The position numbers and the translations under genes are program-made. The notes under the pieces were generated by a model. It made no database searches. It saw only the letters and a list, made by a program, of their open reading frames with translations, and had not been told where the DNA came from. Positions 1 through 64,000 of a stretch of DNA of 64,000 nucleotides are shown here, one piece after another (positions within the stretch are counted from its first letter, which is position 1; each line of letters opens with the position of its first letter). Location of the stretch: contig NC_090280.1 in NCBI RefSeq assembly GCF_037392515.1, positions 19,902,618 to 19,966,617 of the forward strand, read 5' to 3'. This stretch comes from Haliotis asinina (taxonomy: Eukaryota > Mollusca > Gastropoda > Lepetellida > Haliotidae).

Positions 1-1530
1 CAGGACCAAAAGCGTGCGTTTGTATATGGATGGATAACTATATTCAGATATATTCTCTAATGCAAGTGATGCATGCCCTTCAGTTCAAGCACAGCCTTAA
101 CTACCGGAGGGCAAAATAAGGTAACGGATTTGATCGTAGCACCGCAAACATAATAGTCGTCGAAACAATGCAAGTTCAAGGTTCACAACAATGATGCCCC
201 AATCAAATATACATCTTTGAATGAATATCTTTCGTTCATGTAAGCATGTTACCAATCATCACAACTGATCTTCAGCAAGAGGCCGTATCAACTGATCAAA
301 TTTGATGACTTGTTTGATACATATCATATCCCAACTGAATAGACCGTTACTCATAGCGTTGATCACAGGATTGACTGGTCAAGACTCTACTATTTACAGA
401 CCGCCGCCATATAGCTCAATAATTGCTGAGAAAAGACAGGGAATAAAACCAGCAATAAATATGTTTTAACGAGTGTAACGTTCTTCTGCTTTGATTTAAG
501 GTACATCTATGTTAATTCGAGTTTTCACCTTGCCTACATTTTTGTCACACATTCAGAAGGTAAAGATCAACGCATATCGATCTGGATCCAAAGAAGACCC
601 TGGGGTGCTCGCAGCAAAGGATATTAGTCTGCAGCCAGCATCGGGGTCATAGTGTAGCTGTTTCATTGTTTGATTAACGTCATCGACATCAGATGCACTA
701 TATGCTTCATTAGGGCCTCATGGGCCCCTAATATTCAAAGGTGCTGAATTCTTATTGGCTCAGCGAGTGGCAGAATAGCTCATGAAGTGCTAACAGTTAG
801 ATGAACAATATTGCGCAATGTAGCTGCTCGCGTTTGATCTTTAAAGACGCGTAAAAAGATTCCTTGGGTCATCTTCCCTGACGTTAAAAGAATTTTCTTT
901 ACGATTCATCAAACTCTGGCTGGTAAACAATAAAGTAGGCTCCCCCAATGAGCCTGCTAGCTTGAGAATAGGTTGTGTTGATGTTCGCTGTATTATTCAT
1001 ACAATTCCAATTATATGACAGGTGACTGTTCAAGATGTAATTGCTGGTTAACACCTTGGTTCATATGAAGATACACAATTGCGGTATTGATACATGTTAT
1101 GAAATAATGTCTAGAGATTTTTTAAATGCTTTTAGGCGAAACATGATATTATAGAGTAATTGAGGACAGCAAAAATGAAGATTTTATTTATTTATCAATT
1201 TCGGAAAACCCGAAACACCTAATTATCAGCCCGTCAGGAATTAGCTGTTCGAGCATGAGCGGTTTCGTCTCGCTTCATTGAAACTTCAAGGCATTCACGT
1301 TACTGGTCAGCTCATCAGGTAATCATCCCATTATGTGGGTAGGAGCTGTGGGATTTAACACCTTCTGGAAGACCGTTTCTGTTGCAAAAAGTGTGGGGTT
1401 TGTATATGTGAAGCCATATTCACTTCTCCTGGGTTTGAAATTGTCTAATGCAAGTTTACGGCCTACGCCTTGTTGAGGTTATCCTACCAGTTATCAGTTA
1501 TACCCGCTGATATTCTTTGGTATAACTGGC
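1..1530. other. Intergenic, one SINE fragment
   Basis: No gene is recognisable here. The only identifiable element is a worn SINE-A fragment near 331-434. The rest is AT-rich sequence with no long open frames and no repeat that I can name. Confidence 0.5.
331..434 (+). repeat. SINE-A fragment (diverged)
   Basis: This matches the 3' half of the 267-bp SINE seen whole at 58505-58771, including the segment reading TTTACAGACCGCCGCCATAT. It is oriented so that the TCAC tail would lie to the right. It is strongly diverged and lacks the tail, so it is an old copy. Confidence 0.6.
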
Positions 1531-1537
1531 GTTGTGT

Positions 1538-1662
1538 CTCAATCACACACGCACTCACCCACGTACCTGCGCACTCACTCTCGTACCCACACACGCACGC
1601 ACTCTCTCTCTCTCTCTCTCTCGCACGCACGCACGCACGCACGCTCTCACGCACTACACCTG
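1538..1662. repeat. Microsatellite (CACA/CTCT/GCAC tracts)
   Basis: A mixed simple-sequence tract: ACTC/CACA-rich units, then an uninterrupted CT run near 1603-1621, then GCAC repeats. The histidine- and serine-rich open frames crossing it are by-products of the repeat and not genes. Confidence 0.85.
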
Positions 1663-2192
1663 ACTGCCGATGAGCTGCGTTTAATTGGATTAACGCTATC
1701 CACTCACGTCGTTAGAGCAATTAGTTATGGTATAGCTGGTGTACACCTGTCGCTACCTCACTCACACAACTTGTCATGGAATAAGCGATTCGTAAAAAAT
1801 ATTTGTATTTACACCTGGGAATACATACTTGGTTTACGATAGTAACGATACGTCACATTTCCAATTAACCGGTTTTGAGGAGTCCGTTAATCTTGGTTGA
1901 AAAGGACGCAAATGACGATTCTGCTTGCGTGGGGAGTAATACGTGTTGCAACAAATGGTGCAGCAAGTGTAAGATATGCGGGCATTGCGTGACAAAGCCT
2001 TTCTCCTTTGAAAAGAACCAATTGTTCTGCGTCATTAATTATGCATTTATAAATTATTTATCAGTTCTAAGGCTTAACGGTACAGTGGAGACTGTTATCG
2101 ATTGTGAACCTCAAGAAAAAGAGTTATTTAGTCATAAGATTTAATATATATGTATAGCTAAAACACTGAATGATAATGAGATGTCAGTTGAA
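1663..2192. other. Intergenic, no gene seen
   Basis: An 89-codon cysteine-containing open frame (1875-2144) lies here. It has no signal peptide, no family resemblance and no splice context, so I do not call it a gene. Confidence 0.5.
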
Positions 2193-2330
2193 TTGAATGA
2201 GCGAGTGAGTTTCGTTCAACACCGCAGTTGTATGGCGGCGGTCTGTAAACAATCGGGCCCGGACCACACAATCCAGTGATCAACAGCATCAGCATCGATC
2301 TAAGCAGTTTTGATGCGATGTGAGGGGCAC
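2193..2330 (-). repeat. SINE-A, 5'-truncated
   Basis: It begins with GAGCGAGTGAGTTT (the reverse of the TCAC tail) and continues through TATGGCGGCGGTCTGTAAAC and GATCAACAGCATCAGCATCG, both diagnostic of SINE-A. The part that is 5' in element orientation is missing. Divergence is moderate. Confidence 0.75.
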
Positions 2331-2872
2331 TGAGTATGTGGTTAAGTTTAGAGAACATGTGTTCCAGTCACGTGGGGCGTGATGCCGATCTCTGATGTCT
2401 ACCACACAGGAACGGGCATGACAGGGAGACGCGGGATTCGAACAAAGGGACGTAACTCCGCACCTTGAACGGCAACTCCTAACACGACCGGGTAACCCAT
2501 GCATTTGGAAGTCGCAAGTGCTGAAAGGCAGTATATTATCAATACTGACGCAATATTCCACATCGCAAAGGTGCGTTATTATTGATCTTCGTGCCAGACA
2601 GACAAATCAGTTATGACAGTGTACTATTGTAGTCCCCACTGTGCCGGGTTCAAGTGGAGCTTTTATACGATTTGCCATAGGACGATTGCACTACTATTAA
2701 CATAACAATGTGTCAATTACGGGTAAATTGCGCTATTTGTTTTGCCCTTCGAAAACACTTTGAGTTCTTTATTTTGTTTGGTTTGGTTTGGTCTTTTTTA
2801 CAACATCTTTTAACTCATGAATCACGTGTGTTTGTTTTCTGTGTTTTGGCATAAATGTACGCATGTCCGAGT

Positions 2873-3090
2873 GCGTGAATTTAGTTTTACACCGCTTTTA
2901 GCAATATTTCAGACACATCACGAATGGGCTTCGCACACCGTACCCATATTGGGAATCGAACACTAGTAACGGAGTATGGTTTTACGCCGCAATATTCCAG
3001 CAGTATCACGACGGGAGACACCAGACATGGGCATCACACGACGTACTCATGTGGGGATTCGAACCCTGATTCGAACGCTTTGACCATCGC
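2873..3090 (-). repeat. SINE-B (tRNA-derived), two partial copies
   Basis: Two head-to-tail partial copies of the second SINE family. The first starts near 2873 (TTTAGTTTTACACCGC) and the second near 2975 (TTTTACGCCGCAATATTCC). Each runs toward a tRNA-like promoter half containing GGGAATCGAACAC or GGGGATTCGAACCC, a B-box match in reverse. The intact architecture is seen at 18258-18422. Confidence 0.65.
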
Positions 3091-3491
3091 TAATCCTTTA
3101 ACTGAAGAAAATGATCAGTTTAGAGATTTTAAAATGATAGTGTTAACAAAATTAATTCAATTGCTTTAGAATCAGTTGTCTTTGAAGGTATTCTGAGGTA
3201 AAATTTCTAGTAATTTCTTGATGAAGGGACAAGAAACAGCCCAGAAACGTCAAAGAAGTTGTAAATACTATGTTACATCCAACTTCTAAATGCCCACCAA
3301 ACATCTGAGTAATTTCTTCTTGATAGACTGTGAGCACAAGTGTATGGGCAGACTTCCCAGGTTCCTTCAGGCTGACAAGGAACTTGTCAACAACAATCTT
3401 CTCATCGTTCAGCATATGGTTGTCTGATGATGTGTAACCTTTCGTCCATACACACAACACTGACCACCGCGACCACTGGTCAGTTACCATA

Positions 3492-3740
3492 GTGAGTGAG
3501 TGTAGTTTCACGCCACACTCAAGTAATATTCAAGCTATATGGCGGTAGTCTGTAAATAATTGAATCTGGATCAGACATTCCACTGATCAATACCATGAGT
3601 ATCGGTCTGCGCAATTGAGAATCGATGACATGTGTCAACCAAGTCAGCGAACCTGACCACCCAAGCCTGTTATTCGCCTCTTATAAGCATAGTCGCCTTT
3701 GGTTGCTGAAGACCTATTCTACCCCGGATCTTCACGGGTC
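3492..3740 (-). repeat. SINE-A, near full length, diverged
   Basis: It runs from GTGAGTGAGTGTAGTTTC to CTTCACGGGTC, covering essentially the whole 267-bp family unit with small internal deletions and perhaps 15% substitutions by eye. It is older than the copies at 26610 and 58505. Confidence 0.8.
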
Positions 3741-4727
3741 TGCAGTATTGTGAGAAACGACAGTGGTTCCATATATAGGTTGTGCACTGTTAAGATATTT
3801 CACCTCTCTGTTTTTTCTGAGAACGTCATCATTTTGTATAGGATACACCCCTCCTCATGCATCAAGGGCAGGCGAAGAAGCTCTCAATAGCATTGCTAGC
3901 ATAAGTATATTTGCTTAATAGTTTATTTTCGATTAGTTCCTCGAGATTTCTGTTTTTAAATCAACTTGAATTAAAGTAAAGACGAGAAAGCAATCAAACG
4001 TTACGATATATGACTGGAAATAAACCTTTTCAAAGAAATCTGAAGTAACGAGAAAATATTTTTAAAGGAAACTGTAACCAGAGTAATGAGACCAGCTTCA
4101 CGTTTCGAAAAGAGACATTACAACAAAACATTTTTGCTAACACCCATGAAAACTGATGAAGTACAGCTACGTATCTCTACCCCGTCGTTTCAGTTACACA
4201 ACGTTAACCGGAGCCTATAAAATGATTCATTCGAAAGGATCACCCATAGTGAACCATGGTTGGACCGGCCTATGTGAAGCTTAAATATATAAATACATAT
4301 TAAATATATTTTCCAAATATTGAGCTGCGTTCATGTTCATATAACTATAACAATATTTCGTATGCATCAGTTCCCATCTATAAGTTTGTGGTGATAAATT
4401 GATTCTATGTTTTATTTTTTTTTAAGTTGTCTGTGCGTCGCAATAACGTTTGCCCCTGACCAAACACGTAAAACCCCCTCATTTTTCAAGAAGGCTATGT
4501 GAAGCGCTCCTAAAATCAACAACTCGGTCCCAGACACAGAAATCACGATATAATATGATCCCTCTCTCAAAAACTTTCTCAATATGCGCACGTATAAACG
4601 TTTACATCACTGTAGCAAAAAGTGACTCCACACCCTTTACACACGATTTCAATGAGGTAACCCACTAAGAGTGTAGTTTGATTTAAACGAATTTAAACCT
4701 CCAGTAAGCTTGGACAAAGTACTGTGA
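3741..4727. other. Intergenic, nothing recognised
   Basis: No coding exon, RNA gene or known repeat is recognised. A roughly 45-bp stretch at 4335-4385 recurs in diverged form at 4965-5012, flanking the next repeat. Confidence 0.45.
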
Positions 4728-4975
4728 CTATATGTCCCCCTCCAGCCAGCTGTGAACTGGGTACCTCGTGGGATGAGACAGCCACAATAAACTCAGTGCG
4801 CCTAGTGGCAGCAAGAGTTGTATACTCCCTAGGGTGTTGCGACTGATGATGTGACGCTGAGACGGACATCCAGTGATCGAGGGAAACAAATACCAGCGCC
4901 TTGAGCAAGCAGTAGTTGCATGGATATGTGCGCCATATGAACATCCAATAATAAAAGTAATACAAACAACTATAA
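4728..4975 (+). repeat. SINE-like dispersed repeat with AAT-type tail
   Basis: It contains GTGAACTGGGTACCTCGTGG, the segment CCAGTGATCGAGGGAAACAA and a terminal CCAATAATAAAAGTAAT. I recall this body and tail from tRNA-derived SINEs that are widespread in marine invertebrates. The promoter head is not recognisable here. It differs from the TCAC-tailed SINEs elsewhere in the window, so a different LINE probably mobilised it. Confidence 0.5.
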
Positions 4976-5109
4976 CAGTAATTCACATACATTAGTTCCC
5001 ATCTATAATATCTCTACTCATAATCTAGATCTGGGCAGAAAGATAAATAGATAGCATTTGAAGCACACTGTTTCATGGACTAGCGACTTTTATTAATAAT
5101 CAACGCCAC

Positions 5110-5960
5110 TGCCACTGGTTGGAAGATAACAGTATCCTTGCTGATCAACACAACGGATTCCGAGCATACCGTGGAACTCAAGAACACATCTATGGTCTAT
5201 ACACAGTTATCAACAATAGAAAACAATCACAATCGTTTGCATGTTTTATCAATATAAAGAAAGCGTTCGATAGTGTGGATCGACAGTGCCTGTGGTATAA
5301 ACTTCAACAACTTGGTATACCAGGTAAATTCTTAAAAGCTGTAGGAGCAATGTGTGACAGCACGAGTCAAAGTGTCCGTGTCAACAACGCTTTAACGGAG
5401 TCAGTCCCAGTATTATCAGGTGTACGACAGGGCTATGTTTTATCGCCACCTCTATTTTCCATCTAATTTATGATAATGACCTAATGACGGAAATCAAGAA
5501 CTTGTGCTGCAATATTAGAACCGACAATAACACGTTGAGAATTTTACTATACACAGATGACATTGCTATAATGGCTGAAAACGAATATTGTCTCCGACAT
5601 ATGATGGATTGTGTTGCAAACTGATGCTAGAGATGGCGATCAAAAAGCAGCGTAAAGAAAACGAAAGAAAAACAAAACGAAAGCATTTGGCTTCAAGAAC
5701 ATACTAACCTCAGTTGTACAGCTGATGAAATTGCAAAGTCAGCAAATAGAATTCTCGGCGTAATAATGTATACATTCAAGTCTGCTGGTGGAATGGCGCA
5801 CAAGGTTTTTACTCCGTTATAGAGCAACCAGGTTGAACCGATACTTTCATATGATTCCGCTATATGGGTTTCACCGGCATCAAAGTTGTACCGAATACAG
5901 CCTGTCGTTTCTTCTTTGACATGGCTATGATTACACAATGCCACTATGCCATTGTGGTAA
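5110..5960 (+). pseudogene. LINE reverse transcriptase fossil
   Basis: A 115-codon frame (5119-5466) reads as the fingers/palm of a non-LTR reverse transcriptase: QHNGF, then FINIKKAFDSVDR (motif A, with K where D is usual just before KAFD), then SGVRQGYVLSPPLF (motif B). After a stop and frame changes, LYTDDIAIMAEN (motif C, YxDD class) follows near 5550-5580. Sequence resembling the thumb and post-RT region (ANRILGVIMYTFKSAGGMAH and an ACRFF segment) runs on to about 5960. Several stops and frame changes make it dead, and no 5' part, 3' end or target duplication is visible. The clade is not determined. Confidence 0.75.
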
Positions 5961-6074
5961 TGTGTATTCATAGCTTACGGTCGTGGGAGCCGTGCCCGTC
6001 TACACTTATCAGAGGGGTATACAAAGTACACAGTCTACACTACCAGTTGTCCGACTTTCATTTTTGTGGATCAA

Positions 6075-6165
6075 GTCGCGGTGGCTGTGCGGGTTAGGCG
6101 GCTGACGTTTTGAGCTGGCATAGGTTCCTTACTGTGAGGGTGCGGGTTCGAATCCCGGAGAGGAC
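6075..6165 (+). repeat. tRNA-derived SINE head (type C)
   Basis: A tRNA-like segment with GCGGTGGCTGTGCGGGTTA as a possible A box and a perfect B box GGTTCGAATCCC about 55 bp further on. The sequence does not fold into a convincing complete cloverleaf and no anticodon stem is clear, so I read it as the promoter head of a SINE and not a functional tRNA. A degenerate relative may lie at 50311-50380. Confidence 0.5.
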
Positions 6166-6905
6166 TCAACCAGAAACGTACTAGAATTTGTAATGTAGTG
6201 TAGAAAGTGTAATCCCAAGTATGACACATGTTACATTTGACCACTTTCTAAATGACATTGTGTAATCATACGTACCTATCGCTTATTCAAGCAGTCACTC
6301 TCTGCTGAATATCATTTCTGTAAAAACTATTCTTAATCGCTCTTCAGCAAGTTACGATGCGGATCATTAACTCTGTAACTCCATTAGAAAATCGCACATG
6401 CCAATTTTGTAATGGTAACTCTTTATAGTATGAGGTAATTTTATTTTGTTGAGTTATATTATGAAATCAGATATGGCATCTTTAATACACTCTCCAATGC
6501 CTTATCTTCAGTTGATAAAGTCATTTACATATTTAGGAGATAAGCAACATATGTTGGCCAATTTCCGGTGTTATTGATTATTTGAAGCACGGGAATGCAT
6601 TTGGAACCGACGGGATTTACTGTCTGCACTCGTTTACATCGAGTATGGGTACAGCTTTGAAGTGTCATCAGCTGTCCGTTTCAGCTGGTTCCCATTGTCG
6701 CATCTGGAGTTGCTAATTTGTGACGTCATTCTGACGTTACGTCACAATATAATTTGAATGCAGTCACTACTGTTGATGACACAACTAAACAATCGTTTGC
6801 GATGTTTCTACGTGTCAATACGCAGTGAACAGTCTTGCAGTTTCCTGAATCTAATACCATTTGATCATGTTTTTCAACCTATCAGATTGCAGAACACAGT
6901 GACGT
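6166..6905. other. Intergenic, nothing recognised
   Basis: AT-rich unique-looking sequence with no long open frame and no identifiable repeat. Confidence 0.45.
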
Positions 6906-7151
6906 TTGGTTTACAATGTCTAACGAATGCCATGTAAAATTCAAGTCACATATTTTGGTTTACAATGTCCAACGAATGCCATGTAAAATTCAAGTCACAT
7001 ATTTTGGTTTACAATGTCCAACGAATGTCATATAAAATTCAAGTCACATATTTTGGTTTACAATGTCCAACGAATGCCATGTAAAATTCACGTCACATAT
7101 CTTGGTTTACAATGTCCAACGAATGCCATGTAAAATTCAAGTCACATATTC
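6906..7151. repeat. 49-bp tandem repeat, five copies
   Basis: Units begin TTGGTTTACAATGTCCAACG and repeat at 6906, 6955, 7004, 7053 and 7102. The copies differ from one another by only a few substitutions. It is a young minisatellite. The unit contains no open frame or obvious dyad. Confidence 0.95.
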
Positions 7152-8364
7152 AATAAACGTGTAAATAACTGGTAATTGATCCACGATGTGTTGCCACACG
7201 GACATACCTTTAACAATGCATTTCAGTAGTTAGGTAAATACTGTCACATCGCTCCATAACATATTGAGATCATTAGAAACATATGGCGAAGCGATACCCA
7301 TGACTGCACACCTCCATGCTCCACTACCTCCTCAGTCCAGGATTGATTACGGCAACAGTTTGCTTAATGTCAACATGAGATAAGACCTGCTCATGAAACT
7401 TGGGAGAGTTCAAATGCCTCTGTTTGCCCTTTTCATCTGTGCGAGAAAACATCGAATGTAACCCCAATATTGATGAATCTGCATCTCCCAGTACAAGCTA
7501 CAACAGAGTTCAAAGTTTTGTCCCTGGCCTATAGCTGCACCAGTATATCTTCTCCAGAGATATACTTCAAGCAAAAACCTGAGACCCAAGGATCAACATC
7601 TCTGTGTTCCTTATCTCTGTTACTGTCTTTATTTGGATATCAAAATCTCTAGCTGTCATGAAACTAGCTGTCCTCTCTTGACCAAGTAATACCCTTGATT
7701 CCTGCGCGTTTATCAACCACAACGGTTGGAAAATAGTTCATAATAAATGCACTTGTTATTACTACACCATCACATAATCGATCTGCTTCCTATACACAAC
7801 AGTTGGCGTGACGTTCGCCGCTCCGACGCCACGTTCGCGCTTTTCCGACAGTAAATAAAAGTGATTCGTTGTTAAACATAACCCTAATACATCGTTTCTA
7901 GTTCCAGAGCAGGTGCCCTTGTGCCCAATGTAGACGTTAATTTACCTATATCCAAACTGTCTGGCATGAAGATGGACAGAGCGCAAGTTGTTGCGTATGG
8001 GCTTGGCAGTTACTGTTTGACACTGTGATCGTAATCCGATTAATCAAAAACCAAGTCAAATGAGGTTGCTAAATTTGGTTGTATTCGACATGTGACGTAA
8101 TAAGCAGCCGTCCAGATGTTTTAACTCTCGAGAGACCTATTCCAGACCACGCCATGTGCACGTTCACATTCAACATTAGTAAGGAGTTGCATGGGAAGTG
8201 TTTATCTCTCTAGGACTGTTAACGTGCATATTATGCACATGAAATTGTGTTCACGTGACCACACACATGCACAGCGTCAGTTTTACATACAAGAGTGTTT
8301 TGCAAGGGTTAATATAAATTTATAACAGGAAACATCGAACGATAAAGTGATGTCTACTTAAGTG
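7152..8364. other. Intergenic, nothing recognised
   Basis: No coding exon, RNA gene or known repeat found by eye. Confidence 0.45.
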
Positions 8365-8583
8365 ATTGACTGGGTTTCGTTTCACGCTGCACTCAGCAAT
8401 ATTCTGTAAATAATCGAGTCTGGATCAGACACTCCAATGATCTACATCATGAGCATCGATCTGCAAGTGGGATACAATGGCGCGTCAAGCAATCCAGTGA
8501 GCCTGACCACCCGATCTCTTTAGTTGCCTCTTACGAGAAGCATGGGTTCCTGAAGACCTATTCTAACCCGGACCTTCAAGGTC
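8365..8583 (-). repeat. SINE-A, diverged
   Basis: It carries the SINE-A order: CACTCAGCAATATTC, TGTAAATAATCGAGTCTGGA, GAGCATCGATCTGC, CCTGACCACCCGATC, CTTCAAGGTCT. It has a roughly 20-bp deletion in the ATATGGCGG segment and many substitutions. Confidence 0.8.
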
Positions 8584-8867
8584 TAAGGTGAAAGGAAGAA
8601 ACGCACATGCTTCGAATTATCCGATGTTCGACAAGTGACGGCATGTGACGTCACATGTAGCCATCTCTGGCGTGGTCGTCCTCACGTGAGGCTCTGAGAT
8701 GTTATACCCGATTAAGGTATTTTTGTCCTCAGGTTACTTGATCTCTTGTACAGTCACACCTGGGTCCTGACAGTAGCCAGTGGCGTTGTTTCAAGAGAAT
8801 TCCATTCCGTTATCCCATGTGTTACATTTCCTCAGTCTAGGGCAATACATACTGAAATACGCAATCG

Positions 8868-8984
8868 TCACGATATGGCTGCAATACTGCCGATGTGACG
8901 TTAAATATTAACTCACTCACTCACTCGCTCACTCACTCACTCACTCACTCACTCACTCACTCACTCACTCACTCACTCACTCAC
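8868..8984 (+). repeat. LINE 3' end with long TCAC tail
   Basis: Sequence from CACGATATGGCTGCAATAC through CGATGTGACGTTAAATATTA matches the last ~45 bp of the LINE at 33606-39340 (reverse strand there). A tract of about 18 near-perfect TCAC units (8912-8984) follows directly. It is an extremely 5'-truncated LINE copy whose tail has expanded into a microsatellite. Confidence 0.75.
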
Positions 8985-10189
8985 CCACTCACTGAAACAC
9001 GCAAACTGACATTGTAATATATCGCAATACGAACATTTTGGCAAAACCCAACCCCAGTTAGAATAGGTCTCCAAGAAACTGATGCTGAAGATGGCGCTCT
9101 CTAGACTCCAAAACAGTTTTAGTGAGATTCAGCCAAGTACAAAGGCAAGAAATCCTTATATGATTTCTTACTCTGCTTATAATCTGGAATCACGGACAAT
9201 GTCAGTCTGTCGGCTTACATACTACCATTTACATATCGTACCATGTTACGATACAGAAATGGGCCCCATACTTTACATGCATGTCGGAATTGAATCCAGG
9301 GCCTAGATTTCTTGGCGAACAGATTGTCGTAAGTTAATGTTAATGTTCTTTCGACCACCCTAGTGCTAAGAGAGCTTCGAAATCCAGTAATTGCTAAATA
9401 TTCATTTGCTTAACAAGGCCACGGGAAAGTCATGTCCATGACTCAAAACGTCAAAAATGTTCATTGATTAACTCGATGATTAATATTTGTTAACAGCTGG
9501 TTTACATTGAAACTAGCATCGATTAAAGTTCATGTAATGGTATAAACGGCCAGCAACGAAATAGGCACGCTAACGATCAGATACACATCCAACAGCTTTG
9601 GCAAACTGCACATGCATGGCACATGTGTATGGCGTCGGACATGTGATCCAAGCATTTGTCTCAATCACACCGCTGTTGCTCAAAGTGATATATGGTTAAT
9701 TATATTACATTTATGAATATTATTAAGAAATTATAATTACATGTCATATAGGCATCTGGATCAACAATTGTGCTAAACTAACGGCTTGTCTCTGAAACTG
9801 TATACTATTTAGAGACACTGGCATAATTAAGCGATTGTGCACTACATAGCTGTATTGTGACACTTTATGATTCGGGGAGTGTAAACGAGTATAACAAATG
9901 GCCATTACATGATTTAGGTGTTACGAGAGTGTTTTCTGTAATTTGTATTATTATTGATTAAGTGATAGTTATTACCGAATCACATTCCGTATCACGGTCT
10001 TGTTTGCTCAGTACATAATATTGAATATTTTAGACTTGTCAGTGTTATGTTTTGCTGGTTCATTTCTTACACCTTTTGTCACGGTACATTATTAATGTAC
10101 CACATGCTCGGAGTGAGTGTGGGTTAAAATTTAAAGTCAATTTGGCAATATTAGAGAGATGACGTGACTGAAACAATAAATACATGTTT
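8985..10189. other. Intergenic, nothing recognised
   Basis: No coding exon or RNA gene seen. A 74-codon open frame at 9082-9306 has no recognisable family. Confidence 0.45.
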
Positions 10190-10560
10190 TATAGAATATA
10201 GCACCAAAGGACAGTAAAGCAACTATAGCATATTATAGTCTGGGATTTTAAACTAATGTGTAACGTAAATGTGTAGACGTTTGTAGGGCGTTACAACTAA
10301 AAGATGGGCTATAGACTGCCTGCAACTGAAGGTAAACCATTCAAGGGATCAGGCCGACTTGCAGTGTCTTTGCTGCGTAGCAGCGTGCACGGACCTCTGC
10401 GGTTCATCATCCCTTCAGCGACTAGCGATTGTAGTCAACTCTAGCCATAATTTAAATTCCAAGAATACTACCTGGAATGTTTTTTTTACTTACGTACCCC
10501 GACAGTATAACAATAATTTTTACAATACTTCAAATACTCGTGCAACCTGGGTCTATTAGA
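10190..10560 (-). repeat. LINE 3'-UTR fragment (old)
   Basis: Diverged matches, in order, to the 3' untranslated region of the 33606-39340 LINE: GGACAGTAAAGCAACTATAG, GGGCTATAGACTGCC, CATCCCTTCAGCGACTAGCG, ACTTACGTACCCCGACAG. The terminal tail is not preserved. Confidence 0.65.
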
Positions 10561-12739
10561 CACCATTGCCATTAATGTAATCTATGTTAAAAGCACCGTG
10601 AGTGCTAAAATATATATTAAAATAAGTAAATATACATTGCTAAACCTTCGGAAAACAACATCAATGAAAATAATATTTGAGTATGGAGTGGTCGGTAGTC
10701 TAATTTTACACTGAAGATTGATTTGAACTAGATAATTAATTGACGTTTGTGTTCAAATGTTTAATCAGGACACTTATGAACATATGTTGGGTACAGAGGT
10801 TTCAGAACCCTGTATCTTATTAAATATTTCCCGATTTCGAGTTATATAGACTTTTGTCATATAAATATCAGTCAAAGTACGGATACTACTCCTGAAGCAT
10901 GGGGATCAAACAATCAATCTGATCACGACTAAAAGAGATATGTGCAGCGAAGGTGGACAAGGACTGCAGAACATAATGTCCAATTCAGTATTTGCAACAG
11001 TTCCGACAGACGATAGATCTTCTTTAGATCTGAAGGACTTGAATCAGAAGTTCCCCTTTGAGCAAACACTAGGCGTTCAGTCTGATACTGTCTGTAACTT
11101 TAGTTACTCAAGAATCAAGCTCTAACAGGAAGAGGTGTCCGATGGACCTCTTCAGATTCCTCGCGTCAGTTGTGATGGTGGGCAAAGCCATACGTCAGCA
11201 AATATGTCATTACAGTACAGACTGGGACGATCCATTAAATGGTGAACTCAAATCAAAGTGAACTGAATTTGTATCATCGTGACGCACTTACAAACTATAT
11301 TATTATCTTGGAGATGTAAAACAGGTAGCAGTCAACATCTAAACACAATGTAGGCTAGATCTGTGATTTGTTTGTTTTTGTTTTTGTCAGCCCCGGTCTA
11401 GTCAGACAGAAGAGAGACCTAACACTTTCGACTGAATCTATGATGGGAACGGAAGACAAGATGGCCTTACTTTAAGGGACCAGTTATCTATACAAGTGGT
11501 TTATTATGACGTTACAAAGTGGTATTTAGGTGGATGTAATGCCAGTCCATCAGTTTAAACAGGATGCATCTGTCTTGTCTTGACAAACAGACTTTATTCG
11601 GTAACATAGGTCATGTGACACATGTTACAATGAAATTAAGAATAACATTTTACTCTGGATCTTCTTGACATAAACATATATTATATAAATAGTCTAAGTG
11701 ATTTTAATAACAGTTTCATTTTTGCAACTGAGTATATCTGGCAAAGGTAACTGGCCAATGAATACATTTGCGAGTTCTGCAATATAATGAAATGGTAAGT
11801 CGTTATTGTATTCATATACAACGAAAATATCATCTCCCGTCTCAATGAGACCATTACTACAGTAATCACAAATGCCATTTTGAAAATCTACTTTATTCTT
11901 TCATAACATATTAACTTTGAAATTGTGCAAATTTATTTTTAATTTACAAAAAGCATTTATCTAAGAATCTAATATATATGATTCAACGTTAAGTAAAGAT
12001 TTCACATTTGAGTAATGCTCTAGCTATTTTGATGACCAGTCTGTAGGTGTTTAGAAGACCAGTCTTGTTCACTAAAATCTTGTGATCTTTCACCAAACCG
12101 GTGCATAAGAATTCTTGCATCACCAACACTTTGGTAATTCCTTATATGTGAAAAACCATGGACACATACAACATTTTGAATTTTCGAAAAAACAAAAGTT
12201 ATAAAATAACCCGGATAAACATGTTACAAAGGACTTTGCATCGAAGTTGATGTCATGTATCGCGTGCATTTTGTGCGCAATGAGCTTACACACTTTTTAA
12301 ATGCTTTGCGACACCTTTTTCACTCATCCAAGATAACGCCCGTCCGTCGTTTTGTAACAGATTCCCTGTGGCAACAGAAAATTACACACTGGCCAACTGT
12401 TTTTTTCCGGACGGGGGCAGACATTTGAACATAATAGGCCTGAAGAGAGATGCGCCAGGCCAACTTTCCGGTGTCCTTTGCAGTAATTAAATCCAACTAG
12501 CATTGTTTCGACAGTACGGGGTCGTCTCGGCTCATGACGAGTTCACCAGAGTAAGTTCTAGCTCATGGTTTTATAAACGAGTTCACCAGATGTTAAGAAA
12601 TCTGAAGCGTGTAGCATGTCATACTGTCAGGAAAAGACTTAACAAAGCCAAAGGGCCATTTGACATATAAAGAATTATGTTCATAAGTAATAAAGAATTA
12701 TGTTCATATAGACTTGAATCTCATTACAATGTAATAATG
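10561..12739. other. Intergenic, nothing recognised
   Basis: Long AT-rich stretch. The short open frames (at most 66 codons) show no family signal. No SINE or LINE segment was recognised. Confidence 0.45.
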
Positions 12740-13600
12740 ACGTATCACACTACTCATGTAACAATGGCGTCAGACATGGGGGAGAACTGTCACCATTGAT
12801 ATTCTCCATTCTTATAAATGATATTGAATCTCATTAACTTATTTCAAACTGTAATGGTGTAAATCTCAACTATACTGAAGACAAAGATTTCGTGACATTT
12901 GTAAAGTTATTAGTTTCATTATAAGCAGATGATACTATACTTAACATATATTGAATGGTCAAGGGGACTATAAGATGCTTTGGGCTCACATAAGGGCCAT
13001 AGGCTAAAGTGAATGTAAACAAAGCTAAAATAGTATTATTTGGTAGATGATCATAAACGCGAAGAAAAATTATTTCATTTGGATGGTAAATTCGCTGAAA
13101 TTGTTGATAGTTATACCTACCTCGGTATAATGCTTTAGACAGTTAGACCTACCTTATACAGTTTCGTGTTAGCATTTGACTTAACTGTAATTAAAATATT
13201 TTAACCTATTGTGCAGAAGTCTGGTCTTTCGAAAACCTTGAAATATTTTAGAAAGTTCGTTCAGAATTCGAAAGATTAATTATAGGATAAAGAAATTCAA
13301 ACCCTCGTTCTTAATTTGCTGTATGGAGAACTAGGAATATTCCCGATTAGAAATAATATATAATTATATATTGCACTTTTATCACAATATAACTTCCCAA
13401 GACGGCGTTTTTAAGCTTGCAAATCAAAGCTACGATTTTATTTACCACTTCAAACAAAATAAATATAAAAATATAATCCCTGCAAATCAAATATATGAGA
13501 CAGTACTAGACTTTCGTATGCCTTTGAAGATCTCTCAATCTGTTCAACCCAGTGGCCGGTCATAAAATGTGTGAAAGGTGCCTATTGTAAACTATGTAAG
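12740..13600 (+). pseudogene. LINE reverse transcriptase fossil
   Basis: Frame-shifted pieces of a non-LTR reverse transcriptase: a motif-B-like stretch around 12770-12825 (VRHGGELSP in mixed frames), YADDTIL (motif C) near 12925-12945, then VNVNKAKIVLFGR (13010-13045, the usual K-T-K-x-x-F-G context) and SYTYLGIML (13110-13135). A C-terminal segment continues in the open frame 13371-13565. There are many stops and frame changes. The motif order resembles a LINE type common in molluscs, but I cannot assign the clade. It is an older insertion than the LINE at 33.6 kb. Confidence 0.65.
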
Positions 13601-14412
13601 TATGTAAATAAATTTGTGTTATGTATTTAAATTGTTCAAGGTGTGTGTGAAGTGTTTAAAAAGAGCATATAATTGATTAATTATATGAATCCTGCCAGTT
13701 GTAAATAACATTTTTTTGTACATGTCCCCAAGATTTAACACCTCATTATCATTGTTTCGCTAATCCTTTCTAAATTTGCAACGGTGAAATGTTGCAGCAA
13801 GCCGAAGAGCTAGAAGAGGCCGAGATTAGCAAATTATCTCGCTTGTCGGACTGGTGGTACCGCCCCTTTCATTTAAACCCGGATTAGGATAGACCCAGAT
13901 GGGGAGGTACCAAATGAAGCGACGAGAGACATCAAGCCTGGAACCAGTTGCTTTAACGAAAGTAGGACAAGCGTAGCTTCAAACATGGAACAACATTCCC
14001 CACGCTTTCTTCAATCGCTCTTTGTCGTCTATGCGTGGTCGTTGCCCAGCCTGCAACAACGCCAATGGTGGACACACACGATACTGAATTTGTGAAATGA
14101 CGATGTCTTGTGTCAAACCATACATATACTGTGTGAAAAATGAAACGTCACAAAATATAATTTTTTAAATATTGAATAATTTTTCTCTGATGATACGTCT
14201 GTGTATCCGAATGGAATCCCTATCTTTCGACTCAAGAAAAAACGTTGGCAAAAACCACTCAAACCATCCATTCGTCGTGCAAATGACGTTAGTGCCAAAT
14301 CAGGTTTTGCACGTGCAGTCGATCACGTGATCTTCTCATCGAAGTTTTCTTCATTTGCACGTGTTTGCATTGGCCTAAAGAATTGAAAACCACAGTTCTA
14401 ACGGTGCTTTAA
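13601..14412. other. Intergenic flank of Tc1-like element
   Basis: No gene recognised. If the transposon that follows had terminal inverted repeats, its left end would lie here (about 14150-14400), but I could not find a convincing repeat pair. Confidence 0.4.
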
Positions 14413-15307
14413 ATGCCACGATTTTCAAATGCACAACGTGAACGTACCGTTGGCATGTAGCAAGCGGAAAGATCAGATACTGACGTCGCAAGAGCAATGG
14501 GATGCAGCCGTCGTACTCTGTATGACTTGCGAGGTCGTCTACAACAAACTGGCACCACAAGCAGAAGACCGTCAAATCGAGATGAGATGTTTAGAGGTCG
14601 ACTGTCCTCACAGACTATTCGAAATCGGTTGGGGGCTGCCAATCGCCATTCTTTACGTCCATATCGTGGGTCAATATTGACGCCGTTTCATCAACATCAA
14701 CGTCTGCTGTGGGCCAAACTTCACCTTCGGTGGACCCAGAGAGACTGAAATCGAGTCGTCTTTCGCGATGAATCCAGGTTTACTCTCAGATACGCGGACG
14801 GCAGGCATAGAGTCTGGAAACGACGTCGTGAACGGTATGTTGTGCACAGGAAGTTGCTTGGTGTGGAGTGCATTCTGTGAGAACAACCTTTCCGTACTTC
14901 TGGTCATCCGTAGAAACGTAACAGCTGCTGATAACTGCGACCAGGTGCTCATCTCTGAGCTCGTTCCTTTCATGGCAGCTCATGGTCCAGGTCTACAGTT
15001 CCAGCATTATAATAATGCTCGACCGCAGGTTGACCCGAAATTTCCTTCAAAGCTTGGGAATCAACGTCATGGACTGGTCATCGAGGTCCCCTGACCTTAA
15101 TCCAATAGAGCACTTTTGGCATGCACTTGGGAGAAGGCTTCGTGGTCTTAGGAACCAACTTCAGAATTTGCAGGAACTTGGCGCTGCCCTTGCAAAAGCA
15201 ATGGCGCAGAATCCCCGTATGAACCACGTCTTCACAAGCATCGGGCAGTCGATGAGGAGATGGTGTTTGGCAGTGGTGAATGTGCGGGGCGGCCATACAC
15301 AATCTTG
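14413..15307 (+). pseudogene. Tc1/mariner-superfamily transposase, dead copy
   Basis: The frame opening at 14413 (MPRFSNAQRERTVGM) is cut at once by a TAG. It continues as a helix-turn-helix DNA-binding region (ARAMGCSRRTLYDLRGRL, about 14494-14545). The catalytic core follows: VVFRDESRF with the first Asp near 14757-14785, a NARPQ segment near 15015-15035 where the second Asp appears replaced by Asn (HYNNARP), and SPDLNPIEHFWHALGRRL (15095-15150) with the final Glu, the DDE pattern of Tc1-type enzymes. The last part is open in one frame (14982-15308). At least four stops or frame changes are seen. A working enzyme would be about 300-340 residues. It moved by cut-and-paste and is now inert. 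Confidence 0.85.
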
Positions 15308-15699
15308 AACTGAGAAATTTCGAATTTTTATTCTTGTGACTAGACATTCTCTATACCCATGTTTTGGAACGGCGACGGTATTGTTCTGTTCACAGATAAA
15401 CCGCGATTAAGGAAAGCACCGCAAATGATATTACCTTTTTGCTTTAAAAATGGCATAATATCAAATAATGTACAGTTACTTTATTTCAGTAGTATATTTT
15501 GCTGTTACTATATATAAAATGCATATCGTATAAATATATACATCAGTGCAGACAACGATATAAGGAACAGCATGTCAGCTTGCAACGTTTCATTTTTCAT
15601 TGCGTAGGTTGCCTTTAGTAAGATGACTCTTAAACGTTTATCTTGAAAAAATCCGAGTTAGTATTGCTCATCATATCCCCATGCTTAGTTGACACATGA
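15308..15699. other. Spacer between transposon and GALNT
   Basis: No gene. On the minus strand an AATAAA lies at 15480-15485, about 380 bp past the stop of the glycosyltransferase, so part of this stretch may be its 3' UTR. Confidence 0.4.
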
Positions 15700-15825
15700 C
15701 AACGTATCCCAATGCTCATGTTGTTGATCATTGGATTGTCTGCTCCAGACTTGATTATTTACAGATCGCACCGACGCCATAAAGATGAAATATTGCCGAG
15801 TGTGGTGTTAAATACCCAACCGACC
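15700..15825 (+). repeat. SINE-A 3' half, diverged
   Basis: It matches the 3' half of SINE-A: GCTCATGTTGTTGATCATTG, GATTATTTACAGATCGC, AAATATTGCCGAGTGTGGTG. It lies within the probable 3' UTR of the neighbouring minus-strand gene, in the opposite orientation to it. Confidence 0.7.
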
Positions 15826-15862
15826 AACCAAATCTATATATCTTTGGGACTCGTAACTGACG

Positions 15863-17593
15863 TCATATGTGGTTCGTCAAATTTCTTTGCTCCCTGTTTT
15901 TGTGCCATTTCCACTGTTGACTTAAGCTTCCATCACATGTCTGGTGGACAAGGACGTTCCCTTCCATGGCAATACAGTAACCAAATTCTGTGTAGAGAGA
16001 CTGTCCGTCATACTTAAAAGCCTGGTGGCCTCCTCCACCGTGGCATCTAGCCAGTTGGACCTCCTTCGAATATCCAGAGTCCATACAGTGGATGCTGTGC
16101 CGTATCTCTCCCAACTCACTCATGTCCCAAAGCTGGCCTCCACCGATCTCATTACAAGGCAGCATCTCCAGCGCCACACTATAAGCATAGTCTCTGGCAT
16201 TCACACACATTGAAGGCTGTAAGACGGAGCGTATTGCGCCGCTGTACACTCCATCACCCACGATGTACAGCTCTGGATGGACGTTGTTCAGGTACCATCG
16301 AAATGACTTGCATCCCAAATCCTTTCTGAGTCTCTTCCTTGCAGACACGTCTCCTATATCAACCAACTGGCCGTCGGAATTCATCGTGAATTTCTTATAC
16401 TCGTCCAGCCACACATTAGCAACTCGCCCTGTATTCCGATGGTAAGAGTAGAAACTGTTCACATTCCCATAATGATAATTTGTATGGATACGAAACACAT
16501 GCCCGACATGGGAACAAGGTATCAGTTCAATACGACCTCCACACATCCACACTTTCAAGCTCAGTTCTGTATTCTCTCCACCCCATATCAATAGCTCCGG
16601 GTCGTACTTTCCAAGTCTCTCAAACCACGATTTGGATATTGTAAATATCCCACCCGCCATTGCAGGTGTGTAAATTGGATCAGTAAGAGACTTGACTCGC
16701 TGTTTTTCTCTCTTAGGAAGGTATGTCCAGTCATACGATAGCAAAGGGAAAGTCAGTATGGCTACGTGTATAGGATTTGCATTTTCAATTCCGAAATGTT
16801 CACTGTTTATTATCTCTGTGACGGGAACAGCAGCGATCTTGGGATCGGTGGCTACCCTTGCCAAAAGAGGTTCCAGCCATCTCTGGAAACATTCACAATG
16901 ACTATCCAGGAAAGTCACAGTAGACGAAGTCGCAGCATCGAATCCAATTATCCTAGCTTTAATGAGCCCAATTCTAGTTTTGCTCCTAATAAGTCTGACT
17001 TTAGGAAAGTCAGCCAAGTATTCCTCCAGGGGTGTTTTCAGGTGTTCCATCTCTGAAGCGTCATCGACGAGGAGCACCTCCTTTAATAATCTCGGTGGTG
17101 TGTTGTCAAGGACACTGTGAACAGTCCTGAGCAATGTTGACCAGGTCTCGTTCATGAATATGATAACAACGCTTGTCTGAGGTAGTGCTTCAATATCATA
17201 CGTTTTATTTTGGCACTCGTCGGGTTTAGGAAAAGGCGTACGTCTCCGGAGAGGAATGAGGTTGCTCACGTATTCTCGGAAGCCATTTTCTTTCTCGCTC
17301 AAGTCATATTTCAGTCTTTCCTCTGCGGGTAACTTCTGTTTGTCTATGAGGACAGGTTGACCGTTGTCCCCTGGACGAGTCAAGTTGAACAGAGTTTTCA
17401 CTCGTGTCACGTCGGGCATGTCAGCTGCTGGTAACAACCTTGACATTGCACCGAGGTCAGCCATTGTGTCATGTTTTCTAAAGTCACTTGATGCCTTTCC
17501 ACTGTAATTTAAGAACAGCATTAATGCTATGACAGAAAGAAACACGCTCCATGCTAGTTTTCTCCGTCTTGTCCTTAACTTCAGATACGACAT
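15863..17593 (-). CDS. Polypeptide N-acetylgalactosaminyltransferase (GALNT family), intronless
   Basis: Transfers GalNAc from UDP-GalNAc to Ser/Thr, the first step of mucin-type O-glycosylation in the Golgi. The 576-residue single-exon protein has the full family layout. There is a short basic cytoplasmic tail and one membrane anchor (residues 13-30, type II), then a stem, then the GT-A domain from about 137 (SVVIIFMNETWSTLLRTVHS at 141-160). The metal-binding DSH motif is at 230-232, the catalytic-site WGGEN at 337-341 and the GHVFR loop near 364-368. A C-terminal ricin-type lectin domain (about 445-576) has paired cysteines and QxW-like repeats (QLWDMS, QQWKW). Length and all key motifs agree with active family members. 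The start is the first ATG before the anchor. Most animal GALNT genes have many exons, so the lack of introns suggests an old retrocopy or intron loss. The exact paralogue is not assignable by eye. Confidence 0.95.
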   Translation of the reverse strand: MSYLKLRTRRRKLAWSVFLSVIALMLFLNYSGKASSDFRKHDTMADLGAMSRLLPAADMPDVTRVKTLFNLTRPGDNGQPVLIDKQKLPAEERLKYDLSEKENGFREYVSNLIPLRRRTPFPKPDECQNKTYDIEALPQTSVVIIFMNETWSTLLRTVHSVLDNTPPRLLKEVLLVDDASEMEHLKTPLEEYLADFPKVRLIRSKTRIGLIKARIIGFDAATSSTVTFLDSHCECFQRWLEPLLARVATDPKIAAVPVTEIINSEHFGIENANPIHVAILTFPLLSYDWTYLPKREKQRVKSLTDPIYTPAMAGGIFTISKSWFERLGKYDPELLIWGGENTELSLKVWMCGGRIELIPCSHVGHVFRIHTNYHYGNVNSFYSYHRNTGRVANVWLDEYKKFTMNSDGQLVDIGDVSARKRLRKDLGCKSFRWYLNNVHPELYIVGDGVYSGAIRSVLQPSMCVNARDYAYSVALEMLPCNEIGGGQLWDMSELGEIRHSIHCMDSGYSKEVQLARCHGGGGHQAFKYDGQSLYTEFGYCIAMEGNVLVHQTCDGSLSQQWKWHKNREQRNLTNHI

Positions 17594-18257
17594 ATTTCTT
17601 CAAAAAATGCCAGCATGTTTGGACCAAATACGTCGTGCTTGTATTTATGACATGTATTTGGGACCATAAAAGAGCACAAACGTCGCTCAAGCTATTGCTC
17701 CGTAATAACTAAGCAATGAAAGCTATAAAATCATCAAATTCATACGAGCGTGTTACTGATGGATAAGAAACCATGACAGATACTCAACAGGTTCTATTGA
17801 TTTTGTAAAATCTTTCCGTTTATGTGTTGTGACACCAGGAGGTGCAGCACAGATCTGACGTGACACTGAGGCAGATGGTAGCCTAATGGCTGTAGCGTTC
17901 GATCGTCATTCATAAACCACATCAGATTGATCTTTCTTCTTGTACAGTTATTAAAGAAATGTTTGCGGAGTGAAGTCACTCGATTTTCATAATGTATATG
18001 ATTAAAGACCGAAATATCAAATACTAAGTAGAGTTTCTTAGATAATATTTCTTTTATTCATATTATCCACCCGCTGGTATTATCCACCCGCTCTTCCTGG
18101 TAGACTGTTCTGTTGAAAACACATAATAAATATGGACTGTATGGTGAGAATTAGACCGACACGGTATGGAAATTCCTTGACGATTTAAGACTATTTAGGA
18201 GGAGGCGTGTGGCCTCTATCATCTCATAAAAACAACATGACCAGCAGGCGTGAGTAG
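17594..18257. other. Upstream region of GALNT gene
   Basis: Holds the 5' flank of the minus-strand glycosyltransferase. No TATA box or upstream exon could be identified with confidence. The rest is unremarkable. Confidence 0.4.
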
Positions 18258-18422
18258 ATAGAGGCGGCCTGGTAGACCAGTGGTTAGTCAGAGTTCTCTC
18301 CTCACACCCAAAGGCCCGGGTTTGATTCCCCTTATAGGTGCAACGTGTGAAGCCCATTTCTGGCATCCCCGGTGTGATGTTGCTGGAAAGGAATGCGTAC
18401 AACTAAACTCACTCACTCACTC
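18258..18422 (+). repeat. SINE-B, full-length tRNA-derived SINE
   Basis: The best example of the second SINE family. A tRNA-like head (GCGGCCTGGTAGACCAGTGG, A-box region; GGGTTTGATTCCCC, B-box) is followed by GTGTGAAGCCCATTTCTGG. The 3' end AACTAAACTCACTCACTCAC matches the last bases of SINE-A and the LINE at 33.6 kb. It is about 165 bp including the tail. Confidence 0.8.
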
Positions 18423-18607
18423 ATATCTGAATACCGCCCTTATCATGCTGTTGTTGCATGATGAACAATGTTACCACTGATGTTGCTATTATCACGGGTG
18501 TTTTGTTTCGTATTGCCCTCGTAATACTTCTGTCATGTAACTTTGTACTGGCGAAACTATCTGATTAATATCAGACATTTATTCAGCTTTCCGGCAAAGA
18601 GCTTCAG

Positions 18608-18815
18608 TTTGAAACCCGTGAAGGTTTGGGTTAGAAATGATCTTCAGTAACTCTTGCCGTAAGGGGCTATTAACGGGGTCATGTTCCCAACTGTGTGGAT
18701 CGATGCTCATGCTGCTGATCACTGGGTTGTCTGATTCAGACACGATTATTCACAAGCCGCCGCCATATATCTGGAGTATTGCTGACTACGGTGTAAATCT
18801 AAACTCACTCACTCA
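18608..18815 (+). repeat. SINE-A, internally deleted
   Basis: It starts at AACCCGTGAAGGTTTGGG, loses a middle block after TAACTCTTGCCGTAAG, resumes at GGATCGATGCTCATGCTGCT and ends TAAATCTAAACTCACTCACTCA. The middle is shortened by about 60 bp relative to the copy at 58505-58771. Confidence 0.8.
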
Positions 18816-18952
18816 AGCTGATAATGAACCTGATGGATATACAGGATCTCATCTGACCTTCAGCTTTTCAAGGGTTCATACAATTTAACAGGACCAATTC
18901 CCAGGATGATGAGGGTCGTGATACTGTTTCCACAGGATCAAGACTCTAAACA

Positions 18953-19005
18953 ATGAGTGAGTTTAGTCTTACGCCACACTCCGCAATATTCCAGCTATAT
19001 GGTGT
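18953..19005 (-). repeat. SINE-A 3' end fragment
   Basis: Only the final ~50 bp of the family, with the tail at left (GAGTGAGTTTAGTCTTACGC to CAGCTATATGG), 140 bp from the copy at 18608-18815 and in opposite orientation. Confidence 0.75.
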
Positions 19006-22000
19006 GTATTAATCCAAGTAGTGAGAGCAATATACAAAGATTACACTGTACATACACAACCAGTGCAAATATACTCTATTCACAAGTACAAACACACAAT
19101 ATTTTACATCAGACTCATGTTCATGTTCGACCCAGGGAAGAACATCTCATTTGCTTCCTAGTTCTTGATCACGACACCACATTGAAAACACGTGCAAGCG
19201 TCCCTTATGATTAAGTACACATCTTGCCTGGTTCATGTCACCTGTTTCATCTGCACAGGCCGGTACTGAAAGGAATTCACCCGTTCTTGCGTATATTGAT
19301 ACACAATTACGACGTATATGACAAATGTTAAACATTTTCGTCACTGTCCAGCTACGTGTACAACCAGTTGATTCTACTTCAGATATTCAGTGACCATCAG
19401 CTATCAGTTGCTTACTATTTCTGGTCAGACACTTCATTCCCTACACAACGGACACTGACCACTCGTGAGTATACAGTCAGTGTATGCTGTGCACTATATT
19501 GAAAATTATCCAGGGTACCAACAGCCACGATTCCAGTCTAACCTTTAACTATATATAATGCAAATTAAACCGGTTAATTTTAGCAGCAATATACACAGGA
19601 AGCTAAACACATCAACAGCAGGTCCGCACCAAATTGCACCTACTTGAACACATTTGTACATACATAAGTATAAGTCATGGTGATAAAAATGACACCACTA
19701 AATACTTAAAATTGTGGTCAGTCAAAATTGTGGTCAGTTTTAATGACTGGATGGAGGTGCGCTTTTTGAAATATAGACATCGCAAATTTTCATCCAATCA
19801 CAGTTGCCACATGTCTCTTCAGGTACGGCCCGGCTCAATGAGCAGGCGATTTTTGATTTTAGTGGTATTAAGTAATGTCGGAAATAGAAAAAAGCACATT
19901 GTTTTTCGGAAGTCACTCTGTATCCCTCAAATTTACACACCTGCAAATAGGATATGTCGAAATTCACATGTATGCGTATTCAGAAAAGTATGTTTACTCG
20001 AAAAATAGGGTAAAACATGGAAAAAGTACGAATAGCTGCTAAAAACAATAGATCTGACTAAAGAGGGCAATGAGGTCGCTCAGCCAGGTATGACGACGGA
20101 AGGTTGACTCACCTGGCATGAAATGCATGGCTTTTGCGCTGCCGACTGGCGCAATGGGTCATCTCAAAGATATTTTGTGCTTCTTCATGTGGCTCATCTA
20201 TTGATTAACATTATACGTGTCTTTCTACAATGAAGTTTATGTTAAGATGTGTACAAGAGTATGATACCTGATATGGAAAAGCATCGTATTCAGTGTTTCA
20301 AAATATACAGGTGACATGACCACTTGGAGATTGTTGTCATACCTCTGCTGATATCTCTATCCCAAAGCCCGACTCCAACCATCGCCTGTGACAGCCATAC
20401 AGGGTTTCCTTTTCAGACGATCCCTTCTACCTTTTACAGAGATGTGACTCCATGGTAGCTACATCCTTAATAGTTTCAGCACAAAACCTTTTATTTTTTA
20501 ACGACATCTATCGTTTATAATGACGCTGACATTTACAAAGTGACCTTTATAATACAATCTCATCGTACACTAATTTACATAAAGCAATAGTCTGTTTCAA
20601 ATAAGTCTTGCTCATTTCTGCACTAAATTCTCCCCACTAAAGTTATTTTTTTACGTTTCCTCTCTCCCTACCACTGGAACTGTAGTTAGACCAAACTTTT
20701 GTTTTAACAGATGTTTCACATTTTCGCTGCATAAATTGCAATAAACGTGAAAAACCAAATCAGGAGTGAATAAAATCTGATGATACCTATCTTAAACAGT
20801 CTTGTGATATCTGGCCCTTTGAAAAATGCTGTCGGATATTTCAATGATTTTGACCGAACAAATAGCAGCTAACTTCCCCTAATATGCATACTGTTATATT
20901 AATTCTATAAAATGGAATAAAAGATTTTGCTGTGTGAACCCTCGAGTTGGCAAATGACACCCATACCACTCTTATTCATAATATTACCGATTAAATAAAA
21001 TAAAATAAATTAAATAATCCAGAACTTCCAACATAATTTCTGAATGGACCACTAATATTGATGATGAAGTCACGGTTCTTCATTTTTCCACACCTAGAAA
21101 TGAACTCTACATGTGTATTTGATCACACAGATGTAGTATAACGTAATAAAGCAACTAGCGGATATTACTGTGTCTGGCCACTGAGGTGACATATCTGGGA
21201 TGGAAGAAGATTCATCTACATAAGGGTGGGGCTTAAAGGTCACACACATTATGCGATAAAAAACAAAATAGAGAATCTTCTGCTCAATACCCCTGTATAC
21301 AACAGCTTGACTTAGTGACGTGAAGATCCGTGAAGATCCGGGTTAGAAGTGGTCTCCAGTATTAAACTGAAGTCATTGCCAATATTGATATAGCACTCTG
21401 TCGGAAATCTGTGACACGTGGTATTGATGATTGTATGTGGATTGGACGCCAGATGTGCATCAAACCTCGGAACTAGTGATTGTATTGGTATGATCACCGA
21501 ACCAACTCAATCAGTTCGTGGCCGCCTAAACAAGACAAATGAATTTATTGATTTCGTTTAAATTGCAAACCCATCGCAAATAACTAATAGTCCAACAGCT
21601 GTCGTCCTAAGGAATGTGTGGGTGCTTGGGCTAGCCCAAACTTCGGGTGGTTTTATCGTGCTACTTCACTGAGATACCATACCATACCAGTTAAACATGC
21701 ATACCCCACCGAGACACAATATACACACTGTGAGCTGACCAGTGCTTTTTACACTCATGAATACCGAGCGCCAGACAAGGACGAACAAGTACCATATTTT
21801 GGTATAACATGGGAGACGCCTTAACCACTGTAACAGGGAGTCAGTCCAGCGGGAGTAAGGTTCTGCCCCTAATTTTGGGGTATTTCAGCAACAAATGGTG
21901 GGGTAAATATAACAAAACCTTTTCCATTATCACTATGAATAAGGTTCCAATGGTGCTTTGACCATGCTCGACCAAAAGCAGCGAGAAGTAGTAATAGCGT

Positions 22001-22210
22001 CAAACACCTTTCCATACGTATAGGAGGACATAATCCAGTAAACCAAGCTCGAGTTTTGTTGATTTAACGCACCATATAAATCTGCTGCAAGAAGGGAATA
22101 TTATGGCAGCCACAGTTTTAGGTGAAGCATGTGTTTCAAGAGAAAACATTCTCGAGCAGAGACGAGTATGAGCCTATATTGTCCAATAACTATTTACATG
22201 GATGATAACG
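19006..22210. other. 3.2-kb gene-poor stretch
   Basis: No coding exon recognised. A small SINE-A-like scrap lies near 21318-21360 (GTGAAGATCCGGGTTAG). Around 20385-20460 a motif (GATGTGACTCCATGG) recalls the LINE 3' UTR inversion at 53120-53200, too short to call. The 124-codon frame 19634-20008 has no family signal. Confidence 0.45.
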
Positions 22211-22278
22211 CCTGAGTGAGTGAGTGAGTGAGTAAGTTCGTGAGTGAGTGAGTGAGTGAGTAAGTGACTGAGTGAGAT
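22211..22278. repeat. GTGA microsatellite
   Basis: About fifteen GTGA units with a few interruptions. It is the complement of the TCAC tail of the LINE and SINEs and probably began as such a tail on the minus strand, but no element body is recognisable next to it. Confidence 0.8.
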
Positions 22279-22479
22279 CGAGAACGCCAGATTGAAGTGT
22301 GAATGGGTTTAGTCGTACCCCGATATTACCAATGTTCCATGTTGGGAGATTCACCTGTGCTAAATTCAAATATATGTATAAAGTTACCTAAATTTCCTTA
22401 TCATAGTCTTACACTGTCTGTGTGACGTCGGCATTACCTTTTTCTGTTCTTATAAAGTGGTGCTGTTAAAGATCATTCC

Positions 22480-22700
22480 GTTAAGATCCGGGCTGGAACT
22501 GTTCTTCATTAACCCATGCATGTCGTATGACGCAGCTAACGGGATCGGGCAGTCAGACTCGCTGACTTGGTTAAAACATGTCATCGGTTATCATTCGAGT
22601 AGATCGGTGCGCATGCTGTTGATCACATGATTGTGTACTCCAACCTCGGTTATTTACAAACCGCTGCTGAGATTTCTGATTGTGGCTAAAGGTTAAAATT
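22480..22700 (+). repeat. SINE-A, old copy
   Basis: Diverged but ordered matches: AAGATCCGGGCTGGAAC, TAACGGGATCGGGCAGTCAG, GCATGCTGTTGATCACATGA, GGTTATTTACAAACCGC. The tail is lost. Confidence 0.7.
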
Positions 22701-23697
22701 TCGTGGGTTAACAGAACAACCCATATATCCGTTTCTTGTTTATAAAAATATTTTACGCTGACGCGCAGTAATACACATATACACGCATATTGCTTACCAA
22801 CACACATTCAACTGTTTCACTCTAGCTTCGTGTTTATACCTTTTTAAAACTTTTGGTCAAAATCCTGTTTTCAAGAGAACACCTTTTTAGCTCGATAGTT
22901 CATGTGCGACTGACGCACCTGTCATTCAGTGAGATGTTGCCATTGGTAACGTGGAATGTTTCCGGATCGACAGATATCGACCTGCAGGAGGTGCGACGAT
23001 TAACAGCATGCACTGTCAACGCACGGAGAAAGCGCCTCGGGTATGTGCCCTATCACGGATAAGTATTAAGCACTAATGTCTAGCTTGTACCACAAATCCT
23101 TTGCCATACAACGTGAAAGGGTGGTACGGTCGTTAGCGTGTACATGTGTTGCAGCAACTATCAAAACACCATTGCGGCGTTTATTAACGAAGGTTCTAGC
23201 CTCTAATTTAATGGCTTCGACACGCTACAGGATTATTTATATGAAAAATAGTTGTACGAAAAACGAATGCTCGTGAAATGAAACCATATTGCAATGTGGG
23301 GCAATTGTGTTTGCGTGCAATTAAAATAAATAGATATTGGCGAGATATCATTGCCAGTCATTGCTATGTTAAAATACGTGACCGTTTTACACAGATTCTC
23401 GATGGTATAAAAATCATACAGTGTACAGGTAGTTTTATGAGATGATGTCCAAACCTTCATGCAAAGATGTCATGGTCAGAATATCAGGGATACAGCTGAT
23501 GGTTATAATCATACTCATTCCGATACAATAAAACCCGGACCTTTTTGGAATATCAAGTTTATACAACGGTACGGACTGCATATGCATTGGCGAGACGTGA
23601 CTAAAGGAACTCGGTCTCCCTGGAGTTATAAGGTAGGTAAACACTGCCTCTCTGACTTACACATGGGAGCCTAGTTTCCCTTGGTGTTACATTGTAA
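22701..23697. other. Intergenic, nothing recognised
   Basis: Open frames of 66-78 codons in several phases show no family features or splice context. Confidence 0.45.
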
Positions 23698-26600
23698 CCG
23701 TAACATACAGGGAGTGTGCCATAGAGGAGAACTCTAACAGAGAGGGAGAGCGGCATAGCGGAGAACTGTAACATACAGGGAGAGTGACATAGCGGAGAAC
23801 TCTAACATAGAGGGAGAGTGGCATAGTTGAGAACTGTAACATAGAGGGAAAATGGCATAGCGGAGAACTGTAACATAGAGGGAGAATGGTCATAGTTGAG
23901 AACTGTAACATAGAGGGAGAGCGGCATAGCGGAGAACTGTAACATACAGGGAGAGTGACATAGCGGAGAACTCTAACATAGAGGGAGAGTGGCATAGTTG
24001 AGAACTGTAACATAGAGGGAAAATGGCATAGCGGAGAACTCTAACATAGAGGGAGAATGGTCATAGTTGAGAACTGTAACATAGAGGGAGAATGGCATAG
24101 CGGAGAACTCTAACATAGAGGGAGAATGGTCATAGTTGAGAACTGTAACATAGAGGGAGAGTGGCATAGCGGAGAACTCTAAAACAGAGGGAGAGTGGCA
24201 TAGCGGAGAACTGTAACATAGAGGGAGAGTGGCATAGTTGAGAACTGTAACATAGAGGGAGAATGGCATAGCGGAGAACTCTAACATAGAGGGAGAGCGG
24301 CATAGCAGAGAACTCTAACATAGAGGGAGAGTGGCATAGTTGAGAACTGTAACATAGAGGGAGAATGGTCATAGTTGAGAACTGTAACATAGAGGGAGAA
24401 TGGCATAGCGGAGAACTCTAACATAGAGGGAGAGTGGCATAGTTGAGAACTGTAACATAGAGGGAAAATGGCATAGCGGAGAACTGTAACATAGAGGGAG
24501 AATGGTCATAGTTGAGAACTGTAACATAGAGGGAGAATGGCATAGCGGAGAACTCTAACATAGAGGGAGAATGGTCATAGTTGAGAACTGTAACATAGAG
24601 GGAGAGTGGCAGAGCGGAGAACTCTAAAACAGAGGGAGAGTGGCATAGCGGAGAACTGTAACATAGAGGGAGAGTGGCATAGTTGAGAACTGTAACATAG
24701 AGGGAGAATGGCATAGCGGAGAACTCTAACATAGAGGGAGAGCGGCATAGCAGAGAACTCTAACATAGAGGGAGAGTGGCATAGTTGAGAACTGTAACAT
24801 AGAGGGAGAATGGTCATAGTTGAGAACTGTAACATAGAGGGAGAATGGCATAGCGGAGAACTCTAACATAGAGGGAGAGTGGCATAGTTGAGAACTGTAA
24901 CATAGAGGGAAAATGGCATAGCGGAGAACTGTAACATAGAGGGAGAATGGTCATAGTTGAGAACTGTAACATAGAGGGAGAGTGGCATAGCGGAGAACTC
25001 TAAAACAGAGGGAGAGTGGCATAGCGGAGAACTGTAACATAGAGGGAGAGTGGCATAGTTGAGAACTGTAACATAGAGGGAGAATGGCATAGCGGAGAAC
25101 TCTAACATAGAGGGAGAGCGGCATAGCAGAGAACTCTAACATAGAGGGAGAGTGGCATAGTTGAGAACTGTAACATAGAGGGAGAATGGTCATAGTTGAG
25201 AACTGAAACATAGAGGGAGAATGGCATAGCGGAGAACTCTAACATAGAGGGAGAGTGGCATAGTTGAGAACTGTAACATAGAGGGAAAATGGCATAGCGG
25301 AGAACTGTAACATAGAGGGAGAATGGTCATAGTTGAGAACTGTAACATAGAGGGAGAATGGCATAGCGGAGAACTCTAACATAGAGGGAGAATGGTCATA
25401 GTTGAGAACTGTAACATAGAGGGAGAGTGGCATAGCGGAGAACTCTAAAACAGAGGGAGAGTGGCATAGCGGAGAACTGTAACATAGAGGGAGAGTGGCA
25501 TAGTTGAGAACTGTAACATAGAGGGAGAATGGCATAGCGGAGAACTCTAACATAGAGGGAGAGCGGCATAGCAGAGAACTCTAACATAGAGGGAGAGTGG
25601 CATAGTTGAGAACTGTAACATAGAGGGAGAATGGTCATAGTTGAGAACTGTAACATAGAGGGAGAATGGCATAGCGGAGAACTCTAACATAGAGGGAGAG
25701 TGGCATAGTTGAGAACTGTAACATAGAGGGAAAATGGCATAGCGGAGAACTCTAACATAGAGGGAGAATGGTCATAGTTGAGAACTGTAACATAGAGGGA
25801 GAATGGCATAGCGGAGAACTCTAACATAGAGGGAGAATGGTCATAGTTGAGAACTGTAACATAGAGGGAGAGTGGCATAGCGGAGAACTCTAAAACAGAG
25901 GGAGAGTGGCATAGCGGAGAACTGTAACATAGAGGGAGAGTGGCATAGTTGAGAACTGTAACATAGAGGGAGAATGGCATAGCGGAGAACTCTAACATAG
26001 AGGGAGAGCGGCATAGCAGAGAACTCTAACATAGAGGGAGAGTGGCATAGTTGAGAACTGTAACATAGAGGGAGAATGGTCATAGTTGAGAACTGTAACA
26101 TAGAGGGAGAATGGCATAGCGGAGAACTCTAACATAGCGGGAGAGCGGCATAGCGGAGAACTCTAACATAGAGGGAGAGTGGCATAGTTGAGAACTGTAA
26201 CATAGAGGGAGAGCGGCATAGCGGACAACTGTAACATAGAGGGAGAATGGTCATAGTTGAGAACTGTAACATAGAGGGAGATTGGCATAGCGGAGAACTC
26301 TAACATAGCGGGAGAGCGGCATAGCGGAGAACTCTAACATAGAGGGAGAGTGGCATAGTTGAGAACTGTAACATAGAGGGAGAATGGCATAGCGGAGAAC
26401 TCTAACATAGAGGGAGAGCGGCATAGCGGAGAACTCTAACATAGAGGGAGAGCGGCATAGTTGAGAACTGTAACATAGAGGGAGAGCGGCATAGCGGACA
26501 ACTGTAACATAGAGGGAGAATGGTCATAGTTGAGAACTGTAACATAGAGGGAGATTGGCATAGCGGAGAACTCTAACACAGAGGGAAAGTGGCATAGCGG

Positions 26601-27112
26601 AGAACTCTAGTGAGTGAGTGAGTTTAGTTTCACGCCGCACTCAGCAATATTCCAGCTATATAGAGGCGGTCTGTAAATAATCGAGTCTGGACCAGACAGT
26701 CCAGTGATCAACAACATGTGCATCGATCTGCGCAATTGGGAACCGATGACATGTGTCAAACAAGTCAGCGAGCATGACCACCCAATCCCGTTAGTCGCCT
26801 CTTACGACAAGCTGAGTCGCCTTCTATGGCAAGCATGGGTTGCTGAAGGCCTATTATAGCCCGGGACCTTCACGAGTCGCGGAGAACTCTAACATAGAGG
26901 GAGAGTGGCATAGTTGAGAACTGTAACATAGAGGGAGAATGGCATAGCGGAGAACTGTAACATAGAGGGAGAATGGTCATAGTTGAGAACTGTAACATAG
27001 AGGGAGAGTGGTATAGCGGAGAACTGTAACATAAGGGGAGCATGGCATAGCGGAGAACTCAAACATAGAGGGAGAGTGGTATAGCGGAGAACTGTAACAT
27101 AGAGGGAGCGCA
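23698..27112. repeat. 34-bp satellite with 445-bp higher-order unit
   Basis: About one hundred monomers of 34 bp (35 bp in variants carrying GGTCATAG) of the type GGCATAGCGGAGAACTGTAA plus CATAGAGGGAGAGT. Variants (GCGGAGA or GTTGAGA, CTGTAA or CTCTAA, GAGTGG or GAATGG) recur in a fixed order. The marker GCATAGCAGAGAACTC occurs near 24301, 24746, 25121, 25566 and 26011, giving steps of 445, 375, 445 and 445 bp, so 13 monomers form a higher-order unit and one block has lost two monomers. The edges (before 23960 and after 26100) are less regular. Because 34 is not a multiple of three, the minus strand stays open in overlapping frames, producing spurious repeated peptides. Confidence 0.95.
26610..26878 (-). 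mobile_element. SINE-A, full length, young, inside satellite
   Basis: A complete copy (GTGAGTGAGTGAGTTTAG to ACCTTCACGAGTC) interrupts the satellite. The 13-bp GCGGAGAACTCTA is present on both sides (26597-26609 and 26879-26891). That fits a target-site duplication, although the same 13 bp is part of the monomer, so this evidence alone is weak. The copy is close to the family consensus and has a small deletion near 26815. Confidence 0.9.
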
Positions 27113-28934
27113 ACGGGACGATGCTGCTCGTTGCAAAAACTGATCGTAGCACTCGGCTGTATATTAACATGCACATTACATAGACCGGGGCCATATCGGC
27201 TACGAGGCATACACAGACATATTGAACAAATGTTCTCACTTGTCAGTGAAATGAACAGGGCAGGTCAAAATCATATTGATTAATCTGTATTTATTCAGAG
27301 CGACCGATCAACAATGCGACAGTGAGATCGATACTACTCCCACTACCGTTCTTGTCATTACCAACCTATACATTCTTTGAAAAGGTGTTTCCTTTAGTTC
27401 CATAAAGAGTTTAGTTCAATAAAGCGTTTCCTTCAGTTCATAAATCTATTAACGGCTGCAATATTTTGTATTTACAAAACTTGATATGTTCGTATTGCCA
27501 AATAATACAGTGTTCAAGTTGTGACAGGTGACATAGAAGAGGCGTACGCGACGAATATCTGCCGAAGTTGAGCACATCGAGAGGTAGTGAGGTGCATCGT
27601 CATAACCACACACAAAAACCGTGAATCACAGGACAGTAATCTATCAAATATATCCCCATTTAAGTTATTGTACCCCAATCTAATTCGACAATGTAAGTTT
27701 TTTTCAGTAAAACGATCACACACTTCTATAGCCAAATATTCAAGAATTTGTTTGTGTGTCTGAGATCAAACTTACGATATTAGATTGCATAAAAGCAGCT
27801 GAAACCTGCAACCGCTTGTTAAAGTGACTCCCCTTCATGTTTACTGAAACAGCTGTTTTAAGGCACTCTCCCCTTTTATATGACATAAGGAAATAACTTA
27901 TTCTAAAGTTTTCACCCATTCATACATGATGGCAAGGGTCCATATTAAATACTGACTGGTCACTCGAGGATTAGATATAGTATATATAGTGCCAGTTTGA
28001 ATATCTGGACATAATGTTTTGGAAAGATTAAAGTAGAGGTGTCTTTATAGAACGCCCCTGCCTAAATCCAAATCAAGCCATCCAAATCTTCGAATGTTAC
28101 TGATTTCGGCAAGTCATCCATTACTGAACACATTTTATATCTTATTATCTGAGGGAACATGACTTCCCAAAAAAGCCAAATGACAGATCGTTTCTCATTT
28201 TCTGCAATATTTTAAGAAATATTATGCCTCAATGTGATGTGATGACTAACATTTCCTTGACCACATTACACACAATATTTGAAAGTTTGGATTACCTTTT
28301 GAACTCTCATCGTATTCGTGGGCATACCTTCCCCAACGCCCACCTGAAGAACCTTCAGCAACCTGTGCAACATCCATGTAGTTCGCACCACGGGGGGTAT
28401 TACATGCTATTACTTTCGTTACCTAAGCAGCGCGTGTAGAGCAGCTGCTATTAAATTAGATAAAGCTTTTCACTGCATCATCCACGTTGCAGCTGACATG
28501 GTGTGGTATTCCAGGATGTGCATGAGCTCAGCGTTGGGTGCAGACTGTTGACGTAACGTGGCCTATACACGCCTTGCCAATACAACGCATCGTTTCTGTT
28601 TCCATCGGTGATTAAATTGGAGATGAGGAGTTAGCAGACAGAACGTCTCAATGTGATTTAAGGTGACTGAGGCTGGTATACACAAACATATCAACCGTTT
28701 TTACTGTTTTGAATTGATGGTGAAAGTTTTGCGATATCACATGCTCATAAACAGACTGGTCAAAGGAAAGGTTGCGACACGAAGGATCCTTAACAGGCCG
28801 TGTTCCTATAAAGAATTATGAGTTCGTGCTGTTAGTGCTACGTGTCGGAAAATGAAGAGCCAGTTACTGACTGACTGACAATCCCTTGTGCTGCGTGTAC
28901 ACTAGGCCACGGTCAAAATATCAAGGGTTAATCG
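27113..28934. other. Intergenic, nothing recognised
   Basis: No exon, RNA gene or named repeat. The 27514-27735 minus-strand open frame (73 codons) has no recognisable family. Confidence 0.45.
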
Positions 28935-29137
28935 CTATGTTCCTGGAAAGAAATGTCAGTGGATACCCGAGCTTTGAATCCTTTGTGTCATGAGATGAAG
29001 GATCAATCACTGACTATGTTCCTGGACAGGATTATCAGCTCTGGCGCCTTTAGTGCCATGTGTCCCAAGATGAAGGGTCCATCAGAAACTGCGATCCTGA
29101 AATGGATTGTCAGAGGTATCTACGCTAGTCGAAAGTG
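28935..29137. repeat. Degenerate 79-bp tandem repeat (about 2.5 copies)
   Basis: Units beginning CTATGTTCCTGGA at 28935 and 29014, with a partial third at about 29092 (CGATCCTGAAATGGATTGTC), share a GATGAAGG segment at the same offset. A weaker unit may precede at about 28860. Divergence between units is high, so it is old. Confidence 0.7.
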
Positions 29138-30420
29138 ACTGAACCATCACCTGTATAGCAGACTCAGTCTTAGTTAAACCCAGCAGTATTTTAACTTCTA
29201 TTTTATGTCAAACGAATACGAAGACAAGCGTATTCCCCTTTATTGCTGGAATGACATTTGAATCACAAAGACCAACGGAAGGTAACAGCAATGTAGTTTG
29301 CATTATGCTCTACTTCAGCAAATGTAGTGTGTTAAAATAATCCTGTTTTAATTCTTAATGGACATCAATGTGACGTTGAGTAATTCTACACTAACGCTTA
29401 GTGAATAAATAGATATAACTGGTTGGTGGCACACCAACCCATTTAAATGAAAAAGGGTCCTAACTGATATTGGACATTCAGACATTCTAGAAATGAAGAT
29501 TAGCTTCACTTAGGGTTTAAACAATGGAGGGATGGCAATTAGGTAGATGCATTAACGTGACTGAGAGACTGTTAGGCGAACTAGACTAATTCTTACATAG
29601 GACTGTACAAACTAGACCTGTTTTGGATTAACTTCATTCAGAACTGATTTTAGAAAATTGTTCAGTAAATGTATATGGAACGAAAACTGTATACGCCAAC
29701 TCGCCAGTGTACCTTATGTAATTTCTTATCCCTTTAACGCTGAGCACCCGGCAAGATTAAAAACAGGTTCCATCGTTAAACCTTTTATGGTATGAGGTCG
29801 CGTGAACCCCGGACAACTTTTTATTCATTACACAATTGAAGCGGCTCTAGGCGACAGAAAGTATATTGTATCTCACTCCCCCGGCCACGCAATGGTTAGT
29901 GCCTGAGTAGTGATAAAACAAACAGGACAAATACGAACCCATGACAGCTTTCAGGATATGTCTCAAGCTACACTGTATTTCGGGATAACAGAATAGCAGA
30001 ATATTTGGACGAGCCTTCGCATGTGTGAAATGTTTGACAACAGTGGGGCGGGATATGCACACAGTCTTTCACGAATTCATGGTATCATTGTTGATTGCGA
30101 TAGTGATTCGCGAACACATAACTGTGTTATAGTGTCTCATGACTTTAGTCTCTGAACTGTTTGTTACTGACTTGGTTCTCAGGCTGCGACCATATAGTGT
30201 AATGCTGCTGAAGTAGGCACGAAACAATCAAGCAAACAGACATGCTCATATTAACAGAGAGTGTACAATCAATCGCCTCAGCATGTGAGCACGTGGAAGA
30301 CATTTCTAAGTTGCAACAATTGTCAAACTTCTGAAGTAGATGATGTCCACTGCAATTCCATAATTTGCTATCCACCATGCATTTAAGAATGTTTGCCGCT
30401 GAAATAGTCTTTGCTTATCG
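29138..30420. other. Intergenic, nothing recognised
   Basis: No coding exon or identifiable repeat seen. Confidence 0.45.
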
Positions 30421-30665
30421 AGTGAGTGAACGAGTTAATGTTGAACGTCACATAGGCAATCTTTCAACCATTTAGTGACACATTAAATGGAATATGTGTA
30501 CATTATACAACCTGTCGACGAAGGACAGTAAAACAACTATAATATCACAACTCAAATAAAACCGAGCGTGGAAAGTTCAAACTAATAGCACTATATGTAC
30601 AACACGATATAGCAACAGGCTATTGATCGCCAACAACAGAAGGTAGATACTAGGGACCGTGTTTT
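30421..30665 (-). repeat. 5'-truncated LINE copy (3' UTR only)
   Basis: It begins with a worn tail (GAGTGAGTGAACGAGTTAAT) and continues CCTGTCGACGAAGGACAGTA, AAACAACTATAATATCACA, GCAACAGGCTATTGATCGCC, AGGTAGATACTAGGGACCGT. This matches, in order, the 3' UTR of the 33606-39340 LINE. It lies about 330 bp upstream of the glycosyltransferase exon. Confidence 0.8.
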
Positions 30666-31137
30666 GTTTTGGGTTTTTTGCCTTGACCAGTGATATGATC
30701 ACTATTTGATTATGCTTCATGAACATATTGTCATGATACTGGTGAAATCGACTCAGCTCTTGGCAAGCAATCCTCCTGGATGTGAACGGAAAGAGCTCTG
30801 TTGCTTCTATTCGCAGGCGTTGATCAATGTGTTTCCATTGAATTACAGTTCTGAAAGTACAATGGCGACAACACATGCATCGTTATTAGGGACTGGTTGC
30901 TTGTCATTGAAAGTCACTCCTCAAAATGAAATATTGCAAAGTGCTGGTGGTTGTATCGAACATCCCGAATTAATGAACATTTGTTGTTTTCATTACAGCA
31001 GGGCCGTGACCTCCATGGAAGAAATAAGAAAAGAGAGATACCAAACGAAGGAATTTAACAAGCACAGAAATAAGGCATTAGTTTTCCTGTTCGGTCAAGC
31101 CCACATACGCTCTGTCATTTAAATATTCAGGGTGAAG

Positions 31138-32844
31138 ATGGGTATTCACCGTGTGATTGTGAGAAATAAAGTGGAAATGGCAGCTGCTGTTGTCATCTGT
31201 GCAGAGATCATCTTCATCGTGACCCTTCTGCTCAGGACGACAAGTACATCGTTGAGCATGTCTTTGAAAGTCCATGGCAATGATAGAAATAAGGCATCAT
31301 TGTCAACATATCATGTGAACTCGTTGAACAAAAATACAGAATTGGGTACGCCAAAATCCATGTCGACCAACGCATCGTTAACATCGTCTTTCACAGCTCT
31401 TGGCAATGGTACAAACGTTGTTTCACTGTTACGACATTATGTGAACTCGACAAAAACCAAGGGAATTTCAAAATCGATGTCATCTGCTGGCCTTGATAGA
31501 ACCTTAGATAACAGATTGTACCCTTACCGAGATTCTGGAACGTATTGTGACTGGAATGATTCAAACAGATGGGCTCCATTTAAATCTCAAGACCTACACC
31601 TTCTCAGTCACTGGTATTCCTCAATAGATAATTTCTTTTCAATCAATAACACACAACCACTGAATCTCCCAGAAGACGATGGTCCCAATTTGTATAAAAA
31701 TTATGATTTGAACAGGCCATGGAATTTTACTCTTCCAGATCTTGGTAACGAAGATTTCACATACCTGAACGGAAAGCTTAAATGTTTTAAACCAGGCACT
31801 TCCAAAGAGCTTAATGAGGGATCTGACGTGACATGCGTTTGTAGTTCAAGTTATGCAGGAAAACATTGTTCTGTGCCCCAAATCGTTAGGACTGCCTTGT
31901 CCAAATTGTCTCGCAGTTATATCATCACCCCAAGAGAAAAGCCACGGCGGATTATTCTCGTTATGACATTCAATATGGAGCATCATGTTCTCATGCTTAA
32001 GATACTACAAGTGCATTCAGCCGTGGATCTGTTTGTGATACTGGAATCCAACTATACCGGACATGGTGATCCGCGGCCTTTGAGGTTATTACACAATTTG
32101 AGACGAGGATACATGAAGCGATTCCACCACAAGATAATGCACGTTTATCTCGACACCTTTCCAGCAGGTGGACGAGCTAATGGTTGGATTGCTGAAACAT
32201 ACATCCGAGAGCAACTTGCACCTGCTGTTGAGAAGAGAGTCTCAGGGCTCAGAAAAGATGATTTATTCATATTTTTGGACACGGATGAAACGCCATCAGT
32301 GAACCTCCTACACTTCCTTAAACTTCACAATGGCTATCCCTTCCCTGTGGGATTTGTTCTTCAAAATTTTATATATGGATTCTTTTGGTTAAATAAAAAT
32401 TCAAAAACCGTTATCGGTGTGACTACAATCCAGATGCTAAGAGACATCTATAAAGGCAATAGTGATGCAATTCGTGGGAGCAAAGGTGTGATACAACAGC
32501 TCCAGAAGGGAAGTCACCCCTGGGGTATGTTTGAAACCTGGCTGATCGGATCATCTGACAACTATGCTGGCTGGCATGCATCATGGTTCTCCTCGCCAAG
32601 GGAGGTAATCACGAAGCTGACTTCCGCTATTAATGCCGACTTTCCCCGATGGGGAGACTACCCAGAGAAATGTACATTTGACTATGTTGCTACTCTGTTC
32701 AGAAAGGGGGAATATTTTGATGGAAAGAAGCAATTCATTCCAATTTGTTTCAACGACATTCATGTGTTGCAAGACATTTCTTATCTGTTCAAGTACAAAG
32801 GATACTTCACTTTTATGCTACAAAATCCAACAGCCGTGCAGTAA
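31138..32844 (+). CDS. GT17-family beta-1,4-N-acetylglucosaminyltransferase (MGAT3-like), single coding exon
   Basis: Likely a Golgi enzyme of the MGAT3 family, which adds bisecting GlcNAc to the core mannose of N-glycans using UDP-GlcNAc. The 568-residue protein has a type II anchor (residues 14-32), a long Ser/Thr- and Asn-rich stem, a short EGF-like cysteine motif (CVCSSSYAGKHC, about 233-244) and the GT17 domain (about 270-555). Diagnostic blocks include FVILESNYTGHGDPRPL, DTFPAGGRANGWIAE, the acidic FLDTDETPS (vertebrate MGAT3 has DADEIP), YGFFWLN, FAGW-like YAGWHASW and DFPRWGDYPEK. I chose ATG 31138, because the frame in phase upstream starts only with a GTG. A strong splice acceptor (TTGTTTTCATTACAG ending at 30998) suggests an upstream 5'-UTR exon. 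The stem has an imperfect internal duplication about 42 residues apart (HVNS...KSMS twice). AATAAA follows at 33000. Donor specificity is inferred from the family only. Confidence 0.9.
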   Translation: MGIHRVIVRNKVEMAAAVVICAEIIFIVTLLLRTTSTSLSMSLKVHGNDRNKASLSTYHVNSLNKNTELGTPKSMSTNASLTSSFTALGNGTNVVSLLRHYVNSTKTKGISKSMSSAGLDRTLDNRLYPYRDSGTYCDWNDSNRWAPFKSQDLHLLSHWYSSIDNFFSINNTQPLNLPEDDGPNLYKNYDLNRPWNFTLPDLGNEDFTYLNGKLKCFKPGTSKELNEGSDVTCVCSSSYAGKHCSVPQIVRTALSKLSRSYIITPREKPRRIILVMTFNMEHHVLMLKILQVHSAVDLFVILESNYTGHGDPRPLRLLHNLRRGYMKRFHHKIMHVYLDTFPAGGRANGWIAETYIREQLAPAVEKRVSGLRKDDLFIFLDTDETPSVNLLHFLKLHNGYPFPVGFVLQNFIYGFFWLNKNSKTVIGVTTIQMLRDIYKGNSDAIRGSKGVIQQLQKGSHPWGMFETWLIGSSDNYAGWHASWFSSPREVITKLTSAINADFPRWGDYPEKCTFDYVATLFRKGEYFDGKKQFIPICFNDIHVLQDISYLFKYKGYFTFMLQNPTAVQ

Positions 32845-32999
32845 CGTAATGTTACATATATAGTGTGTCCCCAGAACGTACATTTGCTGGGACAAAAATG
32901 CCTCCTAGATTTCTTATAATGGATTATACCAGTCTTTACTGGTATGGTGTGTGTCTAATGCTGGATGAGTAAATTGCATGTAATGGATGTGAAACAGTA

Positions 33000-33005
33000 A
33001 ATAAA
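33000..33005 (+). promoter_or_regulatory. Poly(A) signal of the MGAT3-like gene
   Basis: A canonical AATAAA about 156 bp after the TAA stop, the first such hexamer downstream. It would give a short 3' UTR. Confidence 0.6.
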
Positions 33006-33605
33006 TACCACAATTGTTACGTTATGTTATTACTCTATATTTCACTGTGTTCTCTGTGAATATAATAATGACAGAAGTCAGGAGTACCTGTTCTGTCATG
33101 TCTGTGTTTAGAAGGCGGCACCAGCGTCATACAGACGAGCACCCTTTCTGAAGGAACTTCTCAAATTGTTATCCTCTGGTGATACTACCCTAAGTTACAA
33201 TGATCAAAACTCTGTAATCTAAGGCAAATGTTAAGCAACTAAGCTAAGCCAGTGTTAGTCAATATAGCCAGTAAATACTTGATACAAGGACAGTTGATAT
33301 ATGTGTATGTGCATTGAAACGCCTCACAATTTTTAAGGTGGCTGTTCTTTGAAGCTTTTTCCCTAAAAACAATAAAAAAACAACAATTTGATGATAAAAC
33401 GATTACTTTCAGTAGATCATTTGTGGAGGTCATTGCAATTTGGACACACTATCCAAAATGCACACTAAGGGTTTTGAGACCATTGTTCAAAGACATGGAC
33501 AATTTTAAAAAGATGTTTTTATCGCGGCTTACAAGTCACACATACTGTGTGTAAATTTCGTAAAAAGCGCAAAAAGCACTCATTTGCAAAGCTGCCTGTG
33601 CCCCT
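33006..33605. other. Intergenic, nothing recognised
   Basis: Space between the MGAT3-like gene and the LINE 3' end. No exon or repeat recognised. Confidence 0.45.
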
Positions 33606-34161
33606 GAGTGAGTGAGTGAGTGAGTGAGTTAATATTTCACGTCACATCGGCAATATTTCAGCCATATCGTGACGAGAACATTTTTTACTAAAGTGAAACA
33701 TGCATACATTATAAACACCTGTCGTCAAAGGACAGTAAAACAACTAGAATATCACAGTTATAACTAGTGTGGAAAGTTAAAACAAATACCACTATTTGGA
33801 CAATACAATATAAAATACGGGCTATAGCTCGCCAGCAACTGAAGGTAGATCACCATACTAGGGACCATGGGGACTTACAGTACCTTTGCTACCTGCATGG
33901 ACCCTAGCTGGATTTACACCATCCCTTCAGCTGCTGGCGAGTGTAAGAAAGTTTAGCCACAATTAAAAGAACACAAGTACTATGCTTAAAAATCCTGGAA
34001 AGTATAAATTTACTTTGAAAATGTTTGGACTTACGTACCCTCTCAGGAGGACAATAATTTTAGAATACTTCAACCCCCTTTGAGGGTACAGCCAGCAATG
34101 ATCAATGTTCCTAATCTATACTACCATCCCTTAAAATACAACTATCTACAGAACATATCAA

Positions 34162-37100
34162 TTATAATTCAACCAGGAAATCAATATCCTTTAAAAATCC
34201 AATAATTAAATGAGCATTTACTGTGTTAAAGAGATCCGAAAGTGTTTTTACATTAAAATATTTATCCCTTATGATGGAGAATTCAACACAGTCAAGCAGG
34301 ATATGCTTGACCGTGGTTCTCTCATCACAAGGGATGCAAAACGGAGGATCTTCACCTTTCAACAGGTATGCATGTGTATACCTTGTATGACCAATACGAC
34401 ATCGTCGTAATATGGCCTCTTCAAATCTGGACGTAGGGTTTTATCTCATGTAATTTATTGATACCCACTTGGGTGTCCCACTTCTTCTGCATCAGATCAC
34501 GGATATAAGATCTAATGGTGGCTTTGTAATCACTGTAAGGAATAAGAAGTGGTGTCACAGATTTGTTGGGTGCTCCTTTAGCAGCAAGGTCAGCCAATGT
34601 GTTACCAGAGATTCCTACATGACTTGGTAACCAACAGAAGACGACGTCGTATTGGCCAGTAGCAAGATTATTATACAATTCAATAATTTCAATTAAAAGT
34701 GGATGTTTACAAGAAATATTTTTAATCGCTTGAAGGCAAGAAAGAGAGTCAGAATAGATTATATACTGTTTATGCTGAGGGTGTCTTTGAATATATTTAA
34801 GAGCAGTTAGTATTGCGTTAGCTTCAGCTGTAAAAATAGAACTGTTGTCTGGAAATCTAGAAGATATTGTTCTCGATCCAATGACAGTGGCACAAGCCAC
34901 TGCGCCACCGTCCTTGGACCCATCTGTAAAAAAGGATTTATAATTGCTATATTTATGTTTTAATTGATGATATTCTTGTGTGTATTGTAATTCATTTGTT
35001 GCTGATTTTTTATATGTGGTCAATGTTAGGTCCACTTGGGGCCTGACCAACTGCCAAGGAGGAGATGAAAGAAGACGGGAGGGAGCTATGTTTTCCAGCT
35101 CAATGCTTGCCGAAGAAAGAAAGGGTTTAATTCTGTGTCCTAGAGGCGGGACAAGCGAGGATTTCTTGGTGTATAAATCCTCATGAAGGGGATTGAAAAC
35201 GCAGTTATAGGCAGGGTTAGATTCATTAGAGTATAGCTTAGTAATGTACTGTAAAGCTAACTTTATACGGCGCAGCTCAAGAGATGGTTCATCAGCCTCA
35301 ACGTAGAGACTGTCAATAGGTGAAGTTCTGAAGGACCCAAGACAAAGTCTTAGGCCTTGGTGGTGGACAGAATCGAGACGTTTAAGGTTGCTTTTGCAGG
35401 CTCCGCCATATACGATGGAGCCATAATCAAGTTTTGAACGGACCAGTGATCGATATAGGTGTAAGAGGGTCGCTTTATCCCCTCCCCATTTTGAGTTGGA
35501 AACAACTTTCAGCAAGTCGAGAGCCTTAAGGCATTTAGTTTTAAGGAACTTAATATGAGGCAGAAATGTTAAGTGGGAATCAAAGATTAGGCCCAAGAAC
35601 TTGGCCTCCTTAACAACTCTGATGGGAGTGCCATCTAGAGATAGTTCAGGGTCCTTATGTGGCTTATATTTTCTGCAAAAATGTATACAATTAGTTTTGG
35701 ATTTAGAAAACTTAAAGCCGTTTTGAAGACACCATTTATTTATTTTGTTTAAACACAACTGCAGTTGCCGTTCAATAGTGTGCATAGTTTTCCCACGACA
35801 AGAAATATTAAAATCATCCACAAATAGCGATCCATCAATTGAATCATTTAAAACTTTTGATAAACTATTTATCTTTATACTAAAAAGAGTGACAGACAAA
35901 ATACTGCCTTGTGGAACACCCTGATCCTGATTGTAATGATCAGACAGGGTAGAACCCACTCGGACCTGGAATTGTCTGTCATTTAAAAACTTGGCAATAA
36001 ATTCAGGCAAACGACCTCGCAAGCCGAAGTCATGTAAATCTCGTAAAATGCCATATTTCCAGGTAGTGTCATATGCCTTCTCAAGGTCAAAAAAGATAGA
36101 GACAGCGTGTTGTTTTTTGATTAGAGCGTTTTTAACAAATGATTCTAAACGCACTAAGTGATCGACAGTACTTCTATTTTTACGGAAACCACATTGTATA
36201 TCTGTGATAAGGTTATTTGTTTCCAAGTACCAAACAAGTCGAATATTTATCATGCGTTCCATGGTTTTGCAAACACAGCTAGTTAGTGAAATAGGTCGAT
36301 AATTGGACGGATCAGTATGATCACGTCCAGGTTTAGGTATTGGTACTACTATGGCGTCACGCCATGAGTGAGGAAACTTACCCGAGGTCCAAATATCATC
36401 AAAAATATTGAGAAGAGTTTCTAGGCAGGATTCTGGTAAATGCTTTAGGAGTTGATAATGTATGTTATCAGCTCCTGTAGCAGTATCATGGGCTTGATCA
36501 AGAGCAGTATGGAGTTCATGAAGGGAAAAAGCTTCATTTTAATCCTCCCCACTATCTGAATGGAAGTTAATAGTTTTCTTTTCTTGTTGTTTTTTATACT
36601 GCTGGAATTTAGGTACATAATTAGAAGAGGAAGAATGTTTAGCGAGGGTTTCACCCAGTTTATTTGCAATATCTGATTTATCCGTTAGTAATTGATCTCC
36701 ATGTTTAAGATGATGGACAGTAGATTTAGTACCTTTACCTTTAATTTTCTGGACCATGTTCCATACCTTGGACATGGGTGTCCGAGAATTTATTTTGGAT
36801 ACATAATTTTGCCAAGATTGGCGTTTGTTGTGTTTAAAAGTACGCCGTGCTTTAGCATGTAAAATTTTAAATTTATTTAAGTTATGCACCATAGGATGGC
36901 GACGGAAATAATGTTCTGCCTTTTTCCTTGCCTTCCTAGCTTGTTTGCAGTCATCGTTGAACCATGGTTTTCGGATATGTGGAACAGCAGAGGACTTTGG
37001 AATACACTCATCAGCAATGTTATTTAGTTCATCAGAAAAGCACTTGATAGCATCAGGAACGTCAATAAAATGTTCAGGTTTAAGTTTGTCAGCACATTGT

Positions 37101-37808
37101 ATGGTATATAAAGGCCAGTTAGCCTTTTTAAAATTCCATCTGGATAATGGAGGAGTATCAGATGGGGTCACACGTTTAAGTATAGTAGGAAAATGGTCAC
37201 TTCCACAAAGGTCATCGTGGACTGACCACTCAAATTCATTAAGTAAGCTGGAGTCAGTTATTGACAGGTCAAGGGCTGAATATGTTCCTGTTCCAGGATG
37301 TAAATATGTATCTGCACCATCATTGTAGATACATAAATTATTATTTGAAATAAACTCAATAATTTTTCAATAATTTTACCATTAGTGTTTGTGGTCGCAC
37401 TCCCCCAGAGCGGGTTGTGGCCATTCAGATCGCCCATGAGTACACATGGTTTGGGAAGTTCATCATAGAGAGACTGAAGATCAGCCAGAATAAGAGTTGA
37501 TGATGGCAGAATGTACAATGAACACAGAGTAAGTGTAATGTTCAACGTAAGTCGTACTGCAACTGCCTGAAGGTTTGTTGTGAGTTTCACATGACTATGG
37601 ATAACGCCATTTCTGACAAGAATGGATGATCCTCCAGTGGCCCTATCAGCATGAGAATAATAATTATATGCGCTGAACTGACGAACGTTTAAAGAATCTG
37701 TCTGCTTCAGATGCGTTTCTTGTAAGCAGATTGCTGACGGTTGAAAGTCTTGGTCTAATAGATGTAGCTCATGCAAATTATTTTTAAGGCCTCTGCAGTT
37801 CCCTGTAA
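34162..37808 (-). pseudogene. LINE ORF2: endonuclease, RT, RNase H, CCHC
   Basis: Reads right to left. The AP endonuclease has GNCRG near 37800, QETHLK, GDLNGHNPLWG near 37420 and SDHFPT near 37185. The reverse transcriptase has FDLEKAYDTTWK, QGVPQGSILS and the catalytic FVDD (LFVDDFNIS) near 35820. RNase H has FFTDGSK, TAEANAIL, YSDSLSCL and GNTLADLAAK, about 34950-34570. The C-terminal knuckle CIPCDERTTVKHILLDC lies near 34340-34290. The frame is broken by one frameshift near 37360 in the endonuclease, one TAA at 36539-36541 and one frameshift near 34428 between RNase H and the C-terminal knuckle. The long open part (34421-36538) is over 700 codons. Nicks genomic DNA and copies the element RNA at the nick. 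Confidence 0.9.
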
Positions 37809-37822
37809 AATGTTCGAAGAAA

Positions 37823-39170
37823 CTATTTCTTTGGGGGGTTTATTGGGGATCTACCCCTTGACTTTCGAGAGGGTGACAGACTATGTGCCCTGTGCTGGAT
37901 GTTTTCGGACACGTCCATGGCTTCAAGGGATCCAAACCTATTGTATATCTGGATCTTATCTTCTGCACCTTTAGAGGCTCTGCTACTCTGATTTTTCTTA
38001 CAAGTATCATTGTTTGGTTTCACTTTGGTTTTTGAAACCTGTTTCCCATAATTTCCAAGAGAGAGTGTTGGGGTAGACTGTGATGATGATTTATCCTTTG
38101 ACACTGACCGAGATTGAACTTCAACTGTGACTGGTGTTTTTGATTGTGATTCGATCGTTTGTGTTGACTGGTGAGGTGAGTATACCTCAGGTGTATCAGT
38201 GTTAACCCATGTCAAATCAGTTTGGCACGATGTGGAAAAGGTGGACATAGGTGCAGTTGCTTTTTGACTCGTTCCAGCGGATACTCGAGTAACTGAGGCA
38301 TATGACTGATTTGGTTCTGGGGTTTGAAGAGCAAGCTTTTTGGCATCAGCAAAACTAATATTTCTGGTGAATTTAATTTTGTTTATTTCCATCTGTTGTT
38401 TCCATAATGGACAGTCTTTAGAAAAAGATGAATGAGTGCCAGAGCAGTTTGTACATTTTTTTAAAGTTACTATCACAATCTTCAGTCACGTGAGTTTTTT
38501 CACCGCAGTGAGCGCATGTTATGGAATTTGTGCAGCTATTGACACCATGTCCATACTTTTGACATTTAAAACACCTCAGAGGGTTTGGAATATAAATTTC
38601 AACGTTGATATTGCAATATCCTGCTTTAATTGATGTTGGAGCAGTTGGCGAAGAAAAATGGAATAAGTAGGTATTTGTTGGTCTATTTTCAGAGTTTTTC
38701 CGGGTCATAAATCGTTTCACAAAAGTTACTCCTTGGTCCTTCATTTCCGAGGCAATGTCCAGTTCATTCAAATCGGCAAACAGTTGGTCCCGGTCTCGCA
38801 CGATGCCTTTACTTGAGTTCAAAGTTCTATGCGGAGTAACTGATACCGGTATTCCAACGAATAACTCAGTGGACATCAAATTTGTTGCCTGCTGTTTTCT
38901 ACTACATTCTTTGAGCAGAGAACCTGTACGTAACCTTTTTATGTTAGAAACTTCACCAGCAATACCATGCACACCTTTTGATACCGCAAAGGGATTGAGT
39001 TTTAGAAGTGATTTGTCAAGTGTCTCGATCACGAGAAATCGTGGCCAATATTCATTTGAGTTTGAAGGTCGTCGATCATCATCATCACTGTCCAGTTGAC
39101 GCTTGTTTCGTTTTAGGGGGGGTTTGTATTCCATAGTAAGTGTATAAGTTTCATCATCCGAGCTCCCCAC
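37823..39170 (-). pseudogene. LINE ORF1: nucleic-acid-binding zinc-knuckle protein
   Basis: About 450 codons. The first half (39170-38418) starts MGSSDDETYTLTMEYKPPL, has an acidic and basic N-terminus, and carries two CX2CX4HX4C knuckles (CFKCQKYGHGVNSC and CAHCGEKTHVTEDC). The reading then shifts by one base inside a run of seven A residues (minus strand, about 38457-38463). The third knuckle (CTNCSGTHSSFSKDC) and a Ser/Thr-rich tail continue in the other frame to 37823. ORF1 ends in PINPPKK, just at the ORF2 boundary. The protein would bind the element RNA. A slip in a homopolymer could also be a sequencing error, so the break is not certain. Confidence 0.85.
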
Positions 39171-39340
39171 CCACCACGGAGTATCACAAGGACAATGCTA
39201 AAAACATGCGGGTCTCCAGCTTCCAGCACCAAGGATACCCGGATGATATACTCCAGTAGAAAAATTAAAAGATTAATGATTCCACCAGATTGGCCCATGA
39301 GCCACCGCCTTCTGGCATACAACTCTAGGCAAAAACAGAC

Positions 39341-39644
39341 ATTAACTTAGGTATTGAAATTCGGAGTCCAAAAGTTCGCCAAGACTTTAAAACATATCAA
39401 AGGATAATTTTCAAACTTTGGTGCAACAGTACAATATGTAGCACAGGGCTTGGCGTGACCAGCCGATTGATTGAATTGGGCCTATTCAACCACCCGTCTA
39501 GGTGAAGTTAGGGCCGAAGTGGTGTGTTGGGCAACAGGATCACCTAGTCCTTGTTAAATTAGCTAACAGAACCAGATGCCCACTATAACAGTAGATGCAA
39601 TGGAATGCCATTTCCTCTTTCAGACTAGATTTTGCGTAATATTC
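39341..39644. other. Spacer between LINE 5' end and SINE
   Basis: No gene. Part may belong to the LINE 5' UTR. Confidence 0.4.
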
Positions 39645-39978
39645 TGTCGACCCGTGAAAACCTGTGGTAGAGTAAGCTTTCAGCAACCTATGCCAGCCAT
39701 AAAAGGCGACTATGCTTGTCGTAAGAGGCGACAAGCGGGATCGGGTGATTAGACTCGCTGACTTGACTGACACATGTCATCGGTTCCCAGTTGCGCAGAT
39801 CGATGCTCAAGGTGTTGATCACTGGATTGTCTGGTCTAGATTCGATTATTTAGAGACCGCCACCATACAGTTGGAATATTTGCTGAGTGTCGTGTAAACC
39901 TAAATCCACCCATTCATTTACATTCTATCTTTGCGACAGACGATTGACTGTAACAAAAAACACACAGGCTAAATTACG
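39645..39978 (+). repeat. SINE-A plus 70-bp passenger sequence (arm 1)
   Basis: SINE-A from GACCCGTGAAAACCTGTGG (39653) to AACCTAAATCCACCCATTC (about 39916), followed by a non-SINE stretch containing CTATCTTTGCGACAGACG and ACACACAGGCTAAATTAC. The same SINE plus the same passenger occurs inverted at 46575-46852. The tail is degenerate (CCACCCATTC), as it is in the partner copy (CTCACTCATTC). Confidence 0.8.
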
Positions 39979-40032
39979 GCAGTGGTCCACCACATGTTAG
40001 CATCTTCTACCATTGTTATTGAGTCTTTTGAT

Positions 40033-41630
40033 ATTTTTTAAGTCCTGTCGCTTTTCCAAGCAGGTTAGTGTCGCGATCTGATCAGTATTTCTGACGGGAG
40101 CTCGTTTGGTAATAAACCGCCGGTCGGACTGCATTAATGTTTGAATCAGTAAACACCGAGTAGGCTTCTTCATAAAGCAGGGCATATGCATTTCATCCTA
40201 TACCTTTTCACGAGCCAGCCACCGCGCCTGGTCGAAATAGGTTCAACACAGTCCACTACTACTCAAAAAAAAAATGGCGACTGGATTGAAGTGATCCCTC
40301 GGCTGTTGGCTTGCTGCAGGTGACTGATATTTTCGGCACCCCTCACTATGAAACTAAACTGGTCCCAGTGACTTGTGGTGATACTTTTTAAAGCTTTTTT
40401 GTTTTCAGATTTCTTTTATTATCTTGTTTTCACACACACACAAATAATTAAAAGCACTATGCATTTGAAATACAATACCACTAAACACAATATGAATTAA
40501 TATGGGTGATAAGAAGAGAATAGCCTCAGCAAAGTGTATTTAGTGAGGTAATGTTTAACGTCAGATCGTCAACATCTCAGCAGTATGGTGAAGAAACAAT
40601 TTATACAATACAAAATGAAAAGATTTGCAAGATTAAAACCTGTCGACGATGGACAGGGTACATAGTACTAGCGAGCAAAGCTAAAACATTTGAGTTAACA
40701 CAAGGGCTATAGATCGCTAACAATTGAAGGTAGATTACCATACTAGAGCACTTACAGTATATATGATACCTGCATGGACCCTAGCTGGAATTACACCATC
40801 CCTTCAGCCGCTGGTGATTGTAGAAGAAATTGGTCAACAGTTAAAATAACACAATTACGACGTTTAGATTGTGGTAAATTTATACTTTACTTTGAACGTT
40901 TTGGGACTAACGTACCCTCTCAGGAGGACAGTAATTTTACAACACTCTAACCTATTTTGAAGATACAGCTACTAACACTCTAAGTTTCTGAACTAAACTA
41001 CCAATCTTTAAAATACAATGTATAGCTATTTACAAAACATATTTATCAGAATTCATCAAATAAACCTATTTCTTTCCAAAAAACATTAATTAAATGAAAA
41101 TTTACTGTGGTCAAAAGTCCATTCACTGTTCTTACATTGAAATATGTATTCTTTATGATGTAGAATTCAGCATACTCACGCAGGTTATGCTTGACTGTGA
41201 CTGTCTCATCACAAGGGATACAAAACGGAGGTGTTCATCTTTTACCAGGTATTTGTGAGTGCCCCACCTCTTCTGTGTCAGTGAGTGACTGAGTTAAGCC
41301 TTAACGTCACATCGGCAATATTTCAGCCATATTGTGACGAGAACATTTACATAGTAATTTATGGTAACACATCATAAAACCTTTTCATCTACCAAAATAA
41401 ATATCACAATATCAAGAAATACAACTAGCATATATCTCTAACATAAGACTTTAAATTAGGACAATACATATAAAAAAGGACTGAGTACCGCGAACAACTG
41501 AAAGTAGACCCCTAACCTAGGGACCATGTGGACTTACAGTATTCTGGCTAACTGAATGGACCCTAGCTGAACTTATACCATCCCTTCTGCCACTGACAAT
41601 TGTACTGCAATAATACTGTTTTCGGAATTT
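40033..41630. repeat. 1.6-kb tandem duplication, copy 1
   Basis: First of two direct copies, offset 1601 bp (AGTCCTGTCGCTTTTCCAAG at 40041 and 41642). It contains about 500 bp of unidentified sequence, a 5'-truncated minus-strand LINE copy (about 40543-41270) and a second LINE 3' UTR (about 41279-41620). Differences from copy 2 are a handful of substitutions, a shorter CA run (40432-40442), and two blocks of about 18 and 75 bp that copy 2 has lost. Confidence 0.95.
40543..41270 (-). repeat. 5'-truncated LINE copy
   Basis: It starts with a worn tail (AGTGAGGTAATGTTTAACGT) and runs through the 3' UTR (CCTGTCGACGATGGACAG, CATCCCTTCAGCCGCTGGTG, CGTACCCTCTCAGGAGGACA) into the last part of ORF2 (CATCACAAGGGATACAAAAC, antisense of the C-terminal knuckle). 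It is moderately diverged from the 33.6-kb element. A second 3' UTR lies immediately to its right at 41279-41620. Confidence 0.85.
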
Positions 41631-41633
41631 TAT

Positions 41634-43155
41634 ATTTTTTAAGTCCTGTCGCTTTTCCAAGCAGGTTAGTGTCGCGATCTGATCAGTATTTCTGACGGGA
41701 GCTCGTTTGGTAATAAACCGCCGGTCGGACTGCATTAATGTTTGAATCAGTAAACACCGAGTAGGCTTCTTCATAAAGCAGGGCATATGCATTTCATCCT
41801 ATACCTTTTCACGAGCCAGCCACCGCGCCTGGTCGAAATAGGTTCAACACAGTCCACTACTACTCAAAAAAAAAATGGCGACTGGATTGAAGTGATCCCT
41901 CGGCTGTTGGCTTGCTGCAGGTGACTGATGTTTTCGGCACCCCTCACTATGAAACTAAACTGGTCCCAGTGACTTGTGGTGATACTTTTTAAAGCTTTTT
42001 TGTTTTCAGATTTCTTTTATTATCTTGTTTTCACACACACACACACAAATAATTAAAAGCACTATGCATTTGAAATACAATACCACTAAACACAATATGA
42101 ATTAATATGGGTGATAAGAAGAGAATAGCCTCAGCAAAGTGTATTTAGTGAGGTAATGTTTAACGTCAGATCGTCAACATCTCAGCAGTATGGTGAAGAA
42201 ACAATTTATACAATACAAAATGAAAAGATTTGCAAGATTAAAACCTGTCGACGATGGACAGGGTACATAGTACTAGCGAGCAAAGCTAAAACATTTGAGT
42301 TAACACAAGGGTTATAGATCGCTAACAATTGAAGGTAGATTACCATACTAGAGCACTTACAGTATATATGATACCTGCATGGACCCTAGCTGGAATTACA
42401 CCATCCCTTCAGCCGCTGGTGATTGTAGAAGAAATTGGTCAACAGTTAAAATAACACAATTACGACGTTTAGATTGTGGTAAATTTATACTTTACTTTGA
42501 ACGTTTTGGGACTAACGTACCCTCTCAGGAGGACAGTAATTTTACAACACTCTAACCTATTTTGAAGATACAGCTACTAACACTCTACGTTTCTTTAAAA
42601 TACAATGTATAGCTATTTACAAAACATATTTATCAGAATTCATCAAATAAACCTATTTCTTTCCAAAAAAACATTAATTAAATGAAAATTTACTATGGTC
42701 AAAAGTCCAATCACTGTTCTTACATTGAAATATTTATTCTCTATGATGTAGAATTCAGCATACTCACGCAGGTTATGCTTGACTGTGACGACTGTCTCAT
42801 CACAAGGGATACAAAACGGAGGTGTTCATCTTTTACCAGGTATTTGTGAGTGCCCCACCTCTTCTGTATCAGTGAGTGACTGAGTTAAGCCTTAACGTCA
42901 CATCGGCAATATTTCAGCCATATTGTATATAAATATCACAATATCAAGAAATACAACTAGCATATATCTCTAACATAAGACTTTAAATTAGGACAATACA
43001 TATAAAAAAGGACTGAGTACCGCGAACAACTGAAAGTAGACCCCTACTCTAGGGACCATGTGGACTTACAGTATTCTGGCTGAATGGACCCTAGCTGAAC
43101 TTATACCATCCCTTCTGCCACTGACAATTGTACTGCAATAATACTGTTTTCGGAA
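41634..43155. repeat. 1.6-kb tandem duplication, copy 2
   Basis: Second direct copy, ending at CTGTTTTCGGAATT (the same sequence that ends copy 1 at about 41630). It carries the same two LINE fragments (42144-42870 and 42878-43140). By eye it is about 99% identical to copy 1 outside the indels, so the duplication is recent. The junction sequence TATTTTTTAAGTCC occurs at both left edges. Confidence 0.95.
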
Positions 43156-44944
43156 TTGTGGGCCTTCCAGGGAAACATTTCACAATAAACATTTACATCA
43201 AGTCTTAAAGTCGTTACCTTAGCAACTATACGGTGATACAGTTGTAGCAGTGACATTTTTTCATGTTTTCCATAAGTCAGATAAAATTAAAATTATTGAA
43301 GGTTGATGGCAGTGTTCTAAAGTTTGTGGTTTTAGGTATATGTCAATCATATTGACATTTGGTCAGGTTTGTCAATTATATCGGATGCATTTCATTCATC
43401 TGAAACGTTTCTATTGCATTTGTGGTTCAGAGAAATGCTGGATAAAGAATATTGTCTCTCTCTGGATTATTGTTTCCATAATTCCCGTGCACCAATCTGG
43501 TACAATACTTCAGTATAGCACAGTACTGGAACAAGGTCCTTGTATACAGTTAACACCAAACAGGTGAGTTTAATACTTTCACAGTAAGTTAGGTTCAAGT
43601 GTATTTGTTTATAACTTCATTAAAATTCTTGCATTTTAAGTGTTATTTGGTAATTTGTAAACTAGACAAAGTTGATGACCTATGTTAAAGCCCAAAGTTC
43701 ATGTCGTATTGCATTATCTTAAGGTTGCTCTTGTGTAAAACCAAGTAGCATTGTAAAGGCTAGTACTGTCCCAGTTTTAACAACCATGGTTCCCAGCTTT
43801 CTAGATGTATGTATGTGCAATGCTTTTATTGTCTGCTATGTGAGTGGCGAGCAGGAAATACTCATGAAAACATTTTCATGTTGCTGAATGGTTTGTATAA
43901 GCATCCACTGTGCTCAGTTTTTCCTGTACACATGCATGCAGTGAGTTTCTTTCTATTGTGAGAATGGAGATGGAGAATGTATTGTACTTGGCAGGTCACA
44001 TGTGAACACATTGTCTAGCACTATCATGATCATATATTAGGTTCTATTCCAGAAATGCGTAAGGTGTATTCATATGTCCATATATTAAAATTTATTTTTT
44101 TCATGTACACCTTTCGAGTATCCTTGGAGGGTTACCAAATAGTTATCTGATTGTGTGTCATTATACCTGTGAACATTATTGCCTGTCAGTGTATGTGTAG
44201 ACACTCTTTAATTTCCACAGGTTTTGGGGGCCAAGTGTGTTACTGGGCAACGACGTATCTCCCTTGGTAGTACAACCAATGTTGTGCATGGTTTCATGTG
44301 ATTATTATTTCCACCTGATCAGTTATAATGGTGCATAATTTACATGTATACTTGTTAGATTACAGAATTAATTCGATTTGTGATAAACTACTTGTGATGC
44401 CCACGCAAAACTTTATGTAATGTGCACATCTTACAAAGAATGTTATCTGTATGTCAGGGCTGAGAGATATATACGATTTACTAGGGAAATAAACCACACT
44501 TCACCCCCTATAGCGCGAGTCATGTGGTTCACTCTACTACTTGGCGTCTAACCAGCTGTGACAGTTACACAGCATAGATACACGTACACTAACAAAAGCA
44601 GTGTATAGTAATAATCCAACATTATTAACTTTCATATACACAATAATACTCTCACAGTATTAGAATTACTTTATGATGTTAAGGTTTATATATCAAACAA
44701 GAGTTTAACCCTATTTTCCCACTTTCTTCTAGGGACAAAACTGTATATGCTGCAAGTCTCATTGTTACACATGTTGATTATTGAATTATTGTTGTGGTTG
44801 TTTTGTCCTTGTAGGTATCGTTTTCTGTAGACGCTGCATAACGTGCAACTATGTATAGTGATCTTCATCTTCAATGAAATATATGTTATAAGCAGAGCAA
44901 TGAGTCTGTGGTGGTAATAGCAGGTATGGCACAGCTTATCTTCT
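43156..44944. other. Intergenic, nothing recognised
   Basis: AT-rich and GT-rich sequence without exon-like frames. A segment near 44480-44560 with CACTTCACCCCCTAT and GGTTCACTCTACTACTTGG may be a dispersed repeat, but I cannot name it. Confidence 0.4.
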
Positions 44945-46140
44945 TGCGAATCTAGAGACAGGCCTGAATCACAACAAGATCTTTTATCACCTCTGACGGC
45001 GTGATGTTAGCTGAGCCAATCTTCACACTACCAATGTTTAATTTCTCCAGGTTCCCATGTTTTCCAACAATGAGAACGTCTGTGTTTGTGTCATTAAGTT
45101 TTAGTTTTCTGTCCGCCATCAGTGTCTTGATTTCTGAAGTACATTTCTCAGTCTGTTGGAACGTTGACTGGACATGGTTTGGTTTGAGCTTTGTCAGGAG
45201 TTAGTGATCATCTGCATGGGAAAAATGTGGAGTGGTGAACTTGTCGCTGATCGTAGAGAGTTGGTTGATGTAAATCAGGAAGAGCACTGGGTCCAGAACG
45301 GATCCTTGTGGTACTCCGCACGTCAGAGTAATCTTTTGTGAGTTGCTGCCCGATTTTGAGACTGGCTGGTGTCTAGCAGGCAGTGCTTCTCCACCGATTC
45401 CAGAGTGATGTTCAAGCGTATGCAGAACCATTGTGTGGTCTACAGTGTCATATCCCGCACTCAGATCTAAGAGAGAATAGCCACATCACCTTTATCAACC
45501 AGGTATCTAAGGTCATTTATCACCCTTAGAAGCAGTCTCAGTAGAGTGGTGCGGCCGGCAAGCTGATTGGTCTAAAATGCTGTTACTTGATAGGTGATCC
45601 ATCAAGCTCTTGGTAACAGCTCTCACAATAAGTTTGGAGAGGGAAGTCAGATTTAAAACTTGGCGGTAGTTTTTTAAAGTCATTTTTGTCAAGTTTGGCA
45701 TTCTTAACTAGTGGCTTGATAAAAGCGTCTTTCAGTATAGTAGATCCAAGATGACATACTCTTGTTGATGATTTCGGTTAATGTCGGCAAAAGCAAATCA
45801 GGTGCTCAATTAGAGGAGAAGTTGGTATAGGATCGTTCAGACAAGCGGTCTTGTTGGACGACATGACGAGAGATCTTACTTCCTGTTTCATGAAGGCATG
45901 GAACTGGAGAAGATGGTTTCCTTTGAAATCAGAGTGTGGTAAAAGCATTTCCTCTTCAGTAAAGTTCTGAAGTAACTTCCTGATGTCATCGATCTTACTC
46001 TTGAAAAATAAGTTAAAGAGATCAGCCAACACAGATGGTTTCTTTCCTAGGGGAAGTACAACACTCTTGTTTTTGCCCATCAGTGAGTCCCGGAAGCTGT
46101 GTAAGGTCTTTGGTTTGCAGGCCGAGTTCAAACTCTGTTG
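44945..46140 (-). pseudogene. LINE reverse transcriptase fossil (CR1/L2-like)
   Basis: Minus-strand pieces in RT order: an upstream linker (KPSVLADLFNLFFKSKIDDI), NYRQVLNLTSLSKLI with SILDQSA...HHSTETA (fingers), LEHHSGIGG, LTCGVPQGSVLDPVLFLIYI (motif B) and a motif C reduced to HADDH. A post-RT region (DRKLKLNDTNTDVLIVGKHG) reads on to about 45000. At least four stops, frame changes or gaps. The SVLGP-type motif B and the KLNxxKTE-type context resemble CR1/L2-group elements. It is unrelated to the I-type LINE at 33.6 kb. Confidence 0.75.
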
Positions 46141-46257
46141 TTTGCAATAAAGGCGTTTGGATTCCCGAATAACTTTACAGACCTTATTCCCTGCAGCTCA
46201 TAAATTTGACGGTCTACTTCTAAACGGGATTTCCGCCATTATCGCTCAGCACGTCTA
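46141..46257. other. Short spacer
   Basis: No feature recognised between two LINE fossils. Confidence 0.4.
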
Positions 46258-46524
46258 ATCTAGAAGAGATTGCTCTAGACACAATGCTAGTGGCACAAGC
46301 TATCGCAATACCATCCTTGGATACATCTGTAAATAATGATTTGTTTGTATTATATACTTCTTAACTAATTACATTCGTGTATATATTGTAATTCACAGGT
46401 AAGGTGAGCTTGTGGCCTCACTAACAACGCAAACGGGAAGGACCTATGTTTTCAAGCTCAGTGCCGGAAATACCATCAGAAATGAAAGGTTTTGAAGATC
46501 CGCCTTTTCGTCATACAGATCCCC
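46258..46524 (-). repeat. Fragment of I-type LINE ORF2 (old)
   Basis: Diverged match to 34858-35195 of the intact element, in the same orientation: CTAGAAGAGATTGCTCTAG, GTGGCACAAGCTATCGC, CCATCCTTGGATACATCTG, CTATGTTTTCAAGCTCAGTG. It covers the linker between RT and RNase H, with several deletions. Confidence 0.7.
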
Positions 46525-46526
46525 AG

Positions 46527-46571
46527 AGAGTGAGTTTAGTTTTACGCCGCACTCAGCAATATTCAAGCTAT
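46527..46571 (-). repeat. SINE-A 3' end scrap
   Basis: GAGTGAGTTTAGTTTTACGC to CAAGCTATATGGCGG: only the last ~45 bp of SINE-A. It directly abuts the passenger end of the next repeat. Confidence 0.8.
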
Positions 46572-46574
46572 ATG

Positions 46575-46852
46575 GCGGTAATTTAGCCTGTGTGTTTTTG
46601 TTACAGTCAGTCGTCTGTCGCAAAGATAGAATATAAACGAATGAGTGAGTTCAGGTTTATGCGACACTCAGCAAATATTCCAACTGTGTGGCGGCGGTCT
46701 CTAAATAATCGAGTCTGGACCAGACAATCCAGTGATCAACAGCATTAGGTTCCATCTGCGCAGTTGGGAACCGTTGACATGTGTCAGCCAAGTCAGCGAG
46801 TCTGAGCATCCGATCCCGTAAGTCGTCTCTTACGACAGGCATAGTCGCCGAA
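46575..46852 (-). repeat. SINE-A plus 70-bp passenger (arm 2, inverted)
   Basis: Inverted partner of 39645-39978. It starts with GTAATTTAGCCTGTGTGTTT, continues through the passenger (CGTCTGTCGCAAAGATAG) and then SINE-A from GAGTGAGTTCAGG to GGCATAGTCGCCG. The SINE head found in arm 1 is missing. The arms are roughly 90% identical by eye. Confidence 0.8.
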
Positions 46853-49800
46853 GTAAATCAGACTAAGGTTACAGCCACAATGTCAGGTTATTACCTTGTT
46901 CGGGGAAAGTATCCATCGATATCTACGAAAAGGATATGCTATTTATCTGCAGCTGGATCCTGTTCCATGTCATGCGTCTTTTATGTGACAAGTGATATGT
47001 AGTTATAACTAGTGGTAGTTGCTCAACGGGCCACATGACTCTTTCAGGTTTTTTCACACTGGTGTATAGTCACATTGCTAACCCAAGACACCACAACTGG
47101 CAACAAATTGCATGATGTCCTCCTTTCTTTAAAGCACTTAATATAGTTTGCCAATAACGAGCAATCAATCGCCGTACTGACGGTTAATCGTTTGAAAGGA
47201 AGGTATTGTTTATACACGGGCACTTTAACTCAGCTGATAATTCCCCTTGATGCACTCCCATGCACATATTACCTAACATATAATGCATTTGCCACATCAG
47301 GCCATAATATATAATAATGAGTATTTACTCCAGACACAAGAAATGCCAATGGGAACCTCTGTTGGGTAATTTTATGATGTTACCAATAATTATACCTGCC
47401 ATAAATTGATTGATTGACCATCATGTGAATGATGGCAATAACATGTGTAACGACATTTGATGGGGATCCACCTTATCCAATGTCTCGCTGCTCAGGTTCA
47501 AGAAATTCTGCTACGGTGGACGATAGACTGGTTTTAGTGTCCGTCACGACCGAGGGAGCAGGTTATGACAAGCCAGCAGCTTGGTTCTGTAATTAGACTG
47601 CTGGCGAGTAACATTTACGTCTTTGAATCAGTGCCCCTTTAACACCTACCAGGCTTTACACCATAAATGGCTTGTGCATCTCGGTTCTGTCTCTGTCGCA
47701 TTAGGTAATTACACAGACAGGCAGATGTGATTCTTGTACATTTGTTATGATGTCTGTTCATTGCAACAAACTGTATTCATGTTTCTCGGATGACACAGCC
47801 GGACGGAAACCGGTGCAAACTGATTGACAGTTTCACATGCTGCTTTGTCCTCGACTGCTAATTAGAGTATGAAACCGCCTGCACTGATGTTGAAGAAATC
47901 AGGTTTACACTGGGTTAAATCCAATTATTAGTTCCAATCTTGTCAAGTCTGTATGAGTGCGCACGGCCTTTGTGGGTGCAAATCGTGGTCAGGGTCGAAA
48001 AAGGGCGATATCATCACTGTTGAAAGAGCACAGCCATTTTGTTTGAAGATGGTTCATGGTCTCCCCACAACACTAGATCTGACATACATTATGTAACCCC
48101 AAGATTGGATGGTACTAAGCAGAATCACATATCAACACTACAAGAGCTTGTAACGCTTCGAGGTATATGCTGTCAGTGACGCAGTATTAGTACTACATGA
48201 AAGGAAAAGGATGTAAAGAGGTCAACACACCAAGTTTGTTTCAGGACGTTTTCAGCAGCAACGTGTCCGTTTACCTCCATGACGTCACGTTTTCATTCTT
48301 GGTCTGTTCACACACAAGACTGGACGACCGCCATTTTCGAGGTGAGTATGGCAGTGGAAAAATCAGGTACTTGTCCAGAAAGTTTCTTACGATACCGATG
48401 ACCTACACGCACGACATGCTGCGCTAGGGATAGCCCGAAGATAGTGTCCGGGAACCGTTGACGTCCCAATCACACCCACGGTCTCATACGTACAAGGTCA
48501 AACCAGACCGCGGGTTTGAATACTCCCGTCGCCGCTGGAGACATAGACATTCAAGGTGAATACCAATGTGTGAAGTAAATTGTGTCTAGTGTAAAACTAC
48601 CCCTAGAATTACGGGTAAATGACAGTTGTCAAGGTATCAGACGTGTAGATCATGGAATTTACATTATGATTGGCAAGTGTGCTCGTTAAAAAGAGAAATG
48701 CTTGTCTTGATTGCCAGAATGTGGTCATGTGTGCTGTGACAGTCGTCATAATGAGATTTCAGTCATCCTTCAAGCAGAAGTAGCGTATCTTCATGACGAG
48801 TTTTCAGCTCTCGCAGGTCAAGGTCAGTACGACTCCACTGTTTCAAGATTCTTCAGGTCAAGGTCAGTACGACTCCACTGTTTCAAGATTCTTCAGGTCA
48901 ATCCAACCTAGTACGTCCGCGTTTTTGTTACATGCACTAGAGAATCTTCGAATAGCGGCAGCGATGTCTACGGTCTACCGTCCTCAGCTTCTCAGCGTAG
49001 CAGAGGTTTTCAGCCAGGAGGGGGGCATAACTTACATAACACCGGTGGAACGGTAGAACGTGACCCTGAGCTGTAATCTTACGAAAATCTGTGATAAGTG
49101 TAAACCTATTGTTCTTTTAGGAGCGCAAGGGAGATGTATATATGGGGTCTGAACATCACACTGTTCTATGAATGTTGCGCCAGTTGTTTATAACCTAACA
49201 TATCTCCGTCACACACATCCTGAATCGAATGACCCTCAATTGTTGTTACACACAGTTCAAAAATCGAAACAGTAGTTTGGGATTTAGAGTCTTCTGAAGC
49301 TCGAAAAATCATATTTCTCTATCGGAGACAAAATCCCTGCTTAGAATCTGTGGCTGTAACTCACTTATTTTCTTGTATATTTAACAGAATACACAAACGA
49401 CGTGCACCTTAACATGCTGAACTGATGGTACCGGCCAGCGCGCTAATCGCCATTCTTTCGGAGACTCTTACAACATGCTGCCATAATGACTTCGTAAATT
49501 TGTTCATCGCGGACAGAACTGTGTCGTGCCCGTTCGACCTTGGCCTAGACCTGCCCTAGGATGAACCGATAACACGCTGATTGATAATTTCATCTTGCAC
49601 TGCGGGTTTGTCAAAGGTAGTAGTATTCATGAATGTAGATCTTAGTAATCTATACAGAACACACCCTGTCGTAAAGTTCCTGTGTTACAACAACGCCCTT
49701 CCTTCAAAAGATTAACCGCCAATTCGTTGATTGATTGTTCTTTATTAGCTGACTAAATTACCTTTTTAAGGACATCATGAAATTAGTTGCCAGATATCCT

Positions 49801-50814
49801 ATCTTGGGTGATCAATGAGTCTATACACCTATGTGCAAAACCTGAAAGACAGTTGACATTTTTGCAAAATCTTTAGTTTTAGTTTTATTATTTTGCATTT
49901 TGTCTTTATTCATTTGTTGTAGTATCCAGCAGAATATTTTCCGCCGTAAAGTGTAATGAATGAGACAACATACACTAAGTCGCTCATAGGACATTTGCGT
50001 GAAACATGATTTACGATGCCAATCTGTAAAATGTCTGGATATTACAGTCATGTTACAAATTCACTATAAGTATGAGCAGATCGCGTTGGGTTTTTTAAGT
50101 TTCACATTGCATACGAATATGACAATCAACTATTTCGTATTATAAGACAAAATATAAAGACGCATAATGACTTTATTATTCTTCACTCGTAGCAAACTTC
50201 GTAGGTTAAACTTCACAATCATGCCATTTGTTATAATAGTGGAGATGGTAATATCAACGGGTAAAAACATTTGTTTTTTGCTGATCAGTCTATACTTACA
50301 CTATCAAAACGCGCCGCGGTGGCGCAGCAGAGTAAACTGAACCAGTCTAAACACCTGGGGGTTTTCACGGGAGATACAAAAAGCAGTAACTAAAGCAGCA
50401 ATCACTCGACGGAAATTGCTTTAACTAATGCTGTTTGGTGTGAATGTCAACTTCAACACTGGTTTCCATGTCCTAGACACAACCTGAAGATATCTGAGTT
50501 AATGTATCTCAGGGTTTAATTGACTGGTCATTACGTCATGTTGCGATAGTCTCTCATAATTCTTCATGCATTTTCTGAGTAACCATTACTGACTGGTGAT
50601 GTGGGATCGCATTAGTGCAACCGTACGGCTGACATTCCAAATAGAGTGACTACCCCTGGTTGTAAAGGATTCGTGTGTGTGGAGATCATGAAAGCGCACA
50701 TACAATAACACCAGCGCAATGAGGCTGTTACACTCACAGCAAGCAGTCGTCCCACGCATGTGGGATTCGTTTAATTTTGAATGACAGTCATTTTCATGTT
50801 AATGGTTAGAAGGA
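46853..50814. other. 4-kb gene-poor stretch
   Basis: No exon recognised. It contains a 40-bp direct duplication (48814-48900), described separately. A segment at 50311-50380 (GCCGCGGTGGCGCAGCAGAG) may be a worn relative of the tRNA-like head at 6075. Open frames of up to 87 codons have no family resemblance. Confidence 0.45.
48814..48900. repeat. 40-bp tandem duplication
   Basis: The unit beginning CAGGTCAAGGTCAGTACGAC occurs at 48814 and 48854 with no visible differences, and a third partial unit (CAGGTCAA) starts at 48894. It is a recent local duplication with no coding meaning that I can see. Confidence 0.95.
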
Positions 50815-50970
50815 AAACAAGTCTGGACAAGACAAACCAGTGACCGATATGATGAACATTGATCTACGCAGTAAGAATACAATACACCTTAAAGTCCATT
50901 CCATGATGCTAACCTGGCCATCCAGTCGGTGTTTCTCTTCCCCTCGGTCGGTGTCGAATTAAATAGGTTT
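50815..50970 (-). repeat. SINE-A fragment, old
   Basis: Diverged match to the central part of SINE-A (CAAGTCTGGACAAGACAAAC, GAACATTGATCTACGCAG, GCTAACCTGGCCATCCAGTC). Both ends are missing. Confidence 0.6.
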
Positions 50971-51312
50971 GGGGCCCGTTGCACACAGTGCCTGTTTGTT
51001 TGTCACTCTCTATACGTATACGTAATTATAGAACGGCCAAAGTGGTCTCCCTGGTTTCGCTTTAATTGCAAACGTTGATAGGTAGATCAGTAGATAGGAA
51101 TTGACTGTTTCATGGTTATTGAATGACACCAGATCATCAATATTCCCGAAGCTTACGTTAATCCTAGCTATATAGTTGATGTCTACGGGGATGTCTACTT
51201 CGTTTTTCAATGTTTTACACTCAAATTTTTAAAATAATCTATTTTTGAGGAAGTCAAGTATTACACATCTTATTTTCTTCGTTAAGTTCAAATGAAATGT
51301 TCTTTCATTTCT

Positions 51313-51475
51313 AAGTGAGTGAGTTTACTTTTATGCCCCTTTTAGCAATAATCTAGCAATATCACACCGGGGAACAACGGAAATGGACGTCATTGCACCC
51401 TTCTTGGATTTGAATCCGGGTCCTCGGCCTTACGAACCAACGACCGTTTTAACCACTAAGCTGCCTACCCCACTA
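51313..51475 (-). repeat. SINE-B, near full length
   Basis: It starts with the reversed tail GTGAGTGAGTTTACTTTTATG, passes CCCTTTTAGCAATAATC and CAATATCACACCGGG, and ends in the tRNA-like head (GGATTTGAATCCGGG is the B box in reverse; ACCACTAAGCTGCCTACCCC the A-box end). Moderately diverged. Confidence 0.8.
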
Positions 51476-51869
51476 CCCTTTCATAAATGGTCATGAGCCT
51501 ATGGAAATAGCATCCTCGATGTCTCCAGGGTATACGTTCTGATAAATTTCCACTACACCCTGGATGCATCTACGGCTCGACTCAACGATCTTATTTCCTC
51601 CCATGGCTGGCTTTTTGTTCAATCAGGTGTCTACTGTGGGAAGTTGAGTGTACCAATCACAACTCACTTTCGCTTCTTAACTTATCTGAGCGATTGGGCT
51701 CAGCAATACAGGCGTAGCAGAGGTTCTTTACAAGAGGTAGGAGTTCTTGCACATAGTTTGATTGGTGGATACCTAAACTCTGGAGATATCGGGGATGATG
51801 AAAATAGATGTGTAGGTATATCTTTGTTCACGTCTTTTTACAAACGCTCCACGCATAAAGGAATTAAGT
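51476..51869. other. Intergenic, nothing recognised
   Basis: An 86-codon plus-strand open frame (51644-51904) overlaps the next element and has no family signal. Confidence 0.4.
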
Positions 51870-52079
51870 TTTTCTTGAATTGTTTTCAAGTGGTGCGTTG
51901 GTAACGGCATGTTCAAAGTCGATCGGGGTGACAGTGGGTTGCAGGTTGAAGCTATGGGCGGCTGCTGCTACCTTGGTGTTGCGGAACATGATGACGTACA
52001 TGGCCTTGGTTTTGTCAGGAAGAAAGCAATACGCTAAGGGAATCAAAGGTATGCACCTGTGGTTGCTTTCACGTATCAA
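51870..52079 (-). pseudogene. MULE-like transposase fragment
   Basis: A 71-codon minus-strand frame reading PLAYCFLPDKTKAMYVIMF, then PTVTPIDFEHAVTNA. The spacing of LPDK...Y...F to DFExAxxNA is typical of the MULE (Mutator-like) transposase domain between its first and second acidic residues. Only this segment is present. No terminal repeats or remaining domains were found, so it is a remnant. Confidence 0.5.
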
Positions 52080-52109
52080 CAGAATGAAACGTTAGACACC
52101 ATGCGATTC

Positions 52110-52390
52110 CTTAAAAAGGTATGTCTTCAGTTTAGATTTGAAAGTGTTAATTGTCGTTGTTAATTGTCCTTAACTCCAGTTTAAGTTGATTGAAGAGAGT
52201 GGGATGATGAAATGATCGAATCCCAAACCTTGTACTGGACCCTAACTGTGGAACAACAAAAAGACCAAGATGTTGAGATCGAAGACTCCGGTTGGGCTAA
52301 ATATCTGGCGATCAGGTCAGATAGATACTTTGGAGCTAGGTTACTGAGGCACCTGAAAACGAAAGGATTGAGTCTCTATTGAATTCTGTT
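52110..52390 (+). repeat. Possible LINE 3' UTR-like dispersed repeat
   Basis: Non-coding text such as AGGTATGTCTTCAGTTTAG, GGAGCTAGGTTACTGAGG and CTATTGAATTCTGTTAG resembles the tail region of CR1-type elements as I remember them. No reverse transcriptase is attached. Low certainty. Confidence 0.3.
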
Positions 52391-52691
52391 AGAGTGAGTA
52401 AGTTTAGTTTTAAAAAAGATATTTTCGCTAGTTCAACCATTTTCCATCTTTTTGGAGACCTGAACGATTGGTTCTTACTGGGTTAATTCGACCAGACAAC
52501 CTCCAAAAGTGTAACCAGGTTGAAATATTTGGCATGTCTCCACAAAGGTTTGATAAGAGCAATCTCAAGTACAAATGTCACTTTCTCATGCACAAATGTA
52601 AGGTCGACCTACCAAAATAGCAGCCTGATAAACTCTGATCTACATGCATTTCACACCTTATATACAGGAGAACTGTATCACTTCGGAAAAC

Positions 52692-55600
52692 ATGTGGCTC
52701 TCAGCAAGCAGTATGTGGCTATGCGTGGCAGTCTTTGTTTATATGCTATGTCTTGTCAGTGGTCAATATCAAGTGACCATTTATCCGGACTTCGTCATGA
52801 AAGGAGGAAGGAAGACGTTTGATCCTGATCGCTGGAATGGTCATATGGGTATTGATAGACCCGATATCATTCCGTATGTGAACAAAACCGGTGCCAGATG
52901 TGGCCGCGTGAACAAGGGTGATATGCCTGCCTTTGGGAAGGTATTTTGGTGCAATTTATACTGTCAAACTAAAAGAACACAGGAAAATTTAAGTGTTGCC
53001 TTAATGGTGTACAGTTTTTATCACCAGCTTTGCATAGTGGCTGAGTTAATATTTAGCGTCACATCGACAATATTGCAGCCATATCTTCACTAAGACATCT
53101 TAATTATTTATCTACTTTTTAATCGGTGTGGTTCGTAGAACACTGGTTATCCCTTTTGACAGATGTGACTCCATGGTTTCTAGTGTGGTGATCTACCTTC
53201 AGTTGCTCACGATCGATAACCCGTGATATATATTTTATCGCCCTCTTTAATGGTATTTTTTTGTATATAACATGCTTGTTTTAAATTAAGATTTGTGATA
53301 CTCTAGTACTTTTATTGTCCATAGACGACAGATTTTTAATCTTCAAAATGTACTCATATCTAATTTATGAATTGTTCCCTCTTTTCTCTCTCAATCTCTC
53401 CCTCTCGCGCTTTCTGTCCTTCTCTCATCATACATATATAGACTTGCTTATTTTACTCCCTTGCAAAGCACACAGTACATAGCAAATTAGCATAGACCAA
53501 TATCAACACATTCACGTTAACACCCTCTAATATACAACACTGTCATGTCGCTTTTTGCAGGCAACAGAGGATCCTCACCGGAAGGGCTATGCCGATCCAG
53601 CGTACTTCCAGAATGCGCAGGTCCAACATAGTATAGTTTCTGCATATGTTAATAACAGAGCAGGATACGGGCGAGGCCCTGGAAGAGATATCATGCTTGA
53701 TCTTAGTGGTAAGATCAGTGTTGTTATACATTTAAGTGATCAAAACCAAACTGAAAGTTTTTGACCTCAATTAAATGCTATATCGCAGTCAGCAAACTGG
53801 CAAAAGGCGGCGGTCTCTAAATAATCGGGTCTGGACCACATAATCCAGTGATCTTCAACATAAACCTCGATCTACGGAACTGGACTACGATCAAATAGCG
53901 TCAACAAAGTCAGCTAAGACAAGTAAGGGTTAGTGAAGATCAGTTCTAACTCCTATCTTCACTGGTCGTCACGGTAGAACAAGAGAGGGCAATGTGGCAC
54001 TAGTCTTTAACGTGTCACCATCAGTAATTATCAGATCACAATGGAGGAACGTTAATGAGACATGGGGATCTGGTCGTCCAAGAGCGATCCTTGCGAGACT
54101 CGTGTTGTTTCTGTCTACTTTCAACAGAAGAGCATTACCGCCTTACACTGACCAGTGGTGACTTGCAAAAAGCGATCTTAGCGCTTCAATGATTGTAACT
54201 CCCATCCTCCAACATTGGCACAAGATAGTCTTAGCGCTAAGATTGCTTTGTGCAAGTGGGCCCAGTGGTATACACAATTTGTTAGGCCCTGGTCGTCTTT
54301 TATCCTATGCCCCAATTGTGTATACTATTTACCAAGGTGCATGCAATATTTATGTAAAATCGATGGAATAGTTTTCAAGATATGGATTTCGAAGCGAGCA
54401 TTAGGTCGGTTGGGAAAGGCAAAATGATCAACTTTTTGCCGTAATTAAGTCTTAATTAATCGAAGAAGTCATCGAGAGTGTTGTCAATGCTGGTTTGCTA
54501 TAAGGTAACCATCTGCTGAGATACATGCATAATTTCACGAAAATATGTCGAATCCTCTTGGAAATAATCACTTTTAAGTGAACATGGAGTCAATCTGGTG
54601 AAAGGCTAACAATCTAGTGTATTGTCGCACTTGTTATACATTAGCGAGACGATGGGTGTTTTCAGCGGAATGAAATGCAGCCCTTGACAGTTCCCCCCAT
54701 CTGCCTTGCTACCATCTCGCAAGGACGTACTTATAGCGAGGTGAGAGTGACGTTCAATGACTACGGCAAAGTTGTGCAGCTACGCCATCGACAACATCTA
54801 ACTGCAGTTCGTCATGGTCACGAGCTCCCAGCTGGCCCGGCAAATTGGTCATCTGTACTGAGGAAAGCTGTCCATCCTGTACAACCAAGTCCTGAGGTAC
54901 CAGACGAGCATCTATGACAAGAGCAAATGAACACACAAATAAACACACAAATGAACGTCGACCTGAATGTGCTCGTGCGATCGATGAAAGGCATCTTGAT
55001 CATTCCCGTGGAGGATGATGAACCATTGGAAAGAGACAGTCAAAAATGTTTCAACCCCGAAATCATGAAAATGGAAGTGACCGCCAAGAGCATGCTCAGC
55101 TACCTGTACAGCCAAGGCATGAGAGGTCACCAGCAGTAGCACCAGATCATACAGCTGCAGACGATCAAAGGCACACCAGAAACCAACGCAGCAGGGAGTA
55201 CCTGACCAACAAGTACATCCAGTGGCTGGACATGCGATCCACAGACAATCACGGTCTCCATGGCAGCGGACATCGCATCAACAATGGTAGCGAGGGGAGC
55301 ACTGTCCAGATCACCAAGAAAGCTCAAACGGAAGGGCTAAATGAATGTATGTTTGTAAAGGATTATGGATGTGCAACTGAACATAGACAATGGGAGACTT
55401 ATGCAAGCCATATATTGATCTTATCGCGATTGAGTGCAGTCAGACCAGGTGCGGGAAAATGGCATTCATGCTGGACCTGCTGAATGGTTACTATCGAGAG
55501 GCGTTCAACCAGATCATCATTTTCTGCCCAACTTTGGGAGAGAGCATGGGGGACGATGGACCTGAATGTGGATGGAGTCAATCCAGGAACGCGTGTGTAC

Positions 55601-58600
55601 TTACCACCAGAAACTGAAAGGAGAACTGAAACTGTACCTCCTAGACAACTGCAGCACCAACAGGGAAATCGTGACAAAGGCAGACGTGATGTTATACCTC
55701 GCCTTCTTGGACCGACACACAAAGCACAGAGTTTGGTTGCTGACACAGAAATTCAACCCAGTTCTGAAACATTTGAGAGAACAGACGTGATGGGTCTCCT
55801 GGTTTCACTGCAAGGAAAGGGATTCGTTCAAGGAATGTTTGCAGGAAAACGACGTGATTCCTTCCCCAAAAGAATGCAACCACACGAAGAAGCAGTTCTC
55901 TTAAATGAAACACACCCAACTACTGTAAAAACCGACCAAATTGCGTATCAACTTGATTTCATCTTGCTGTGTTTCGTGTGCATCAGAGTTTAGGCTCATC
56001 ATGTATTAGGCTCAAAAAAACGTTTCTTACATTATTACAAGGTGGAGTGGAATGACCAGTTCGTGCAAATGGAAGATAATACCACTAGAAGTGTGAACAA
56101 CAGGCTGGTGGCACTTGCAGTCAGCGGCAAAGCCAAGCACTACTTGGGCAGTGGTGATCACACACCCGATAAAATTCACAAATTGCCTGCCGCAGACATT
56201 GACAAGTTGTATGTGAGGTACTCTGTCTCGAAATCACGAAAACCATAGGATGCAGGTCTACATCAGCCTGTCTTCATACTTCCTTCCCATTCTGCCAGAC
56301 TTTACTTGTGGGAAAATCTTGAGAAAGATCCATTCATCAATCACCATCAGCTGCATGCTGTACAACAGATCCGGCATGTTGTTTGCTCTGGTGACAGTGG
56401 TGATCATCAAGGTGAAGCATTGTCGAAAGTAAGGATGTCGACAAACAAAGTAAGGATGAAATAGAAGGACAATACACGTGCCATGCTGCCACTGTCATCT
56501 TGCTGGCCATAGGCTATGCGCACTTCAGCAAAATGATCACCAAACAACCAGTGCCCATGCTCGATTTCAACCCGCAAGACATGGGCATGCTTGTGTTCGA
56601 CTTGGGATTGGTGACGGCCACTATAGACATGCTTGTCAAGCAAGGCACCATTCTGGAAAACATATTGAAGTAAAAACAATGTAAATGCATACATCATCAA
56701 CGGTCGGCGAGGCATTAGTCAACACCTTGGCGATTTCAGGCAACAATTATCCTTTACTCCCGATTGCAAATGTTGAATGCGGCTGAAGTTGAAGCCAAAC
56801 AAAAACATCACAAGGTTGTGAAGAAACTGCAGACCGCACAATCTGGGTACGCTGAAAAACGTGCTTGGAGAATTGATTTCATCAATACCTGACTCTTGCC
56901 CAAAAACAACACCATGAAAACGTTGATGACGCTGGGCGAAATTACTACCTGCTCGCCAGCAAACGACTCAAACTTCTCTATGATGCAACCATGCCCTCTC
57001 AGCATTACACGCCTTCGAAGACACAGCATCCCCAAAAACACGGAAAAGTGCATCTCGTTCTCCATGAACGGCCTGAAATCAACCACTCTATTATACACAG
57101 GCACCGAGGCTCGGTCTCTGTTGCTCCGGAAGGGTGACTACCCTTACGATTATATGAATGATTGGTCCTAGTTCAACGAGGCGTGATTGCCTCCCATCAA
57201 ATGTTTTCACAGCACCTTGACTGACTCGACCATCACTCGGGATGATTACTCACACAGAGTTAACATGTGGAACAAACTCGGCGGCAAAACACTTTGCAAT
57301 TACCATGACCTGTACACAAACAGATGTGATGCTTTTGGCCGACATGTTTGAGACCTTCACGAAAATGAGCTCAAAACAGTATGGCCTGGATTCCGCATGG
57401 TATTTAATTTATCCCCGTCTCTCTTGGGATGCCATGTAGAACCGTAACTGCTGATGGATTACAACATGCAACTGTTCACAGAGAAAGACTTCCAACATGG
57501 GATTTCCGTGGCCTCCAAATGCTACACCAAAGTACAAGTACATGGAGGGCCATGGCCCTGGCAAACCAAGCATACACCTCCTCGACGCCAACAACCTGTA
57601 TGACTGGGCCACGTGCCAGTATCTCCCCACCCAAGGATTTGAATGTTTCTCCTTGCCTGAGATGATGGGAGTGAATAGCTAGATTCGAACAAAGGCTACG
57701 TGCTCGAAGTACATTTGGAATACCCTTGAGAATCATTTGACTCACACAACACGTGTCAGCAGGCTCCCGAACGATTGATGGTGAACACGGACTGGATGTC
57801 CAATGACCAAACGAAACTTGCTGGGAAACAATAAGATGACAGCTAACGTAAAAAAAACAACTCGTCCATAACCCTAAGGACAAAACGAAACACATTGTTC
57901 ACTATCACAACGGCTGTACCTGTCACTGGACATGAAACTCACAAAAATACACTGAGTGCTTGAGTTCGATCAAAGTCTTCGGATGGAGCCTAATATGTGA
58001 ATGAACATGGAGAAAATTTCTTACAGCCCACGTGGACACTCCAAAGGTTTGGACACCATCCTGAAACTCACCAAAGCTGAATGAGAGAAAGCCAAAGCTT
58101 GGCTCGAAAAACAAGCCATCTAGCAAGTTTAACTCCCAGTACCATGGTACACACCAAGAAGAAAATGTGACATTTCGACACCAAATTGTGTTCACTAAGC
58201 CGACCTCCTGTTTATACCACATGACAGGGTTAGGTGCAAAACCTACAAGTATGTACTGACCATCGTCAGCGTCGCCAGTCACTACAAAGAAGCCAAACTG
58301 CTGATGACCAAAGATTTTTATGACATCGGCAAATCTTTGGAATGCATCTACAAATGACCTGGTCCCACTGAGCTGCAAGTCGATTAGAGCCATATTGCAG
58401 CTGCTGGCCAAGTACAACCTCTTTGTGACAAAAGGAGTAGCCCTAGCTCACTGTAGCTAAGCCATCATCGAGATTTCAATGAACTCGGCATGGTCCTGCA
58501 GGAAGTGAGTGAGTGAGTTTAGTTTTACGTCGCACTTAGCAATATTCCAGCTATATGGCGACGGTCTGTAAATAATCGAGTCTGGACCAGACAATCCAGT

Positions 58601-60729
58601 GATCAATAACATGAGCATCGATCTGCGCAATGGGGAACCGATGACGTGTCAACCAAGTCAGCTAGTCTGACCACCCGATCCCGTTAGTCGCCTCTTACGA
58701 CAAGCATAGTCACCTTTTATGGCAAGCATGGGTTGCTGAAGGCCTATTCTACCCCGGGACCTTCACGGGTCTCCTGCAGGAAGAATGGGATGGAATGAAA
58801 CAAGTTGACATTGAATTTTTCATCAAGAGTACAGCACGTCTAATTCAGAATTTACTTGAAAATATAGGCGGATTTGTGAGATATTGGTAAACTGAGTTGG
58901 ACGCTTGTTAACTTGGCTTTGGCAAATCATCTGATCAAAATGTTCGTGTAATGCATACCTGACTATTGAGCTATTTTGTGACTTAATATAAAGGACATCG
59001 AGAGGTGTGAGTGTTACGGACATTCCCCTACTTTTCAAATAGTTTATGTCTGTGACTAACTTTTAATCCAAAATACAAAAGTCCTCAAGATGGGGCTGTA
59101 TTGCACATGATATGATAACTCTGGCTTATTGGCTTGAACACGGGACAGCAAAATTGTATTCACCCAGATACTTCTGCAATATGAAATGTGTAGATTAATA
59201 CCAGATACTAAATATATAACCTCCTTCACAACTACAGTTATTTAAATGCATCACTGTTCCTCATTATAGCGCAAGAATGGCCACACTGGATGGACACATC
59301 TCAACACAAAGGAAAATTCCCTAACGACGTGGATGCTGCTGCTGATATGGCTGCCATGCTGCTTAAGGCCTTCCATGATGGCACCAACGGTGACGAACCA
59401 CCATATTTTGAACCCATTAACGAAGTAGACGTTATGTGGAGGTACAAGGTTAACTGGACCAAAATCACGGCCTACCATAAGCTGGCCAGTTCAAAAGTCA
59501 AGGCCATTTTACCACATGTGAAGGTTGGGGGTCCAGCATATTCGGGTGGCATTTCGGGGATGGACAAAAGGGATTACCTTGTTTGGCGAAATGTCAAGGA
59601 GTTTTTGGACATGGCCGTCAAGCACCTTGACTTTTTCTCATTCCACCCTTTCAGTCACATGTATGTCACAGGAGAATCTCACTACTTCGACGGTCCAACT
59701 GAAGCCCGTTTTGTGGGCATAATAGATCTAATAGAAAGTTATGCCCATATGAAAACTGGTAAGGATATCCCAATCATCTGTTCAGCCTATGGTTTGGGCA
59801 TAATATCAGGAGTAGACATGCAGAAGCCTAACCCGCTGATTGATTATGGATATGTATACACTCAGAATTCAGAACTCTTTACCATGCTGAATCACCGTGG
59901 AGTTGTTGACAGAGCTGTGGTCTACCTAACTGGACACAGAGAGGTTTTCGGCCAAAGCAGCATTGATCACAGTATTCTCGACAAAAACAACCACGACAGG
60001 GCCCCAGCGGAAACGTTCCACTTCTGGCAGGTGCTTTCAAATCAAATGACATATCTCAGAACAGTCAGTCAGTACCATGGAGCTGTGAGAGTCGTGGCAT
60101 CGCACGCTTTGGTGGATCAAACGTCTAAAACAGTGGTACTTCTCCTGCATAACTTTGACAAGAAGCCAACAAAGGTCAAGGTTCAGTTTGGTCATGGGTG
60201 GATGGGATCGCCCACAGCAATCATGTCTTGTATCTACTTAAACGCCCAAAAGGTTACCGTCCGAGACAAAGAATCAACGGTTCATCTCAACAATGGTGTC
60301 GTCACTCTTCCCACTGAGGCAAGCTGCTATCTCAAGTTCCAATCTGCCTTCGACTTTGCTCACAGCAAGACCATCACAGAGACCATTCACTATGGGCCGG
60401 AAGTTGTCAAACCAATACAACAAAACGCTGTCACCACAAGCATCAATGTGGGCCATCTGAGCAATGTCCAGTACGCATACCTAAGAATCTGCCTCAGTGA
60501 CAAGACCGGTAATCTTAAACCAACATCAGTGCAGCTGAATGACAAGTCTCTAACTTCATATTACTCCCTTTATCAGCAAAACGAGAGCATTTATGATACA
60601 ACATGGAATACGATAGAATATCTAGTTCCGAGCTCTTACCTCAAGCAAAACCAAAATGAAGTTAAGCTTCATTTTGCCAAAACAGGAGGGCTAGTTATAA
60701 GTGTTGTTGTTGTTGTGGGAACTTTCTAA
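52692..60729 (+). CDS. Secreted glycoside hydrolase, GH86-like (agarase/porphyranase family), three exons
   Basis: Likely descends from enzymes that cleave beta-1,4 links in agarose or porphyran of red algae. Exons are 52692-52940 (phase 0), 53561-53708 (phase 1) and 59270-60729, all with GT..AG, joining to 618 codons. Signal peptide at residues 1-24 (MWLCVAVFVYMLCLVSG then QYQV). The N-terminal part has NGHMG and GARCGRVNKGD, then EDPHRKGYADP. The catalytic barrel has WPHWMD (136-141), the clan GH-A acid/base motif PPYFEPINEVD with Glu184, and FFSFHPFS. At the expected nucleophile strand the sequence is PIICSAYG, with Ala305 (GCC, 59785-59787) where Glu of an E-Y-G motif is usual; the 121-residue spacing from Glu184 fits the family. 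The last ~230 residues look like beta-sandwich. A TATA-like TTATATAC lies at 52659-52666. Intron 2 (5.56 kb) holds a virus-like fossil. Family call by motif memory; activity doubtful. Confidence 0.75.
53035..53345. repeat. Rearranged LINE 3' UTR in GH86 intron 1
   Basis: 53035-53095 (GCTGAGTTAATATTTAGCGT, CAATATTGCAGCCATATC) is the terminal LINE sequence in minus orientation. 53120-53340 (GTGATCTACCTTCAGTTGC, TTATTGTCCATAGACGACAG) is 3' UTR in plus orientation, so the copy is internally inverted. The homologous intron of the downstream copy (61398-61991) has no such insert. Confidence 0.75.
53775..53960 (-). repeat. SINE-A, old, in GH86 intron 2
   Basis: GCGGCGGTCTCTAAATAATC, GTCTGGACCACATAATCCAG and TTAGTGAAGATCAGTTCTAA follow SINE-A order with heavy divergence. 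Confidence 0.65.
54161..54257. repeat. 97-bp inverted repeat (MITE-like foldback)
   Basis: 25-bp arms (54161-54185 and 54233-54257) match at 23 of 25 positions in inverted orientation; the left arm starts ACTTGCAAAAAGCG. The loop is 47 bp. It could be a miniature inverted-repeat element or a chance palindrome. No target duplication is clear. Confidence 0.6.
54690..58430 (+). mobile_element. Polinton-like (DNA polymerase B-bearing) virus-like element, fossil fragment
   Basis: A decayed piece of a large virus-like DNA element lying in intron 2 of the GH86-like gene. Recognisable parts, all on the plus strand: a structural, probably capsid-like protein region (about 54750-55350); a P-loop region resembling a packaging ATPase (about 55380-55620); an unassigned region (about 56040-56700); and a type B protein-primed DNA polymerase region (about 56760-58430) with blocks such as YPYDYMNDWS and YMEGHGPGKPSIHLLDANNL. 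It is thoroughly broken (well over ten disruptions), much shorter than a whole Polinton (15-20 kb), and no terminal repeats, integrase or protease were seen. The absence of an equivalent in the paralogue's intron suggests arrival after the gene duplication. The capsid and ATPase assignments are weaker than the polymerase. Confidence 0.7.
58505..58771 (-). mobile_element. SINE-A, full length, young, with target duplication
   Basis: Complete 267-bp copy, GTGAGTGAGTGAGTTTAG to CCTTCACGGGTC, flanked by TCCTGCAGGAA on both sides (58494-58504 and 58772-58782), a clean target-site duplication. It is the best reference for the family in this window. In element orientation it begins GACCCGTGAAGGTCCC and ends in the TCAC tail. 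It inserted at or beyond the edge of the virus-like fossil, so it is younger than that. Confidence 0.95.
58784..59269. other. 3' part of GH86 intron 2
   Basis: The first ~100 bp, together with the bases just left of the SINE, read FNELGMVLQ / EEWDGMKQVDIEFFIKST, which recalls the C-terminal end of a Tc1-type transposase, although this is uncertain. The rest is unidentified and ends in the splice acceptor CCTCATTATAG of exon 3. Confidence 0.4.
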
Positions 60730-61154
60730 ACAAACAGTCCCTGTTCTTGTACATTTGCGTACATAAAGAATGCAATGCACTGTGGAATGTATGTTTTAGT
60801 TTGTTTTAGTTCTGCCGCAAATTTTGCTTCGTCTCCGCCAGTTATGGTGCAGCATGTTAAGTAATTTGAAGTGATCAGGTTCAGTCCATCAACAAGGTCT
60901 AAGGGGGTGTATCCTAAGGATGTGTGGTCCCTAGTGCTGTATCTGTCAAGCTGAGACATTCAAACCTGTCTATGGTAGCCAAATTGCTACCAATCAGGCG
61001 ACGGAGACAGGTCACTTGTGATGGGACTATGCATAGTTTCGTTTGTACAGCCAGAGTGGACAGCCTGTTGTGTGCATACATACAGGTACACATGCTCACA
61101 CACACACGAGCACACACACACACTTCTTTTTCTCACACTAAATTTTCGGTCCAC
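60730..61154. other. Spacer between the GH86 copies
   Basis: Holds the 3' UTR of the first copy. The context GTACATAAAGAATGCA at about 60760 recurs after the second copy at about 63085 and may contain a CATAAA-type poly(A) signal. A CACA microsatellite lies at about 61095-61123, just before the second copy. Confidence 0.5.
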
Positions 61155-63057
61155 ATGAACAGAGTGTCGCTGTGTGTGGGGGTCCTGATTTATATGTTAA
61201 GCTTTGTCAGTGAACAACATCAAGTGATCATCTATCCGGACTTCGTCATGAAGGGTGGAAGGAAGATGTTTTATCCTGATCGTTGGAATGGTCACATGGG
61301 GCTGGATAATCCGAACCGCATCCAGGACGTTGAGAAAACCGGTGCCAGTTGTGGCCGCTGGAACAAAGGCGATATGGTCGAAGGTGCCTTTGAGAAGGTA
61401 ATTGATGCAATCATATTAAGTAATCCTAGTAGGACATGACATACATCCAATCGAACACTTGATGCGATCACTAATGTTGGTTGACCCATTTTTTCAAAGA
61501 GAATATTTTCATTTTCAAGACCGTTTGTTTTCTTTATATCAGCCACTTGCCAGACGGTAGTTTTCATTAGTTCAACCAACTCAAAGTCGGGGATGACACA
61601 GACGAAAGATCCTAATATTCGGTAAACTCTCTGTATGTTTGTCTACATACAACGAGTTCATTTCTGTGCAAGGTTTTTTGTGTACATGGGCATGGAGATT
61701 CATAAGAATCACGACCAGATTTTATAAAAACAATTCATTGGAAGCGTTCTTAGGAGCCTAACAGAGATGCTATTACTTTTGTGTGCCAAATTTTAAATGC
61801 ACACAATTTTGTTTTAATACAAAAAATTCGGTATATAATACCACCCTTACATTATCCATCAGACAAATAGAGACTTGATTATGTAAGCATCCTTAAAAAG
61901 CACAGAGTACACAACAAAGTAGTACACACCGATATTAACACATTCACCTTAACAACCTCAGATGTGTAACACTGACAAGCCACTTTTACAGGCACCAGAG
62001 GACCCTCACTGGAAGGGCTATGCTCATCCAGCTTATTTCCGGAAACTTCACACAGAACACAGCGTCTTTATACTCTGCGAATAGAGCTGGACTGACCCTT
62101 GGGAGAGACATCATGATAGATCTTAAAGGTCGGAGTAATGTGTGTTGTGGCATTTTGAAAGATTGTGGCAGTGTTAAACAAAGCCTTTACATTTCAAAAA
62201 CTACTATTTTGTCTTATTATTGTACCAATGGCATAGAGTAACCAAACCTGGACACGGTAATATCCCATACGTGCCACACAAAATGTGTAACAATATTTAG
62301 TATAGGTGAGGGTAAATGTCTTGTGTTCAGGGTAGATACGTTCTGCTCGTGTCGTGTCATTTGGTATGGGAACATGAAAGAGATCCTGCAGGCCTCAAAA
62401 TCAAAATCAATGTATACAAACCGAAACTACACTGTTTTGTCAAGTCTAGGAAAAGGAGGCATTTTTAGGACTTCATTTGTTTTATAGTAATATCGTGTAT
62501 TTTTCATATTTTTCAAGTTGTCAATCAAACACAAAAATACGCACAGTGAAATCGACAAATCTAACCATAATTTGTTAGTAATACAAACTACGTTGTCATA
62601 CTACTGGAAACTAAATCAGCACTATGGTAAATTAAATGCGTCACTCTGACTCTTGCAAGCCCAAGAGTGACCACACTGGATGGATACATCTCAGCACAAA
62701 AGTCAATTCCCTAACGACGTGGATGTTGCTGGTGATTTGGCAAGCTGCTATCTCAAGTTCCAATCTGCCTTCGCTCACAGCAAAACCATTACAGAAACTG
62801 TTCACTATTCGCCAGATATTGCTAAACCAATACACCAAAGCGTTTTCACCACAAGCATCAATGCAGGCTATGTGAGCAATACGCAGCATGCATATCTACC
62901 AGTCTGCATCAGTCTCAATGACAGGACCAGAAATCCTAAGCCATCAACAGTGCAACTGGGCTCATACCGCAAGCAAAACCACAATGAAGTTAAACGCCAT
63001 TTTGTCAAAACAGGAGGGCTAGTCAAAAGTGTCGTTGTTCCTGTCGGCAGTTTTTAA
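61155..63057 (+). pseudogene. Tandem GH86-like copy, internally deleted pseudogene
   Basis: A second copy of the upstream gene with the same exon plan: 61155-61397 (phase 0, signal peptide MNRVSLCVGVLIYMLSFVSE), 61992-62128, and 62660-63057. Intron 1 aligns with that of the first copy just before the acceptor, so this is a DNA-level duplication and not a retrocopy. Exon 2 is 137 bp against 148 bp, so its frame is lost midway. Exon 3 has TGA (62668-62670) where the first copy has the Trp of WPHWM. Two clean in-frame deletions relative to copy 1 remove its residues 160-482 (969 bp, with both catalytic positions) and 556-586 (93 bp). The C-terminal frame then stays open to the stop. It cannot encode a hydrolase. 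A short secreted product of exon 1 is conceivable but unsupported. Confidence 0.85.
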
Positions 63058-63411
63058 ACAAGTAGTCCTCGCTTGTACATGTTTGTACATAAAGAATGCA
63101 TTTTTTCTGTCCAATGTTGTCTTTTCTTTGTTGTTGTGGTACATCAATATTCGGCGGAATAGATCCGTCTTACAGTGGGTTTTACATTAGACATGAGATT
63201 GAACGGATGCGAAATATTGTACTTTGTATTACCACAGATATAGATTATGCTATGCCAGTTTTAACACGGACTCCTTCAAGTATCTGTAACAGATAGTCAT
63301 GTCACTGAGCTTGGTGATCTGTGACCGAAATACCGATGAAAGCTTTCTGCTGTATGATAACTATAGATTATGGCATGCCGCTTTTACCATGGACTCATTC
63401 AAAGCCCTGAT
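63058..63411. other. Intergenic after the GH86 pair
   Basis: Probable former 3' UTR of the second copy, then unidentified sequence. A short imperfect direct repeat is visible (ATAGATTATGC at about 63240 and ATAGATTATGGCATGCC at about 63363). Confidence 0.4.
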
Positions 63412-63500
63412 TATTCCCCCGACCCGATTATTTACAGACCGCCGCCATATGGCTGGAATATTGCTGAGTGCGGCGTAGAACTAATTCACTCACTCACCCT
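63412..63500 (+). repeat. SINE-A 3' third
   Basis: GATTATTTACAGACCGCCGC through GGAATATTGCTGAGTGCGGC to TTCACTCACTCACC: the last ~85 bp of the family with its tail, little diverged. Confidence 0.85.
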
Positions 63501-63721
63501 ACGACTGGTGTCCTCCCACTTCACCTAATTTTTACCCGTTAGGTACGGAACATTAATTTGGTGATATGGACATTTCATGGCTGGTTGATTACTCGGGATT
63601 AGGTGAAGGGGGTATGTAAGAGACCATATTTTGTGATCAGAGGGTTTTAGCAACCATGTCGGAGTAAAGGAATGGCACACTTCAGTGACAGAATAAATGA
63701 ATACATTTTATATATGATATA

Positions 63722-63940
63722 CAGTAGAACATGGATATAGCGAACACGGATATAGCGAACAAACGGATATAGCGAACAAATTTAAAAGTCCCGTCAATGG
63801 TCCCTTTATAATATCATTAAAATTATACGTGAATGACGAACTCGTGAGTAGCGAATTAACTGTTATAGCGAACTGATTTCCTGACCCCAAGCCCAAATAA
63901 CGACGTGAGTAGCGAACTCACTCAGTGTCAGCTCAGTGTC
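63722..63940 (+). mobile_element. Possible pogo/Tigger-type DNA transposon end
   Basis: After a TA dinucleotide the sequence reads CAGTAGAACATGGATATAGC and repeats GGATATAGCGAAC three times, then has further AGCGAAC motifs to about 63915. CAGTAGAAC...GATATA-CGAAC is the style of terminal repeat I know from pogo-group elements, where the CGAAC motifs may bind transposase. The other end would lie beyond the window, so this is tentative. Confidence 0.4.
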
Positions 63941-64000
63941 AACTCAGCGACTTAGCGGTATACATCAACCTTGTGGGCGGTGAATCAACATTGACTGATA

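What the first reader, a model, noticed from the sequence alone, without database searches (positions are those of the whole stretch)
52692..60729. GH86-like agar/porphyran hydrolase gene with introns in an animal genome
The spliced reading of three exons gives one uninterrupted 618-residue secreted protein whose motifs (EDPHRKGYADP, WPHWM, PPYFEPINEVD, FFSFHPF) fit GH86, a family I know from marine bacteria. Spliceosomal introns, a eukaryotic signal peptide, animal repeats in the introns and a tandem paralogue argue against bacterial contamination. If the family call holds, this is a candidate horizontally acquired red-algal-polysaccharide gene in a grazing mollusc.
Basis: partly seen in the sequence, partly recalled or inferred. 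Interest (0 to 1): 0.75.

Follow-up and report, generated by a model that had tools for sequence, protein, structure and literature searches.

The report
Animal agarase-like gene lacking catalytic residue
An intron-bearing gene in an animal (probably mollusc) genome encodes a secreted-looking relative of bacterial enzymes that digest red-algal sugars, but this copy has lost the key catalytic amino acid and its neighbour copy is broken, so it is unlikely to be a working digestive enzyme.

Summary
Exons 52692-52940, 53561-53708 and 59270-60729 (+) join at GT..AG borders into a 618-aa frame; a broken tandem copy keeps all four splice-site positions.

The family call holds as homology. BuGH86 (E 8e-15) and BpGH86A (1e-6) are the only convincing PDB sequence matches. 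BPA_C just passes its Pfam cut-off. A bacteria-only profile scores 240 bits against at most 3.8 for 1000 shuffles. The seven best fold matches are GH86.

"Hydrolase" is not supported. The catalytic nucleophile, Glu in 47 of 47 aligned bacterial homologues and mutated in BuGH86 to make an inactive form, is Ala here; GCC needs two changes from a Glu codon. Nearby conserved Tyr, Asp and Trp are lost too; the acid/base Glu is kept. The neighbour has an in-frame stop and lacks the catalytic core. Ka/Ks of 0.32 suggests past constraint.

Best reading: a GH86-like pseudoenzyme; a decaying copy is the main rival. Horizontal origin is plausible but unshown: placement is unresolved, and no eukaryote collection could be searched.

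The parts
52692..52940 (+). Exon 1: start codon, hydrophobic N-terminus (signal peptide by eye), start of the domain; donor GT at 52941
   Evidence: donor position shared with copy B
53561..53708 (+). Exon 2, with the EDPHRKGYADP stretch that aligns to ED..R.G in many bacterial homologues
   Evidence: both borders shared with copy B
53709..59269 (+). Intron 2, 5.6 kb, holding interspersed repeats and a run of broken ORFs; six of these ORFs gave no Pfam match. The same intron is only about 0.5 kb in copy B
59270..60729 (+). Exon 3: rest of the barrel and two beta-sandwich domains, stop TAA
   Evidence: (AlphaFold2 of exon 3, pLDDT 85.3, pTM 0.87)
59422..59424 (+). GAA: Glu184, acid/base position of the NE motif, retained
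   Evidence: (Glu in 46 of 47 homologues)
59650..59652 (+). TTC: Phe260 where 46 of 47 homologues have Tyr
59785..59787 (+). GCC: Ala305 at the catalytic nucleophile position
   Evidence: (Glu in 47 of 47 homologues); BuGH86 E322
59944..59946 (+). GTT: Val358 where 45 of 47 homologues have Trp
60442..60717 (+). BPA_C domain (beta-porphyranase A C-terminal, PF18040)
   Evidence: E 5.6e-6, 26.8 bits, cut-off 26.2
61165..61397 (+). Copy B, exon 1 relic
61992..62129 (+). Copy B, exon 2 relic (3' limit approximate, read from the GT that stands where copy A has its donor; length differs from copy A)
62660..63057 (+). Copy B, exon 3 relic: in-frame stop at 62668-62670, an internal deletion of 969 bp (about 323 codons) that removes both catalytic positions, and a second gap of about 31 codons near the C-terminus

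Best explanation
The locus is an animal nuclear gene for a secreted protein of the GH86 type (clan GH-A barrel plus two beta-sandwich domains) that has lost its catalytic nucleophile, and with it retaining hydrolysis of agar or porphyran: a pseudoenzyme. The gene was duplicated in tandem after its introns were in place; copy B then broke. Copy A keeps an intact frame, the fold and the acid/base Glu. Shown: homology, predicted fold of exon 3, the missing nucleophile, Tyr and Trp, broken copy B, shared introns. Inferred: secretion, loss of activity, and a remaining role in binding red-algal galactan or another glycan. Active family members may lie elsewhere in the genome, which could not be searched.
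For: gene structure, shared splice sites; sequence homology to bacterial GH86-type proteins; model and fold search: ranks 1-7 GH86, E 4e-29 to 2e-27, next fold 3e-16; nucleophile Glu in 47 of 47 homologues, and 35 of 35 in an earlier overlapping set; Ala here; Y260F, D261S, W358V; BuGH86 E322Q described as an inactive nucleophile mutant; Ka/Ks 0.32, bootstrap 0.21-0.49, 220 codons, against copy B.
Against: Arg, Asn, acid/base Glu and His of the conserved columns are retained, so some chemistry or function of the cleft may persist. No activity, expression or animal homologue was seen. Copy B diverges too, so Ka/Ks is a joint value, from the surviving ends; it does not cover the catalytic part, which is deleted in B. 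Measured against the intron 1 distance of 0.28 instead of Ks 0.47, Ka would be a ratio of about 0.55, a weaker sign of constraint. Aga86A_Wa, a third GH86 of known structure, was not among the phmmer matches at E <= 10.
Confidence: 0.6

Rival explanations
1. Copy A is a relaxed or recently dead copy that happens to keep its frame; it makes no functional protein, and the active animal enzymes, if any, are other copies.
For: Copy B beside it is plainly broken; copy A has lost three core active-site residues and matches only 27 of the 43 columns that are at least 80% conserved among 47 homologues; branch of 2.9 changes per site; ratio of about 0.55 if the intron distance is the yardstick.
Against: 618-codon frame and splice sites intact, Ka/Ks 0.32, high-confidence predicted fold. 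The Ala codon GCC needs at least two changes from GAA/GAG, so the loss is not one fresh mutation.
Confidence: 0.28
2. Copy A is an active agar/porphyran hydrolase, with an altered catalytic apparatus.
For: Near full-length homology to GH86 and retained acid/base Glu.
Against: Nucleophile position is Ala; Glu in 47 of 47 homologues. The corresponding BuGH86 mutant is used as an inactive form. A conserved Tyr and Trp are also lost.
Confidence: 0.08
3. Bacterial contamination or a misassembled bacterial insert.
For: Every relative found is bacterial, but only prokaryote, phage, plasmid and viral collections could be searched.
Against: Four splice-site positions shared by two copies; repeats inside intron 2 that recur through the window; animal-type glycosyltransferase ORFs and a reverse transcriptase ORF in the same window; best-segment identity to bacterial hits at most 30% and 32.4%.
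Confidence: 0.02
4. Question of origin, independent of the function readings above: the gene was inherited from an old eukaryotic lineage rather than acquired by a mollusc from a marine bacterium.
For: Deep, unplaced branch; not nested inside any bacterial clade with firm support.
Against: The hits are patchy among bacteria, and the long branch could equally be fast change after loss of catalysis.
Confidence: 0.3

Closest known systems
BuGH86, beta-agarase of Bacteroides uniformis NP1 (PDB 5TA0, 5TA1, 5TA5)
   Same: Collinear over query residues 81-615; barrel plus two Ig-like domains; model TM 0.83 by query length; NE acid/base motif
   Different: 20-26% identity; nucleophile E322 is Ala here; Tyr of H.Y and Trp of KSEW lost; eukaryotic introns
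BpGH86A, beta-porphyranase of Bacteroides (Phocaeicola) plebeius (PDB 4AW7)
   Same: Same fold; sequence match E 1e-6 over query 223-615
   Different: 17-20% identity; same missing residues as above
Uncharacterised GH86-like proteins from the phylum of G001 (record of L001 is titled Lentisphaerae), e.g. L030, L033, L034, L047, L048
   Same: Share with the query a (W/Y/F)Px(W/F/Y)M stretch (WPHWMD here) and ED..R.G; phmmer 38-78 bits against the query, where the best bacterial row of all, L015, has 90
   Different: Nucleophile Glu present; the tree does not firmly join the query to them

Membership tests
GH86 (agarase/porphyranase family, clan GH-A) | Significant sequence homology to characterised members | tested here: met
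   BuGH86 E 7.8e-15, BpGH86A 1e-6 in a search of 177635 sequences (Aga86A_Wa not reported); 240 bits against a bacteria-only profile
GH86 (agarase/porphyranase family, clan GH-A) | TIM barrel followed by two beta-sandwich (Ig-like) domains | tested here: met
   on exon 3 only (about the first 132 residues left out) and with bacterial GH86 rows in the alignment; BPA_C Pfam just above cut-off, Porphyrn_cat_1 below cut-off (E 0.033)
GH86 (agarase/porphyranase family, clan GH-A) | Acid/base Glu in the NE motif | tested here: met
   E184; Glu in 46 of 47 homologues
GH86 (agarase/porphyranase family, clan GH-A) | Nucleophile Glu (BuGH86 E322) | tested here: not met
   Ala305, Glu in 47 of 47; the alignment sets it against the E/Q at which 5ta1 and 5ta0 differ; for the role of E322
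GH86 (agarase/porphyranase family, clan GH-A) | Tyr of the H.Y motif and Trp after the eighth strand (active-site roles recalled from clan GH-A, from no call) | tested here: not met
   Y260F (Tyr in 46 of 47), W358V (Trp in 45 of 47)
GH86 (agarase/porphyranase family, clan GH-A) | Falls inside the clade of characterised GH86 enzymes | tested here: inconclusive
   outside it as a lone branch; joining it to that 28-row clade is not rejected (p-AU 0.166)
GH86 (agarase/porphyranase family, clan GH-A) | Hydrolysis of agarose or porphyran | not testable with these tools
   needs purified protein
Horizontally transferred animal gene | Nested within bacterial sequences in a tree that also holds other eukaryotes | not testable with these tools
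   no eukaryote genome collection on hand; no genome held for the window

The most novel reading that the evidence does not exclude
A grazing mollusc acquired a bacterial GH86-type gene, gave it introns, duplicated it in tandem, and kept one product as a secreted non-catalytic protein that still grips red-algal galactan (or another sulphated glycan): a domesticated pseudoenzyme working as a binding, sensing or defence protein.
Probability: 0.2. Interest if true: 0.75.

Novelty: new variant of a known kind. Interest (0 to 1): 0.5.

Why it matters
In the listings and passages seen here GH86 appears only as a bacterial family, and the well-known cases are gut bacteria that borrowed it from marine bacteria. 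An animal-encoded, spliced GH86-type gene would mean that some grazers carry, or once carried, a red-algal galactan enzyme family of their own. The missing nucleophile warns against naming such genes agarases from profile matches alone, and gives a one-column check for any other animal copy.

Tried and rejected
Missing exon between exons 2 and 3: considered because intron 2 is 5.6 kb and the stretch there looks short. Rejected: the bacterial profile runs collinearly through the junction, copy B has the same borders, and tblastn of the protein over the whole window at E <= 1 hit only copies A and B.

Alignment slip as the reason for the Ala: rejected. In two alignments the column holds Glu in 35 of 35 (recount of the set) and 47 of 47 bacterial rows; the two sets overlap. 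The phmmer pairing with BuGH86 gives the same register.

Other families: GH39 Pfam was under its cut-off (E 0.028); in the 50 fold matches shown, heparanase, GH39 and GH51 rank far below GH86. NCBIfam gave one weak, irrelevant match.

Further relatives: viral contigs none confirmed, phages none, plasmids 5 records. Phylum samples with alignment A1 at E <= 1e-5: 19 of 288, 3 of 395, 0 of 199 genomes, each sample including the genome used as its centre; of the 19, nine have only short matches of 26-33 bits that may be other GH-A families. With A2 at E <= 1e-10 in three orders: 2 of 6, 13 of 177 (three of them about 50 bits), 5 of 141. First-look caps make these lower bounds, and the empty phylum had no positive control.

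Tree: 65 ORFs matched the query at E <= 1e-3. 47 were kept after I dropped 18 weak, partial, near-duplicate or very long-branch rows (L010, L012, L013, L032, L035, L037, L038, L039, L049, L051, L073, L074, L079, L084, L090, L091 and second ORFs of L075 and L085). Five of these (L010, L012, L032, L039, L051) are in the 35-row count and have Glu; for the other 13 the column was not counted. An earlier tree joined the query to L039 by long branches, flagged by the program; I do not trust it.

A crude ungapped intron comparison printed was spoiled by an indel; one search replaces it (103 of 134 identical).

Literature: nine searches on the question in the open-licence PubMed Central library listed no title or abstract start that reports a GH86 gene in an animal genome; one search asked about BuGH86 and found nothing. 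I read passages of PMC5849685 and PMC5870069; the rest I saw as listings. This is not proof that none is in print.

Full report
Observation. The exons at 52692-52940, 53561-53708 and 59270-60729 join at GT..AG borders into 1857 nt coding for 618 residues plus stop. A second copy at 61165-63100 aligns in five DNA blocks of 77-83% identity and has GT or AG at all four corresponding splice-site positions, so the introns are older than the duplication. ARAGORN found no tRNA gene in the window. The window also holds a GalNAc-transferase-like ORF (15863-17599, -; GT2, galactosyltransferase and ricin-lectin Pfam matches), a family 17 glycosyltransferase ORF (31123-32844, +) and a reverse transcriptase/RNase H ORF (34421-36538, -), which fits an animal chromosome.

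Family. phmmer against the PDB reports four distinct sequences at E <= 10: two BuGH86 sequences (E 7.8e-15 and 7.9e-15, query 81-615), BpGH86A (1e-6) and one chance match (1.1). Pfam BPA_C just passes its cut-off, 26.8 against 26.2 bits. From bacterial loci I built a profile of 47 bacterial domains aligned without the query: it gives the query 240 bits, exon 3 alone 210, exons 1+2 16, exon 2 alone 7.8, and the best of 1000 shuffles 3.8 bits; exon 1 alone gave no match. AlphaFold2 on exon 3 with those 47 rows gives pLDDT 85.3 and pTM 0.87. The seven best PDB matches are GH86 (five BuGH86 chains, Aga86A_Wa, BpGH86A); the next fold is 11 orders of magnitude weaker in E-value. The model leaned on bacterial GH86 rows, so the fold match is not independent of the sequence match.

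Catalysis. In BuGH86 the nucleophile is E322, and the authors made E322Q as an inactive mutant (passages of PMC5849685). That position is Ala305 in the query, coded GCC at 59785-59787, while 47 of 47 aligned bacterial homologues have Glu (35 of 35 in an earlier, overlapping set). The acid/base E184 is kept (46 of 47 homologues). Of 43 columns at least 80% conserved among the 47, the query matches 27; the misses include Y260F, D261S, P350V and W358V. From general knowledge of clan GH-A (recalled), the Tyr and Trp line the -1 site. One wrong base cannot turn a Glu codon into GCC. I therefore do not file the protein as a GH86 enzyme; it is GH86-like and probably not a hydrolase.

Copy B. It has an in-frame stop at the start of exon 3 (62668-62670), a 969-bp deletion that takes out both catalytic positions, and a further gap of about 31 codons. 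Ka/Ks between the copies over 220 codons is 0.32 (bootstrap 0.21-0.49), with Ks 0.47 and Ka 0.15; the 3' part of intron 1 has a distance of 0.28 (103 of 134 identical). Against that intron distance Ka gives about 0.55, so the sign of constraint is clear by Ks and weaker by the intron. The value cannot speak about the catalytic part, which B lacks.

Origin. In a tree of 48 rows the query is a lone branch of 2.9 changes per site. Joining it to the 28-row clade with the characterised enzymes (p-AU 0.166) or to a 7-row divergent clade (p-AU 0.368) is not rejected; its join with an 11-row divergent clade, found in the free tree, has support 86/56. Donor and direction are open. Eukaryote genomes could not be searched (and the tool list). 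Horizontal acquisition is a plausible inference from the bacterial distribution, not a result.

Mechanism. Most likely: a secreted protein with a GH86-type cleft that no longer forms a glycosyl-enzyme intermediate and, if it acts, acts by binding. A decaying copy is the main rival. Active members may exist elsewhere in the genome.

Novelty and score. Nine text searches listed no report of GH86 in an animal genome. An animal GH86-like gene would be unexpected to a specialist; the catalytic loss lowers the digestive story but makes a clear test. Interest 0.5.

Noticed in passing
window 54600-58500: Intron 2 of copy A holds a run of overlapping broken ORFs (GC about 0.45) that copy B's short intron 2 lacks; six ORF pieces gave no Pfam match. 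Looks like a decayed mobile element.
   Followed up: partly
window 23696-26606 and 26879-27108: 34-bp minisatellite (about 85 copies, longer periods of 137 and 445 bp) with GC skew up to 0.48, parted by an interspersed repeat at 26609-26878.
   Followed up: no
window 58503-58771 and other places: About 270-bp interspersed repeat: copies at 26609-26878 (91% identical) and 39649-39919 (84%), and shorter partial copies elsewhere.
   Followed up: no
window 15863-17599 (-) and 31123-32844 (+): Two long uninterrupted glycosyltransferase ORFs: GalNAc-transferase-like with a ricin lectin domain, and a family GT17 type.
   Followed up: partly
L030, L033, L061, L066-L069, L076, L080, L088, L089; and L031, L034, L047, L048, L064, L065, L075: Two divergent GH86-like bacterial clades (11 and 7 rows, both 100/100 support) apart from the characterised agarases and porphyranases, with both catalytic Glu columns kept; no characterised member known to me.
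   Followed up: partly
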